Below, piece after piece: positions 1 to 64,000 of a stretch of DNA of 64,000 nt. Numbering within the stretch: position 1 is the first letter of the stretch; every line of letters starts with the position of its first letter. The position numbers and the translations under genes were made by a program. This DNA comes from Fragilariopsis cylindrus CCMP1102 (Eukaryota > Bacillariophyta > Bacillariophyceae > Bacillariales > Bacillariaceae): assembly GCA_900095095.1 (NCBI GenBank), contig FMBT01000398.1:82599-146598 (forward strand). Reading direction: 5' to 3'. A model generated the notes under the pieces. The model was not told the DNA's origin. It saw only the letters and a program-made list of their open reading frames with translations, and made no database searches.

Positions 1-2
1 GA

Positions 3-1508
3 TTGAATAGAACACCGAAACAAATTACTGAGGAAAATAGCAAGAAGAGCCTCTACCACAAAAAGGCAAGAGTGAATAGAACACCAGAAAAAATAGAAAA
101 GGATGTGGAGTATGACCATAAGAAAGGGATCAAAAGGAAAACTGATCGAGACCGTAAACGAAGTATGCAGGCCACCATAAACGATGACATTACAGTACCT
201 GATTGGAAAGCAATTCATGTAGGATCACGGGTGGGTGTATTTTGGGAAGATGATAATTGTTATTATTCTGGTACTGTTGTACTTCAGAACAACGATGATG
301 ATACTGGTTTACCTACTAGTATCTTCCTTGTTTGTTACGATGACAATACAGTAGATACAGAGGATATGGAAAACCAAAAATTCTGTTTCGTAGAGGGTGA
401 TGATACAGAGAAAAAGGTACATCAAATAATGCAATCAGTATTCATTCCCAAAGATAATGATGGTAGTGATAAAAAACATCTACACATTCTCATGAAACAA
501 TTCACCAAATACATAGTTAATAATTTAGGAACTTATATAATGCCTATCGTTCCATTAAACAATGGAGCTAGAAGTAATCACCAATCGGCACAGGCAATTC
601 GAATTTTTTTTAGTTTATTTACGGAAGCAGTAAATGGTAACAACAACCTTGAAAGACGAAGTATTTACGGACCCACAGCTGTATTGAACACTACTGGAAT
701 GTCTCCTGATGACTTTCGGGTATATTCAATGACGCCATTACTAAAGGAAATTACAGACTTATTCACCAAAATCATCAAATTAAAACTCGGTCCTCAATAT
801 ACAAACCTCGATTTTAATTTTATGGAGGCAAAAGTTTTACTTGGTAAAGATATGTTTTGTGATATCAACGGAAATATATTATTAAATAATAATAAACAAC
901 CATTGAAAAGTAATAGCAACAAAACGATAGGTCCACACAATGATATCAATTATGATGATAACGGGAAACAAGATGAGAAAGATACAGCCGATGGTAGTCA
1001 TCCAATTGGTACCTATAATTTTGGTGCCACTCGTAAATTGACATTTCAATGGATGATGAAAAATATCAACAAAAATAAACCTATTTGGGAAAAAGTAAGG
1101 ATGAAGAATAAAGACACTGTAGGAAAAAAGAAGTTGGTAGACGATTGTCGTGTATTCGACATGTCCGATGGTTCTATTATGATATTAGATACGCTGGATG
1201 AATCACCTTTACAAATTAATGAGAATTCATTATACAAAACAAAGCACAGATCCAAGTTCTTTGAAAATGGTGTGTCTATAGGATTCGTTTTTCGTCGTGT
1301 CAGATCTACAAGTTTGTTTCATAAAGATTCTCATCATTGGGCATGGCAGGATGACAAGGATTATAGAGAATGTGGTATGAGATCTACTACTGGTGTAAGA
1401 AGCATAAAACATAAGAACTATCGGACCGAAAATAAAGGTGGAGTAGAAGATGTCGGACTACTAGCCCTTATTAAAAACGTGCAAGACTATGTAGAAAATT
1501 ATAATTAA
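3..1508 (+). CDS. Tudor-like / 2OG-Fe(II) oxygenase-like protein, 5' end cut by window
   Basis: The frame is open to the left edge and has no clear ATG there, so the start lies outside the window. After a basic N-terminus there is a Tudor/SH3-like segment (about residues 70-130, around 'VGSRVGVFWEDD'). The C-terminal half has the layout of an AlkB-like 2-oxoglutarate/Fe(II) dioxygenase: a metal-binding H-x-D ('GPHNDINYD', H312/D314), then 'HPIGTYNFGATRKLTF', a 'SDGSIMILD' strand, a distal His ('KHRSKFF', H415) and an Arg-rich strand 'IGFVFRRVR' that would hold 2-oxoglutarate. All expected iron ligands are present, so it may be an active oxygenase; known relatives act on nucleic acids or proteins. 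The Tudor-like part suggests targeting to modified protein or chromatin (inference). The substrate cannot be told. Confidence 0.7.
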   Translation: MNRTPKQITEENSKKSLYHKKARVNRTPEKIEKDVEYDHKKGIKRKTDRDRKRSMQATINDDITVPDWKAIHVGSRVGVFWEDDNCYYSGTVVLQNNDDDTGLPTSIFLVCYDDNTVDTEDMENQKFCFVEGDDTEKKVHQIMQSVFIPKDNDGSDKKHLHILMKQFTKYIVNNLGTYIMPIVPLNNGARSNHQSAQAIRIFFSLFTEAVNGNNNLERRSIYGPTAVLNTTGMSPDDFRVYSMTPLLKEITDLFTKIIKLKLGPQYTNLDFNFMEAKVLLGKDMFCDINGNILLNNNKQPLKSNSNKTIGPHNDINYDDNGKQDEKDTADGSHPIGTYNFGATRKLTFQWMMKNINKNKPIWEKVRMKNKDTVGKKKLVDDCRVFDMSDGSIMILDTLDESPLQINENSLYKTKHRSKFFENGVSIGFVFRRVRSTSLFHKDSHHWAWQDDKDYRECGMRSTTGVRSIKHKNYRTENKGGVEDVGLLALIKNVQDYVENYN

Positions 1509-4490
1509 TCATAAGTAGTACGTTAATTATGTAGCTTGAATTGATATCTGTACGATATAATGGTTTAAGTAGGAAGATAAATCTAAAACAAGAATATTAT
1601 TATAATAATTACAACACCCCTATAATTTATATGTAGACCATATGAGTTCTTCGAATCTTCTAAATCATCTTTTCCTTTTCTTATCGGTACTACTGGTAAT
1701 GGCAATAGTATCATCGTCGTGATGAACGTCGTGATGGAGTACTACTAGTTGCACAATATCAAATGGACGCGTCATCTTGTATTTGACTTGAAATAGAGCT
1801 ACTAGTTGCTTAATGGTGGCAATAGGTTGAAACATTCTGTCTATTCAATACGTCGATTGAAATAACAGTACCAATGTGTCGACTAGATACATTCTGTCTA
1901 CTCGATACACCAATAGAAGTAAAATATAATATCAATATCGATTTCAACTACATGATGTCTCTCCGTTGTCGTTACAGTACTAGAATAATAATATACTACC
2001 ATTGTCATTATCTAGCTGCTAATCAATTCATAAGAAGAAAAAAAGTTAAATAATTGATCGATTTATTCCTTCTTATGCTATGTATATGTCTATTAGATGT
2101 ATTTCATGCTGTTTGTAGTGTTTGGATATGCATCAACATGTCATTGATCATCTCTCAAAAATGAACGAAATCCCATTGACAACCCCTAAATCTGTCCGTC
2201 CTCCAACTAAAATATCGTATCAACTTAGAATTGCATCATCGAATCAACTTAGGATTTCATTAGAATTTCATCGGCATCTGCATCTGCATCTGCATCCCCA
2301 TCTCAATCATCATTTCATTTCCGTTTTTATTGAATCTTGATATTGCATTTCGATGTTGAAGGACAACAGGTTCGAGGTCCATCTCCATGTACTTTTTCTA
2401 TTTTGTATATAGTGGGCGTGTGTGCCTGTGTAAACACGTCTTCGTTCCCTCGCAGCCGCATCACTATTACTCTTAGAGGTATGCGCAATGGCCGCAGCAT
2501 CCTATACATCCTGTACATCCTGGATTATGGCGGGATATAGGTGTGGATGTTGAAACGAGGGATTATTATTAAGTAATCCTGCTCGACCTACATTCGCCTC
2601 ACGTCGTGCTCTCCTTAACAAAGCAACAACAACAGCATGAGACAACAGATACGTCTAACATGGATGTATGGACACGAATACTACAGATTTTTTATCATTA
2701 TCCTTTGGCAATGATGAGAAACGTAGATCTCAATCTAAATCTACTTCCTCTTCGGATGATGTTACAGCTGCTACTAGTATTATGACTTGTAGTGATACTC
2801 CTACTACAAGTAATGGTTCCAATTCCACATATCATGAAATTATCCATTGTTCGTACAGTAGTTCTTCTGATGGAGATGCATTTATAGTTGTTGCTTCTAT
2901 CGTCGACACTTTATTTGTCGACACTTCGATTGGTGATAAAAATTAGTATTAGTAACTTCCTAGAAAGTGAAATAAGTGATGGTGATGCCAGAAGGAGTAG
3001 TGACGCTGATAATACTGCAGAGCTCCTTGCTAATATACAAAAGAGAAAGACTAGATAGAAGGACAACTCGAGCTAGTAATCGAGTCCCGTCAACCCGTCA
3101 ACAAACAACTCGGTATGATAATAATAATAAATCAGCATCAGCATCAGCATCAGCATCAGCATCACCCTCACCCTCACCACCACCGCCACCGCCACGGCCA
3201 CCATCACAACCATCATCAGAGGCAGTTGTTCTAAAAAAAATCATTACCTGATATTAATAATAAGAGTGCCATTGCCAAGATTGTTACACTATGTGGTTGT
3301 TGTTGTTGTTGAAATAAGGAGGAAAATAATTGAAAAAATTGAAAAATTCGACACATTTTGAAAGGAATGGAATTTAATTATAGCAGTAAAATTAGACCTA
3401 TCAGCATTATGCTAAAGTAGTTCTAAATTTGTTTCATTGCAGTATTCTCTAAGCACCCAAATAGTAGGTGACTTCGTCATCTCAAGGTACCTCCTATCTT
3501 ACTACTTGGTTCGTTTTTGATGTTGTTTGACTTGTTCATGTGTCTCCTTCATATTTGCTAGTGTTATTTTACATTCGCAATGCCTCAACTCCAATATTTT
3601 ATAGTTCTTTAAAATTCTCATCCCAAACAATTGTAACAAGTAGATAGCGAAGTTGGCAAAAATGCAGTATCTGGAATTGAGTATTTTAACTGAGCGTTTT
3701 TTGACCAATACGTCAGTGTCTTATAGTTTGGGAGAAAGTTTCCGAGATGGTCCGTGTGTGATGGACTAGTACTGCTGCTATTAACACAGTTACTAATCAG
3801 TATTGTACTAACTTGTCTGTGTTCAAAGTTATATTGAAAATGCAGAAGGACAGAGGAGGGAAAAGTAGGAAGAGTACGTATCCTGATATATAAGATCTAC
3901 CTTCTTAAGCACTAAAAATACGTCATTTAATATCATAGCTATTAATAGTGTCTTCGTTGATGCTATCTTATCCAGGCTTTTTCTTACTAGTGATTTCTAC
4001 GGGTTAATTTCTCTTCGCGCTTTTTACATGTACCTGACTGACTGGCAATGGCGTTGTATATTGTTTAAACAATTATGCTACACAAAATGACTGAAACACC
4101 ATCGTGTATAATCATACTTTATTATGATGTGATTTTATTAGTATACATAAAGTCAATCCCACTTGTGTTGACATCGATTTTATCACACCTCTTAAGATAA
4201 AAGCTAGAATTACACCTATTTTTAAACTGATAAAAACGTGTAAAAAGACTTGTATGACATTTCAAGTCAATCCCAAATTTAAATATATATATTAAAAAGT
4301 CATTATGCCAGCATGAATCGCCGCCTTTTCTGTTTGTTGCTGAGTGCAGCTAAGTTACATTAATTGTTCCCTTTTTTTTTACACTTTCCTCTTCTCACAA
4401 AAAATTTGTACAACACCAACACAACACAAATCGACGACTTACATAATTCTTTCTACCGATTACCAACCTCTATTTCTTTTACTCGCTCCT
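1509..4490. other. spacer with degenerate gene fragments and simple repeats
   Basis: No convincing full gene. The part at about 1,680-1,960 resembles 49,460-49,900 ('ggcaatagtatcatc', 'gtcttgtatttga' in the same order). An ORF at 2,668-2,946 (+) begins 'MDTNTTDFLSLSFG', and its upstream sequence resembles 49,200-49,290. A further frame at about 2,957-3,057 reads 'DNTAELLANIQKRKTR' and then stops. A CATCAG/CACCCT/CCACCG microsatellite lies at 3,132-3,200. From 3.3 to 4.3 kb I see only AT-rich sequence. Confidence 0.5.
2668..2946 (+). pseudogene. short Ser/Thr-rich ORF, probably a gene-family fragment
   Basis: A 92-codon ORF with an ATG start, rich in Ser, Thr and Asp. No domain is recognised. 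Bases just before the ATG ('caacaacaac...atggatgtatggacacgaatac') resemble those near 49,250, so this may be the first exon or a decayed copy of a small local family. The downstream frame 'FLESEISDGDARRSSDADN' (about 2,958-3,015) is in another frame, which fits either an intron or decay. Confidence 0.3.
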
Positions 4491-5768
4491 ATGACCAATG
4501 TTAATGTATCACACGAAGTCAGAGTAATGCTCGAAGCTGCGTATAAGCATATCAAAGATAAAGATTTCGATCTTGGTGTTGCACATTCTGGGAACGCTTC
4601 CCTTGTAAACCTCAAAGACCATTACCCTAAGCTTGGATTGGTTAAACCTCTCGGCATGCCCCATAAAAAGTGGAAGAATGTGGTGCATCATCATGTTTGC
4701 AACAGGTTGATTATGGAAACAATCTGGGAAAACAAAGTAACCATTGAGGAACAACACCGAAAAATCAAGAGAACCGACGAAGCAGCCGTTGCCAAACAGG
4801 AGGAGAATGAGGAACTACACCGAAAAATCAAGAGAACCGAAGAAGCAGCCGTTGCCAAACAGGAGGAGAATGAGGAACTACACCGAAAAATCAAGAGATA
4901 CGACGAAGCAGCCGTTGCCAAACAGGAGGAGAATGAGGAACAACACCGAAAAATCAAGAGATACGACGAAGCGGTCATTGTCAAACAGGAGGAGAATGAG
5001 GAACAACGCCGAAAAATCAAGAGGCTCGAAGAAACCATACATGATATAGGTTATCGTAGCGCACGTGGTGCACCCTTTGTGTTATACCAGGAAATGCAGC
5101 AAGGAGGTGGCCGAGACGGGGGAGGAGGATCTCGCGGCGGAGGCTATGATCGCGGTGGTTGTGGTGGTGGTAATTATCGTGGCCGTGGGAGAGGTGACGA
5201 AAGACGAAGATCATCCCGAGGAAGAGGAGGAGACGGTCATTGGGAGCGTGGCGGAGGCTACGATTGCGGTGGTGGTGGTGGCGGCGGTGGCTATGATGGG
5301 AGAGGAGGACGCGGTGGTGGTGGTGGCGGCGGTGGCTATGATGGGAGAGGAGGACGGGATGATCGAAGGCATGGTGGTGGTGGTAATTATCGTGGCGGTG
5401 GGAGAGGTGACGATAGACGAGGATCATCCCGAGGAGGAGACGGTCGTTGGGAGCGTGGCGGAGGCTATGATCGCGGTGGTGGTAATTTTCGTGGCGGTGG
5501 GAGAGGTGACGATAGACGAGGATTATCCCGAGGAGGAGGAGGAGGAGGAGGAGACTGTCATTGGGAGCGTGGCGGAGGCTACGATCGCGGTGGTGGTGGT
5601 GGCGGCGGTGGCTATGATGGGAGAGGAGGACGCGGTGGTGGTGGTGGCGGCGGTGGCTATGATGGGAGAGGAGGACGGGATGATCGAAGGCATGGTGACG
5701 ACTATCGTGGCGGTGATAGAGGTACAGACTACCGAGGTGAAGGCGGAGGTGGTTATGGGAGACGATAA
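4491..5768 (+). CDS. coiled-coil and RGG-box protein, putative RNA-binding
   Basis: The ATG at 4,491 is chosen; the open frame upstream has no ATG. The product is about 425 residues. The first 90 residues are a compact non-repetitive segment ('VRVMLEAAYKHIKDKDFDL'). Next come five near-identical 21-residue repeats ('AAVAKQEENEELHRKIKR' plus three variable residues), charged and heptad-like, so probably a coiled coil. The last 240 residues are Gly/Arg-rich with many RGG, GGGYD and GRGGRDDRR units, as in RNA-binding RGG proteins. Role inferred: RNA binding or condensate formation, with self-association through the coiled coil. No RRM or other folded RNA-binding domain is visible. A segment of about 90 bases in the RGG part occurs twice (5,283-5,375 and 5,600-5,692), so copy number probably varies. 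Confidence 0.75.
   Translation: MTNVNVSHEVRVMLEAAYKHIKDKDFDLGVAHSGNASLVNLKDHYPKLGLVKPLGMPHKKWKNVVHHHVCNRLIMETIWENKVTIEEQHRKIKRTDEAAVAKQEENEELHRKIKRTEEAAVAKQEENEELHRKIKRYDEAAVAKQEENEEQHRKIKRYDEAVIVKQEENEEQRRKIKRLEETIHDIGYRSARGAPFVLYQEMQQGGGRDGGGGSRGGGYDRGGCGGGNYRGRGRGDERRRSSRGRGGDGHWERGGGYDCGGGGGGGGYDGRGGRGGGGGGGGYDGRGGRDDRRHGGGGNYRGGGRGDDRRGSSRGGDGRWERGGGYDRGGGNFRGGGRGDDRRGLSRGGGGGGGDCHWERGGGYDRGGGGGGGGYDGRGGRGGGGGGGGYDGRGGRDDRRHGDDYRGGDRGTDYRGEGGGGYGRR
4745..5040 (+). repeat. 63-bp tandem coding repeat, about five copies
   Basis: Each copy carries 'cgaaaaatcaagag' and 'aaacaggaggagaatgagga'. The period is 63 bases, so the frame is kept and each unit gives 21 residues of the coiled coil. The copies differ by a few bases, mainly in the 'gaaccgacg/gatacgacg' part. 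Confidence 0.9.
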
Positions 5769-6454
5769 AAAGTGTATTTCGTTGCGGGTGATTAAATCAG
5801 TAGATAGCGATTCGGTGTATGCGTGTATACATATTACCTATCGTCTCAACTAATAGTCGACAACTTGAAATAAAATTCATTAGCCACAAGGATTCTACTG
5901 AACTCTTGATATTGATATTATTATAATACGATCAATACGTTTTAGCTGCCAAGATTGATTAACAATGAGAGAAGAAAGCAGTATCTTATCAGGAATTTTC
6001 TACAGGGAGATAGACGAACAACAACAACATAATGAAAAACCTGAACTTATTAAAGATAATTAGTAACAAGAGGAAGGGATATATACAGACAACAAATAGA
6101 AATAACAACGTACACTATATAATTAAAGCAATATTTTTTACGATATATAAAACATTATATGTTTGGTTTTAATAGTTCCCACTTGTTGTATTTTATTACT
6201 ATACACTACTGCTTATAATTTCTATCTATCAAATACTCAACAACACTCATAGACACCACACACACGAATTGATTTCTGTTTTTGCTTCCCTCTTCTTTAC
6301 TAGTATTTCCCCTTTCCATTCCTATTTCCATATCTCTTTAGATTTGCACACCTACGTTAGGGTCATTTTTTAAAGGTGGATTGTGCGAATTATCAAATAT
6401 TTATGTTATTATTATATGAACGCGACTTCGCTGATATGACGAAAGGCCTAAGTA
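5769..6454. other. spacer between the RGG gene and the viral block
   Basis: AT-rich and without a coding signal. It includes the left copy of the flanking direct repeat (6,251-6,342). Codon-like viral sequence starts somewhere between 6,345 and 6,500. Confidence 0.5.
6251..6342. repeat. left copy of direct repeat flanking the viral block
   Basis: The segment from 'agacaccacacacac' through 'tttttgcttccctcttcttt' and 'tttcccctttccatt' to 'tctctttagat' matches 19,588-19,719 in the same orientation. The right copy has about 40 extra bases in the middle ('cttccttccttcc...'). The right copy borders the AP2 gene stop codon, so it is probably that gene's 3' untranslated region. Confidence 0.7.
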
Positions 6455-6508
6455 GTGATGCACTATCATATTTTATATGGAATCTATCTAGGTACTGGTT
6501 TCTTCATC

Positions 6509-6700
6509 ATGAACTACAACGTAGTTACAGAAGACACTACGATAGATACACCTGATGTTGCTCGTGATGCAGCTAATGTAGGTGGTAATCCCATGGCTGG
6601 ACGTGTTAGTATCCGTCTAGTCGGTCCTAGAGTCATTCGTACCGCTGATGGTTTCTCTCGTATCACTCTAGGTAAGAAGAGGGAGACTGCCAGAATCTAA
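6509..6700 (+). CDS. small hypothetical protein of the viral block
   Basis: 63 codons from the ATG at 6,509; the frame is open further upstream to about 6,455. It has an acidic, Thr-rich start and a basic C-terminus ('DGFSRITLGKKRETARI'). No family is recognised. It may be the remaining end of a longer viral gene. Confidence 0.35.
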   Translation: MNYNVVTEDTTIDTPDVARDAANVGGNPMAGRVSIRLVGPRVIRTADGFSRITLGKKRETARI

Positions 6701-6775
6701 TCATTCTATATTCTTACATCACACTAACATATTCAATTACAATGCACCTATCAGATCATGTCATGTACTCGGTAC

Positions 6776-8215
6776 TCACTCTATGATATTCAGTGCGTAT
6801 GCTATATTGCCTGAGAACAGGGTATGGAGTACAGTCGTTACTGTCATCGGTGGTTTCATATCGTAACAAGCTCTGATCCTTATCGCAGCAGTATTGAGTC
6901 CACGTAGAGAATATTCATCAGTTGGTACTGTGCTCAATGATGCGTTGGTACGTTCTCTTATACTTGGTAGTACGACTAACCTTCTAGTAACATTAGGTCT
7001 AGTATACGATGACATCATATCGTATTCAGGAAGTATGTTAGCGTACATGATTAGTATAGTACTTCCATTACCTACTTCTCTCTCATCGCCTCCTGTGCAC
7101 TCTTTGGTAGACTGCATATGTTTTCATCTCTAGGCCTTTTTATCTCTAAGTCTCCAGATACAGCAAGTCTCACTGATAAGATCCTAGATAGGTCCCTAAG
7201 AGATATGGTATTGCCATAATGTCTCGTCGCATCATGTGTATCGACAATATACTGTACTGGTACAGAAACCACATCAGGCGATGCTGCTGCCCTTATGATA
7301 CTCCCCACTTTGCTCTTCCCTGTATTGCTTGGACCATACGCAAATAACCATGCTCTTTTGTCTCCAAAGTCAGCTACTATGTCGCCTATGATCCATAACA
7401 CAGTGATCCAATTACCTCCGAATGAATTATATATCCATTCAACAGCTGGTCCGAGACTATGGGGATCTAGTCTATGGAATAGGGATATGCTCTAATGCGG
7501 GCTCCATATGCCAGTAGGTACACAACAGAACGTACCTTTCGTATGGGATGCATTATATAAGTTAGATCCAGAAAGTGATGCGCATGGTACCAACGCTATG
7601 TGACCCGCTATGATATCTAAATGCATACCTAACGTTGCCTTGTGTGAATGTGTTACCAACGGATACTACTGGTATCTTTATGGATGTTGACATGTATTCA
7701 ACGTACGGAGCAGCTACAATACCGAAGCTTACAGGTGCATACAGACAACACAGAGTGCTTAAGTTCTTCTGTCCCATACTTGAAGTCATTCGAGCCCATC
7801 CTCTAGACTCACCAACATTTATGTACTCCTCTTCTTTTATCCTAATGACAGCATCTTTACGTACTAGCTCATCTAGATCTATGTCTAAAGCACTGGTTAT
7901 CTTGCTATCGACATTGAAATAGTCTACATCGTACATCTCGTAAAATGAATCATTATCTTCGTTATCAATACTACCTATAGTAGACTCATAGAGATTATCA
8001 TAATCGGGTTGATTAGCTCCTCTTCCAGTGTTGTAACGGGCAATCTTACTGGCCGGTTTCGTATTTGATATAAGCGACATGTACGAATCAGAGTCATTCG
8101 TAACGGTGCTGGATCTAACGCTAACACCAGCTTCTGTTGGTATCCCCGATGTGCCTATCGAAATATTATTTACATCCAAGGGATTCTTCGTACCCATCGA
8201 GTAGATCGTACGCAT
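6776..8215 (-). pseudogene. D5-like superfamily 3 helicase, broken
   Basis: Three open segments follow one another on the minus strand. The middle one holds a Walker A loop 'YGPSNTGKS' (7,312-7,335), the SF3 form, in a context ('RAWLFAYGPSNTGKSKVGS') typical of viral replicative helicases. After a frame change near 7,100 come 'TKECTGGDE' (compare the D5 'iK.ltGGD' motif) and 'ILIMYANILPEYD' (motif C, with N and P conserved), then 'RRLVVLP'. Upstream, an in-frame TAG (7,492-7,494) and a frame change near 7,560 separate an N-terminal segment (8,215-7,562) of unclear function. About 480 codons remain. In intact viruses this enzyme unwinds DNA at the fork. The breaks make a functional product unlikely. 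Confidence 0.72.
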
Positions 8216-8466
8216 GGACCCTTATCTATCTAGCAGGCATACTTAGAGAAGTAGATAAACTAGTCATGATTATATGGGTTGATTACACAAATGGATCTCT
8301 ATCATGCAGGTTCCTTGGACGTGAAAATAACGATAACATCACTAACAACTCACTATTATACAAACTACCTAACATCTCGATGATGGGTGATGGGTGATAC
8401 ACTGTGTCATAATGAAGGTATTGCTGAATATGTGGTACAATTCCATGCATAGGATCAGGAAGTACA

Positions 8467-8874
8467 ATGAATACGAGACGGTATGCCATGTGTGGATATT
8501 GTGTAGGAAATACATTGTCTGTACCAGATGCATCCCCTGTTCTAATAGATAGGAAGCGTGATCATGTGCTAGCCTATGATCTCGAAGTCGAATATTATGG
8601 TCCTAAGATTTCTTCCTTACGAAATCCCATACTATGCTCTAGTCTAGTTTGTACCTGCGGATATATAGTTATTATATCCAGATCTGATGTTAGACTACCA
8701 AGTGTTACGTGCATCAGAGTATATGATAATGAGGAGATGTCAGAGACTATAATGCGATTGATATCCAGCCATAATCCTATATTCATAGTTGGTCATAACG
8801 TATATGACTTCGACAATGTTAAGATAGCTGTTAGTTTACCATCAGATAGTAAGTACAGAAGATACTTCAACTAA
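8467..8874 (+). pseudogene. family B DNA polymerase, 3'-5' exonuclease domain fragment
   Basis: A 135-codon ORF. 'VLAYDLEVEYY' fits Exo I (D38, E40) and 'GHNVYDFDNVKIA' fits Exo II (N111, D116), with the usual spacing of about 70 residues. Catalytic acids of both motifs are kept. The frame stops at 8,874, well before Exo III and the polymerase palm motifs, and I found no continuation beyond the transposon. The ORF at 8,137-8,397 in a different frame may be more of the N-terminal domain. Truncated, probably non-functional. Confidence 0.62.
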
Positions 8875-8948
8875 TCGTAAGGTCTTTTGTTGTCTTACAT
8901 AAAGGTTCTTCTTGTATTTTTTAGATACGCTAAGAACAGAGAGGGAAA

Positions 8949-9029
8949 CAAGACGACCCACACTTCTGTGCTTTACTCGCATTTGATCATTATTTTTGAC
9001 ATGCAGGTCTCGAATGTTAAAAAAGAAAT
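8949..9029 (+). repeat. direct repeat left of the transposon
   Basis: 'gacgacccacacttc' followed by 'actcgcatttg', 'attatttttgac' and 'tgcaggtctc'. The same modules in the same orientation, but with the first one moved to the other end, occur at 14,357-14,450 on the other side of the transposon. About 50 of 58 bases agree in the longer module. Confidence 0.7.
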
Positions 9030-9050
9030 TACATATATTTAACATTTATA

Positions 9051-9333
9051 TTGTAGTTTTCCTGAACATTGATAATAAGGATCGATACATATATATATAT
9101 TAAAAAAAAACTTTTTTACCAACTTTTTAAAAGTAGTATATTATGATCCAGTACTGTCTTCTTGTATAGGAAAAAAATAATTCAGTTTGGAAATTTTAGT
9201 TCCACATGTCTATTTTGTGAGTTCAAACTTGCATACCTTTTAAAATGACTCACTCATGAATGACTAGTGATTCAAAATTAACACGTAGTGTACGCGCTAA
9301 AATCAGAAATTAGTCATTTTGAAAAAAGATAGG
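9051..9333 (+). repeat. left terminal inverted repeat of the transposon
   Basis: Pairs with 14,026-14,317 in reverse complement from the tip 'ttgtagtt' through 'gaacattgataataagga', 'agtactgtcttcttgtatag', 'ccacatgtctattttgtgag' and 'aaaatcagaaattagtcatt' to 'aaaaaagataggc'. By eye roughly nine in ten bases agree, with small indels. Confidence 0.88.
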
Positions 9334-9458
9334 CTTTTCCAATGTTCTCTTCATCATATATATAAGACAACGAACGTTCAAAGGAACGAATGAAAGAACG
9401 AACCAACCCACCAATACAACACAATACAATACACAACAAGTGAAGGGACGACTAAATT

Positions 9459-9479
9459 GTAGAGAGAGAGAGAGAGAGG
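9459..9479. repeat. (GA)n run before the 796-codon ORF
   Basis: A short purine dinucleotide run just upstream of the ATG at 9,490; probably 5' leader. Confidence 0.7.
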
Positions 9480-9489
9480 AGAAGAAAAG

Positions 9490-11880
9490 ATGACGTCCCG
9501 GGAGTTAAAAGATCTGAATAAGTTTAATGATACCATGGGATATGGAAGTGCAAGCGGTGCAAGGAGGTCAGCCCGCACCAACAAGGACGAAGAAGCGAAA
9601 AGAGACAAAGGTAATGTCAATGACAACGAGATGGACATGTTTGATTACTGTCGAGATCTTGCTAATGAAGAAGAAGAAGATGAACAAATGATGGAAGAGA
9701 GAAGAGGCCGTCCAGTAGGTAAGAGTATTACTAAGAAAAGAACAGGATGCGAAAGTGATGTAAGTTATAACTCTAGAAGTAGTAAAGATACTGAAGATGA
9801 TGATGATGATCATGACAAGGATGAGGATTTCGTACCTGTGATAGTAGCATCATCAAAGAAGAAACAGAAGAGTCAACGCATTGATAGAAGCAGAATCAAG
9901 AAACCAAAAAAATGGGAGAATCCAGATGGACTTTCTAATTCACCAGTACCAGTTTCACTTCGTGTAGCATTTCTTCAATTGGACCGTAAATCATCCGATG
10001 TTGTTTATCCACAAGCTGGCAAAGCACACAAAAGGCATGATTATAAACCACCAGGTTTTAATTCTGCTTCACCATTTGAAGAATTAGAAAGACATCTGAA
10101 GGATCTTATTGGAAAAGATACAGATACTTATGATGTACTTGAACGGGATTTTGCTTTTATCTATTATGATCCTACATACGAATCTGTATCACCAGATCAT
10201 GATGGATCAATTAGTGATATGAAAAGTAGAGATACTGTATTGACTCCAATTACGGACATACATGAATTCAAAAAGGCATTAATTAGTTCCGGTTTAGTTT
10301 TAGATGTTGGTGATAATGATGATGAAACTATTGTAAGTACTGGTAGTGCTGATTCTGATAGTGTACCTTTACAATTATATCATCTGGATGTAGTTGTTAC
10401 GGTTAAGAAAGCAAAGACAACATCGGCAACTAGTCGCAGCCGGAAGGCAATCAAGAAGATTAAATTTAATGTTTTGAATCCCGTTATTAAAATAAAGGAG
10501 GAGAAAGAAAGTAAAAAATCTAAGAATGATAATACTAATAGTAGTAATAGCAGTGATGATGACGATGAAGATGCTGACGAAGATGATGACGATGAGGTTT
10601 ATACCTATGAAATTGATGGTGGAAAACAATCAATGGGGTCATTTGAATTAGACTATACAGATGTTGGTGACCATTTTTATGATCCTGTGAGAGCAGGTGC
10701 TGTTGCTATTTATAACAAAAAAGAAAACAAAAAAATGAAAAAAAGAATTGGAATGAAGTCACCTATATGTGTTCTTAATGATGGTCGTAAAAAAGTTTGT
10801 ATTGTATTGAGAAGTACAGATGAACTTATTGTTTATATTGATAAATGCAAGTTAAAACAAAAGAGAGTTAAGAAAGGTATATTAGAAATTGACATTTCTT
10901 TAGGTGAGAAATTACAAGACGATGAATATGCCCCACCCCTTCATTTCTTATCATCACAAACTAGCACTGGTACTGTTGGTACTAAGAGTATTAATTCACC
11001 ACAAGAAAGGACAAAATCAAAAGCATCGGATACAAAAAAGGCTGCTCTATTCAACGAGCAGCTTAAAGTGGATATCAAAACTATCTTTACTGCTTATTAT
11101 AAGTACTCTCCTGAATATAAAAAGAAATTATGTTCAGAGCACTATGATGTTCTGCTAAGAAGATACCGTAATTCACATACAGAGGTAAAGAAAATGATGA
11201 AAGAAGTACAACAAAATCAATTTGGTACACTAAACTGGATGAATGGATATCAAAGTTTAACAAGAGCTAATGTTCCTCCATTCAGCGATAATGTTGAGTA
11301 CAATTGGGATTGTGTTAATGATATGCCCAGTGGAAGACAAGAAGTTACAACACCACAACAACAAGGACTCTTGATACAACAACAGATGGTATCGACTGTA
11401 CAGTCATTGGTTCAAAGTAAAACTGATACGAACAAAGCGACAGCAATCAGAATCTTTCGTAAAGTGTTAGTAAATAATAATAGTAATAATAATGGTAATG
11501 GCAGTAGTGGTAATGGTAGTGGTGATAATGATGATGCAGTTGTAATTGAACAAGAGATCAGTGTTATTTTATCAACAACTGATTTAGATAAATGCACTAC
11601 TGGTAATGATGTATTGAAGGAAGCACATGCAGAGTCTCAAAAATTGCCTTCGTCTTCTGCTTTATTTCATTTTGATCAAAGTGATTTGGATTCTCTTAAA
11701 AGTAAAGATAAAGTTATTATATATAGATTTCGAGATCTTGATCCTCCATCTGAAAAATTTAAAGTAATGACAATTAAGGAGATTTTGAAAGGTCGTAATG
11801 AAACTGTAAACATTGAGATGGAACTTATCAATGTACATAAAGAATCAACACTAGTTGATGGTGGGGGTTTTATGTTTTAA
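9490..11880 (+). CDS. transposon accessory protein, unknown function (796 aa)
   Basis: Intact ORF of 796 residues starting shortly inside the left TIR. The N-terminus (1-150) is charged and disordered, with acidic runs (eight consecutive acidic or His residues in 'TEDDDDDHDKDED') and basic clusters ('KKKQKSQR', 'RIKKPKKWE') that could be nuclear localisation signals. Residues about 155-330 and 390-490 look folded. A second acidic Ser/Asp stretch lies around residue 350, and an Asn/Gly linker around 665-680. I recognise no nuclease, recombinase or helicase motif. Its position between the TIRs and its intact state suggest that it serves the element, perhaps binding DNA or chromatin (inference). 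It converges with the transposase gene and shares the spacer at 11,881-12,514. Confidence 0.8.
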   Translation: MTSRELKDLNKFNDTMGYGSASGARRSARTNKDEEAKRDKGNVNDNEMDMFDYCRDLANEEEEDEQMMEERRGRPVGKSITKKRTGCESDVSYNSRSSKDTEDDDDDHDKDEDFVPVIVASSKKKQKSQRIDRSRIKKPKKWENPDGLSNSPVPVSLRVAFLQLDRKSSDVVYPQAGKAHKRHDYKPPGFNSASPFEELERHLKDLIGKDTDTYDVLERDFAFIYYDPTYESVSPDHDGSISDMKSRDTVLTPITDIHEFKKALISSGLVLDVGDNDDETIVSTGSADSDSVPLQLYHLDVVVTVKKAKTTSATSRSRKAIKKIKFNVLNPVIKIKEEKESKKSKNDNTNSSNSSDDDDEDADEDDDDEVYTYEIDGGKQSMGSFELDYTDVGDHFYDPVRAGAVAIYNKKENKKMKKRIGMKSPICVLNDGRKKVCIVLRSTDELIVYIDKCKLKQKRVKKGILEIDISLGEKLQDDEYAPPLHFLSSQTSTGTVGTKSINSPQERTKSKASDTKKAALFNEQLKVDIKTIFTAYYKYSPEYKKKLCSEHYDVLLRRYRNSHTEVKKMMKEVQQNQFGTLNWMNGYQSLTRANVPPFSDNVEYNWDCVNDMPSGRQEVTTPQQQGLLIQQQMVSTVQSLVQSKTDTNKATAIRIFRKVLVNNNSNNNGNGSSGNGSGDNDDAVVIEQEISVILSTTDLDKCTTGNDVLKEAHAESQKLPSSSALFHFDQSDLDSLKSKDKVIIYRFRDLDPPSEKFKVMTIKEILKGRNETVNIEMELINVHKESTLVDGGGFMF

Positions 11881-12514
11881 ATATAGTAACTTTTCGCAAA
11901 TATTTAACAATAAAGAGATCCTGGATATTTTGGTTATACAGGCAGAAACACTAGTAAAACAACTAGGAAAAGTACCTGGGGATTGAACACTGGACAGTTT
12001 TTTCAATAAAGAGATCCTGGATATTACAACTACATTACATTTCACAGTACACAGTACACCGTACACCGTACACAGTACACCGTACACAGTACACAGTACA
12101 TTTATTTCACATTACATTTATTCCACAGTACACAGTACACCGTACACAGTACACAGTACACCGTACACAGTACACAGTACACCGTACACAGTACACCGTA
12201 CACCGTACACAGTACACATTACATTTATTTCACATTACATTTATTTCACAGTACACAGTACACAGTACATTTATTTCACATTACATTTATTTCACAGTAC
12301 ACAGTACACCGTACACAGTACACATTAGGACCTATATATAGTAGTACTACTACTATCATTACGACTAGTTGTACTATCATTACTACTACTACTAGTTGTA
12401 CTATCATTACTAGTACTACTAGTAGTATATTATATATAGTAGTACTTCTACTAGTTGTACTATCATTACTAGTACATCATTCTATAGATAATGTACGATA
12501 TTAAACCTACTACT
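11881..12514. repeat. minisatellite-rich spacer of the transposon
   Basis: 'aataaagagatcctggatat' occurs twice (11,908 and 12,004). From about 12,030 to 12,325 there is an irregular array of 'cacagtacac' and 'cgtacac' with 'atttatttcacattac' inserts; from 12,340 to 12,475 an array of 'tactactactagttgtac' and 'tatcattac'. This is where the two convergent transcripts would end. Confidence 0.85.
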
Positions 12515-13735
12515 CTATAACGTAACTGCAAGTGCAACAACAACAGCAGTCATTGTAGATGTCATAATAGTATAATTGCTATCCATTTCCATTTCCATTT
12601 GTTCGACTACTTTAATAGATGGGAAATTTTGTGAATGTGGTACTAGGCTCTTCTTGAAGAAAGATCGTGCTATATCAGGAGTTACACTACACAATGCAAT
12701 ATCATGTGCAACATCCCATGGTTCATCATGGTGTCTCTTTAATTGCTTCTTGTAATGTCCAAACATAAGTTCAATAGGATTAAATTGTGGTGAATAAGCT
12801 GGCAGTTTAATTAAAATTGCACCCTTACTATTAATAAGTTCTTCAACATCAGGATGACCATGGATTGTAGCATTGTCCATTACAACTATACTTCTAGGCT
12901 CACCTAAACTATAATTACCTAGACCCGGCAATAAACCTGTACGCAACCAATCAACGAATCTATCACCGTCAATTGTACCATGAGAAGCATCTTTATCACT
13001 AGAGGAAGATTTTTGTTGCACTGTTTCACATGCTTCCCATATAAAACCATTCCAATCACAAGCAGCTAGTAAAGTGTATCTTTTTGCTTTATGTCCAGCA
13101 AAATAGGCATCACGAAATGGTGATAGACCTCTAATAAACCAATGGCGACGACGACGACTTGAATTTCTATCTTTTTGACTTTCATCAATGAATACAAGCT
13201 CACTAGGATGGAGACAATATTCTTCTAACTCCTCAAGATACTCCTTCTGCTTTTGTTCATCAGCATCGTATGTTCTATCTGCTACAACTTGAAGTGAATA
13301 ACCAACATCCCCGATTAATCTGGTCCACAGATAACTAGTAGACCAATCATCCTGCATCTGTAAACAAAAAGTTAATTGAATTTCATCTAAATAGAATTCA
13401 GGATGATCATCAACAATCTCCTTTAAAGTAGCAGTGTGCTCATCAGTCCATCTTCCTCTATTAGTTCTTCTTGTGTATCTCCTTTTGTACCTTCTTACTT
13501 CTTTTCTATCCGCCATAGCAGGAGTGTCTCCATATCGTATGAAATGGTTCCACCATCTTCTAATTGTTAATGGCTTAGCCCTAGGATAAATCTTTTGTTG
13601 TGTTTCTAATATCGCCTGTTGTAGTCTTGTCCTATGACCTGATCCTTCATAAGATTCATAAACATCAGGACCTAATATATCACAAATATGCTCTATACAT
13701 TCTTGTTGAATTCGAATTCTATTGTGCATCACCAT
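12515..13735 (-). CDS. DD34E transposase, IS630/Tc1-mariner superfamily
   Basis: An intact 406-codon ORF. The N-terminal 150 residues are helix-rich and basic ('RRYKRRYTRRTNRGRW'), fitting a DNA-binding region. The catalytic core has D184 in 'ELVFIDESQKDRN', D287 in 'SIVVMDNATIHGHP' and E322 in 'LPAYSPQFNPIELMF'. There are 34 residues between the second Asp and the Glu, the IS630-like DD34E spacing. 'AYSPQFNPIE' is a family hallmark. All three metal ligands are present and the frame is unbroken, so the element may still be mobile or was until recently. The last 30 residues (Thr/Met/Val-rich) look like an added tail. It would cut at the TIR ends and join to TA. Confidence 0.92.
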   Translation of the reverse strand: MVMHNRIRIQQECIEHICDILGPDVYESYEGSGHRTRLQQAILETQQKIYPRAKPLTIRRWWNHFIRYGDTPAMADRKEVRRYKRRYTRRTNRGRWTDEHTATLKEIVDDHPEFYLDEIQLTFCLQMQDDWSTSYLWTRLIGDVGYSLQVVADRTYDADEQKQKEYLEELEEYCLHPSELVFIDESQKDRNSSRRRRHWFIRGLSPFRDAYFAGHKAKRYTLLAACDWNGFIWEACETVQQKSSSSDKDASHGTIDGDRFVDWLRTGLLPGLGNYSLGEPRSIVVMDNATIHGHPDVEELINSKGAILIKLPAYSPQFNPIELMFGHYKKQLKRHHDEPWDVAHDIALCSVTPDIARSFFKKSLVPHSQNFPSIKVVEQMEMEMDSNYTIMTSTMTAVVVALAVTL

Positions 13736-14025
13736 TGTATGTATTCATGTATTGACGACGTTGTACAATACGACAATGACGATACGACAATACGACGATC
13801 ACACTACGACAATACGACGATGACGGTACAATAATACCTGATGATAACAGAACAAGAAGAAGAAGGAATATTAACTATTGTATTGCTGTTGCTGTTGCTG
13901 TTGCTGTGTGCTGTTCACTTGTCGTCATTCGTTTGTACGTTCGTTCGTTTGTGTTATGTTCATTCGTTTCTTTGTTTGGGATCGTCGTTGTTGTTTTAAT
14001 GAAGACACTGTCAGAACATCCTTCT

Positions 14026-14317
14026 GCCTATCTTTTTTTGTCGCGCCAAAATGACTAATTTCTGATTTTAGTGCGTACTAGTACGTGTTAATTTTGAATC
14101 ATGAGTCATTCATGAGTGAAAAGGTATGTATGGGGAGGCATGTTTGAACTCACAAAATAGACATGTGGAACTAATTTTTCCAAACTCAATTATTTTTTTC
14201 CTATACAAGAAGACAGTACTGGACCATAATATACTACTTTTAAAAAGTTGGTGAAAAAGTTTTTTTTAAATATATATATGTATTGATCCTTATTATCAAT
14301 GTTCACGAGAACTACAA
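14026..14317 (-). repeat. right terminal inverted repeat of the transposon
   Basis: Reverse complement of 9,051-9,333, with two short insertions relative to the left copy (near 14,042 and 14,125). It ends '...gaactacaa' just before TA. Confidence 0.88.
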
Positions 14318-14356
14318 TACTGATTACAATTCACAGGTAGAAATTGTACTACAGTG

Positions 14357-14450
14357 CTCAACTCGCATTTGTTTATTATTTTTGACGTGCAGGTCTCAAA
14401 TATTAAAAAAGAAAAGAAAATGGACACGCGACGACCCACACTTCCGTCGT
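14357..14450 (+). repeat. direct repeat right of the transposon
   Basis: Counterpart of 8,949-9,029: 'actcgcatttg...attatttttgac.tgcaggtctc' followed by 'gacgacccacacttc'. The order of the two modules is reversed relative to the left side while the orientation is the same. This suggests a small tandem array or rearranged intergenic region of the viral block, not a simple target duplication. Confidence 0.65.
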
Positions 14451-14518
14451 CAACATAGGATTTTTAAATACGTTAAGTCTTTTATATTCAGATACAGCAG
14501 ATATTTTGATCAACAAAA

Positions 14519-15237
14519 ATGAACAGTGCAGATGCTAGCTACGATCATGGTGCGAGTTATGGTACAAATCACGAAATGATCGTATACGATGATATAGACC
14601 GTGACACCATGAGATCTAAGATCAAGGCTAGTGAAAAGACACTGGTCAAGGCTTATATATCGTACAGCATCTATGACTCCATATCCAATGTAGTTCAGGA
14701 AATAACACGATACAATGTGCCCGATCCTGTACCAGTGCTGCCTAAACAGGATGTGGAGACATACTCGACCAAATATTCACGTTCTATTGTGTGCAGATAT
14801 GGATGTATGCAGAAGTCTTGCTGACACGTTCTTCACTCATAGACTGTGTGAATGTCGTCGTACTATGTTGTTTAGCATGTTTTCTGAATTACAGCATGAC
14901 TACGATGATTTCGCATTCATGGGTTCGAATGTCATTTTTGATAGTATGCTGGCACTATGCGAGCATATTCTATTGCTAGTCAAATACATAGATATATAGA
15001 ATAATAGCCACACTCGAAAGTGAAACTAACTATGATATATACACCATCATAGCTACAGTTTCCGGCAGAACATCTTCATATGCGAGAGTATCTAGCAACA
15101 TAAATAGGAAGCACAAGTACCAGGAGTTAGATTCTGATAAGTATGATGATGACTTAACACGTCGTAATATCACTGGACCTGGTCATGGTCAGGAGTTTAG
15201 TGCAGATAAAAATTACTACATCAATATAGTAAGTTAG
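14519..15237 (+). pseudogene. unidentified viral gene, frameshifted
   Basis: It starts at an ATG after an AT-rich stretch ('gatcaacaaaaatg'). It runs in three successive frames: 14,519-14,824 ('MNSADASYDHGASYG'), then from about 14,800 to 14,999 ('LADTFFTHRLCECRR'), then 15,004-15,237 ('ETNYDIYTIIATVSGR'). The joined product would be about 235 residues. No family is recognised. It is not a continuation of the DNA polymerase. Confidence 0.5.
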
Positions 15238-15291
15238 TGATGCGAGACTTATGTGACGCACTCAATATACATAACATAAAAGAGATAACGT

Positions 15292-17030
15292 CTATGGTAC
15301 ATGATAGTCACATATGCCCTTAATCTTCGATGTATTAGACAGAAACAGAAACTCTATCAGTGCAGTGGGATGCACTGGAAGATCCATGTTCATATCTCTG
15401 GACGTGTTATAGTAACAACTATTCATGTAGCATAGTGGTCTCATCCATGGATGCATAGACCTATCTAAGATATCACTGCATAGTCCATTATCATAACCAG
15501 ACAAATGTGTAGACATCACCATCACGAGATGTATTAGAGCGTCTACTTCAGCAGGATCGAAGGCTTCTCTAGATTCCCCTACCATCATACATACCGCATT
15601 AGTAGCTATTAGCTTCGTATAGATACTATCGGCAATAAGCGATATGTGATGTAGATTTGACGTTGCTATTATGGGCTCTCCATACCTTGTATCACATCTA
15701 GCTTTGATCGCATTGCAAGATTGAGTTATGCAGGTCCATTCATCACCACCGCATAACAGAGACAGTGTAGGAGATGCTTGGTCACCGGAGTTACTAGACT
15801 TGACCTTTAGTGTTATCTGCATTATGGATGCTGCGATCTTGGATACTGCTCTAATAGATGGGCTTCCGAACATCATGCTATTATCTCTTATGTTACTATG
15901 CTGCAGATCATGTAATGGCTGTATGCCATCGAGCCTAACATTATGATAGCGCTTATTGTGACCTAACACTACATGTTCTGCACATAGCTTTGTCTTTCTT
16001 GATAGACTACCTCTCTGTAGAGATGACTTAGATGATGCTATCTTCATGCACTTCATTCACTTACAACAGAAATCCCATGCACTCGCATATGGAATTCTAT
16101 ATGTTATCATCTGATCTCTCGATATAGATAAGAACTTATGAGCTGCTACCGGAACTACCTTATCATCTCCGTCTTTCCAACACACAGTTCTGCTTATGCT
16201 CATAGTGTTGAAAGGAGATTTTATAGTTGCTTGATGAGAGGGAACTACGGATTCCATGCATTGTAACATGTCCAACTGTCCCACTTTGTGATCCCATTTA
16301 TATGCATCACATTCCAGTATCGACTAAGTATTTTTGACAGGGTATATGGACATTTTGTCACCATTGAAATCAGCTGCGTACGCATGACATAGTGCCAGAG
16401 GTAACTTGATAGTTCTGTTAATGTCTACATGCCTATCTCCCATATTCACTATACCTGGCTTCGTAGACTTTATCTTGATTGGTTGTATACTTCCTGTCCA
16501 CAGTACAGGTTGTCTGACTAGTAGGCAACTATCGCCATCAGCTACGGTTGTGGTGTACTATTCAGTATGATCCCGGGTATCATGATCCAGCAGACATGAC
16601 CATCTTAATAGTACCATCAACACAACATGTGTTCATTGTTCTGATAGCTCCTTTCTTTCCCATCATGTAAACAGCTACTGAAGATGTATATCTATCTCGT
16701 GATTTGTGCCTGCCAACAGCCACTTTACACATACTGTATTTGCTCCTTCTATCGGGCATATCGGGTGTCATGGTACATGGAAGTAGATAGGTATCTTGCT
16801 TAGTCACTGGATTGGGTTCTTTCTCGATATGACCAAGGCATCCGATGCCATGTATAGGGTATTTCCACTTCGTCTCCGTGAAAGCAGATCGAATTAGTTT
16901 CTACGTTTGAACATCTATACTGCAGCAACATATACCTTGATATCGTACATACCGAATCTGCCTGAGCTCCTGGATACATATAACTTCTATATGGATTTGA
17001 ACCAATAGTATCTTCACCTGTCGACTTCAT
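15292..17030 (-). pseudogene. DNA-directed RNA polymerase largest subunit (RPB1/beta'-like), degraded
   Basis: RPB1 landmarks appear in order on the minus strand. 'GCLGHIEKEPNPV' (about 16,800-16,850) matches the C.GH.G.I.L..PV zinc region. 'MGKKGAIR' and 'CVDGTIKMVMSAGS' match the KG..G..R and RVDFSARTVI motifs. 'VRQPVLWTGS' matches NRQPSLH..S. 'YAADFNGDKMS' matches the active-site NADFDGDxM. The middle catalytic Asp is Asn (16,363-16,365). Between the RVDFSART-like and NRQP-like motifs only about 30 residues remain instead of roughly 100 or more, and the frame changes there. In-frame TAG (16,324-16,326) and TGA (16,057-16,059) interrupt the rest. The 254-codon tail (16,056-15,292) is open but I could not assign its motifs. 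It cannot make an active polymerase. Confidence 0.8.
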
Positions 17031-17047
17031 ACTACTGTGCTATAAAT

Positions 17048-17771
17048 ATGGACAACGATACGAATCACAGACGATCATGCAATGATGTTATATGTGAATT
17101 CGGGTCCTTGGCTCTAACATATCCAGCAGCTGATAATATCTTGGCATATCTCAAGTGTTGCAGGCATTATCCCATAAAATGTGTTGTGATGGGTAAGGTT
17201 CCGTACTCATCTGACATAGTACCTACGTTAGGCTCATCCTTCTCATAGACTAGCAAATCTAAAGATACACCAACGTCCTCGATGTTCTCATTACACATTG
17301 ACGATAATGCCGCTGCACTATCTATAATCAGAGACTCGTGGTCAGTGCTTCCTAATGGATACATGTTCGCCAATGCTGACTTCATGCCATCAGAGATGGG
17401 TGGCGGAGACAATAACATAGACTGTATACTCAGAAGTGATAGAATGTCAGAATTGATGGTGTCCATACTAAGACATGAGGAAGAATCACAGCCTGTCATC
17501 TTGATAGCTGTAGGGAAAATTGGCTTTATACTCATGTACATTGATAGCCAAGAGACTGAAAGCCTTAGGGCAGAGAGTGATAGTCCGTAGTTGCAAACAA
17601 CCAGCTTCGTTGGCTACCCTCACATCAAATAAGCATATGATAGGGAAGAACGAAAAGTACTCATTTGCAAGTGGTGAGTGCATGAGGACATTCAAGCGCA
17701 TTGTATCGTCGTATACCCAATGGGAGCGTAGATCAGTTCGACATATAATTTGTTCTATATTGATACACAAG
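17048..17771 (+). pseudogene. uracil-DNA glycosylase-like protein, degraded
   Basis: 'IKCVVMGKVPYSSD...GSSFS' (about 17,173-17,245) follows the UDG pattern 'vvilGqDPYp...GlaFs', with the catalytic Asp replaced by Val. Then comes an in-frame TAG (17,246-17,248). The same frame goes on to 17,590 through a region fitting the central 'vlllN' strand and 'PVILIAVGKIG' (compare 'vFllWG'). A shift to the next frame near 17,550 gives 'RVIVRSCKQPASLATL', in the place of the HPSPLS loop but without its His. Large DNA viruses use UDG for repair or as a polymerase cofactor. Both active-site loops are altered, so it is a relic or a non-catalytic homologue. The assignment rests on motif order only. Confidence 0.5.
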
Positions 17772-18309
17772 ATGAGTAAGAATACCATGCCTAGGCAGAC
17801 AAGACAAGCACTGATGGACATTCATACAGCCTCTTCGAGTAGTCATCGTGCAGTACAGCAAAGACTTAGAGACTGTGAGTCTACAGATAGTGTGGATAAG
17901 CTGAGAGATGCAGTATTGGCCATGGGCAAGGAGCTACTCTCTGCACTCTCTGTGAACAAAGACATGGAAACTTTATTGATGGCAGATTCTTATGAGTAAA
18001 ACTCGCTTCTGGATGCAGCAGCTGCTCCGGTACCTTCAGCCACGAAGTCGCAGAGGGACAACAACACTACAGTGACTGGACTTCCTGCTCATGGTACCGC
18101 AGTAGCTAAATCCGCAGCGAGTTCATCTACTTTCACTTCATCATCTTTGGTATCTAAGAACACTATGTTCTCTAGAAGTAGCAAGAAGAAAAAGGAACCA
18201 ACACAAACAATCACTCCAGCAACGTCCCACAGCATTATTTGGATCTACAGCTAAGATGAAGAACAGTAACAACCTTGCTAGTACCGTATATCCTCCAGAT
18301 AAGAAATGA
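17772..18309 (+). pseudogene. unidentified viral protein, Ser/Lys-rich tail
   Basis: ATG at 17,772 ('MSKNTMPRQTRQALMDI'). It is interrupted by an in-frame TAA at 17,997-17,999, continues in the same frame to about 18,230 ('SKNTMFSRSSKKKKEP'), then shifts frame and ends at TGA 18,307-18,309 ('NLASTVYPPDKK'). It could be the C-terminal extension of the UDG-like gene instead of a separate gene. No domain is recognised. Confidence 0.35.
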
Positions 18310-18426
18310 GTTTATTGTATCATTGTAGGCATATGTTTACTATCATCTTCTAGAAACTCCACATGGATATATTGGCTGATCCATGACCGACATATCTGAT
18401 ACTATCGACTTAAAATCTGATGATTA

Positions 18427-19239
18427 TTAATTATGATTTATAGTCGAACATACGTACCCAAAGTCATTCGTAAAACTCGATAGCTTACCTATCCACTGCA
18501 TACCCCCATGCTTACCTATCACCATGCATGATCCGTTAGTACGCAATTGCGTCTCTAAATGCTTTATGGACACACAATTGTCCCTATGCATATGACTATA
18601 CCTACATCGTTGGTTTGTAGATAAGTTACGACGCAGTAACCTGTTAATAACATTGATGTTAGCGCATAGTGGCTTAGTTGAGAGACTGCTACTCTTAATA
18701 TTCTCTATCGTAGTAAACTGTAGAGTTGATGATCCAAACGACACGGAACTGATCGATATTAGATCATCTGCATCTTGATAAGGCGGTAGCAGATATGCAG
18801 CACATCTTCCTGATACCACGAGATGTCTGTTCCTTCTATCAGCATCGATGGTATCGAATGAGGTATCCTTAGTTACATCAAATGGACATGATGTGATGGA
18901 TACCAAGTTTCTGATTGTTGACATGTCCGCATGAACGCTGATCCATGTATGATCTATTCTAACTTTGATCCAGTTTATGGTAGGCCTTACGGACCATATC
19001 GTCAACGTTGTATGACCCAATTTCAAACAAGAATATACTTTGATTCCTCTACACGATCTATGTGATGGATCTGTTCCATGAAAATATTCAGGTTGTAGAT
19101 GTACCATACCGTCTATCAGGCTATTCATCACACTATGCACACAATCAGGAAGTATGCATGGGTTGTCATAAAAGACATGAGGAAATGTTGTTTGGTCATC
19201 ATATATTCTCAACTGGCGATACTGATCATTCCGTACCAT
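18427..19239 (-). CDS. unidentified viral ORF, 270 aa, unbroken
   Basis: The longest unbroken frame of the viral block, with an ATG start ('MVRNDQYRQLRIYDD'). The sequence is mixed and globular-looking, with Cys and His scattered through it ('LPDCVHSV', 'QRCRYSHMHRDNC'), and no membrane segment. I recognise no family. Its survival over 813 bases while its neighbours are broken may be chance or recent use. The opposite strand also has shorter frames here, so the strand is not certain. Confidence 0.45.
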   Translation of the reverse strand: MVRNDQYRQLRIYDDQTTFPHVFYDNPCILPDCVHSVMNSLIDGMVHLQPEYFHGTDPSHRSCRGIKVYSCLKLGHTTLTIWSVRPTINWIKVRIDHTWISVHADMSTIRNLVSITSCPFDVTKDTSFDTIDADRRNRHLVVSGRCAAYLLPPYQDADDLISISSVSFGSSTLQFTTIENIKSSSLSTKPLCANINVINRLLRRNLSTNQRCRYSHMHRDNCVSIKHLETQLRTNGSCMVIGKHGGMQWIGKLSSFTNDFGYVCSTINHN

Positions 19240-19423
19240 TACGTTACATACGACATCCCTGGCTTCAAGTATTCCATGTATAGGGCAGAAAGATGATCGT
19301 ATTGGTGAGACTCTAGAATTGACTAGGCAACTTATTGTGCGCCTACAGTTACAAGACTAATGATTTATATAAATAACAAAAAAAATTAATTTTATCAATA
19401 TCATCGTCACACAGATTACAACC

Positions 19424-19501
19424 ATGGAGAGTATGGTTTCCACCGGTGAATTATTCATAGAAGAAGACATCTTTTTCTTTTGGTTGAATCAGAGCCACTG
19501 A
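19424..19501 (+). other. 25-codon ORF at the right edge of the viral block
   Basis: 'MESMVSTGELFIEEDIFFFW' and five more codons, then TGA, after 'acagattacaacc', a good eukaryotic start context. Probably the truncated start of a gene cut by the insertion edge. The following bases (19,500-19,580) are a 'cattttcgcattcacattt' repeat. Confidence 0.25.
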
Positions 19502-19587
19502 ATTCGCATTCATTTTTGCATTCACATTTTCATTTTCGTATTCACATTTTTGCATTCATTTTCGCATTCTCATTTTTTCGCACACAC

Positions 19588-19719
19588 AGACACCAGACAC
19601 ACAGATTGATTTTTTTGTTTTTGCTTCCCTCTTCTTTCTTCCTTCCTTCCTTCATTCTTATTGACACATACGAGTTTCATATTTCCCTTTTCCATTTTTA
19701 TTTCTTTATCTCGTTAGAT
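19588..19719. repeat. right copy of direct repeat flanking the viral block (AP2 gene 3' flank)
   Basis: Matches 6,251-6,342 (see that entry). It ends over the stop codon of the AP2 gene on the minus strand, so it is probably the gene's own 3' sequence, while the left copy is a displaced, shortened duplicate. Confidence 0.7.
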
Positions 19720-22494
19720 GTATTTCATTACGAAATCCTGATCATCACCACCTGTAGTAGTAGTAGCACTTGTACCACTGTTCCTACCAGCTGTTGATGT
19801 TGTTGCTACTGCTGATTCAACTTTTACATTATTGTTATCATCATCCTCGACTTCTTCTTCAGAATATTGTTCCTGTGGTGACTCATCATTATTGTTGTCA
19901 TCAGCATCATTATCACCACCAATAACAACATCACCAGAACCAGTACCATTCTTATTCTTCTTGTTTGTTGTTGGAAAGTTTAATACTTTATCTAGACCTT
20001 CAATAATTGGAATACCATCACCACTTTCAATACTATCATTATCTTTAATAAATTTTAATAAAAATTCATCATACGCAACTGCTGCTAAGATTTCAGTTTC
20101 ATAACAACCAATATAATAGGATTGGATTGTTGTATCATTTCCTTTTAATTTTTGTAATACTTTTTTATGACATATTTGTGCACGCCATGGTTTTTTACGT
20201 TTGCCATGATTACGCTTGTTTAATGATACACCACGATATTTACTTGATTGTGAATCTCTTTTTTTAATTTCGGACCATTTACCATCAAAAGTATTATTCA
20301 TTATCTGTGCACGTTTTGGTAGTAAACGATCAAACATATTTAATCCTGTACCTTTTGGTATACCTAATAGACGCAATCGTGCTGTTTTAGACAATGCTTT
20401 TGATGGTGGCATCTTACGACGTTTCTTTGCTGATGCTGATAATAATGCTGATTCAGGTGTAGAAGGCGTGGTGGTAGCTGCTGCTGATGCAGCGGCAGGT
20501 GTAGTAGTAGTAGTAGCAGATTCAGATTCAGATTTTGTTGCTGCAGAAGGTGTGGTAGCAGTAGTAGGAGCTGGTTTCGTAGCCATATTAGTATCATCAT
20601 CCTCATTCTCAAATTCAGTGTCATCTACTGAATCATCTGTTATCCCTAATACGATACATTCCACAAATGCTCTTTTATCATCAGTTGCACGTCCATTTGC
20701 CGTCTTTGTTTCACGAGCTTTTGCAATCATAATTTTCATTTGCTGTATCATATATTTCATTGTTTCATAATCAGGATCATTAGCTTGTGCTTGTGCTTGT
20801 GCTTGTGATAACGGCGCCGATGGTGTTGTAAAGGCTGCTGCTATTGGAGCTAGTAATGGTGTTGTTCGTGTTGCCATCATCATTGCTGCCATTTTTGCTG
20901 CTGATGGTGCTGGTGTTGTCATCATCGTTGTAATATTCACTGGTGTATTTGGTGGAGCACGTAATAGAACAGCTTCTGCAGGTGCTGCTGCTGCAGGTAC
21001 AGGTACAGGTACAACTATAGCTAGTAGTGGTGTATTAGACGACGCAGTTGATGTTGATGGTAGTGGTGTAGTACTACTACCTCCTGTAGTAGTACCACTA
21101 ATACCGGTAACTGAATTATATCCTTTGGATAATAAATTTTGTTGCATTGTGATTGTTTGTTGTTGTACATACCGGGCTGTTTGTACATCAGTTTTGGATT
21201 CCAACGCGAGTTGTTTTTTTAACGAGGCATAAAATGTGAGTTGTGACTTCGCATGATTCATAAAGACATCATTTAAGGCAATTCTGACATTACTATCTAA
21301 TTTTGCCATACAACTTCCTGATTGCATTTCTAGTAAAATAGATTGGGGTAGTAATGGTGAAGTATTTGTATTTGTTGTTGTATTTGAAACGGGTGTTGTT
21401 GCTACGCTTGTTGCGGATGATGACGCAGTAGTAGGAGTCTTCTTGGATGGTGTGTTCTTCACAGTAGCACTTGCCGTAACCGCCGCCGTTGTAGTAGAAG
21501 AAGCTGCCGCCGCTTCCTCTTCCTCATCTGGTGCTTTACCTTTAGTAGTATTCTTAGTTGCCTTCTTCTTCTTCTTCTTCTGATCGGATCCAGTAATAGC
21601 TATGTCTGTCGACGATGCGCTGGTAGTAGTACCCATCATGGTATCCTTACCATCCGGACTACTTGTGGATGGATCTGGATCTTTCCATTCGGATAGATTC
21701 TTTAATACACGTTGTTCTAAATCAACAATTGTTGATGATGATGACGAAACTTCCTTTTCATCTTCGACCTTATTAGCATCAGTATTAGTAATAGCTGCTA
21801 CTCCTTCTACTACTGCTGTTGCTGCTGTTACCTTCTTTAATGCTGCAGCAACATCATTGGTTGGTCCATCACCATCTTTGGTCCATGCTGCTAAATTATT
21901 TAAGACACGTGATTCTAAATCAGTTGTAGTATTCGTATTCGTTGTTGCTGCTGAAGTTGTAGTTGAAGCTGTTGCAGCCTCCGGTTGTTTTGATGATGCG
22001 TCAGAAGATAATCTTCGATCTTCAAATACAGCAACAGCAGCAGAAAAGTCAGAAGCTTCTGCTGTAGTAGTAGTAGTTGCGTTTGTGTTGTTTGTTGCAA
22101 TTGCTGCTGCTGCTGCTGCCGCCTTTGTGGACGTTGACGTGGACGTCTTCGATGATGCTGTGTTCTTCTTTAAAAAACCAGCAGATAATGGTTGTGGTGA
22201 TGGTGGTAATACTATTTGTACTTTTGCATTTGCAGTTGCAGTTGCAGTTGTATTTGTATTTGTATTTGTATTCGTTGTGGATGGCGGCGACGCTGCTGCT
22301 TCTTCCTTGGTTCGTTTCGCATGTTGGGATTGGGACGACGATTCTACTTTGACTCCACCTCCACCACAACTACGCAACGGCAATGATGGAACTTTTCTCT
22401 TTTTTGAATTTGAAGACGCAGCAGCAATTGCAGCAGTAGCAGCAGAACTATTATCATCCTGCTTTTTCTCAGAAGAAGTTGTAGAAGGATCCAT
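19714..22494 (-). CDS. AP2/ERF-domain protein with long low-complexity arms
   Basis: 926 codons with an ATG start. A single AP2-type DNA-binding domain lies at about residues 748-815: 'SKYRGVSLNKRNHGKRKKPW', 'RAQICHKK', 'YYIGCYETEILAAVAYDEFL'. YRGV, the W-R-A-Q-I strand and the AA.AYDE helix fit the family. The rest is Ala/Thr/Ser/Asn-rich, with acidic stretches after the domain ('EEEVEDDDNNN') that could activate transcription. 'LESRVLNNLAAW' and 'LEQRVLKNLSEW' occur as a repeated short motif in the N-terminal half (around residues 193 and 258). A helical segment near residues 395-455 ('ALNDVFMNHAKSQLTFYASL') may be an interaction domain. Likely a nuclear transcription regulator; AP2 proteins with one domain are known in diatoms. 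Its 3' end abuts the foreign block. Confidence 0.85.
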   Translation of the reverse strand: MDPSTTSSEKKQDDNSSAATAAIAAASSNSKKRKVPSLPLRSCGGGGVKVESSSQSQHAKRTKEEAAASPPSTTNTNTNTNTTATATANAKVQIVLPPSPQPLSAGFLKKNTASSKTSTSTSTKAAAAAAAIATNNTNATTTTTAEASDFSAAVAVFEDRRLSSDASSKQPEAATASTTTSAATTNTNTTTDLESRVLNNLAAWTKDGDGPTNDVAAALKKVTAATAVVEGVAAITNTDANKVEDEKEVSSSSSTIVDLEQRVLKNLSEWKDPDPSTSSPDGKDTMMGTTTSASSTDIAITGSDQKKKKKKATKNTTKGKAPDEEEEAAAASSTTTAAVTASATVKNTPSKKTPTTASSSATSVATTPVSNTTTNTNTSPLLPQSILLEMQSGSCMAKLDSNVRIALNDVFMNHAKSQLTFYASLKKQLALESKTDVQTARYVQQQTITMQQNLLSKGYNSVTGISGTTTGGSSTTPLPSTSTASSNTPLLAIVVPVPVPAAAAPAEAVLLRAPPNTPVNITTMMTTPAPSAAKMAAMMMATRTTPLLAPIAAAFTTPSAPLSQAQAQAQANDPDYETMKYMIQQMKIMIAKARETKTANGRATDDKRAFVECIVLGITDDSVDDTEFENEDDDTNMATKPAPTTATTPSAATKSESESATTTTTPAAASAAATTTPSTPESALLSASAKKRRKMPPSKALSKTARLRLLGIPKGTGLNMFDRLLPKRAQIMNNTFDGKWSEIKKRDSQSSKYRGVSLNKRNHGKRKKPWRAQICHKKVLQKLKGNDTTIQSYYIGCYETEILAAVAYDEFLLKFIKDNDSIESGDGIPIIEGLDKVLNFPTTNKKNKNGTGSGDVVIGGDNDADDNNNDESPQEQYSEEEVEDDDNNNVKVESAVATTSTAGRNSGTSATTTTGGDDQDFVMKYI

Positions 22495-23449
22495 AATGTC
22501 TTTCTTTTCTTTTCTTTTCCTTTACGATGAACACTACCGGTAATAATTTACTCTGTTATCATATACATATCATTCTTTTTATGATGATACTAGTACTGTA
22601 TCGCTAATGATGATTCTTTTTATGAATGAATGCCTGGCCCTGTTACATACAGTTATGACGTATTTTATTTTTATTAACAGGGTCATCCATCCGCCTTTTT
22701 GAAGAAGATTCATTCGATTCGAATCAATCAATTTTTTCGACGTTTCATAAAAAAAACGATTGGTTGTCAAAGCCGCAGCAACACTTACATTTTGTTTTGT
22801 ATGCGCGTTATTTAATACGTATTTTTTCGTGTCGGCGTGCGCAAGTCATGCGTATTAATACTACGTATGTACGACTAGTAATATAATATGGTGCATGCAT
22901 ATAATGATGCATAGGTATGATGATACCAAGCAAAACAGCATTCACATCATTTTACTTTTGTACCAAGACTAATCGTGCATCCGAGAGGAGAGGAAAAATA
23001 GCAATTTATCGAACTAAACAAGAACAAAGAACCAAACATATCTAACAAATAAATAAATGTTGTTGTTCACACACCATCACAGAAGTAACGACGCCAAGGA
23101 AGGAGAATACGCCGACGCCGATGCTAATGCTGATGCTGATTGATTCGATTCATTGCTTCTTAGAGTGGAGCCGGCGATTCCAAAATTAGATATACGATCG
23201 AATAGAGAACAATACAAAAGTGACAGTGACAGTGACAGTAACAGTAACAGCATAGAAGACGTCGATTTAGATTCAGATTGTGACTGTGATTGTGATTGTG
23301 ATTTAGGTTACGACGAATTGATGATGGGTGATGACGGCGAAGAGGTTGGTAACATCATCAACAATAGTAGAGGCAGAAGCAGAAGCAGAAGCAGTAGCAG
23401 TTCTGTCGTTCTTCATTCGCTTCACCAGCTGTATGCGGTTCTAGTATGA

Positions 23450-23917
23450 AGAGGAGCCGCCGCCGGAGCATCACCTCCTGCAGGTGCAAGTGAAGATCGA
23501 TCTGGAGGAGCAACTCCATTGCACATGAGGAAGAAAACTAAAGTAGTTGGCCGAACTCTAAAATTTGGTTCTCCAGCACCCTGCAGCTGCGACTTCTGTC
23601 GGAACCCCCAACACCTGCACCTGTTGGTGATGTACCACCAACAGGTGCTGCGGGGGGTCCTCCACAAACCGTTTCGAATCCAGCACCCTGCTGTCGTAAC
23701 CCAAGCATCTTTTATATCTGGTGGTACACCAGCATCCTTTGGTGCTACTTCTATCGAAACCCCAGCACCTGCAGCTCCACCTCGAGCAGCAGGAGTCTTT
23801 TTTCCTCCAGCAACTGTAGTATTTGGTGATACACCAGCAACAGGTGCTGCGGAGGGTCATTTGAAAAAGTTTATAAGAAGATTTTTATGTGGGTGGGTCG
23901 AACGTTCGACTTATTGA
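23450..23917 (+). pseudogene. Pro/Ala/Gly/Thr-rich repeat frame, frameshifted
   Basis: On the plus strand the repeated phrase 'GD.P.TGAA.G' and 'PAPAA' recurs in more than one frame: 'PVGDVPPTGAAGGPP' near 23,620, then 'GGTPASFGATSIETPAP' and 'VFGDTPATGAAEG' up to 23,860. The repeats make it look like a decayed disordered, perhaps FG-type, protein exon. Neither start nor end can be fixed. Confidence 0.3.
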
Positions 23918-24099
23918 GATCTCTTGCTGCATTACTTTCACTGTTGCCATCAGCTTCTCCATGGATTTCGTACTTCCTGGTTGGTCTTGAGGCTGATTGT
24001 GTCCCAGCGAGAGACCATGTATTCTAAAATGTGCATGTGCTGCTCCTGTTGCAGGACCGTCTAGTCCAAGACTGAACATCGCCTGCGATTGGGTAGATT

Positions 24100-24169
24100 C
24101 TAAGGTTTTAGCGTGCTTTTGCGTGTGATAATTTTCACACAGGCGCATAATGCGGTGCACGGAGGAAGT
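24100..24169 (-). mobile_element. solo or decayed MITE terminus
   Basis: 'aaggttttagcgtgctttt' through 'gcgg.tgcacggaggaag' matches the right end of the MITE at 54,355-54,585. A weak left end ('tacttcctggt') near 23,967 may complete a decayed 200-bp copy. Confidence 0.55.
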
Positions 24170-24495
24170 TTCCATGCTCTATTCAATTCATCATTATCAT
24201 CTGATGATGGTTCTACGTATGATAATTCTTCACTTTCTTCCCATCATACGTAAGTGGTTATATATCTATCTAATTAGGTAGCTAGCTAAACCTTTTGATT
24301 CTTTTTTTTTAAATAATTTTATTTCTACATTTGTATCTCCTCTTTTTATTTTATCTTATTTGCGTCTGTATTCGCGTTCGTATTTGTAATAGAATCATTG
24401 TATACTAATACGTTGCGATCACACACCACACCACACCACACCACACCACTACGGTAGTAGTATTATTAGCATTAGCATTATTATCTGCTGCATTA

Positions 24496-26274
24496 TTAGC
24501 AGGCAGCAGCAGCAGTCATTTTTTTCTTCTTAGCAGCATATTTTGTTTTTTGACGGTCTCTACAACCACCACATTTTGTTGCATGTCCCTTACCACCAAA
24601 TTTAGACCATAATTTAAAATTCTTACATCCCTTACACCATTTAATTTGTTGTCCAATAATACGATTGTTGGTATTGGTAGTATTGGTATTGGTATTGGTG
24701 GCATCATTAGCAATAGTGTTGTCATTGTGATAGTCATCGTTATTAATAATAATCCATACATTAACATCACATACTGTACATACACCTTTATTTTGTGTTG
24801 GTATAGTCCCTACCGTACTACCATTGTTACTATTATTGTTATTGATATTTGCATGTACGTTATTGTATTGCTTCTTTTGTTTTTGTTTCCCAATACTACT
24901 ACTACCAGCAGAAGCAGAAGCAGAAGTAGTAGCTGTAGTAGATCCATAAAGACATGATATACCACACATAACACAACATCTCATTCCATTACTATTATTA
25001 TTATTATTTGGTTGATTACGACCACCACCACCACCACCACCAATACCATTACTCATAATATGTTTTGGATAATTCACTAATCTATTAAACTCTGGTATAA
25101 TAAGATTATTTGATTGTATCATATCACCTTGATATTGTAATGGTATTGGTACTTTCATTGGTATACATCTTCTGCTTGTAGTAATAATAGTTGTATTCGA
25201 CGTATTCGACGTAGCCGGAGAAAAAGAAGAAGATTTAGAAGGAACAGATTGTCGTGCTGCTGCTTGTGAGTACATCATCATACCAGCCGCAGCCGCAGTA
25301 ACAGCAGCGAATGGAGGATGCGGATGTGAATATTGCGGATGGTGTTGCTGATGTTGCTGATGCTGTTGTTGTGCAATTTGCATTGGTGATTGTGTTACTA
25401 CCATTGACGAAGAACAGAAGTATTTATTCTCTTCCGACGACGCACTAATAACTCTTCTACGTTTCATATAAGATGGATTATTATCAATCGTATCAGAACA
25501 ACTCCTTGCAAGAAGTGATAATGGTGACGACGATGATAGTGATAATGACGATGATAACGCCGATGATGATTGTGATGATGATTGTGATGAAGGAGTAACC
25601 ATTCTTGAAGGAGATATTTTAGTAGCAGCTACTGCAACCGGCACTGACTGCTCTGATGCGAAGGATGATGAAGTTCCTGCTGCTTCTGAGTCTATCACTC
25701 CTGTCGTCGCTGATTGAGTATTCGTCTGGATTGTCAGCGGTCGAGAAGTAGCAGCGGGCGCCGTTGTATCTGTAGAAGTAGGTAGTTCTTCATTATTATT
25801 ATTATCACTGTTATGATTATCAAATGGTGTACACTCTATCACTTTATAATTTTGATTATTAAAAACAATGAATGATTTTTTTGTGACACCAGAAAATGTT
25901 GCATCTTCAACTTTATCACCATCAATATCTAGCAAAGTTAATGACTTAGATGATGATGACGAAGATTTTGATTCTGATTTCGATTCTGATTCTGATAGTT
26001 TCAAGTCATTATTATTAGTATTTGAATATTGTTTATTCAAAACAACTTTAGTCTTACTTTTGTTCCTGTGAATTACACGTAATTTCAATTGTAACATCCG
26101 TCCAACAATTTTTAATGTTGCTGTACGTTGCACTACTACACTATCCTGTTGTTGTTGTTGTTCTGCTGCTATTGCTATTACTGTTGCTGTTGCTGCTGGT
26201 AGCTCTTCGTCATCATGCTCAATATATTCCTCCTTGATAGTATTAGTATTAGTCTTAGTATTACATGAGATCAT
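24496..26274 (-). CDS. Cys-rich zinc-finger-like regulator with disordered N-terminus
   Basis: 592 codons with an ATG start. The first 380 residues are Ser/Gln/Asn/Thr-rich with a moderately conserved patch ('ATLKIVGRMLQLKLRVIH', about residues 51-68). The C-terminal 175 residues hold paired cysteines: 'MRCCVMCGISC', 'GVCTVCDVNVW', 'IKWCKGCKNFKLWSKFGGKG' and 'ATKCGGCRDRQKTKYAAKKK'. The last two pairs (C-x2-C ... C-x2-C with F-x-x-F/W-x-x-F) look like a compact zinc-binding unit followed by a basic tail. I know similar 'C..C..F......H.TKC..CR.RQ' modules only as uncharacterised. Nuclear DNA or RNA binding is an inference. Confidence 0.7.
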   Translation of the reverse strand: MISCNTKTNTNTIKEEYIEHDDEELPAATATVIAIAAEQQQQQDSVVVQRTATLKIVGRMLQLKLRVIHRNKSKTKVVLNKQYSNTNNNDLKLSESESKSESKSSSSSSKSLTLLDIDGDKVEDATFSGVTKKSFIVFNNQNYKVIECTPFDNHNSDNNNNEELPTSTDTTAPAATSRPLTIQTNTQSATTGVIDSEAAGTSSSFASEQSVPVAVAATKISPSRMVTPSSQSSSQSSSALSSSLSLSSSSPLSLLARSCSDTIDNNPSYMKRRRVISASSEENKYFCSSSMVVTQSPMQIAQQQHQQHQQHHPQYSHPHPPFAAVTAAAAGMMMYSQAAARQSVPSKSSSFSPATSNTSNTTIITTSRRCIPMKVPIPLQYQGDMIQSNNLIIPEFNRLVNYPKHIMSNGIGGGGGGGRNQPNNNNNSNGMRCCVMCGISCLYGSTTATTSASASAGSSSIGKQKQKKQYNNVHANINNNNSNNGSTVGTIPTQNKGVCTVCDVNVWIIINNDDYHNDNTIANDATNTNTNTTNTNNRIIGQQIKWCKGCKNFKLWSKFGGKGHATKCGGCRDRQKTKYAAKKKKMTAAAAC

Positions 26275-27479
26275 CGTAATCTATTCTCACTGCGATAATG
26301 TGTGTGTGGAAGAAGAAGACTAACAAGAAGAAGATCCGAGTTATGCTTTCTGTATTTTTATTGTACCGTATTGATTATTACTAACTTTGTGTGTGTATGT
26401 GTGTGTGTTTGTGTGTGTGTGCTGATCAGCGACGAGAGGACGAATATTATTATGAATACAGTAGGTGGTGCAGTAACGTTAGTGGCATCATATTCTTTGA
26501 GTTTGCTTACAGTAAGCTACAGTAAAGTATGGGAGCTAAAAGATATATATTATTGTCCTGAAGGAAGGCTTATCACCGATAATTTTTGTGATAATAATTT
26601 GGCGTTAAAAGGAGCTGTTTAAGCCATTAGCGAATTAAGTTTATCGCTTTTTGTGATTTTAGTTCATGCAAGTCGCTGATTAATACTGGTGTACTGGTAC
26701 AGCACGGGTTAAAATACAAATTAAAGTACATACTGGGCCCTCCATTAGTTTTTAAAAACACTAAGGTAGCTCCAAAAATCAGTCGTGTTTAATTTTTGAG
26801 TTTTTATTTAGGGAGCTCTTCATAGGGGGCGGCATAACCTGAATCCTAACGCTAACCCTAATCTATCCTTCCTTAATGTGTGTCATTTTTATGTGCGTTA
26901 AGAATTGAAATGGAAAATAATTTTCCATGAATGCATACACAATAGGAATGTAATTGATCGAACCTCCATTGGTACTGGTCGGATCAATAGAAACTTATGA
27001 GACGAAATATAGATACTCGTACTGTTAATAGAGACAAAAAATCAGATGAATTAGGTCATTTGGGGAAAATGCTATGAGGCCATATATGGGTGTTAGACAA
27101 ATTTCGAATCACCAGGAAGAGGTGCATAAGAGAGGAGGATTAAAAATCAAATAATAGAGTAATAGATAAAGTGCTACCACAGATGTCTCTATTATTGTTA
27201 TATTAGTCAATACGATAATTTTAATTGTTATTGGTACATTAAAAGAGGACCCATTATCAGTTCCAATACAACCAGTAGTTCCACTTCCAATAATTCGTTC
27301 CGCTGCAGAAGAATCCATTCAAGGATCCAGAACGGCATTCAGATTTCCCTCCCTCCATCCTTAACATCCCATCATCTTTATCTCCGCAGACAACGACGAT
27401 GACGACGACGACGACGACGGTAATGCGGTACCAGCAGCAGCAACAAACAACTCTACCATCACACCAAAGAAAAAGAAGA

Positions 27480-29150
27480 ACAACAACAACAACAACAAGG
27501 ATGGACGATTCATTCGATCCCACCTTCCTTACTGCTGATGTTGATGTTGATGTCGAAGAAGTATAAGGATGATAATTATTGGATCTCAAGATGAACAAGC
27601 AGAAGAGAATGACAGTAGAAGGTGGTGAAGTTTTCCTAATGCAAATGATTGGAAGAATGATGACACCGGATGTTATTTCTAATACAGAAGAAGCGTCTAT
27701 TGATAATGCTAGACGATATCTATGGAGACAAGCAAAAGACAGAATGGAAAGAAGATCATCCTTCATTCGAATGAATCGATTAATTACTGTACCATCCGCC
27801 AGTCCCAGTTCAACAAGAGGCATATCATTATCCGCACTAATCGATTGGTGAATACTACATCAACACAGGACGGCAACAGTAATGATACGGAAGGAAGGAC
27901 AGCAACAGAATCAGTTGATGCAATAACTCCTTTTCTTTTTTTTCGCCTCACAGAAGAATCAGTTGATTCAAATTCAAAATTGTGTTGCTGATTTACCTTT
28001 CGTCGTTCGTCTGCGTCGGCGTCGTCCTTTTGTTGATCGGTATTACTATTGTTATTAATATCACTAGAAATTGTATTGCTATTTAAAAAAATATATACAG
28101 ATTTAATATAGATTTTCAAAATTAGAATTAGCAGAAGCTGCATAGGAACAAACGATTAGCAAATGTAACAGCACGTTCAGGTAATAATAACAAACCACCA
28201 ATTGTTATTGGTCGATTACAACATCAACATACATTACGACAACAGGCACAACAGCAAGCTCTTTGAGGTAATAAAGATCTCGAATAAGAACTAGTCTAAA
28301 AGTAATTACAACAAGCCGAAGCTACAAACCGCCTCGTCTACAACTGGTGAAGACGACCGTCTTATTTACTCGATCGTGAGAAAGACAAAGAAGGTATCAA
28401 TTCATTTATCTTATTAATATTAGTAATAATAATAATAATAATATTACAGAAGATAGTGGAACAGATCCTTTAAATCAAGAAGCTGAAGCTACTGCCGTCG
28501 CGTTTGCCCCTGATAATCCATGGATTTTCAATAGACGACGACTGTCTTATTTATTCGATCACGAGAAGGACAAGGAGAAGATTCGATTTGTTTGATCTGT
28601 TCGATCTGTACATCAACAACCCTGCGTCTTCAACGAAAGAAGAGATTTGATTCGACTGTAGCTATTTGCTACTCAAGGAATCATCATCTGGTAGATTGAC
28701 GTACTGTAAAACCCTGCTACTAGGAGAAGAAATACACGAGGACATCAGAACAGAGAAAGAGAGTTCTATCTTTCAGAAGAAGCCGAGGCCAAATTGCCGT
28801 GTCTGCATGACGCCGATAATCCAACTGGATTAACAGAAGAAGAAGAAGAAAGAAAAGATAACAATATGGTTATTTCTACTTTCGGATTACTAGGTATGGC
28901 AACTGTCGATGACGGTGAAGTTATTCCGGTAGCGAATACACCTCCACGACCACCACCACCGTTAATTATTTCTTTTCTTAATGATACTAGTGCAATTATT
29001 CATGCCGATGGGATTGATACTGATACTTATAATGGTGATATTGAAAAGAATATTGAAGATTCTCATCGATCGATGTATCAAGTACAAGATCAAGTTATCG
29101 GACTCTTCGATGATAATGATCCATATGGTACTTCAATCAATGGAGAGTAA
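27480..29150 (+). pseudogene. fragments of a local repeated gene family
   Basis: It begins with 'MDDSFDPTFL' at about 27,500, a start also seen at about 48,737. Further plus-strand pieces are 27,582-27,851 ('MNKQKRMTVEGGEVFLMQMI'), about 28,144-28,266 ('NNNKPPIVIGRLQHQH'), and two copies of an 'RRLSYLFDHEKDKE'-like phrase (about 28,345 and 28,530). The last is 28,794-29,150, ending '...GLFDDNDPYGTSINGE'. They are in different frames with stops between, and no clear splice sites join them all. Best read as a decayed or intron-rich gene; function unknown. Confidence 0.35.
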
Positions 29151-29459
29151 AAAGAAGACAGAATGTATCGAGTCGACACAATACTATCTTCAATAGTATT
29201 ATTACTACTACAATCAGGATGTATCGACAACGATGATACTATTGCCATTATTTATTGTTATAGTTACTTTGGCAATAATAAATGATATTGTTTATAATAT
29301 TAATTCTATTTTGATTTTCATTCCGTTTCGTTTCGTTTCGTTTTATCGTGAATATTTCATGTAGGTCTATTTTCGTTATTGTTGTAGAAATAATAATACG
29401 CTGCATGTATGTTTACAAAGTATTCACTCCATACAAGTCATTTGATCGTTGAGGTGTCA

Positions 29460-30533
29460 TTCCGTGAGTTTTAATATGTTGAAACATTTCTGTCATAAAT
29501 CGACTTGTTAAATTTATTTCTGGGTTAGGATTTCCTTTTCCATGTCCCGTTGGTGTTTTCTATCTTCCATTTCGAGTTTTTCTACGCAACATTTCCATGA
29601 GCATTAATAAATGCATGAGTAATAGCTGTTTTTTGGGGAGTTTACTTCCCTCTCAATCCCCATACGTTCCTTTTCCATCATGTGCCTACTGATGTGTTCA
29701 GCATGGTTAGCAGCAAGCTTTTGTGTAGATAACTGGTCCTCGCGTTGGATTCTTCTATCCTCCGTTTGCGATCACGCGATCCTCCGTTGCATTGACCCTC
29801 TCCTGTCTTCCAGCAAGGAATGTATTCCACATTTGAAGTTTCTTTATGGGATCCTCCTCCAACTTCGCCAATGCATTGGTTCCTAGAATCTTCACAAAAA
29901 AAATCCAATCTTCTTCTTCAGCACTACGTTGTTCAAGAATTCGTCTTCCACGATCGAGCAAGTGCTTCTTCAGCAATAGCTTCGGCTCGTAATTTGAGTA
30001 GATCCTTTTTCATGTGCTAGGGTAGACTGTTGACACGAAAGTGTAGAACGGACATGATTTGTTCATGATCTGCCGAACTGTAGCTACTATTGCTGCTGTT
30101 TGCTACAGCTGCTTCTGCTGCTTCTTGACGCATAGCATCCATCTCCATGTTGTGTTCCTCATGCTTCATTAAAGATATCTTATGGAGTATCGCCATTTTC
30201 TCTTCGTTCGTAGAATGCTCCGTAAGAAGCTTCTCGATAGTTTTCTGTTCTGCCTGAACTTTTACTGTTGCTAAATTTGCTTCTGCTATAATTGCATTGT
30301 TGTACAAATTAATTCTCGTCGTGTCGGGATCCTGCTCATCCCCTAGAGTCGAAAGTATCTAATCGGCGGCATCTTGATTTCATACATAACACATGCCTAT
30401 AAGCAACATCCGTGTCTTGCTTTTTTATTATCATTGCATAATACATGTATTGCAATTCGTTCGTGGTTTTCCATATATATTGCAATTTTTGTTCGTGTTT
30501 TATGATTACTTCATGTGACACTCCAATCACCAA
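29460..30533 (-). pseudogene. broken coiled-coil-like gene
   Basis: Minus-strand frames follow one another with shifts. 30,533-30,336 reads 'VSHEVIIKHEQKLQYIW'. 30,307-30,017 reads 'KTIEKLLTEHSTNEEKMAIL', helical. 29,976-29,755 reads 'LDRGRRILEQRSAEEEDWIF'. Then come short pieces such as 'MEKERMGIERE' (about 29,680) and 'KLEMEDRKHQRDMEKEI' (about 29,560). Charged, helix-forming and probably once one protein of 300 or more residues. No family is assigned. Confidence 0.4.
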
Positions 30534-31083
30534 CCTTTCGTTTTAAATCAATCTCGACCAGTGTGAAATGCCACAAACCGAAATAAGGTTTTATATACAA
30601 ATGCAACTACTAGAGTATTTAGTATTGATATACCGTAACTCTGTATTATAACAACCACACGTGTACGTAGTATAATGCGACACGAATTATAGTAGTAGGT
30701 CCTAGTAGTATATCATGTCAAACGAGAAAAACACTAAATTACAAGGAGAAGGAGCACCGTTAAAAAAAATGGACGAGGAAAAGACAAACAGGAAAACTGT
30801 AGTAGGTAATAAATTCTAGAGATACGACAACTTCAATTATTCATCGACAAGTATAAATATCTGTATTCCTAATCATTATTCCTATTCAAATTGTTACTGC
30901 ACGTTTTGTGCTCATGCCGGTGTCGATTTACTTTACACGGTTATGTGTAAGTTTTATTACTACTAAGAGTAGCTGCTGGTTCCACCGTCATTACTATCGT
31001 CTTTTTTATTGTTGTTGTTGTTGTTATTGCTCCTGATGAGAATGTTGTCGTTCGACTCTACTCCAACTTCAACGATGACAATG

Positions 31084-32916
31084 TCAATAACGATGAGGAC
31101 TAACCGACAGTAGTTTCATTACAATATCAGGTTCTCTCCGCAACAAAAAATACACACAATTTAAATGAATATCTTCATCAATGGCTGCTGTTATTAGCGC
31201 CTCAGTAATATTGATTGGTGTGTCCGAATAACGAATGAGTATGTCTTCTACGACCTTCATCACATCTTCGGGATCAAATACTTCTTCGTATGTTCGAAAA
31301 CTTATTTGACAAGCTAATAGGAAGGGAGTGGGACCGAACCCACTTCTCTGGAATAATAAACTAATACCTTTCTTTTTAGGATAATAACGAATTCCATATT
31401 CGAATACCATCCGAAAGTTTTGAATGGTATGTGTCGCAGCAAGGTGAAGTGGCAGCCTTCCAGTTTGTCCGTCTGTTTTGATTAAAGAGGTTGGATCCCA
31501 TTCAACTAGAAATCGAAATTTTATTTCTGAGATTTCACGGTATTTACACGATAGCACCACTAAACCATACTCCTGGATGTCTTCTTTTTTGAAATAACCC
31601 ATTTGTCTCAATCGTATCAACACATTTTGAATAATTTCGTCTGCGTCTGCGTCTTCATCCCCACCTTCATGAACGAGGTACTGTAGAATATTATCCCCGT
31701 AATTACCTTCAATCAACAATCCTCCTCTTTCTTCTTCTTCAAACAAGCCGAACTCTAATGCTAGTCGAGCTAGGAGGAGAATAAAAGACATAGTACTGTA
31801 TCTGGATGCTATATATTGAATGGGATACATATTGGAGCGTCCTCCTCTTCTTGACAGGACTTCTGGGAACACCCGTAAAGCAGTTTCAACTTCAGCTTCT
31901 GTATCACGGTCGCTATCTAAATCAATTTCACCATCATCAATACCAGTGTCGTCGTACGCGTGGACGTTACAAAACATATCATGGATATCATTTTTAGTTC
32001 TAGTAGGGAATGCATCCACCATTTCATTAATTTTATTTCTTGTACGCAAAGGAAATTCATCGTGCTTTTCAAGGACTACAATTAATTCGACGCGTTGTCT
32101 TCTACATTCCACCTGCCACTGCTGTGGATCTGCTGCTTCTGCTTCTGCTCGTTGGTGTCGATCATATCTCGAGATGTGAAGCATATCAGTGCTATCATCA
32201 TTTTTAGTTCTAGTAAGGAATGCATCCACCAATTCATCAATTTTATTTCTGGTACGCAAATGAAATTCATCATGCTTTTCAAGGACTGAAATTACTTCGA
32301 CGCGTTTTGCAAGTTGATAGGGTATATCTTCTGCTAATACCACCCCCGCTTGTTGCAATTGTTTTTCTAATAACTGTTGTCGTCGTTCTGCTATTTGAAG
32401 TTCATCTAATAAACGTTGTATTTCAATTGCTGCATCTTTTGAATTAGTATTTTTGGAATTATTGTCATTATCATCATACTCATCATCCTCATCATCGTCA
32501 TCATCGTCCTCTACGACGGTTGGGTCCGTAGTAGTAACGGGAACCGATTTTTCTTCTTCTACGTCGTTCACATCTGAATCGACCGAGACCGGGACTACTG
32601 TTGATGATGATCGTGTTGGTAATATTTTTGCTGGTGTTGATGATGCGATTGTTGTTGTTGTTGTTGTTGTACTCATATTACTTACTACAGTTGATGCATA
32701 TTCTGTTGTGGGTGAAGCATCTCCTTCACCATGTACACCAATAAAATCGTCGTCGTCGTCAGCAGCAGCTTCTGCTTGTTGTTGTCGATCGTCTATCTCG
32801 TCCATCCTGATTCTTTCTTTTCTTTCCATAGTATTTCTTTTCATAGTACTATGTAGTGTACCAGCAGCAGCAGCAGCAGCTTCTGCTTGTTGTAGTCGAT
32901 CGTCTATCTCGTCCAT
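31084..32916 (-). CDS. ankyrin-like repeat protein
   Basis: ATG at 32,916 ('MDEIDDRLQQAEAA'), giving about 610 residues. The open frame upstream to 33,066 has no ATG. The N-terminal half is acidic and disordered ('VVEDDDDDDEDDEYDD'), with a coiled coil near residue 170-200. A 30-residue segment is duplicated ('VISVLEKHDEFHLRTRNKID' and 'LIVVLEKHDEFPLRTRNKIN'), as is 'RKERIRMDEIDDR'. The C-terminal half has an ankyrin-type phrase 'GRLPLHLAA' (about residue 485) within helix pairs, plus 'ERGGLLIEGNYGDNILQYL'. Similar multi-copy proteins are common in diatom genomes (general knowledge). Probably a protein-interaction scaffold; no enzyme motif is seen. Confidence 0.7.
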   Translation of the reverse strand: MDEIDDRLQQAEAAAAAAGTLHSTMKRNTMERKERIRMDEIDDRQQQAEAAADDDDDFIGVHGEGDASPTTEYASTVVSNMSTTTTTTTIASSTPAKILPTRSSSTVVPVSVDSDVNDVEEEKSVPVTTTDPTVVEDDDDDDEDDEYDDNDNNSKNTNSKDAAIEIQRLLDELQIAERRQQLLEKQLQQAGVVLAEDIPYQLAKRVEVISVLEKHDEFHLRTRNKIDELVDAFLTRTKNDDSTDMLHISRYDRHQRAEAEAADPQQWQVECRRQRVELIVVLEKHDEFPLRTRNKINEMVDAFPTRTKNDIHDMFCNVHAYDDTGIDDGEIDLDSDRDTEAEVETALRVFPEVLSRRGGRSNMYPIQYIASRYSTMSFILLLARLALEFGLFEEEERGGLLIEGNYGDNILQYLVHEGGDEDADADEIIQNVLIRLRQMGYFKKEDIQEYGLVVLSCKYREISEIKFRFLVEWDPTSLIKTDGQTGRLPLHLAATHTIQNFRMVFEYGIRYYPKKKGISLLFQRSGFGPTPFLLACQISFRTYEEVFDPEDVMKVVEDILIRYSDTPINITEALITAAIDEDIHLNCVYFLLRREPDIVMKLLSVSPHRY

Positions 32917-33372
32917 CCTGATTCTTTCTTTTCTTTTCGTTCGTAGTACTATGTTGTGTACAGTATTACAATAAATAAAAATCAATTGTAATACAGTTAG
33001 TAGTACCGTAAGTTTGCTTACGTTCGTTAGCTTGTTGCTTCGACGCCGAAAAGTGCTAGTAGTCACAATTAATATGAATCCTTTTACTGTGTACAGTGCG
33101 GTAATTGTATTATTGGGTATCGTTTTATTACTTGTATCGACTAACTTTTACAGTAACTTACCGTACTCACGGTATAGTTTATATCATCAACAACGCAATG
33201 AATTATTTTGCTTTTGTCTTTTTCTCTTCATTACCCATTATTCCTAAAAATAAATAAATAACACGTTACAATAAACGATTTTTATACGTGTCTTTTTACG
33301 ATAGTCGTAGCTTTGCTTATTATGACTACGACTAAGACTACGACACGTAGTACGCCTACAATACTGTACGTA

Positions 33373-33440
33373 CTTCCTCCGTGCAACGCTTATTTCACCC
33401 GCGCTATCGCGTGGAAATTTAGCGTCTTATTAACACGCTA
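33373..33440 (+). mobile_element. solo MITE terminus
   Basis: 'cttcctccgtgcaacgct' after TA, followed by 'tttca.c.gcgctat.gc', matches the left end of the MITE at 54,355. No matching inverted end is found within 300 bp. Confidence 0.55.
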
Positions 33441-34256
33441 TCACTCAAAAAACTAAATAATGCCCAAAAAATTACTAGCAAATACTAGTAAAAACTATAC
33501 ATCATTCAACTGTGTGCAACTCTATCAATAAACAATATCTTTCAAAATTTGAAGTTTCCGTCTAAACTATTATTCTACACAGATTTCATATATCAACATC
33601 CATAAGGTTCTACCCTAGCTGAAATAGGCAACCTGATAGACTAGATTAGCATGTGTGAAATGCAGGTTAAAAAAATCTGCATATCAGTGAATGATAAGTA
33701 CCGCACCTCCATGCCGCTGAGCGGCTGGGCGGAACCATCATCTCCATCATCATTCTTCTCACATTATTTTGATATTATTGATTCATTTTGATTCCATTAT
33801 CAATCAATATATATATATATCAATCAATCAGTTGTTGTTGTTTTTGAAAGAACAAATAGAAGAGTGTTTTCGTTCGCGCACCATTGAGCCGTAGTACAGC
33901 TACTAAGACGAGACTTCAAGTACTGAAACAACCATCAGTACCGTCTCGGCAGGAGATTATAGTTTGGTATAACATTAATTTATGATCATTGAAATGGTGT
34001 GTAAGAGTTGAGGTATGCTAATGATGTCGTTGGCGATGCATCCTTCACGATGAGCAAGTGTCAACGATGACCCAGAGGTTGAATTTATCCAATTTTTAAC
34101 GTAATATCGCGTACCTTTTGGTTGGTTTCTAATGCATTTGTTATGGAGTATAGGAGCAACCATACAATATAAATGCTAAATAAACCCAAAAATATTTCCA
34201 TACCCTTGCCCATTTTGGGGGAAATTTAACACACCCAATATACAATCAGTGTTAAA

Positions 34257-34328
<72 letters not shown>
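34257..34328. repeat. (GCTCCT)n microsatellite, about 12 units
   Basis: A perfect hexanucleotide run in a non-coding stretch. Confidence 0.95.
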
Positions 34329-34329
<1 letters not shown>

Positions 34330-34918
34330 CATTCGAACCATCTCCACCATCAGTAGCAGCAGCAGCAGCATCGGAAGGGATGAAGCAAGAAATCACATAT
34401 CATGTGTTCAAAAAAGGGCGCGGGAATTTGTATGATCTTATATGTATAAGTGGGTATGTTCATACATATATAGCGTAAGATGCTGCGATTAAGCGTTGTC
34501 GAAATGTGTGTGTGTGTGTGAGTGTGTGTGTGCAAAAAACTAGAAATTCCTTTACTGGTGTGAGAGGGAGGGGGAGAGAGCATATATGCAGAAAACTATA
34601 GTTTGAGAGACTAGCGATTCTCGTTGCATACCAGCTGACAAAAATAAAATACACCGACCATACTAAGAGCCTACTAAAACTAGATCTACTGTAGGTATCA
34701 TGTACTTCAATTTAATTTATTTTAACTGAGATTATTTATCTACGTTATGATACAAATATATTAACAAATATTATTATAAGGGTCCACTACGGTTGCCCTC
34801 TGATGAAAACTAATCTTGATAATTCCTTCACAGACCATCATCAAAATTTGAATACACACAATATGGTTCTTCTACGGTACGATACGGTACGGTACGTATG
34901 ATAAGTGGAAACCCGTGG

Positions 34919-37676
34919 TTATATTTTTGGTAGGATAACGTGATCAACGATATGCAATACACCATTAACAGCACCATAATTTGCTTCAGTAATTTTTGGC
35001 CAATCCCTTACGACATCTCCGTTACCGATTCCAACCTGATATTTTCTTTGAATATTGTTTTGAAGTTCTCGTCTACCTCCATTGAGTTGACTAACAACAA
35101 GTGCGTTGTCTATAAATTCCTGTCTGAAACCATTATTGTTGTTGTTGTTTTCACCACCACCACTTGCTAATTGACCAACAGCATCATGAATTGCTTTGTT
35201 TAAGCCATCATTGTTGTTGTTGTTTCCACCACCACCACCACCACGACACAGTGTTGTAGTTTCTTCATTACTTTCCATTAAATATTCGTTGCCACACAGT
35301 AACTGTTTTAAGTTAAGTCGACTTTCACTTAATATGTGATTTCGAACGATGGTACGAAGTACAGGAAGTCCTGCTGGTTTATTAAAAAGAAAATCAAATG
35401 TGTCATCATCTAATAAATTGAATGCATTATTTGTTGGACCGAATACAGTATACTGACGAAATTTTCTACCAACAGTGTTACCAACATCATTATTATTGTT
35501 GGCATCAAATTGATCAGTAATACTATTGACACTGGCAGCAATTTGTACTTGATTAAAACCATTCTTGAACTGGTTAGTATTAATTTGATCGACAATACTT
35601 TCGACATTATCTAGACTGAAGAAATCACTATTTTGTTGAAGGTTACGTCGTCCACCACGACCAACATCTAGTAAAGATGCCTGTCCTGTAATAAGTAAAG
35701 CATAACAGAATATACCAAGGCTACCATTATTATCTGCTGAACAAATTATATCTAATAGATCTGCTGCATCTGTTGGAATTACCCTACCCCTAATATCATC
35801 ATTATCAACATCAAAGAATGTAGGATTTTCGGACGGTTCTTCAGATTGAGTCGGAAATTCGGATGGTTCTTCGGATTGCGTAGGATTATCAGATGGTTCT
35901 TCAGATTGTGTAGGATTATTGGATGGTTCTTCGGATTGTGTAGGATTATTAGATGGTTCTTCCGATTGTGTAGGATTATTGGATGGTTCTTCCGATTTTG
36001 TAGGATCACCCGATGGTTCATTCGATGGTTCCTCTGGAGTTGGATGTTGACTAACTGATGGTGATTCTGTTGGACTTTTACTTGGATGTGGTGATGGTGC
36101 AGGAGAAGGTGCCGGAGAAGGTGCAGATGATGGTTCCGAAGTTGGTGCAGGGGATGGTAGCTCGGATGGACTCTGTGATGGTTCAGGACTTGGTACCGGT
36201 GATGGTTCCCCCGTTTGTGGATCGGTTGGATTTGACGATGGTTCAGGACTAAGTCCCGGTGAGGGTTCCGCCGTTGGATGAGTAGTTGGAGGAAGTGTTG
36301 GCTTCAATGTTGGAGTAGGTGTTGGATCAGGCTGTACGATAAAAGTTTAAAAAGAAAAGTAGTGCAAGAGTTAGTTATAGAAAGTGTACATACCTCATGT
36401 CAACCGTACATCATGCATATGCATGCCTGCATGCCTGCATGCCTGCATGCCTGCATGCCTGCATGCCTGCATACTACCGAATACTTCCATTGTATTCGTA
36501 TACATATTTACGTTACGTACCGTTGGACTCTTTGTTGGATGTCTTGTTGGTTCCGGTGTTGGTCCTTTTGGCTTCGCTGGAAAAGGATCTTGACGTCCAG
36601 GATAAGGTTCAGGAACAGTAGGATAATACGGATTGGCATGCACAGGCACAGGTTCTTTATATTGAGGTTTAGGAACAGCAGGATAATGCGGTTGAGGATA
36701 TCCTACCGGCGGATGCGTAGGATAAGGTGTTGGCATAGGCGTTGGACGAGGAGTTGGAACTGGTGTAGGTCGTTCTGTCGGTCGTGGCGTTGGAAGTAAC
36801 GTTGCTATTTTTGTTTTTGTTTTGTGTGCCGAGAATCGAATCAATGAATCAATGAATTATGTGATGGAGCAGCAGGATTTTTCTGTTAGAGATTGTGTTG
36901 GATAAATTAACAGTAGGCACATTCTCGGATAACAGGAGAAAAGAAAAGAAAAGAAAAGAAAAGAAAAGAAAAGAAAAGAAAAGAAAACAAACCAAAAAGC
37001 AACGATGCCCTTCTTCAAGACAACAACATAGGAACAAAAAACTTACGTTTCGCTCCAGTAGGATACGGTGTTGGTGGCTTTAGTCCTACTGGATATTGAT
37101 TCGTATATGCTTCTGGTTGATGTTGCGGATATTGTTTTCCTGGTGGTGGTGGTGGAACTGCATATGGTGTAGGCATTTTTGGTACAGCAACAAAGTAATC
37201 ATCAGTTTCATATCTATCATATGTTGGTTCTGGTTCTTTAGGATACGATGCCACCGGTGCTGGTTTTGGATACGTTGGTGCCGGTTTAGGATACGTCGGT
37301 GCTGGTTTTGGATGCGTTGGTGCTGGTGGCTTCATTTTATAGAACTCTTGTGTACGAGCTCCATCACTAGTATCAGTGGGAGTTTCTTCACTAATATCAG
37401 TGGGAGGTTTATTACCACCCGTACCAAAGAAACTTGGGTCAACATTCATAGCCTTCATATCGTCCTCTGTAATCAAACCTCGTTCGTTGATCTTTTCTCT
37501 GTTGTTGTTGTTGTTGTTTAATGGTAACGATCTCCTATCATCATTGATGTTGTTGTTGTTGTTAATAGCGCTACCTACTTGAGGTTGCTGCTGCTGCTGT
37601 TGCTCATCAGTGACTGCTTGAATACCTCCTCCAACTAGCAGCAGTGCCAAGAGTAATATCATTGACATCCTCCTTT

Positions 37677-37710
<34 letters not shown>

Positions 37711-37731
37711 AACCATCAATATTTTTATCAT
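34919..37731 (-). CDS. secreted Pro/Ser/Thr-rich protein with fasciclin (FAS1) domain, three exons
   Basis: Exons 37,731-37,047, 36,804-36,521 and 36,331-34,919 join in frame (2,382 nt, 793 aa), with introns gtaagt...tag and gtacgt...cag. The start is ATG at 37,731. After a poly-Ser stretch comes a signal peptide ('MSMILLLALLLVGGGIQA', residues 22-39). Next are Pro-rich repeats ('PAPTYPKPAP', 'PTPRPTPMPTPYPT', 'PSPAPSPAPSPHPS') and about eight copies of 'SEEPSNNPTQ'. The C-terminus has a FAS1 domain from about residue 610: 'YTVFGPTNNAFNLLDDD', 'IVRNHILSESRLN' and 'GVLHIVDHVILPK'. FAS1 proteins mediate adhesion outside the cell. The Pro/Ser/Thr arms are likely glycosylated, which suits a diatom cell-surface or frustule-associated adhesive role (inference). 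Confidence 0.85.
36417..36471. repeat. (TGCATGCC)n run inside intron 2 of the fasciclin gene
   Basis: About six to seven units of an 8-base motif that contains the palindrome TGCATGCA/GCATGC, in the intron between 36,520 and 36,332. Confidence 0.9.
36941..36986. repeat. (AAAAG)n run inside intron 1 of the fasciclin gene
   Basis: About nine pentanucleotide units. On the transcribed strand this is (CTTTT)n, an extended polypyrimidine stretch. Confidence 0.9.
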
Positions 37732-40700
37732 CTTGCTTGGTATATGTATTCCTCTCTCGTTAGTTCTGGTAATTAATAAATTACTTACTAATGAACAGAT
37801 GCCTTGCTTGTATTTGTTTACCCTCTTTAATAAATCTACTACTGTACTGTACTGTACGGAACTTTTTCCTTTCTGTCTCTGTCTGTATGTAAATGTAGGT
37901 TTAGTGAGTAACTAGACCTGCGAACTGCAATATACGGCGAAGGTGACACAAAATTTTAACGGTATGTTTTTTTCGTTCTTTTACTTTCTTAACTACTACA
38001 ATACTACACCATCATAACGTTACCGGTAACGTTACTCTCTTTTCTAAAATGTGAGCATAAAACTACGACCTTTCATCCATTAAAATCGTTATTAGGGCGT
38101 AGTTTGAATTAACTGTTCATTAAAACGCGATCATAATCATTTAGAAGATATGACTGAAAGTCGGTATTGGGCAACGGACATTTAAAAAAAAGTATAACGG
38201 TATGTGTGTGACACGCTCTCCGCTTGTTTTTCGCTTGTTTACGTACTTAGGACAGGCGACACACATACCGTTTTTGATTTCATCTCTACTACGAATGTAC
38301 AGTGTACTAAGTTAGGCACAGTAGTAGAATAATAATGTGATGTTACTGGATCGGAATCATGCATTGCTGCTGCTGCTATTTGTTTAGAGATGGAAAAAAT
38401 AATGCTGCTGACTGCTTGCTTACTATGTTGCATATAATCACGGTATCATTTTTTTTTCAAAGCTATCAGAGAGGATGAATAATGATAGAGATTATATGAT
38501 GATGTTGGAGCATGGAGAGTAGGAATAATAATTTGGGTTTGATATCATTTTCAACAACTATCATCATTGGTGCAACCTTGAGTAAAAATGGGTATGTTGT
38601 CTTCCCAACTTTTCCTAATAACTAATGTGAGGAAGTAAAATAGAAAAATATGGTGGCTATTCATGCTCCATCCATGTGTGGAAAAACTTTTGAGATTATG
38701 GTCTAATTCAAGTAGTTTAGTGTACATACTCTATCTTGATTCCATTTTTTAATATGAGTGCATGAGGTCTGTCTACCAGTTGGAAACAACCAACTGTTGG
38801 ATAAGAATTTGTTGATGATACTCAATACACAATCATTTTGCCACCCTGATGTGTGTTAGTCTTCTAATAGCATCATCCGCAATCCACAATCCAAAGTGCA
38901 TGCAGCAGGCGCTCCTTCATCTCACAATGTAGGCACACACACAGCATGCACACATCAGCTTTGCATGAGATCTCTTGTTCAGGACACAAAGCAGGGCAGA
39001 ACTTCCAGGAAAATAATGTTTCCTTTTTGTCAGAGAGAAATCCTCTAACTTACCATTATTTGTGTTATAAATAAAGGTTATAAATTAGTGGTATAGGCGC
39101 GTCTTCATCTCACAATGTAGGCACACACACAGCATGCACACATCAGCTTTGCATGAGATCTCTTGTTCAGGACACAAAGCAGGGGAGAACTTCCAAGAAA
39201 ATAATGTTTCCTTTTGGTCAGAGAGAAATCCTCTAACTTACCATTATTTGTGTTATAAATAAAGGTTATAAATTAGTGGTATAGGCGCGTCTTCATCTCA
39301 CAATGTAGGCACACATACAGCACACATCAGCTTTGCATGAGATCTCTTGTTCAGGACACAAAGCAGGGCAGAACTGAACTTCCAAGAAAATGGTTCCTTT
39401 TGGTCAGGGAGGAATCTTCTACCTTTTCATTTGTGTTATAAATACAGTAGTAGATATAATTTAGTGGTAGGCTCTCCTTCATCTCACAATGTAGGCAGAC
39501 ACACAGCACACATCAGCTTTTCATGAGATCTCTTGCTCAGGACACAAAGCAGGGTAGAAATTCCAGGAAAATGTTTCTTTTTGGTCCGGGAGGAATCTTC
39601 TACGTTTTTATTTGTGTTATAAATATGTGGGTTTTGTCCCCCTATTATGACTACACTATACCAATTATTAGGTATATATTTGTTTGGGACACACTGCCAT
39701 TGACGAGGCCCACTTCTTTCACTCTAAGGATACACCAAAACCAAACCAGCACTCTATTCAATAATGTGATTGTTTAATAGTAATAAAAGGCATTACAGTA
39801 TCTTTTTCCTATCCAGTATTCTATTGTCTAATTCATATTTCTTCTCTCTCTTTTGCACCTCCCATAATGTGGCCAAATTTTACTCTGTATTCAAACCTAA
39901 CATATCAAATTCAACTGCAGGACCAATCCCCTTGTGTTTTGTTAGAGATTTGTTTCCTTGCTTCCCTCATTAGTTTTAATTTCTCTTCAAGGAAAGGGTG
40001 CTATTGGTGGAAAGAATGTAAAGAAAATCAATTATCATGTGGTGAATCATGTCTTTGCTCTGAACTTAATCTAACCTTATGTCAGAAAAATCTCCCTTTG
40101 GTAGGTAGGCATATTCTATTATTTGGATTCATGCTGTAATATTATTGTATTCTATATCAGGGTATGCAATATGGTATGATGACGAACTAGATCTGGGCCA
40201 TCCTCCTTACCCCTCCTGACCTAGATGATAAATAGATGATGTGCACCCCAAAAGGTGCAATAATGGTGAAAATGTGGAACAATTTGCTGTCTCTACCTAT
40301 ATCCTATATGCGTTGACTCCTATCCTACTATTAGATTTGTGGGAGACTAGATGTTAATTGAGGAATCTATTGAATATTTCCTCTTGCAACCCTCTCTTTT
40401 GGACTATTCAGAGCCATTGGAGACAGATCCATTCGGAATATTACAGTTACATACATAGACATATTGTTTGTCATTACCCCTTGCCTTTCATAATTAGATG
40501 ACAGTTGATCTATACTCCTGTTAAGCGCTTCAATTATGCCTTATTAACATGTTGGTGACATTATGAATTTTTTTATTTGTGTCTCTTATGATTGCATGTG
40601 TGCAGTTGCGCATTCAACTCCTCAAATATTCAGTCATGATAGTGAGTCACTAATCTGTTCATATGATTTAAGTTGAAACAATGCTTGTGTCTGTTTGTAC

Positions 40701-42650
40701 TGTTGTGTTGTTCACTATGGTACTGTCAATATGGACCACGGTCTCTGTTATTCTTATTTGTTGCTGACACACATCTATACTCTAGGGTTATGTTTGGGCT
40801 GCTCTTTTGGCAGTCTTCCGTTGTCCTTATTATTCCTTAATTTGTAGAAAAATGATATCAATTGGTTGTTATTTCATCCTAGCGTTAACTCATTATATCG
40901 AAATATGCGCTTTCATGCTCAAACCTTAGTTTGCTCTTTTAACAGCCTATAGCAGATTCTAAAATCATGGCATGCCTACTTCTAGACTACGTACAGGATA
41001 GATAGATAGGTTGTTGATACTGTAGTAAAATATAATATAATTGTGAGCCATTAGTGTATTGCATTGCACTAGTTACGAGTTGTTACTTGTGACTAAACAA
41101 ATGAATCAGTCCCAGTCCACGGCACACAGGGTAGGTTGTTTGCTATAATTTACCATTAGTTTTGTCAGTGCAGATCTTCCCAAAATGTACTACTCTGCAT
41201 TCGTGTGCTTTGGCTATAGATTGGTGGAGCTGGTGGAGCTAATCATTTGACAAACACGTCACTGCCAACACCACTTACACCAACTAGAAGCCCTTGATGG
41301 GTTACGTGGATGAGTGGGTTACATGCCCCAACTCGAATAATAACTTCCACCAAAATGGGTAACTTCAAGCTAAACATGCTTTTATTGCTGCAGTAGAGAG
41401 GTTTGCAATGAATATTACTGATTTAAATCTCTAGTTAAATGTATGTATAGAAGTTCTTCTTAAACAGTATTTATTAATCGCTTGGATCCATACAGAACTA
41501 GAACTTGCCTGGCATGTTGTGACAGTTGCTATGCAGATAAGCCCATCCCCATCCCAATAATTCCAATAATACAATGCTTTATCACGGACAATATGGAAAG
41601 AGTGCACTCTACCACTAATGACCAAAATATGACACTCAGCCCAAAACACATGCTGATGCTGCACCTTGGTGTCTTGAGTGAAACTTTCCCTCCCAATTAT
41701 CAGCATTATTAAGCTCTATAATCCAACACCTTGCTACTGTACTAAGCCAACCAATCCATATTGATAGAGTGATGGTCATTAGATTCCCATTTTCATGCTG
41801 ATGGAATAACTTTCCATTTAAATTTATTGTCATGATTTTCCTAGTAGAAGGTATCTCATCATGAGTGTTGGAAGAGATTCCTATCACCAATGTACCTGTT
41901 GTACTTCCTGTGTGCGTGTCATGTGTCAGGCAGGTTTTGGTTCCAGAAACAGTAGACAAACATAGCATAGCCACCATCAGATGTAGGTTAGACATTATGT
42001 GTGATGGTGTATCCCCTATGTTAGTGGTAGTGGATGCAGTTGTTGGAGGTAAACAACAATAATTACTCTGCATCATCAAACAATCAAACAAGCAGATGAA
42101 TTCCATGTCAATGATATCAGAACTTCAAGTATAGTGTAGGCAAATGATATGTGTGTGTATTACCTCTATGTCATGAAAAGTAAGATACTACAATGATCAT
42201 AATGGATCCAGTTGGTTGTTGCTAGTAGTAGACATCAGGAACATTTCTGCACCAAGGACAAATAATATGCCTGTTACATAGGTGTTTAGCAAGAGGGATC
42301 ACATTCTTGATAATAGTAAGTAGTGTTTTTACATTATTATTATTCCATGATGTGTAGAATAATCAATTGTTTATACAGAGATTCACACAGCTACACACTA
42401 CTTCTAATAGATAAATGTGCTCATTCCTAGTGTTAGATCTATAATGTTCATGGTTATGAACTGCTGTGTGTTGTGTGAGGCTACCGATGTTTTTCACCTC
42501 ACTCACACTACTACTAATATCTTGATAAATTAATTGTTTCAACAAAAACTATGACCATACCACCACAGGGGGATGTAAGATAAGGTAGGTGAACAAAGGA
42601 TAAATCTAAATTCAAAAATAAAACTTCAGAAAGACAAAACGTTACTGTAT
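37732..42650. other. gene-poor stretch with a satellite-like array
   Basis: No convincing protein gene in 4.9 kb. It contains the 188-bp array (38,909-39,640). The texture from 38.4 to 42.6 kb differs from the rest: few trinucleotide repeats and no long frame on either strand. The largest frame (41,636-42,106, minus, 156 codons) has no recognisable content. Confidence 0.5.
38909..39640 (+). repeat. 188-bp tandem repeat, four copies
   Basis: Copies start at 38,909, 39,097, 39,285 and 39,469. Each carries 'cttcatctcacaatgtaggc', 'catgagatctcttg.tcagg', 'acacaaagcagggcagaac' and 'tgtgttataaata'. The first three have an exact period of 188; the fourth is shorter and more diverged. Confidence 0.92.
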
Positions 42651-42651
42651 T

Positions 42652-42722
42652 GCCCTGTCGTAGAATCGAACTACGGTTTCCGCAACCACAATGCAGGGTC
42701 CTAACCAATGGACGAACAGGGC
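42652..42722 (-). tRNA. tRNA-His (GTG)
   Basis: The reverse complement folds as a full cloverleaf. The acceptor GCCCTGT pairs with ACAGGGC. The D-arm is GTCC/GGAC with loop ATTGGTTA. The anticodon arm CTGCA/TGCGG has loop TTGTGGT, so the anticodon is GTG (His). The T-arm is CGTAG/CTACG with loop TTCGATT. There is no intron and no encoded CCA. The base after the acceptor is A, the usual discriminator of eukaryotic tRNA-His. A TTTT run follows about 12 bases downstream, as expected for RNA polymerase III termination. Confidence 0.93.
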
Positions 42723-42954
42723 TTATCGAATTTATGTACGTTTATAAAGAAATCGCGCTATAATAATAATTGTAAAAGCTTCGTTTCAGTGTGTCAATGC
42801 AGCCAAAAAATGGCAATCAACTCAACAACAATCACAACAACATATAAATTCAGACAATTTTCAATCACAAGAACAGTATTACGTATGTAAATCTGTAAAG
42901 GCAGAATTCGTGAGTAGTGGTGATCGTATCATAGGACACCACGAACATATCAAT

Positions 42955-43940
42955 GTCATTGCTCAACTTGTGTGTTTTGAGGCACACTTTTCAAGTCCAT
43001 TCGATCATCCTAATATCATGAGAATGAGGGGTCAGAGCGCCAAATGGGTTGGATAGTATATTTGCTAAGAAGAATTATCACGATGGAATGATCGGAGTTT
43101 TTTGGAAAGAGGAATTACGATATTGGTCACGGCGGATTCTTTCTGTTGACGGATCTACTACAAGAAAGACTTGACCAACGAATCGTTTGATCGATATAAT
43201 TTCACGACGACAAAGACGACGGTAATGACTCCTTAGCAGTTCTCTACCTAAAGAATATTGACGAACATAATGTTTGTTTGCAACTTGCTTCGGCACTTGA
43301 ATGTGTCCCTAGTCGGAATATTATATACCGTGATTTGAAGCCAACCAACATTGGCTTCACTTGTGATAGAACATTAAATCTTTTTGACTTTGGTTTGGCA
43401 TGTGAGCTAATTCCATCCAAACAGAAAGCAGCAGGTATAATTGGTACAATGTAAGGATAGTTGAAAGAAAGCATTTTTCATCATTCATTCATTATAAGAT
43501 AGCATCCTAACGATTATTTCTTGCTGGTATGTCTTACCTTTTGTTGCACAGTCGGTACATGACCCCCGAAGTATGTCTTGGTCAAGAATACGATTGCGAT
43601 TGCGATATTTATTGTTATGCAATTGTTTGTTATGAATTATGGACGCAGTGTTTGCCATACGAGACATTAATACCTGAATTGTACCAAGCTTATGTTTGTC
43701 GACGTCGACGTGGATACCGTCCAAATCAAGATCAGCAAAAATGATCAAGATATGATACCATATGAAGTTTCCATATGTTGCTTTCTCAAGCGTGGAAATA
43801 CAATCCATCAAGTAGAACTTTGTTGGTCTGAGATTCAAAACCAGCTCACACACACTCTTCAAGCAGTTAGAAGAGTTCCGTTTGAAAGAATGGGAAGAAG
43901 AAGAAGAACAGCAGCTAAGAAATTACTCGGCTACAAATAA
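42955..43940 (+). pseudogene. serine/threonine protein kinase, disrupted
   Basis: Kinase landmarks in order: 'CFEAHFSSPFDHPNIMRMRG' (helix C Glu and HPNI, about 42,985-43,045), 'YDIGHGGFFLLTDLLQERLD' (hinge and helix D, about 43,113), 'NIIYRDLKPTNIGF' (catalytic loop, about 43,316), 'LFDFGLACEL' (about 43,380), and after an intron (43,451-43,551, gtaagg...acag) 'RYMTPEVCLGQEYDCDCDIY'. Stops or shifts occur at about 43,040-43,110, 43,185-43,230 and 43,742, where the frame must change to reach 'VELCWSEIQNQLTHT'. No glycine-rich loop was found. The catalytic Asp and DFG are intact, but the breaks suggest a pseudogene; unrecognised introns are the alternative. Confidence 0.65.
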
Positions 43941-44085
43941 CTTTAACTCGACGAACTTCATCCGAAGACGTCGTGCAAAGATAAGAGCAGCAGCACGGAA
44001 AGCAATTCAGCCTCTCTTGATGAGCGTTAAGTGTCTACATCGTGAGTTGGAGATGAAAAAAGGTAGAAGAGGGAATAATAGATAA

Positions 44086-45093
44086 TACGAACCGCTTCTA
44101 CTATAGCTAAAAGAACGAACGAAATAAATAAATAAATAACGAATACTATCACGGAGAGAGCAACAAAAGTTGCATGGTGACATTAAAAATTGAGAAGCTT
44201 AGTTGAGGAGGCAAATAATATAAAATGGAATGATGCGTATAATAAGAAGCTCTTTTGTAGAATTGGACTGAGATTTAAAGGCGATGTACAGTGTCGATGT
44301 GAATAATGGCAGATTAACTTGAAAGATAATTCTTGATGTACCTGCGGTATCGTGAGATTTGTAATGACAGATATGGAACCTCTGATCGAGCATTGTATGC
44401 GCCATTCCATGCTCCTGGGCGAGAACCCAGTTTCTTCTCTAATAATTAGCATTTGTTGGAGCTAAAAGTACGGTCTTTGAGTGACTGCTAGTGTGATACA
44501 ACGACGAAGTTTCCGTGGTGTTATTTTTCTACCCTGAACTGTTCTTAGAATCACATGAAAATCGCAATGGCTATGAACATACATAATGATACATCGTCTA
44601 TCTTTGAGGTGGGAAGATGCATGCTTATGTCGAGTTGATTAGCTAGCTAGCTAGCTAGCTACAGCAGAGTAGAGTAGAGTAGTGCAGAATATGGTAACAT
44701 AGTACAATATGAGATTAATCCAATAAATTATAGATGAGTTTTTATTATAGCTACAAAGTATATGATACCTTATCCATCGCTCAATCAAAAGCAACAAAGA
44801 CCAAATCCAAGGACTTTTACAAATGGAGGATAATAGTCCAATGATTCTCTTATCCCTCATCCCAAAAATTACACAAAGTTCAGATCTTTTGTTTTGTGTA
44901 TGTTTTTCAGTACAAGTATACGGTATGCAATTCTGTGCTTTATGTGTTATGTTTGTGTTTGTGTTCGTTTTATCTTTCTTTGTACAGGTTTGTGCTATGC
45001 AATTGTGTGTTTTGATGTGTGTGCATGTGTACAATATGTATGTCTTTTCTCCTTGAAAAGCATATTTCGTATGTCTTATAGTTGTGACATCGA
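44086..45093. other. spacer downstream of kinase and heat-shock factor genes
   Basis: Small frames only, with a (TAGC)n run (44,640-44,660). This is the shared 3' side of two convergent genes. Nothing else is recognised. Confidence 0.5.
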
Positions 45094-46348
45094 TCAGCCA
45101 AAGATAATCTTAGGTGATATCCTAGATGATGGTAGTAGTAGACATGGTTCTTCGAAACAGGAAACGTCTTCAATAGTTCCGATACTAGTTGTATCATCGT
45201 AGTCGTCCTTAAACAAAGGGAACGAATCGTTATACAGATGTGATCCCAGCGAGTTGATGCTGCTGTAGTTATTGTTGTTGGCACAAAAACCGATCGCTTT
45301 CTTGATGGGGAAAAGATGATGAGGGGGCATCATGGCGTTGAAAATACCCCGATTGTTCATATGCATCACATTGTTGGTTATGAAGTTCACCGCGTTGTAC
45401 AATAGTTTGGGGGGTGCAACAAATTCATCTCCAATAGTTCCGATACTAGTTGCATCGTCATCGTCATTGTCCTTGAAGAAAGAGATCGAATCGATTGGTG
45501 AAGATGAACCAGAACTACCAGCAATCGATTTGGTAGTAGCAACAGTAGTTGTAGTAGTAGTAGTAGTATCCGATAGTACAGAAGAAACGATACCGGTGTC
45601 CAAAGCGGTAGTAGTTTGCTTTGTTCGAGACGAGTTCTTGGTAGCAGAACTGTTGTTCATTGTGGCTGTAGGACTCCGTTTTTGTTTGATTCTTCGAATC
45701 TCGTTCAATTTCTTGGCATTTCCTCGACGGAAGAGCGGATGAGAATCTATAACAGCAGCAGTGGTAGTGTTGTAGTAGTAGCAAGGAAGATAGGTACCAG
45801 ATAAAACAATCGGAGGTTAGATAAGGAAAGATGAAGTATCGGTACTGTATCACGGTTGTGGTTTCAAGGCAGCAACAAAAAACAGTATGTATTCCACATT
45901 ATATACGAACAGTACTTACAAATACCAAGAATCTTCCCATGAGGTACTCTTTGAAATTCATAGACATTCAATTGCCGTTGAAAACTGTGACAATGTAAAC
46001 GAAACATGAAGCATGATGGTGATGAGTGGGTGAGATATTAGAATCAATAGTGTGAAACAATGAGTGCAATACTACTCTTTCGACTTACCTCTTGTATTTA
46101 GACTGATTGAAATACTTTTTCATACAAGTTTTAGCGAAAACTTTTGGTTGGTGAACGATAAAGAATAGACCATCGTTGGACCATGAGATAATACCTGTGT
46201 TACCTAATCTTTCAACATCGTCTAACATCCGATAGAGTTTCGTAGGAAAACTCACGATGTTAAGTGCAGAGCATTCAGTAAAGATGATATTTGTTTCATA
46301 GTTGGTCCTATCATCATGAAGGGTGACGTTCATCATGGCTTTTGTCAT
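45094..46348 (-). CDS. heat-shock-factor-type transcription factor, three exons
   Basis: Exons 46,348-46,089, 45,984-45,920 and 45,746-45,094 join in frame (978 nt, 325 aa). Introns run gtaagt...acag and gtaagt...atag. The HSF DNA-binding domain spans all three: 'FPTKLYRMLDDVE', 'GIISWSNDGLFFIVHQPKVF' and 'KKYFNQSKYK' in exon 1, 'SFQRQLNVYEFQRV' across and in the 65-base exon 2, and 'YSHPLFRRG' across the next junction. The recognition helix (S-F-Q-R-Q-L-N) is complete. The rest is Ser/Thr/Asn/Asp-rich with a repeated 'DDATSIGTI' / 'DDTTSIGTIEDV' motif. No clear heptad trimerisation region is seen. Likely a nuclear regulator; HSFs are the largest transcription factor family in diatoms (established knowledge). 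ATG 46,348 is the first ATG in frame before the domain. Confidence 0.92.
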
Positions 46349-49300
46349 GTTGTATTTGATATGTTGATTTGATGGGTATATGTTCGTATATATTTGATTC
46401 TTTCTTAATTTTGTGTCTAAAACAGATTTTGTGTAGATCACAAGGAGATAAAAAGGTGAAAGAAGTGTTGGCGCTTAATACAACGGAAGAGACGGTAGAT
46501 ATGTGGTGTAAAGAACAGCGAAAACTGTCTCGGACATTTCGTCGGGGAAGGTAGACGTCAGTAGCAGGTGTTGGGGAGGGTGTTTTAATAGTGGTGGTGG
46601 AGATAAAACGTTAACGCGACTTCGTTGTGGCATCAATTTTGTGGATAAGGGTAGTAAAATTTCGCCGACTGATGAAGGATGTGTTGCTTGTGTGAAGCAA
46701 GTAGATATATTGGGAATAAAATGGGAATACAACACAACTACAACTGCAGTATCAACACAATTTTATCACACATCACACCGAACAATACGTTGCTGGGACA
46801 TGCTTTATATGCAAGTTGTGTGATTGAATGACAAGCGCTTTGAAACCAATAGAAGTAGATAGAACTGTTCTTCAGATCCTGTTGGGACTGGTTCGGGTTA
46901 ATTGATCTGTTATATAATTAATGTTTGGAATAGAACTGTTCTTCAATTGACGTCGGGAATATTACGTTCAACATTGGCGACGGTCAGTTTTCAGTCCCAA
47001 AAGACTCAAATGAGCAAAGTTCCATTCCCAAGGGTAAAATTTCAATCCCAAAGGATGATAATGACGTATTAAGTACGACATACTTTCAATTTCCAGTACC
47101 ACTTCAACTACAGTATGTAGTAAATATAATACTTTGGACTGGGAGCTCAGTCATTACGAAAAACCCGTATTTTGAATTACTCCTATTCTTGTAGTTGAAC
47201 ATTGAGGGCACATGATAAGATGCTAGATTCGATTGATTAAAGTCTGCACAATTTTAATAAATCACACTAAGTCATTATTCACTTATCTAAGGGTTGATTC
47301 ATACACAGTAGTTAGATCTCGAATTGCGTTGCTGGTTGTCGCGTTTACGTAGTTCACATAGTGTGAGGTAATGCATGCTCAAGTTTATCTTCCTTTGTTT
47401 AATCTACTTTTACCGTCTATAGTCGCGTTAGTCAGTCCACGACGCGACATCACCAAATAAAGCGAATATAGTAGCAGTCATATTCAATATTGCTTTCTCG
47501 ACTGGCATTTTTATTTATTTAAGGAAATCTCGCTTGAGCGAAATTAAGAAAACCTAGTAATATTCTCAGTCTTTTCAAGGAGTAATTTCCCTTCAATTAA
47601 ATACTGCGTAAGTTACTGTATATTGTGTGCTCAGCTCACACAACAAGGCATTTCTTGCTGATTGTAAAATAAACACTAAATAAGTAAAGGTCTGTCCTTT
47701 GAAGAACAATTATTGTGTTACTCGTACTAAAGAATGATGTAAGTACTTTTCAACTGCCTAAAAGACACAGTGTGGGGGTGGGTCTCTCTGTCATAATTAG
47801 CTCAGCAACCATAGATATATAGCTCTATAGACGAAACAGCAGCTCAACAACAAACTGATCATTATCCTGAGAGAGAGAGAGAGAGAGAGCTTAGAGACAG
47901 TCAGCAAGATGATATGGAACATATTTCTGCCATAAGAAAGAATACTGTTGATCATCATGTTGTGTTACTATATAATATGTTGCCTACTATATTATAATAC
48001 ATTATCACAGATCATACACTGTGAATAATTGAGATTTCCCATTATTGTACACACATCATCATACTCAATCATGCATCCTTTCCCATTGTCCTAGGGTTGT
48101 GTAGTGTGGTGTAGTATTTTGATATTAGGCATGTACATGATAGTTGCAGGTCAGTTGAATGGGCTCTTATATATTATGCTAGATGCTAAATGCATAACCC
48201 TGTCCTTTGTGGGTGCAACAGCAATCTAAAGCACGAGTTAGTTACTATTATTAGTGTGTTTTTTTGTGGTGCTGTGCACTGATTTTACTAGTGACTTGGA
48301 AAATGGTGTATCCATGATGATTTTTTCGACCCTCGCGATTAAAATAATTCTCATATTTGAGATGATTGATTGATTCATTCATTTCTTTTTTCAAAACAAA
48401 GCATTTTTGAAATTCCTAGGACAAACTCTCTTTAGAATCCTACATGAGATTTTTTTTTAAAGTGGGTACCCTTACAAATTTCATTCATTTTGAGATTATG
48501 TGCCGTCACTCTGAATATAAAATAATTCTTTGACAATGGGATTATATCTCTTCATGGGTCGACGATGGCAATGATATATCATCACCATCACCTTTGGCGG
48601 CGGCACCTCATCATCATCATCGTTGGCGGCGGCCGTAGCATCATCTACAGTACAGCAGCAGCAAAAAGAAAAAGCAACAACTCTATCATCACATCAAAGA
48701 AGAAGAAGAAGAAGATGATGACATCAACAACAACGATGGATGATTCATTTGATCCTACCTTCCTTCCTTACTGCCAATGCTGATGTCAACTTCGGCTTTC
48801 TTCGAGCACAGACTATTTACTTCCATCCGGTCCCAGTTCATTATATCCGTGCTAATGAAATTGCTTAATAATACTCCATCAACATGCAGACGGCAATAGT
48901 AATGATACGGAAGGAAGGGCAACAACGTATATTCTATCTTAGCTATTCGGTTCGGTATGTTAATATACAATAACAAGGAGTAGCAACAAACAACAACAAC
49001 AAATTATAGTAATAGTTACAAGCAGCAGCAACGACAACAACAAGTAGTATATGGATGCGACTTTTACATTCGTCTACAACAACAATAACAGTAACAGTAA
49101 CAGTAACAGTAACAATAACATGATACACGACACCAAAAATAAAAATAATACAGTAAGTAAAATATAAAATGACATCAACTAATTCTTTATACTGATTGTT
49201 TATTCATCTCACTCTTCTTCTACCTACTCCTCCTCACTTATAACAACATCAACAATAACAACAACAAGTAGAGTATGGATACGAATCCCGAATACTACAA

Positions 49301-50264
49301 CAAAAAGTAGTAAAACTAAGAATAATGATAATATCATCATCGTGGTATAACAAATCAAATGGATGAATCAAAGTAGAATCGATACTATTATTATTATCGT
49401 ACCAAACGTTCTTGACTTGATAACAATAGAGAACTACTTGTTCCTTGACCCGGAATAGAACTACTAGTTGCGTAACGGCAATAGTATCATCATCATCGTC
49501 AATGTCGTTGTGATATATCAAATGAAATGGTCGCATCGTCTTGTATTTGATTTGAGATAGAAATCCTTGTTGCACTGATTCTGATTCTGATTGTAGTAGT
49601 AGTAATATTATATCTGTATTCTTATCCTCCCAATTTCAAATATTGCTAATCGGCGTACGTGAGCAGATAAGACTTTTTGTCACTATTAAAATACCAAATA
49701 ATATATTGTTATTGTTATCATTTCCTTCATTCTTTCTCAGATCATAGGTGTGTTGCGGAGGTGTATTCGGTACCGTAATAATATCATCGTCGTCGTGGAT
49801 TCCAGTAACTTGGCCTTCAACTTGATGCATCGATATTAGTATATCGATTGGTGTATCGAGTAGACATAATGTATCGAGGCAACAGAGAGATACTGCTATT
49901 TCAATGTTGTCGTCTCCATCCTTCTATGTTGTTGTGATTGCGATTGCGATTGTTGTTGATTATGATGATAATGATGGCGATAATAATGACGATAATGATG
50001 ATAATGACCACAAGAGAGGTACATAAGTTATTGCTTCAACTTGTTATTAGTATTATTGCCTCTTGTTGGAGTAGTATTAAGCAATTCGATTCGTACTGAT
50101 AATGGTATTTTGCCTCTTATTAAACTGGGAATGGGTGGTATTTGATGGATTCAATCTGTTTCTATTGTTGTTGTTTATTTAATACCTTCGTTGTTACTTA
50201 ATGTAGCTGTATAAATAGAATATAGACGAATATTTGAAATAATTGCTTTTACTTCTTTCATGTT

Positions 50265-50490
50265 ATTTATTATTATTATTATTATTATGATAATGCTTAC
50301 ATGTGTATATTTTGAAATAAATGTTAATCTCTTTTTGTATTATTATTATGATAATGCTTACATGCGTATATTTTGAAATAAATGTTATTATCTTTTTGTA
50401 TTATTCTTATGATAATTCTTACATGCGTATATTCTGAAATAAATGTTATTATCTTTTTGTATTATTCTTATGATAATTCTTACATGCATA
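50265..50490. repeat. 60-bp tandem repeat, about four copies
   Basis: Units with 'attattatgataatgcttac', 'tgcgtatattttgaaataaa' and 'tgttattatctttttgta' follow one another with a period of about 60. The region is non-coding. Confidence 0.9.
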
Positions 50491-50807
50491 AGTAATTTCA
50501 AATTAATAGAAAAAAACACAATACATCATTCGACATTCGTTCATCAAATTAAAACAACACAACACAATAGAACAGAAAATAAACAAATATATAGAAGATT
50601 CAATTGTTACAATAGATACATACGAATAAATGAAAGGGTGTATTAATATTTTAGAATAATTCAATTTAATTTAATTTCTATATCAAATTAAAGAACGTCA
50701 TGATCGATGTATATCGTTTGTTTCTATTTATTGTAAACGGTGCATTTTACATGGTTGTATTGCATCCTATTTTAAATCGAGATGGTATTAATTCAGTCCG
50801 ATTTGTT

Positions 50808-50888
50808 TTATTTTATTTTATTTTATTTTGTTTTATTTTGTTTTGTTTTGTTTTGTTTTGTTTTGTTTTGTTTTGTTTTGTTTTGTTT
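50808..50888. repeat. (TTTTA)n-(TTTTG)n run
   Basis: About 16 pentanucleotide units changing from TTTTA to TTTTG. Confidence 0.92.
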
Positions 50889-50981
50889 TATTCTTCCAAG
50901 TTTAAAGCAAGTAAATGATCATCATCATTTGCTGCACGAACAATCTCAATACCTGATACTTGAGATCGTTCTTCATCATTG

Positions 50982-53877
50982 TTATTCTTGTTCACCTAGG
51001 AACAGAAATTGGCGAAAGACTGGGACCTGCAAACCAAAAATATTTTTGAATGCCTGGATTTCATAACGTTCCTCTTCCATATCATCTTCTTCGTCGTCAT
51101 CATACTCGGGAGCAGAAGGACGGGTGAAGTAATTGCGTCCACAAGCGGTAGCATCAGACAAAACAATTGGCTTTTCAGGATGAAGGTACCAGTCGGCGGT
51201 AGTCTTCAACTGCTTCAAATCTTCCATGATTGCATTGCGTTCATCTTCCATATCTTGAACGACAAGTCCGTCACGGACACGAGAAAGAGTTGTCATGAAG
51301 TTATCATCATCATCGTACTCAGTTGGAGCTGATGCACGTCCGAAGTAGTTACGTCCGAACACGGTAGCATCAACACCATCAACCGGCTTTTCAGGATGAA
51401 GATAATGAACAGCAAGCGTTTTCAAATTCTTAGCATCAGCCAAGATAAGCTTACGTTCAGCGATGAATTCTGTTTTTGAATTTTTAACGAATACAATAGA
51501 ATAAAACAAAACATATTATCAAGGTGAGTGGGTGAACGTGAATCAAACGTGAAACGAATGAATGACTGAAAATAGATCGGCGATCAATCAAGATGAAGAA
51601 GAAAAACCGAAACGAAATTGAAAAGAACAAGAACAAGAACGACTTACCATTAAATTCATCATCATTTTCTTCTTCGTCCGACAAATAATAATCATCATTA
51701 TCGACAGACTCAGTGGTAAGGGATAATAATACTGATAGAACGGTACAAACTAGTACAACACACCAAACAAGGAAAGAACTCGTCAATTCGCGATCATTGG
51801 ATTCGTTTTCTTCTCCGGTTGTGGCTTCCTCCTTCGTATCCTCCCCCTCCGAAACCAATTCGTTTCCGTCTTCCGTCTTGATGTCAATCTCGGTGTTGTC
51901 GACATACTCCCAACAAGTGGAATTACAAATGATGCATGTGTCGGTTGCAACAAACATACAATCCATCGTGGGTGACAATTCCGTTCCTTCGTGGATTTGA
52001 TCTTTATTGGAGGCCGTACTATCGGTGGTGTATTCGATTACCACCCCGACGGGTGATGTGGCGACAGCACTATCCCCGATCGCGATGATTTTGATATTGG
52101 TAGATTCATCGTCAACTGATACTGCATCGAATACCGGATAAATCGGGTGTTTGTCGATCGTTCCGGCTATGGATGAAACGTCCCCTTCTTTGTGGTTCCA
52201 AGAAAGAGTTGGAGTTGATAAATGCGAAGTCAAATTATCTGTAATGGGGGAGGAAATACCAGGACCACCGCAACCACCGCTGTTGGTTGATGGTAATACC
52301 CATTGCGAAGAAATATGGTTCTGATTTAGAGTAGACTGAGTTGCTCCCACACGGATTGTGTATGCAATGATACCACAAATGGACACCGGGACTACGAATA
52401 ATGCTAATGCGATAATAGAATAGCGAAATGTGTTGAGTGATACTGTAGATGGTGGTTTCGCATGGCTTTGGTTCAGTGCTGTTGTTGATACCCGTCCCTC
52501 AACTTGTGGGAGAGTGTTTTCTTCCTCAAAGCCGTTGTCATTTCCGACCGTATCCAAATCGCCTTGATTAGCATCGTCATTCCAATCGTCTTGATCATTA
52601 TTATCGTCATCATTGTCTTCATCGTTATTGTCATCATCATTTAAGTCAGGAATCAAATTCGGATTATATACAAACGTGCCCGGAATTACAACTATTTCGA
52701 GCTGTTCCGTTCGATCGTTGTCGCCATCGTTTCCGTCGATGTTCTTTTCGCTGTACACGATGAGGGTTGTACATGTTACTTTCATTGCTACTGCTGATTC
52801 TGCCGTCTTACGGTACAGAATAGTTGATCGTTTAATGATATTATTTATATCAACGACGCCATATTTGGTCTTGAATTCCTCCGTAGTCATGGTGAACAAC
52901 GGCAAATCCTGCAAATCCTCGTAACAATTGAGACCACCTACACGTATTTCATTAAGAACAAAATCCCATCCATAACGCAGTACAAGGGAGACGATCCGGA
53001 TTTTTTCATTATCCTCTAGTCTGAGGTTAAGTTGGAATAAGATGTCCTGATCTTCTTCTGTCAATCTCGTCACACAATCTTCTACAAAGGCCTTAAGTGG
53101 TGGTGATCGTCTCCGGTCTTGGATACGGTCACTGAATTGAGTAGTAATAGTGTGTTCGTCGAAAATCAAAAATTCTTTAAAAAATTCCTTCCATGGTTTA
53201 GGTTTGATGTGAAGGATAAAGAAAAATAGATGAAAATGCGGAGAGTTTATAATAATATGAAGTCGTTTCGAGACTTCTAGTGTTCTACCATCAAGCAGTG
53301 TGCGATAATCTTCAGACGATATCTTCGTACCGTAAATAAGAACCCCATTGCAACAATGTTTTTGACCCACAAATTCGATGGCGTCGGGTACATTATACGA
53401 TCCGCTTATCCTTTCCTTGGAATGTAAGAAATAGTCATGCCATTTCGGCGAAGGACCGCATCTTGGTCGTTGGGTTACGGTCGATTGAAGCTGTTGTTGT
53501 TGCTGTCCTCCCCCCGCGACTGCTGCTGCTACTGGCATTGGCGTTGTCGATGTTGATGTTGATGCCGATGTCGAAGACGCGACTGCATCAATACCACCCA
53601 ATGCAGTACCTGCTGTACCTGTTGTTGCGTCCGAATCTTCCGAATCCGAATAAATACTGCCTGATGAATCGGAGCTACTGGAGCTATCGACGTCGCTCTT
53701 GTTGCTACTTTCACTAGTAGAACTGGAGCTGGTACTTGAATCACTTGATGAATCAACATCACTTGAATCGACACGTTCGACACGTCGTGATATTTCTGGA
53801 TTAGCTTGATCTTGTACTTCCATATGGTTTCCCTCCGTGGTAGATGCGGATGCTACTGTTGTTGCTTCGTCGGCCAT
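50982..53877 (-). CDS. two-exon membrane protein with 'GRNYF.R.SAPEYDD' repeats
   Basis: Exons 53,877-51,648 and 51,469-50,982 join in frame (2,718 nt, 905 aa), intron gtaagt...acag. The start ATG at 53,877 begins 'MADEATTVASAS'. A Ser/Asp-rich disordered N-terminus is followed by a globular part (residues about 140-400, 'PKWHDYFLHSKERISG', 'RLHIIINSPHFHLFFFILH'). There is an Asp/Asn-rich stretch, a membrane segment (about 480-505, 'IIALALFVVPVSICGIIAY'), then an extracellular or luminal part with Cys ('CMFVATDTCIICNSTCWEY'). A second membrane segment follows (about 696-720). The last exon holds two repeats: 'YLHPEKP', 'GRNYF.R.SAP' and an acidic stretch. Known from uncharacterised diatom proteins; function unknown. 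Confidence 0.75.
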
Positions 53878-55862
53878 GGTTGTTGTTGTTCCGGTCGTCT
53901 CTGTGGATTTCGATGATCATCGATGATAAAAGATTATTGTGATGAGACGAGGAGCGAAGTTATTCAAAAAAAGAAAGCTCCTTCAAACTCAAAAAGAGAA
54001 CAACAAACTCAGTACAGTACAGTACAGTACAGTAACTAACGTCCTAGTAACAAATACGGTAACAGAAAAAATATCTAGAATGTAATCGGCGTTGATGAAA
54101 GCCTTAAAAACATAAAATCGATGTCAGCTATTAATATTGACCAATCAAAAGCCTTAAAAACATCTCTTTTATCTTAAGAGGTCTGATAAAATCGATGTCA
54201 GCTATTAATATTAACCAATCAAAAGTAAAATAAATTCCTCTCTTTAATTAATTTTTTTTAAACTTCAACACAGCCATGTGGCGACTCACTCATTTTTAAT
54301 TAGTAGCGCGCCGTTGTGGAAAACTGGCGGGTACTGCTGTACTAGTGTACTGTACTTCCTCCGTGCAACGCTAACTTCAACTGCGCTATGGCTTGAAAAT
54401 TTGCCGCCTAATTAATACGTTCAACGACGAAATTTGCAAGGAGGATGAGGGAAACTTGTGACTTTAACCTTCTATTTTGTGAGTAGATTTATATACTATA
54501 CTGTATTTTAAGGTTTTAGCCTGCTTTTACAAACGCTAAATTTTTAAAACATAGCGCGGTTGAATTAAGCGTTGCACGGAGGAAGTACAATAGTCTACAC
54601 ATCAAGTTATTAACATAAAACATTCGAGGCTGGTATTAGATTCTTGAAAGCAATAAGGAAGAACCAACAACAAAACACCACCAACAACACCAACGATGAT
54701 GAAGACAGAAAGATGCCGATGACATCTTCTTCTTCTATTCCACTATGTCTCGTCTCCCACGACAACAAGAAGGATTGACTCCATAGCAAGTCATGGAATG
54801 TAACAATTGTTGCGAATTAGGCTGTGAATAGTGCAGCAATTGCTGCGAATCATGCTGCGACAGCGCTATAGTACCGGCGACAGCTTCTTCCATGATAAAC
54901 GGATTGACAAAATCTTTTGCAGGGTTCTTACTTTGTCTATGATGAAGAGAATAAAAGAATTCAGGTTTCTTTTCAATACAGTTTAGACACGGAATGGTAT
55001 CGTATTGTGATGGGGTGGGTGAGGATCCGATTTACATGCGCCTCTTTTTTAATCCCGATTTTCTATTTAAATATCAAATCATATCTTTGGATTGAAGTGA
55101 GCTAGGAGGATTTGGTAAGGTATTCTAGTGGCTGGAATTTTAAGGGGAAGAAGATAGAGCTATCTGATTATTTTAGAAAAGTTGTTTGAAGTATTCAACG
55201 GTCCCCCCCCCCCCCCCAAATCGATGTTTAGTGTCCAGAAGATCAATACATTTATTCTCGGCATCGATGCAACAGCAATTGATGCATTCTACTATATCCA
55301 TTTTAATTGTGTTGCTCATGGAACAAAAATGATACTCGAACCAATAGGTAGCGACGAACGAGCAGGCCTTCTTCAAAATTAAAGAGAAGGATCAAATCAA
55401 GATCAGAAGAAAATCTTCCATCCATATTGAAGCTGCAAACTCACAGTTAGCAAATCAAAATTAATATCTAGAATAAGTACGGATTTTAAATGAATACCCT
55501 TTTTTCATATCTGTTAAATAATGATGATTAATATATTAAGAATCTATTGTTGGATATTCTATTAATATCAGACGTCGAGGTTGTTCTGAAGTATTGCTGT
55601 CGACACCTATACCGATACCGATACTGATATTATTCTTTGATGGTATCATTCATGAATTTAAAGGAGAATTTGTTAGTGTTGAAATAACAGAAGCAAGAAC
55701 GTGGAGTTTGATGGGAAGACCAATAACCTAATAACCAATAAAATAGAATAGGAAGTAGTAAATTAATAAGTAGTACAATGCTCTAAATTATTGGAGGTAT
55801 GTATTGCAGTGAAATACAATTATGATTACATATGCTATTGTTGTTTATTAGCGGAGTGCCCT
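53878..55862. other. spacer with MITE and short runs
   Basis: (CAGTA)n at about 54,011-54,036. A MITE lies at 54,355-54,585. A near-duplicate pair 'aatcgatgtcagctattaatatt' with 'ccaatcaaaag' at 54,117 and 54,190 has a spacing of 73. A C15 run lies at 55,203-55,217. No gene is recognised. The frame at 55,182-55,382 (plus) has no supporting signal. Confidence 0.5.
54355..54585. mobile_element. Stowaway-like MITE, 231 bp
   Basis: Inverted ends of about 36 bp starting 'cttcctccgtgcaacgct', with TA on both sides (54,353-54,354 and 54,586-54,587). The tip is close to the plant Stowaway (Tc1/mariner) consensus CTCCCTCCGT. It has no coding capacity. Related ends occur at 24,100-24,169 and 33,373-33,440. 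The tips do not match the 5.27 kb transposon, so its transposase is probably not the partner. Confidence 0.85.
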
Positions 55863-58800
55863 TCAAACAAAGCCGATGGAATTAAGCTTATCAAGGCGTT
55901 CTTTTAGTAGTTCATTCCTCTTGTAAAGACGTCGCTGATTACTAACCCATGTTCTGAATTTGGGATCTTCCTTGTGACGACTTGTAATCAAAGTGTTTTT
56001 ATGCATCTTCTTGTACGCAACGAGTTTTTTAAACATCTTCATCCATTTTGTATCATCCACTTCCCATACAAAGTCGATCGAGTTCAAGAGGGTGGTTCGA
56101 CTAAGAAGAAGCTTGTGATTTTTGTATTTTTGTCGCTGGTTACTAACCCATAAACCGAGTGGGGGATCTTCATCATATCGTTTTGGTACCATCGTATTTT
56201 TGTGTACATTCTTATACACAACAAGTTTTTGAAAAATCTTTTGCCATTTTGTATCATAATTATCAATTTGTCTTCTCGTTCTTCTTACCACTGGTGCCTT
56301 GGAATCTATATTTTGATTGCTGCAAAAATCAGTGCTATCTTCAGGAAGAAGTTCATCTTCGTCGTCTTCATCGTCGTCATCGTCTTCATCGTCGTCATCT
56401 TTGTCATCTTCGTAATCATCGTAATCATTGTTACTACTTAATGACCAATCAAAATTAATTTTATTTAATAGATCAATATACATTGATTCTAATTTATTTT
56501 GACTGTACTTTTCTTTAAGATTCCATACCCAATAACTTAATTGTTGATCTTTTTCATAGTACATTGGTACATTTGTACTGGATATTTGTGAATTTTTTCT
56601 ATAGTCTAATAATTTACTATAGTATCTTTTCCAATATGCATCAGATTTATTAACAATCCATACAAAATTAACTTTTCCTAATAATTCTGTACGTTGTGCA
56701 TTTAGTTCTTTTCTATGGTATGCCCTACGTTGCTTAGAAACCCATTGTCCTAAATGTTGTGCATTGCCTGTTATAGTTGTATCCTCATTATCAAATTCTG
56801 GACCACCATATGGATCTGGTACAATTGTTGATCCATTATGTATTTTTTTATAATCTAGCAGTCTTTTATACATAGTCATCCATCTGTGCTCATTTGGATC
56901 AAAAACAAAACCAATTGATGTCATTAAATCGATCCGATTTTGTAATAGTTCACCTTTATTGTAGTACCCTCTTTGTTTATTTACCCATGAACCTAATGTT
57001 GATATCTTACCACATCGGCTTATAATTAATGTATTATGTTTCTTTTTATGTTCGACAAGTTGAGCAAACATTTTATTCCATTTATTATTATTAGATACAC
57101 GATTTCTTGGATATGTATGACTTATATCTCTTTTAATTTTAATATTCTTTCTATCATCGTTGGATTCTTCTTCTTCGTCGTCGTTGTCGTCACTGTCATC
57201 ATCAATATCATCGCTATCAATAATTCCAATACTTTCATCATCATCATCATCATCATCGTCATTATTCTTAACAGCTGCTGAAGGTGAGTATTTCTTTCTT
57301 CGACCAGATCTTCTAGCATCCTCGTTAATATTATCATGTTCAGTATCAATACTATCATTGTCATCAATACTTTCACTGTCATTGTTATTGTCATCATCAT
57401 CATTCTTGTATACAGTAGCTGTTGTGGTAGAACGACGTGGACGCTTGTTATTACGTGTGGTAGTCGTAGTACTAGTACTAGGAGTAGCAGGATTAGTATT
57501 ACTATATGACTTTCGTTTCCTGCTTGTAGTAGTAGTAATAGAAGTAGTGGAAGTTTTAGTAGTAGTACCTTTTTTAGCAGCAGCACCGGTAGCAGTAGCA
57601 GTAGCAGCTTTTGCAGCAGTTGACGATTTTCGTTTCCTGCTAGAAGTTGCAGCTGCTGCTGCTTTTGTTGCTAAAGTATGTTTCGTAGTTAGTGTTGCCT
57701 TTACTTTTACTTTTGATTTTGACTTTGATTTTGTTTTTGTTGTAGCCTTAGTTGATGATACAGTAGTAATACGCTTACTACTACTACTACTACTACTATT
57801 ACTACGTCCAGGTCCAGGTCTAGGTCCAGTCGTCGTTTTTGTTTTCGTCACCGATGAACGTTTATTAATATTATTACCTTTACTTTTACTATTGCTCCTA
57901 CTCTTACTACGTGCAGCAGTATCTTCATCAACATCTTTCTCATCATTAGTTTCTTCATCGTAGTCACATCCAGGAGATAATTGATGATCATCATCACCCT
58001 CCTCACCCTCCTCAACGTCATCATCATCATTACCCTCTAGCCGTTGTTGTTGTTGTTGTTGTTGTTTTTCTCGTCGTCGTCGTAATGAGGATGATGATGA
58101 TGAACTCCTTCTACTTTTTTTCTTCTTCTTTTCCTGTTCCTTCTTCTTCTGTTTCTTCTTCTTTTCCTTTTCCTTCTTCTTCTGTTTCTTCTTCTTTTCC
58201 TTCTTCAACTTATCAGATGGTGAAAAAGGAAGCAGGCTACGTTTATAACGTTCTAATGCTAATACTGATGGATGATTATTTGATTGTGACTCTGACATCG
58301 ATTTTGATTCTGATTTTGATATGGATATTGAGGATGACGATCTACCATTATTCACTAATACTACATCTGGTTCATCATTATTTTCATCTTTATTATTTAT
58401 ATCTGGTTCATCATTATTTTCATCTTCTTCACTTTGATTTCTACTTTTTGTACCATATTGTTTCCAAAATTCATTACTTTCATTTAATGCAGTAGTATAA
58501 CCTGTAACACATCTAGTTGCCCATCGATTACGATAATTATTTCTATTACTTGTACCAATATCAATATCAAGATCAATATCAAAAACACTACTGCTATGAT
58601 TAGTATTATTATTGTTTCCTTCTTCTTCTTCTTCTTCTTCTACGTTTCCTTCTCCATTTCCTTTTCCATCTCCGTAGTAAGGAATCATTGTTGGTAATTT
58701 AATATGTTGGCTGTTGCTACCGTCGGTAGTATTGGAAGACTCATTATCATCAACTACTATTGCGTCGTTATCGTTCAGTAGAAAAGGCTTATCTTTCCCA

Positions 58801-59333
58801 AATAAATATATCAACTTCTTACTACTACTTGTACTGGTACTGGTACTGGTACTTGTACTTAAACTGGTAGTCTGTGCATAATTATTGTCCTCCTCATCGG
58901 TAGTAGTAAGCATAGTAGTAAGCTGATTAATTTTCGTAAGAAAAGATGAAAGCAGTGGATTTTTATTTTGACCCTTGTTCTGATTATTCTGATTCTGATT
59001 CTGATTCTGATTCTGATTCAATTCAAGTAATATAGCTGGCCAAAATAATACTTCCCATTTATTATTTTTATCAAAACCATCAATTAATTTATAAAATGGT
59101 ATCTTTACATAACATTTTTGATTCTTTTCAATATAGTACGTGTATTCTTCTTTTTCTGTTTCTTTATTACCGGTACTACTATTGGATGCAGCAGCAAATT
59201 GTTGATCTTTTTCTTTCTCTGTTGACGATGATGATGATGATGTTGCCATTGTTGCAATTTCTATTGACTCTGTTGCCATTATTGATACAGATGGTGATAG
59301 TGGTAACGTAATCCTTCTCTCCATCATCACCAT
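55863..59333 (-). CDS. protein with five helicase-associated (HA) repeats
   Basis: ATG at 59,333 ('MVMMERRITLPL'); about 1,156 residues. The N-terminal 250 residues are partly ordered ('EYTYYIEKNQKCYVKIPFYK', about residues 62-81, then 'WEVLFWPAIL'). A long Lys/Ser/Thr/Asp-rich linker follows, with (KK/KE)n and poly-Gln runs. From about residue 747 to the end there are five HA domains (W..m...L..yk..h....vp.....p.Lg.Wv..qR..y..g.L...r...L..igF.w): 'LGSWVNKQRGYY', 'LGQWVSKQRRAYH', 'LSYWVWNLKEKYS', 'LGLWVSNQRQKYK' and 'FRTWVSNQRRLYK'. An acidic linker separates the third from the fourth. No helicase core is present. HA repeats are thought to bind nucleic acid and are expanded in diatoms. Likely nuclear (basic stretches); role unknown. 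Confidence 0.88.
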   Translation of the reverse strand: MVMMERRITLPLSPSVSIMATESIEIATMATSSSSSSTEKEKDQQFAAASNSSTGNKETEKEEYTYYIEKNQKCYVKIPFYKLIDGFDKNNKWEVLFWPAILLELNQNQNQNQNQNNQNKGQNKNPLLSSFLTKINQLTTMLTTTDEEDNNYAQTTSLSTSTSTSTSTSSSKKLIYLFGKDKPFLLNDNDAIVVDDNESSNTTDGSNSQHIKLPTMIPYYGDGKGNGEGNVEEEEEEEGNNNNTNHSSSVFDIDLDIDIGTSNRNNYRNRWATRCVTGYTTALNESNEFWKQYGTKSRNQSEEDENNDEPDINNKDENNDEPDVVLVNNGRSSSSISISKSESKSMSESQSNNHPSVLALERYKRSLLPFSPSDKLKKEKKKKQKKKEKEKKKKQKKKEQEKKKKKSRRSSSSSSSLRRRREKQQQQQQQRLEGNDDDDVEEGEEGDDDHQLSPGCDYDEETNDEKDVDEDTAARSKSRSNSKSKGNNINKRSSVTKTKTTTGPRPGPGRSNSSSSSSSKRITTVSSTKATTKTKSKSKSKVKVKATLTTKHTLATKAAAAATSSRKRKSSTAAKAATATATGAAAKKGTTTKTSTTSITTTTSRKRKSYSNTNPATPSTSTTTTTRNNKRPRRSTTTATVYKNDDDDNNNDSESIDDNDSIDTEHDNINEDARRSGRRKKYSPSAAVKNNDDDDDDDDESIGIIDSDDIDDDSDDNDDEEEESNDDRKNIKIKRDISHTYPRNRVSNNNKWNKMFAQLVEHKKKHNTLIISRCGKISTLGSWVNKQRGYYNKGELLQNRIDLMTSIGFVFDPNEHRWMTMYKRLLDYKKIHNGSTIVPDPYGGPEFDNEDTTITGNAQHLGQWVSKQRRAYHRKELNAQRTELLGKVNFVWIVNKSDAYWKRYYSKLLDYRKNSQISSTNVPMYYEKDQQLSYWVWNLKEKYSQNKLESMYIDLLNKINFDWSLSSNNDYDDYEDDKDDDDEDDDDDEDDEDELLPEDSTDFCSNQNIDSKAPVVRRTRRQIDNYDTKWQKIFQKLVVYKNVHKNTMVPKRYDEDPPLGLWVSNQRQKYKNHKLLLSRTTLLNSIDFVWEVDDTKWMKMFKKLVAYKKMHKNTLITSRHKEDPKFRTWVSNQRRLYKRNELLKERLDKLNSIGFV

Positions 59334-59342
59334 CAAAAACAA

Positions 59343-60521
59343 GCAAGACGCTGAGTAGTTTCATCCATTAAAAAGTCTTCCCAGTATTCGTGTTCAGTTG
59401 TTCTGAAGTTAGATAAGTCATCAAGATACGAGGTGTTGGATATGAATTTTCGATTTTCACAAAATACGACTCACGCGACTAAAAATACTATTTTTACTTT
59501 TTATGACTGTTTAAAAAAAAAGCAAATGAAAAAAAAAACAGATGGCTGTCAATTCAAGGAATGAATGATGGTGTGCTGTCTTTTGATTGAGTTGAGTCGA
59601 GTTGAGTCGAGTGAGTCAAGACGTGATTCATTCACTAGTACTAGGGGTAGTACAGTACTCATAGGATCATAGGCATTTAGTAAAAAATCCTGAATTTTAT
59701 CGATTTATTTTTGCGTTTTGTACTCAACAATATCTTGAAGCATCATCAAATCATACTGACATACAACTACGTATTTTATTTAAACTTGGTTCAATGTGTC
59801 GATTCAGAACTCCCTCCAAAGACAGGAGTAAGTACGTTCGCGAAGTTGAATTTGAAAGAGGTATGATATACATTTTATTTCGTGAAACAAATTGCAAATG
59901 TATGAATGAGGCAAAGGTTTATCGCAAAACCAATGGATAAAGAGGCTAAACGTAATGGCTGTGAGAACATTTTTCCAAAAGCGACTCTTATAGACTTTGT
60001 ACTGGTTGTCGATTGCCAACTTGATCATTGGCCTAGTCATAAAAGAAAATGCGAACTTGCGAGTCATCCCTTCTGGGAGCGTTGCGAATAACTGAAGGGA
60101 TGAAAGGTTGGGATCGATAGATCCAAACCAAGGGATACTATACTTATATTTATATCTATATCTATATATTCATATATCAAGATTCTCCGGTCATAGAAAT
60201 GAAAACTTCAGTACCGAATATTCCTTATGTGTGATGATAATAGAATATCTTACGGCAACGAGACAAGAAAAGACGAAACAAGACAAGACAAGACAACTGC
60301 CGACATAAATTACATAATAATACATAAATTGAAAAATGATGCTGTACGTACAACAGCAGTAATACATAATAATATATCAAAATAGTATGGTAGAATTTTT
60401 AATTTATGATGCGTTCAACTGTAGTTGATTTTTGTTGCTGTTGTTGTTTGTATTTGTTATGATGTTACTGTGACTACTACTAATGTTTCTCATACTGCTG
60501 CTGCTGCTACTGCTGTTGCTG
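59343..60521. other. spacer between the two HA-repeat genes
   Basis: The 5' flank of the gene ending at 59,333 and the 3' flank of the next gene. A 'gagttgagtcgagt' duplication lies near 59,591-59,613 and a '(TTATAT/CTATAT)' run near 60,142-60,172. The frame at 59,906-60,091 (plus) contains 'DCQLDHWPSHKRKCELASHP', like the end of a MYND zinc finger (HW..HK..C), but it is short and unsupported. Confidence 0.45.
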
Positions 60522-63500
60522 CTACATTTTCTTTTTCATTATACTGGTAACATCCCATAGAAATCCAATAGAATTTAATTTTTGTATCTGTTCTATTGAA
60601 AGTTGTCCTTGTTTATATTTATAACGTTGTTGGGTGATCCATTTATTCAAATCTGATCCATCATCATTATCATCGGATGATAATGGTGCTGGTGTTGTTG
60701 CTGATGCGATGGCAGGAGTGGTAGTATCGTTGTGAACACATTTTTTGGTCTCGGTGTTGTTGTTGGTGACGATATCGATTTTGTTGTCGCCATCCACTTC
60801 TTCTAATTTATGGAAAAAATCCATCCATAATTCATCATGACTACTGCTATTCTTCTTAGTCTTTTTTATGGATGGTGGTGTTATTATGGCTTGTTTCGTC
60901 GTCGTAGTAACGCTACTCGCAGTAGTAGTAGTAGTAGGAGTAGCATCACTTTCTACCGTTTTGTAAACCACTTTGTCTTCGTTGCTGTCTGTTTGTTCTT
61001 CGTTACCGTCACCGTAGTCACCATCACCGTCTCCACAGCCATGATTACCATCTCTACCACATTTCTTCTTGATGGTAGGAGCATCAGCAATAACAGCAAT
61101 AGCTGTACTAGACGTATATACACAGTCATAAACTTCTACTGCTATCGACAGCGGGGATGACAGTAGTTTATTCTTGCTGTCAATAGAGGTGGCTTTAGTA
61201 GTAGCATCTGCAGTACTAATATTATTAGTTGTCATTTCATCATCAGCAGTAATAGTAGTCGTAGTAGTGTAATGCACGTTCTCATTCAAGGTCTCATCCA
61301 AGGTATCATTCACGTTCTCATTCACGTTCTCGATCCTGGAATCGTTACTATTACTAGTGTTCTTATTAGAAGCCAAAGAAACTGTAGCAATATCAGCATC
61401 AGCATCAGCATCAGTATCAGTATCAGTATCAGTAGCGTGATGATCTTCGTTGTCGACAGTAGTAGTAGTAGTAGTAGTGAGGATGGTGGCAGCAGCAGCA
61501 GCAGCAGCCGAAGAAGACGCAGATGTAGATGCAGTAACGTTGTGATCTATACTGTCGATGTTAATAGCAGTGTCGGTAGTTATTGCTGTGCTTATTCTTG
61601 CGTTCCTGATAGCATTTATTGCTTGTTGTTTCCTATTCATTTTATTTTTCAATAAATCATCTGATGTACGTAATGTTGTTGATGTTTTAAATACAGCATT
61701 CTTAAATCCACTCATATCCATACTCATACCCATCGTCATCAAACTACGATTACTTGTATCATTATCTGTGCTATTACACGTATAAGTGGTGCTGGTTGCA
61801 GCAGTAGCAGTAACAATGGCATTACTGTTGTCTTGTACTATAATATTTTTATGTCTCTTCTTAAAAGGTGGCAACTTGTCGTTGTCGATATCGTTATCGT
61901 AATCGTTGTCATTATCGTTTTGACGTCCTCTTTTTATAGTAGTGGTAGTACCGTTATTACCATATGTATCATAAAAACCTTTTACTGGTCCAACAGTATT
62001 ATTTGGTAATATCTTTGTTAACTGCTGTTTATTAGCTCTTGGAGTACCACCACTACCACCACCGCCTACTACTACTACCGTTGCTGCTGCTGCTGCTATC
62101 GGATTAGGTTGTGATACCGTAGCCGCCATTGCCATCGGATCAAACATATTAATGCCACCACCTATGCCCATGCCCATACCCACATCACGACCACCACCAC
62201 CCATACTCGTACTCATATCCATCATATGATTCATCATATAATTATTACCATCTTTCATACTATTAGAAGTACTATTAAAGTCATCAAACTGTTGTTGTCC
62301 AAACTGTTGTTGTTGTTTTAACTGTTTTTGTTCAACCATTTTAATTTTAAATATTGCACGTTGACGATCATAATCATTAACCTGTTTTTGTGTATGTATT
62401 TGATTTTTAATCATATTGACCGTTCTATAATTTGCAGGTTGTTCTGCTGGCGCTTGGTGAAATTGTGATTGTGATTGTTGTTGTTGTTGATGAGATTGTA
62501 GTTGCTGTTTTTGTTTTTGTTGTAATTTTTGATATTGTTGATATTGTAGTTGTAATTGCAGCTGTGGTAGATGCATATTATTATTCATTTGGAACTGTGA
62601 CTGTTGTTGTTGTTGCTGCTGTTTCATTGCTAATGATGGTGATGATGCCGTTGCCATACTAGTCCCGTTACTACTATCAACGTTACTGCTGCTATTAACG
62701 TTGCCACTAATACCAGTAGTTTTACTATTACTACTACTAATATTACTACTACCACCATTATTATTACTCGACATTTGACCAATTTCTTTTGTTAACGATT
62801 GTATTTTTTGAAATGCACGTTGTACGTCATCTTCTTTTTGATTATATTGTTTTTTCCAGTAATCTGTATCGTTGTTAACACTGTTCGTGCCTTTTGCATT
62901 CGCATTTGCATTCGCATTCGCATTCGCATTCGCATTTGCATTTGCATTTGCATTTGCATTCGCATTCGCATTCGCATTCGCATTCGCATTCGCATTCGCA
63001 TTTGCATTTGCATTGGCATTGGCATTGGCATTGGCATTGGCATTGGCATTGGCATTGGCATTGGCATTGGCATTTGCATTTGCATTTGCATTGGCATTGG
63101 CATTGGCATTGGCATTGGCATTGGCATTGGCATTGGAATTGGTATTGGTATTGGTATTGGTATTGGCATTACTACTATTGTTCAAATTGCTATTGCTATT
63201 GTCATCTACTAACAATTGCTGTTGTTGCTGTTTCTGTTGCAGTAATTGTTGTTTCTGTTGTTTCTCGTCTTGAACATGCTGCTGTTTCTTTAGTTGTTTT
63301 TGAAGCTCCAATTGTTTTTGACGTAATTTTTGTTCCTCTAATTGTTCTTCAAATAAGTTTTGTGGTTGTTGACGTAAAATTAATTGTACCTCACCTGGTT
63401 TAATAAATTCATGTTCACATTGTTGCTGTTGTGGTTGTTGCTGACGATTCGTGATAGTCGGCTTACCGGTAGTGTTAGTCACAATTTGTTGTTGTTGTTG

Positions 63501-63929
63501 CTGTTGCTGTTGCATTTGTTGCTGCTGTTGTTGCTGCTGATGTTGTTGCTTCTGCTGCTGTTGTTGTTCTACGAGTAGCAATTGTTGCTCCAGCTGCTGT
63601 GCTACTTGTGCCTGCTGAGCCGTAGTCGTACCCGTCTGCTCTATACTACCACCGATTGCGGCTGCAACTTGTTGAAGATTGTTTTGATGTTGGGCAGTCA
63701 ATATTTGATGTACTTGTTTTTGTTTCTGCTGTAGTTGTGGCATGGCATCCTGTTGCTGTTGCATCAGTTGTTGTGTCTGGTGTTGCATCTGTTGTTGTTG
63801 CATCTGAATAGCATTAGCATTATCAACAGCAGTATCATGGTGCTGTTGTTGCTGTTGCTGTTGTTGTGAAAGTAATAGTAACAATAATTGCTGATTTTCA
63901 TTATTCTTGTCGTTCTGTTTCTTTTCCAT
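60522..63929 (-). CDS. Gln-rich protein with Asn-Ala repeat tract and C-terminal HA domain
   Basis: 1,135 codons with an ATG start ('MEKKQNDKNNENQQ'). Residues 1-250 are very Gln-rich. Residues about 253-347 are an almost pure Asn-Ala dipeptide tract. Further Gln-, Asn- and Thr-rich segments contain 'DTDYWKKQYNQKEDDVQRAF', a possible coiled coil. The last 100 residues carry one HA domain: 'DELWMDFFHKLEEV', 'LNKWITQQRYKYKQGQLS' and 'IQKLNSIGFLWDV'. The C-terminal HA link with the neighbour at 55,863-59,333 (same strand) suggests related regulators. Glutamine-rich arms are typical of transcription co-regulators (inference). The dipeptide tract must be unstable in length. Confidence 0.8.
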   Translation of the reverse strand: MEKKQNDKNNENQQLLLLLLSQQQQQQQQHHDTAVDNANAIQMQQQQMQHQTQQLMQQQQDAMPQLQQKQKQVHQILTAQHQNNLQQVAAAIGGSIEQTGTTTAQQAQVAQQLEQQLLLVEQQQQQKQQHQQQQQQQQMQQQQQQQQQIVTNTTGKPTITNRQQQPQQQQCEHEFIKPGEVQLILRQQPQNLFEEQLEEQKLRQKQLELQKQLKKQQHVQDEKQQKQQLLQQKQQQQQLLVDDNSNSNLNNSSNANTNTNTNTNSNANANANANANANANANANANANANANANANANANANANANANANANANANANANANANANANANANANANANANANANAKGTNSVNNDTDYWKKQYNQKEDDVQRAFQKIQSLTKEIGQMSSNNNGGSSNISSSNSKTTGISGNVNSSSNVDSSNGTSMATASSPSLAMKQQQQQQQSQFQMNNNMHLPQLQLQLQYQQYQKLQQKQKQQLQSHQQQQQSQSQFHQAPAEQPANYRTVNMIKNQIHTQKQVNDYDRQRAIFKIKMVEQKQLKQQQQFGQQQFDDFNSTSNSMKDGNNYMMNHMMDMSTSMGGGGRDVGMGMGIGGGINMFDPMAMAATVSQPNPIAAAAATVVVVGGGGSGGTPRANKQQLTKILPNNTVGPVKGFYDTYGNNGTTTTIKRGRQNDNDNDYDNDIDNDKLPPFKKRHKNIIVQDNSNAIVTATAATSTTYTCNSTDNDTSNRSLMTMGMSMDMSGFKNAVFKTSTTLRTSDDLLKNKMNRKQQAINAIRNARISTAITTDTAINIDSIDHNVTASTSASSSAAAAAAATILTTTTTTTVDNEDHHATDTDTDTDADADADIATVSLASNKNTSNSNDSRIENVNENVNDTLDETLNENVHYTTTTTITADDEMTTNNISTADATTKATSIDSKNKLLSSPLSIAVEVYDCVYTSSTAIAVIADAPTIKKKCGRDGNHGCGDGDGDYGDGNEEQTDSNEDKVVYKTVESDATPTTTTTASSVTTTTKQAIITPPSIKKTKKNSSSHDELWMDFFHKLEEVDGDNKIDIVTNNNTETKKCVHNDTTTPAIASATTPAPLSSDDNDDGSDLNKWITQQRYKYKQGQLSIEQIQKLNSIGFLWDVTSIMKKKM
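62890..63170 (-). repeat. hexanucleotide coding repeat (Asn-Ala)n
   Basis: About 46 units of GCATTN on the plus strand, reading AAT-GCN on the coding strand. The third base of the Ala codon changes in blocks (GCG, GCA, GCC), which shows expansion in several steps. Confidence 0.95.
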
Positions 63930-64000
63930 CTTTTTTGTAATATCAATATTTAATACCTTCGCCTTCGCCTTCTTCTTTTGAAGTTGCTGCAGTTCTTTCT

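What the first reader, a model, noticed from the sequence alone, without database searches (positions are those of the whole stretch)
6455..19365. Endogenous large-DNA-virus fossil in a diatom genome
Four broken genes of viral replication and transcription (SF3 helicase, polymerase B exonuclease, RNA polymerase largest subunit, UDG-like) lie together in about 7.6 kb of foreign-textured DNA split by a transposon. Known diatom viruses are small ssDNA or RNA viruses. A fragment with its own RNA polymerase would point to a nucleocytovirus or mirusvirus infecting, or once infecting, a diatom lineage.
Basis: partly seen in the sequence, partly recalled or inferred. Interest (0 to 1): 0.88.

Follow-up and report, generated by a model that had tools for sequence, protein, structure and literature searches.

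The report
Decayed large-DNA-virus fragment in diatom
A diatom chromosome carries about 7 kb of rotted genes that most likely came from a large DNA virus with its own RNA polymerase, a kind of virus rarely linked to diatoms, and close and distant relatives of its genes turn up in public sequence collections.

Summary
The observation largely holds. The host is a diatom (27 silicon-transporter matches). About 7.3 kb of foreign DNA (6439-8874, 14500-19359) is split by a multicopy DDE transposon (9049-14319). Both halves share a texture the host lacks: AA/TT observed/expected 0.65 against 0.98.

RNA polymerase largest subunit: good support (Pfam E 8.8e-9), many lesions, separate from host polymerase genes. 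SF3 helicase: fair, through relative P0009 (PHROG primase E 1.3e-4). PolB exonuclease: weak (E 0.0018); no palm domain found. "UDG-like": not supported; the right-end gene belongs to an unnamed family.

Best reading: an endogenised, decayed piece of a large DNA virus. Public proteins 92-98% identical share some lesions and lack others; relatives at 43-62% show a wider family. Seven of eight IMG/VR scans and one GTDB scan found no relative; the eighth gave only distant RNA polymerases.

Lineage stays open: nucleocytovirus, mirusvirus or other. Giant-virus-like insertion signals in Chaetoceros genomes are already in print (PMC10570341), so this is a well-dissected new member of a known kind.

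The parts
6351..6438 (.). host repeat that ends at the left junction
   Evidence: 91% and 87% copies about 50 kb upstream in the same contig, C714:48208-48293 and 48488-48557
6439..8874 (.). left half of the viral block
   Evidence: AA/TT observed/expected about 0.51-0.73 in the 500-base windows starting 6501-8501; dinucleotide table
6452..6697 (+). open stretch of 82 residues, family unknown
   Evidence: open frame; no Pfam family; codon-usage score ranks its frame first of six by a small margin
6779..7123 (-). SF3-type helicase, C-terminal piece (motif C-like stretch ANILPEYD, RRLVVLP)
   Evidence: 94.8% identical to P0009 residues 93-207; frame differs from the next piece
7075..7491 (-). 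SF3-type helicase, ATPase piece with Walker A GPSNTGKS
   Evidence: relatives P0007-P0010; P0009 hits PHROG DNA primase E 1.3e-4
7565..8221 (-). upstream 219-residue piece, possibly the N-terminal part of the same gene
   Evidence: open frame on the same strand next to the helicase; no family match; codon score ranks its frame first; assignment inferred
8428..8871 (+). PolB-type exonuclease piece (YDLEVEYY, HNVYDFDN)
   Evidence: PF03104 E 0.0018; phrog_262 DNA polymerase E 0.0084
8875..14500 (.). non-viral insert: transposon plus flanking repeat sequence
   Evidence: texture returns to host values; repeat copies on other contigs; 67-base direct repeat 8962-9028 / 14348-14414
9049..14319 (.). 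DDE transposon with terminal inverted repeats
   Evidence: inverted repeats 92-97% complementary; near full-length copy on C598 at 90-92%
12515..13744 (-). transposase of that transposon
   Evidence: PF13358 DDE_3 E 3.3e-19
14510..14821 (+). possible continuation of the PolB-type exonuclease (YSIYD, Exo III-like)
   Evidence: motif read by eye; no Pfam family; PHROG matches of unknown function only; frame ranks first in the codon score; inferred
14992..15234 (+). further + strand piece, family unknown
   Evidence: open frame; no Pfam family; frame ranks first in the codon score
15295..16056 (-). RNA polymerase largest-subunit gene, downstream piece (254 residues)
   Evidence: P0003 98%, P0004 96%, P0005 62%, P0006 58%; P0003 runs on into the next piece in one frame; by itself not recognised as polymerase
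16060..16323 (-). RNA polymerase largest-subunit gene, piece between two in-frame stops
   Evidence: same frame as both neighbours, stops at 16326 and 16059; last 48 residues match P0003
16327..16557 (-). RNA polymerase largest subunit, active-site piece (ADFNGD)
   Evidence: PF00623 E 8.8e-9; NCBIfam subunit A' E 3e-5; hhalign probability 94-95% to other polymerases
16583..17613 (-). upstream pieces of the same gene in three frames
   Evidence: frames and stops; no family match for 16583-16900 or 17170-17613 beyond noise; assignment by position, inferred; 17170-17613 ranks second in the codon score
17514..18251 (+). two in-frame + strand pieces, family unknown
   Evidence: open frames separated by one stop; only noise-level Pfam matches
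18349..19356 (-). gene of an unnamed family: 309-residue open frame (18430-19356), a double stop, then the tail
   Evidence: P0002 365 aa, residues 29-364 align at 42%; P0001 96%; tail match beyond the double stop beats 5000 of 5000 shuffles; missing its first 28 residues at the right junction
14500..19359 (.). right half of the viral block
   Evidence: same texture as the left half; DNA search of 14500-19400 finds only itself in the genome

Best explanation
A fragment of a large double-stranded DNA virus that carried its own replication and transcription genes entered the nuclear genome of a diatom ancestor, decayed there by point mutations and frameshifts, and was later split by a host transposon that landed next to or in the PolB-type gene. 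It has no function that can be inferred. Shown here: diatom host, separate texture of both halves, broken polymerase gene apart from the host polymerase genes, nested host transposon, single copy in this assembly, relatives with shared lesions. Inferred: that the source was a virus rather than a plasmid, and that it entered during an infection by illegitimate joining.
For: Diatom: 27 PF03842 matches, best E 1.1e-226; the control rang in 1 of 14 genomes, below cut-off. Polymerase: PF00623 E 8.8e-9; four other contigs of the genome carry Rpb1 genes, two of them with identical matches, so three further genes. Helicase: P0009 to PHROG primases. Texture. Nested transposon. Copy number. Decay: six polymerase pieces in three frames, two in-frame stops inside 15294-16560, helicase pieces in two frames; double stop inside the right-end gene with the lost tail still recognisable. 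Shared history: P0007 and P0008 end in the same shifted helicase frame as the window; P0001 ends one codon past the window's first stop, at the place of the second.
Against: No capsid, packaging or other virion gene was found in the block. The helicase and PolB assignments rest on weak scores, and PolB lacks its palm. Seven of eight IMG/VR scans and one GTDB scan found no relative; the eighth gave only generic polymerases. PF04451, the nucleocytovirus capsid, has no match in the genome, but no control rang either. The ends of P0001, P0007 and P0008 could in principle be contig ends; their contigs were not available.
Confidence: 0.82

Rival explanations
1. Remnant of a linear cytoplasmic plasmid (virus-like element of the yeast killer-plasmid type), which also carries a PolB, an RNA polymerase and a helicase, rather than of a virus.
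For: PolB and a divergent RNA polymerase together would fit such plasmids (recalled); no virion gene is in the block.
Against: The helicase here looks SF3/D5-like, while killer plasmids carry another helicase type (recalled, not tested). No such plasmid from a diatom is known to me (recalled).
Confidence: 0.08
2. A transposed or decayed host gene set, for example a pseudogene of a nuclear RNA polymerase plus neighbours.
For: Diatom genomes hold three nuclear polymerase genes that could be copied; the active-site piece is 31-33% identical to two of them.
Against: The active-site piece differs from the host genes by a 13-residue insertion and a very long branch; texture is foreign on both sides; the neighbouring genes have no host copies.
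Confidence: 0.04
3. Assembly chimera or contamination from an associated organism or virus.
For: Reads were not available; sequence on this contig could in principle be misjoined.
Against: A transposon with copies on other contigs sits within the block; the viral part is decayed; public proteins 96-98% identical exist as clusters of 7 to 26 members.
Confidence: 0.04
4. Relic of a tailed-phage-like virus with a multisubunit RNA polymerase rather than of a eukaryotic virus lineage.
For: The active-site piece aligns about as well to the polymerases on L041 and L045 (hhalign 94.9%) as to the eukaryote-type ones (94.4%), and its length between the two conserved ends is nearer to theirs.
Against: Such phages infect bacteria (recalled); what L041 and L045 are was not tested; no other piece of the block matches their open frames.
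Confidence: 0.05

Closest known systems
Giant endogenous viral elements (nucleocytoviruses integrated in algal and protist genomes)
   Same: Decayed replication and transcription genes in a nuclear genome, with transposon invasion, as reported for Euglena gracilis (PMC12455990, abstract start seen in a search listing).
   Different: Only about 7.3 kb, no capsid or packaging gene, divergent polymerase, no close relative in the viral collection searched.
Giant-virus-like insertion signals in Chaetocerotales diatoms (PMC10570341)
   Same: Same host group at phylum level and the same general kind of evidence; sections 7 and 20 read.
   Different: Those are automated VirSorter2 and ViralRecall signals reported in summary; no gene-level dissection was seen in the sections read, and whether this locus is among them could not be checked.
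Endogenous fragment of a Chaetoceros tenuissimus ssDNA virus (PMC8613185)
   Same: Broken viral replication gene in a diatom chromosome with frameshifts and nonsense mutations (abstract and passages).
   Different: That one is a single Rep gene of a small ssDNA virus, attributed to retrotransposon-mediated insertion.
Mirusviruses
   Different: Defining HK97 capsid module not present here; the word diatom does not occur in the main text of either paper.

Membership tests
Giant endogenous viral element (large DNA virus origin) | Several virus-type replication or transcription genes side by side in a eukaryotic contig | tested here: met
   RNA polymerase E 8.8e-9, helicase through P0009 E 1.3e-4, PolB exonuclease weak, E 0.0018
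Giant endogenous viral element (large DNA virus origin) | Host sequence on both sides | tested here: met
   Host repeat ending at 6438 and host-textured sequence from about 19360; by assembly only, not by reads
Nucleocytoviricota | Double jelly-roll major capsid protein | tested here: inconclusive
   PF04451: 0 matches in the genome, but no control genome rang
Nucleocytoviricota | D5-type primase-helicase | tested here: inconclusive
   SF3-like ATPase piece; PHROG primase hits only through P0009; no Pfam D5 family
Nucleocytoviricota | RNA polymerase largest subunit branching with nucleocytoviruses | tested here: inconclusive
   77-residue piece, nine-row tree, long branch, no supported small set
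Mirusviricota | HK97-fold capsid, terminase and portal genes | not tested
   None seen in the block; no profile was on hand and the rest of the genome was not searched for them
Killer-plasmid type linear element | Protein-primed PolB with SF2-type helicase and fused RNA polymerase | not tested
   Features recalled; the PolB remnant has only an exonuclease-like part
Host nuclear RNA polymerase pseudogene | Close similarity to one of the host Rpb1 genes | tested here: not met
   31-33% identity over 77 residues to two host genes; no starred set joins it to them

The most novel reading that the evidence does not exclude
The block is the fossil of a still unrecognised lineage of large DNA viruses that infect diatoms. 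Its RNA polymerase has diverged so far that only the active-site piece is recognisable, it carries a conserved gene of no known family (right end), and living relatives, represented by P0002, P0005 and P0006 at 43-62% identity, persist in nature but are missing from the IMG/VR contigs searched.
Probability: 0.3. Interest if true: 0.8.

Novelty: new member of a known kind. Interest (0 to 1): 0.55.

Why it matters
Diatoms carry out a large share of marine primary production (about 40% in the passage of PMC8613185 seen), and the diatom virus isolates in the passages I saw are small ssDNA or RNA viruses (PMC6165237). A genome fragment with its own RNA polymerase inside a diatom chromosome is physical evidence, beyond co-occurrence, that large DNA viruses have entered diatom cells. 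The sequence families found here (P0002, P0003, P0006, P0009) are usable baits: they let others look for the capsid gene and for living relatives, which would settle what the virus is.

Tried and rejected
UDG-like gene: no uracil-glycosylase family was listed for any piece scanned.

TATA-binding protein for the right-end gene: suggested to me by eye. Not supported: no Pfam family for P0001 or P0002; hhalign against the host TBP, probability 0.1; AlphaFold model of P0002 with pLDDT 31.6 and pTM 0.27; structure search of that poor model gave 623 matches at E<=10, none at E<=0.001, and no TBP in the 50 rows shown. PDB sequence search with the family alignment gave only a Toll-like receptor at E 1.7.

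Finding relatives in IMG/VR: eight scans. Seven gave none. One search, made with an alignment that included two host polymerases, gave seven loci, 29-36% identical, which are generic RNA polymerases; no other piece of the block matches their open frames. One GTDB scan gave none. One tblastn of the active-site piece against phage records gave 5 records at E 0.4-0.6.

Recognising the 254-residue piece as polymerase by itself: hhalign probability 0.0 and 0.1, against 94.4 and 94.9 for the active-site piece as control. It is assigned by frame and by P0003, which joins it to the next piece.

More of the virus in the rest of the contig: 8 of 316 windows over 80 kb upstream fall below 0.78 in AA/TT, and no block piece matches there better than E 0.12.

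Codon-usage support: 15 of 24 stretches tested rank their own frame first, including all 7 training stretches scored with themselves left out; two ranks are near ties, and one antisense stretch (17249-17587) also ranks first, against my reading of 17170-17613.

Folding the polymerase piece: never ran; the machine was busy each time.
Full report
WHERE IT IS. The window is C714:82599-146598 of a 67.9 Mb assembly in 818 contigs. The genome gives 27 matches to the silicon-transporter family PF03842, the best at E 1.1e-226, so the host is a diatom; several matches come in pairs on two contigs with near-equal scores, which suggests haplotype duplicates. The species was not determined.

THE BLOCK AND ITS TEXTURE. 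From about 6439 to 8874 and from about 14500 to 19359 the dinucleotides AA/TT are strongly depleted. In 500-base windows the observed/expected ratio averages 0.65 in 26 windows inside and 0.98 in 220 outside; 8 of 254 windows at the edges were left out, 15 of 220 outside windows fall below 0.80 (among them the ones over the RGG-type repeat gene near 5251 and the tandem repeat near 12001), and the measure was picked after one search had shown it, so the formal p value of 9e-16 is optimistic. Tetranucleotide profiles agree: windows in the left half correlate 0.55-0.75 with the right half and about 0.28-0.33 with the host side.

THE TRANSPOSON. Between the halves lies a DDE transposon with terminal inverted repeats ending at 9049 and 14319 and a transposase (PF13358, E 3.3e-19). 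A DNA search of 5900-25800 in the genome gave 87 matches with 39 of 91 candidates scored; nearly all fall in the transposon and its flanking repeat, and the longest copy, on C598, is 90-92% identical over most of the element. No match of that search lies in the viral parts. Between the transposon and the viral sequence there are about 175-190 bases of other repeat sequence on each side, with a 67-base direct repeat (alignment score 89 against a maximum of 23 in 20 shuffles).

THE EDGES. On the left, a host repeat with two copies about 50 kb upstream in the same contig stops at 6438. On the right, homology of the last gene to P0002 runs to 19356 and its first 28 residues are missing; host texture starts there. 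T-rich host sequences at 6244-6326 and 19581-19662 resemble each other (score 78 against a maximum of 34 in 20 shuffles); whether that is a duplication made at insertion or chance between similar spacer sequences was not settled.

RNA POLYMERASE. The piece 16327-16557 (-) matches PF00623 at E 8.8e-9 and archaeal subunit A' at E 3e-5. Its active-site stretch reads ADFNGD where the host and viral polymerases fetched here read ADFDGD. The genome holds Rpb1 genes on four other contigs, two with identical matches, so three further genes, consistent with the three nuclear polymerases, though I did not assign them. The frame 15294-16560 is interrupted by two stops, at 16326 and 16059. Public protein P0003 (303 residues, 26 members, 98% identical) is open across the second of these and so shows that the 254-residue piece and the one before it are one gene. 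By itself the 254-residue piece is not recognised as polymerase. Upstream pieces lie in three frames and were assigned by position only. A tree of nine rows puts the active-site piece on a branch of 2.63 changes per column and in no supported small set, so the lineage is unresolved.

HELICASE. Pieces in two frames cover 8221 to 6779 (-). The ATPase piece carries GPSNTGKS, and the next piece ANILPEYD and RRLVVLP, which I read as Walker A, motif C and an arginine-bearing strand of SF3 helicases (motifs recalled). The pieces themselves hit no family, but P0009 (214 residues), which reads from one piece into the other, hits PHROG DNA primase families at E 1.3e-4 and 2.5e-3 over its ATPase part. 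In Pfam it shows only AAA_16 at E 0.2, and in the PDB nothing below E 0.038, a light-harvesting protein that is noise.

POLB. The + strand piece 8428-8871 matches the PolB exonuclease family at E 0.0018, below the curated cut-off, and a PHROG DNA polymerase at E 0.0084. A third exonuclease motif seems to follow on the other side of the transposon (14510-14821), by eye only. PF00136, the palm, has 9 matches in the genome and none in the window, so either the rest of the gene is gone or this was never a full PolB.

RIGHT-END GENE. The 309-residue open frame 18430-19356 (-) has two public relatives: P0001 (96%, 22 members) and P0002 (365 residues, 43% over the whole piece). P0002 continues past the double stop of the window, and the tail behind the stops still matches it: 0 of 5000 shuffles reach the score. 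So this gene is broken too. Family and fold are unknown after Pfam, PHROG, NCBIfam, PDB and structure searches.

RELATIVES AND SHARED LESIONS. Three protein searches returned 2, 4 and 4 proteins at E<=1, all on contigs of 627-3089 bases and from sources labelled ena and lgn; whether these are metagenomes was not shown, but it is likely. P0007 and P0008 end in the same shifted helicase frame as the window. P0001 ends one codon past the window's first stop, where the window has its second. P0003 and P0009 are open where the window is broken; P0010 ends in yet another frame. The simplest reading is that several copies or alleles descend from one old insertion, some with shared and some with private lesions, while P0002, P0005 and P0006 (43-62% identical) represent more distant kin. 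Contig ends could mimic some of these protein ends, and the contigs could not be fetched.

COPY NUMBER. DNA 14500-19400, the helicase piece, the right-end piece and P0009 each find only this locus in the assembly. In the 80 kb upstream in the contig no further piece was found.

WHAT IS IN PRINT. PMC10570341 (sections 7 and 20 read) reports that the diatom order Chaetocerotales had the largest number of giant-virus and virophage insertion signals among five predicted host taxa, and that C. muelleri and C. tenuissimus genomes show giant endogenous element-like signals. PMC12344493 (passages) found two genes of possible viral ancestry in Phaeodactylum. PMC8613185 (abstract and passages) describes an ssDNA-virus fragment in C. 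tenuissimus. PMC10148842 (passages) mentions mesomimiviruses co-occurring with diatoms. PMC5294986 (passages) lists nucleocytovirus markers in several stramenopile groups; no diatom genus appeared in the passages shown. No paper dissecting a large-DNA-virus insertion in a diatom gene by gene appeared in those searches; many papers are not in the library, and two surveys cited there as a preprint and in Current Biology could not be read.

VERDICT. A decayed fragment of a large DNA virus in a diatom is the best reading (0.82). The virus lineage cannot be named. It is a new member of a known kind with a real chance (0.3) of standing for an unrecognised virus lineage.

Noticed in passing
6244-6326 and 19581-19662: T-rich host sequences on the two sides of the block resemble each other (score 78 against at most 34 in 20 shuffles); possibly a duplicated host stretch flanking the insertion.
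   Followed up: partly
8875-9048 and 14320-14500: Other repeat sequence flanks the transposon inside the viral block, with copies elsewhere (for example C648 and C507 at 93-94%); the transposon may have landed in an older small insert.
   Followed up: partly
9463-11877 (+): Second long open frame (805 residues) inside the transposon with no Pfam family (PF04889 at E 0.35 only); the C598 copy covers this stretch too.
   Followed up: no
12029-12315: Tandem repeat of CACAGTACAC-like units open in all three + frames.
   Followed up: no
4344-5768 (+): Gene with tandem charged repeats followed by a glycine-arginine-rich tail; no Pfam family.
   Followed up: no
55863-63929 (-): Two neighbouring long open frames with helicase-associated (HA) domains, one with five of them.
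   Followed up: no
34919-36307 (-): Gene with two fasciclin-domain stretches (E 4.9e-14).
   Followed up: no
42651-42722 (-): tRNA-His, the only tRNA and the only Rfam match in the window.
   Followed up: no
L046:1-7272: An IMG/VR contig with an RNA polymerase largest subunit in a 2424-residue frame that is open over the start of the locus, unusually long for this subunit.
   Followed up: no
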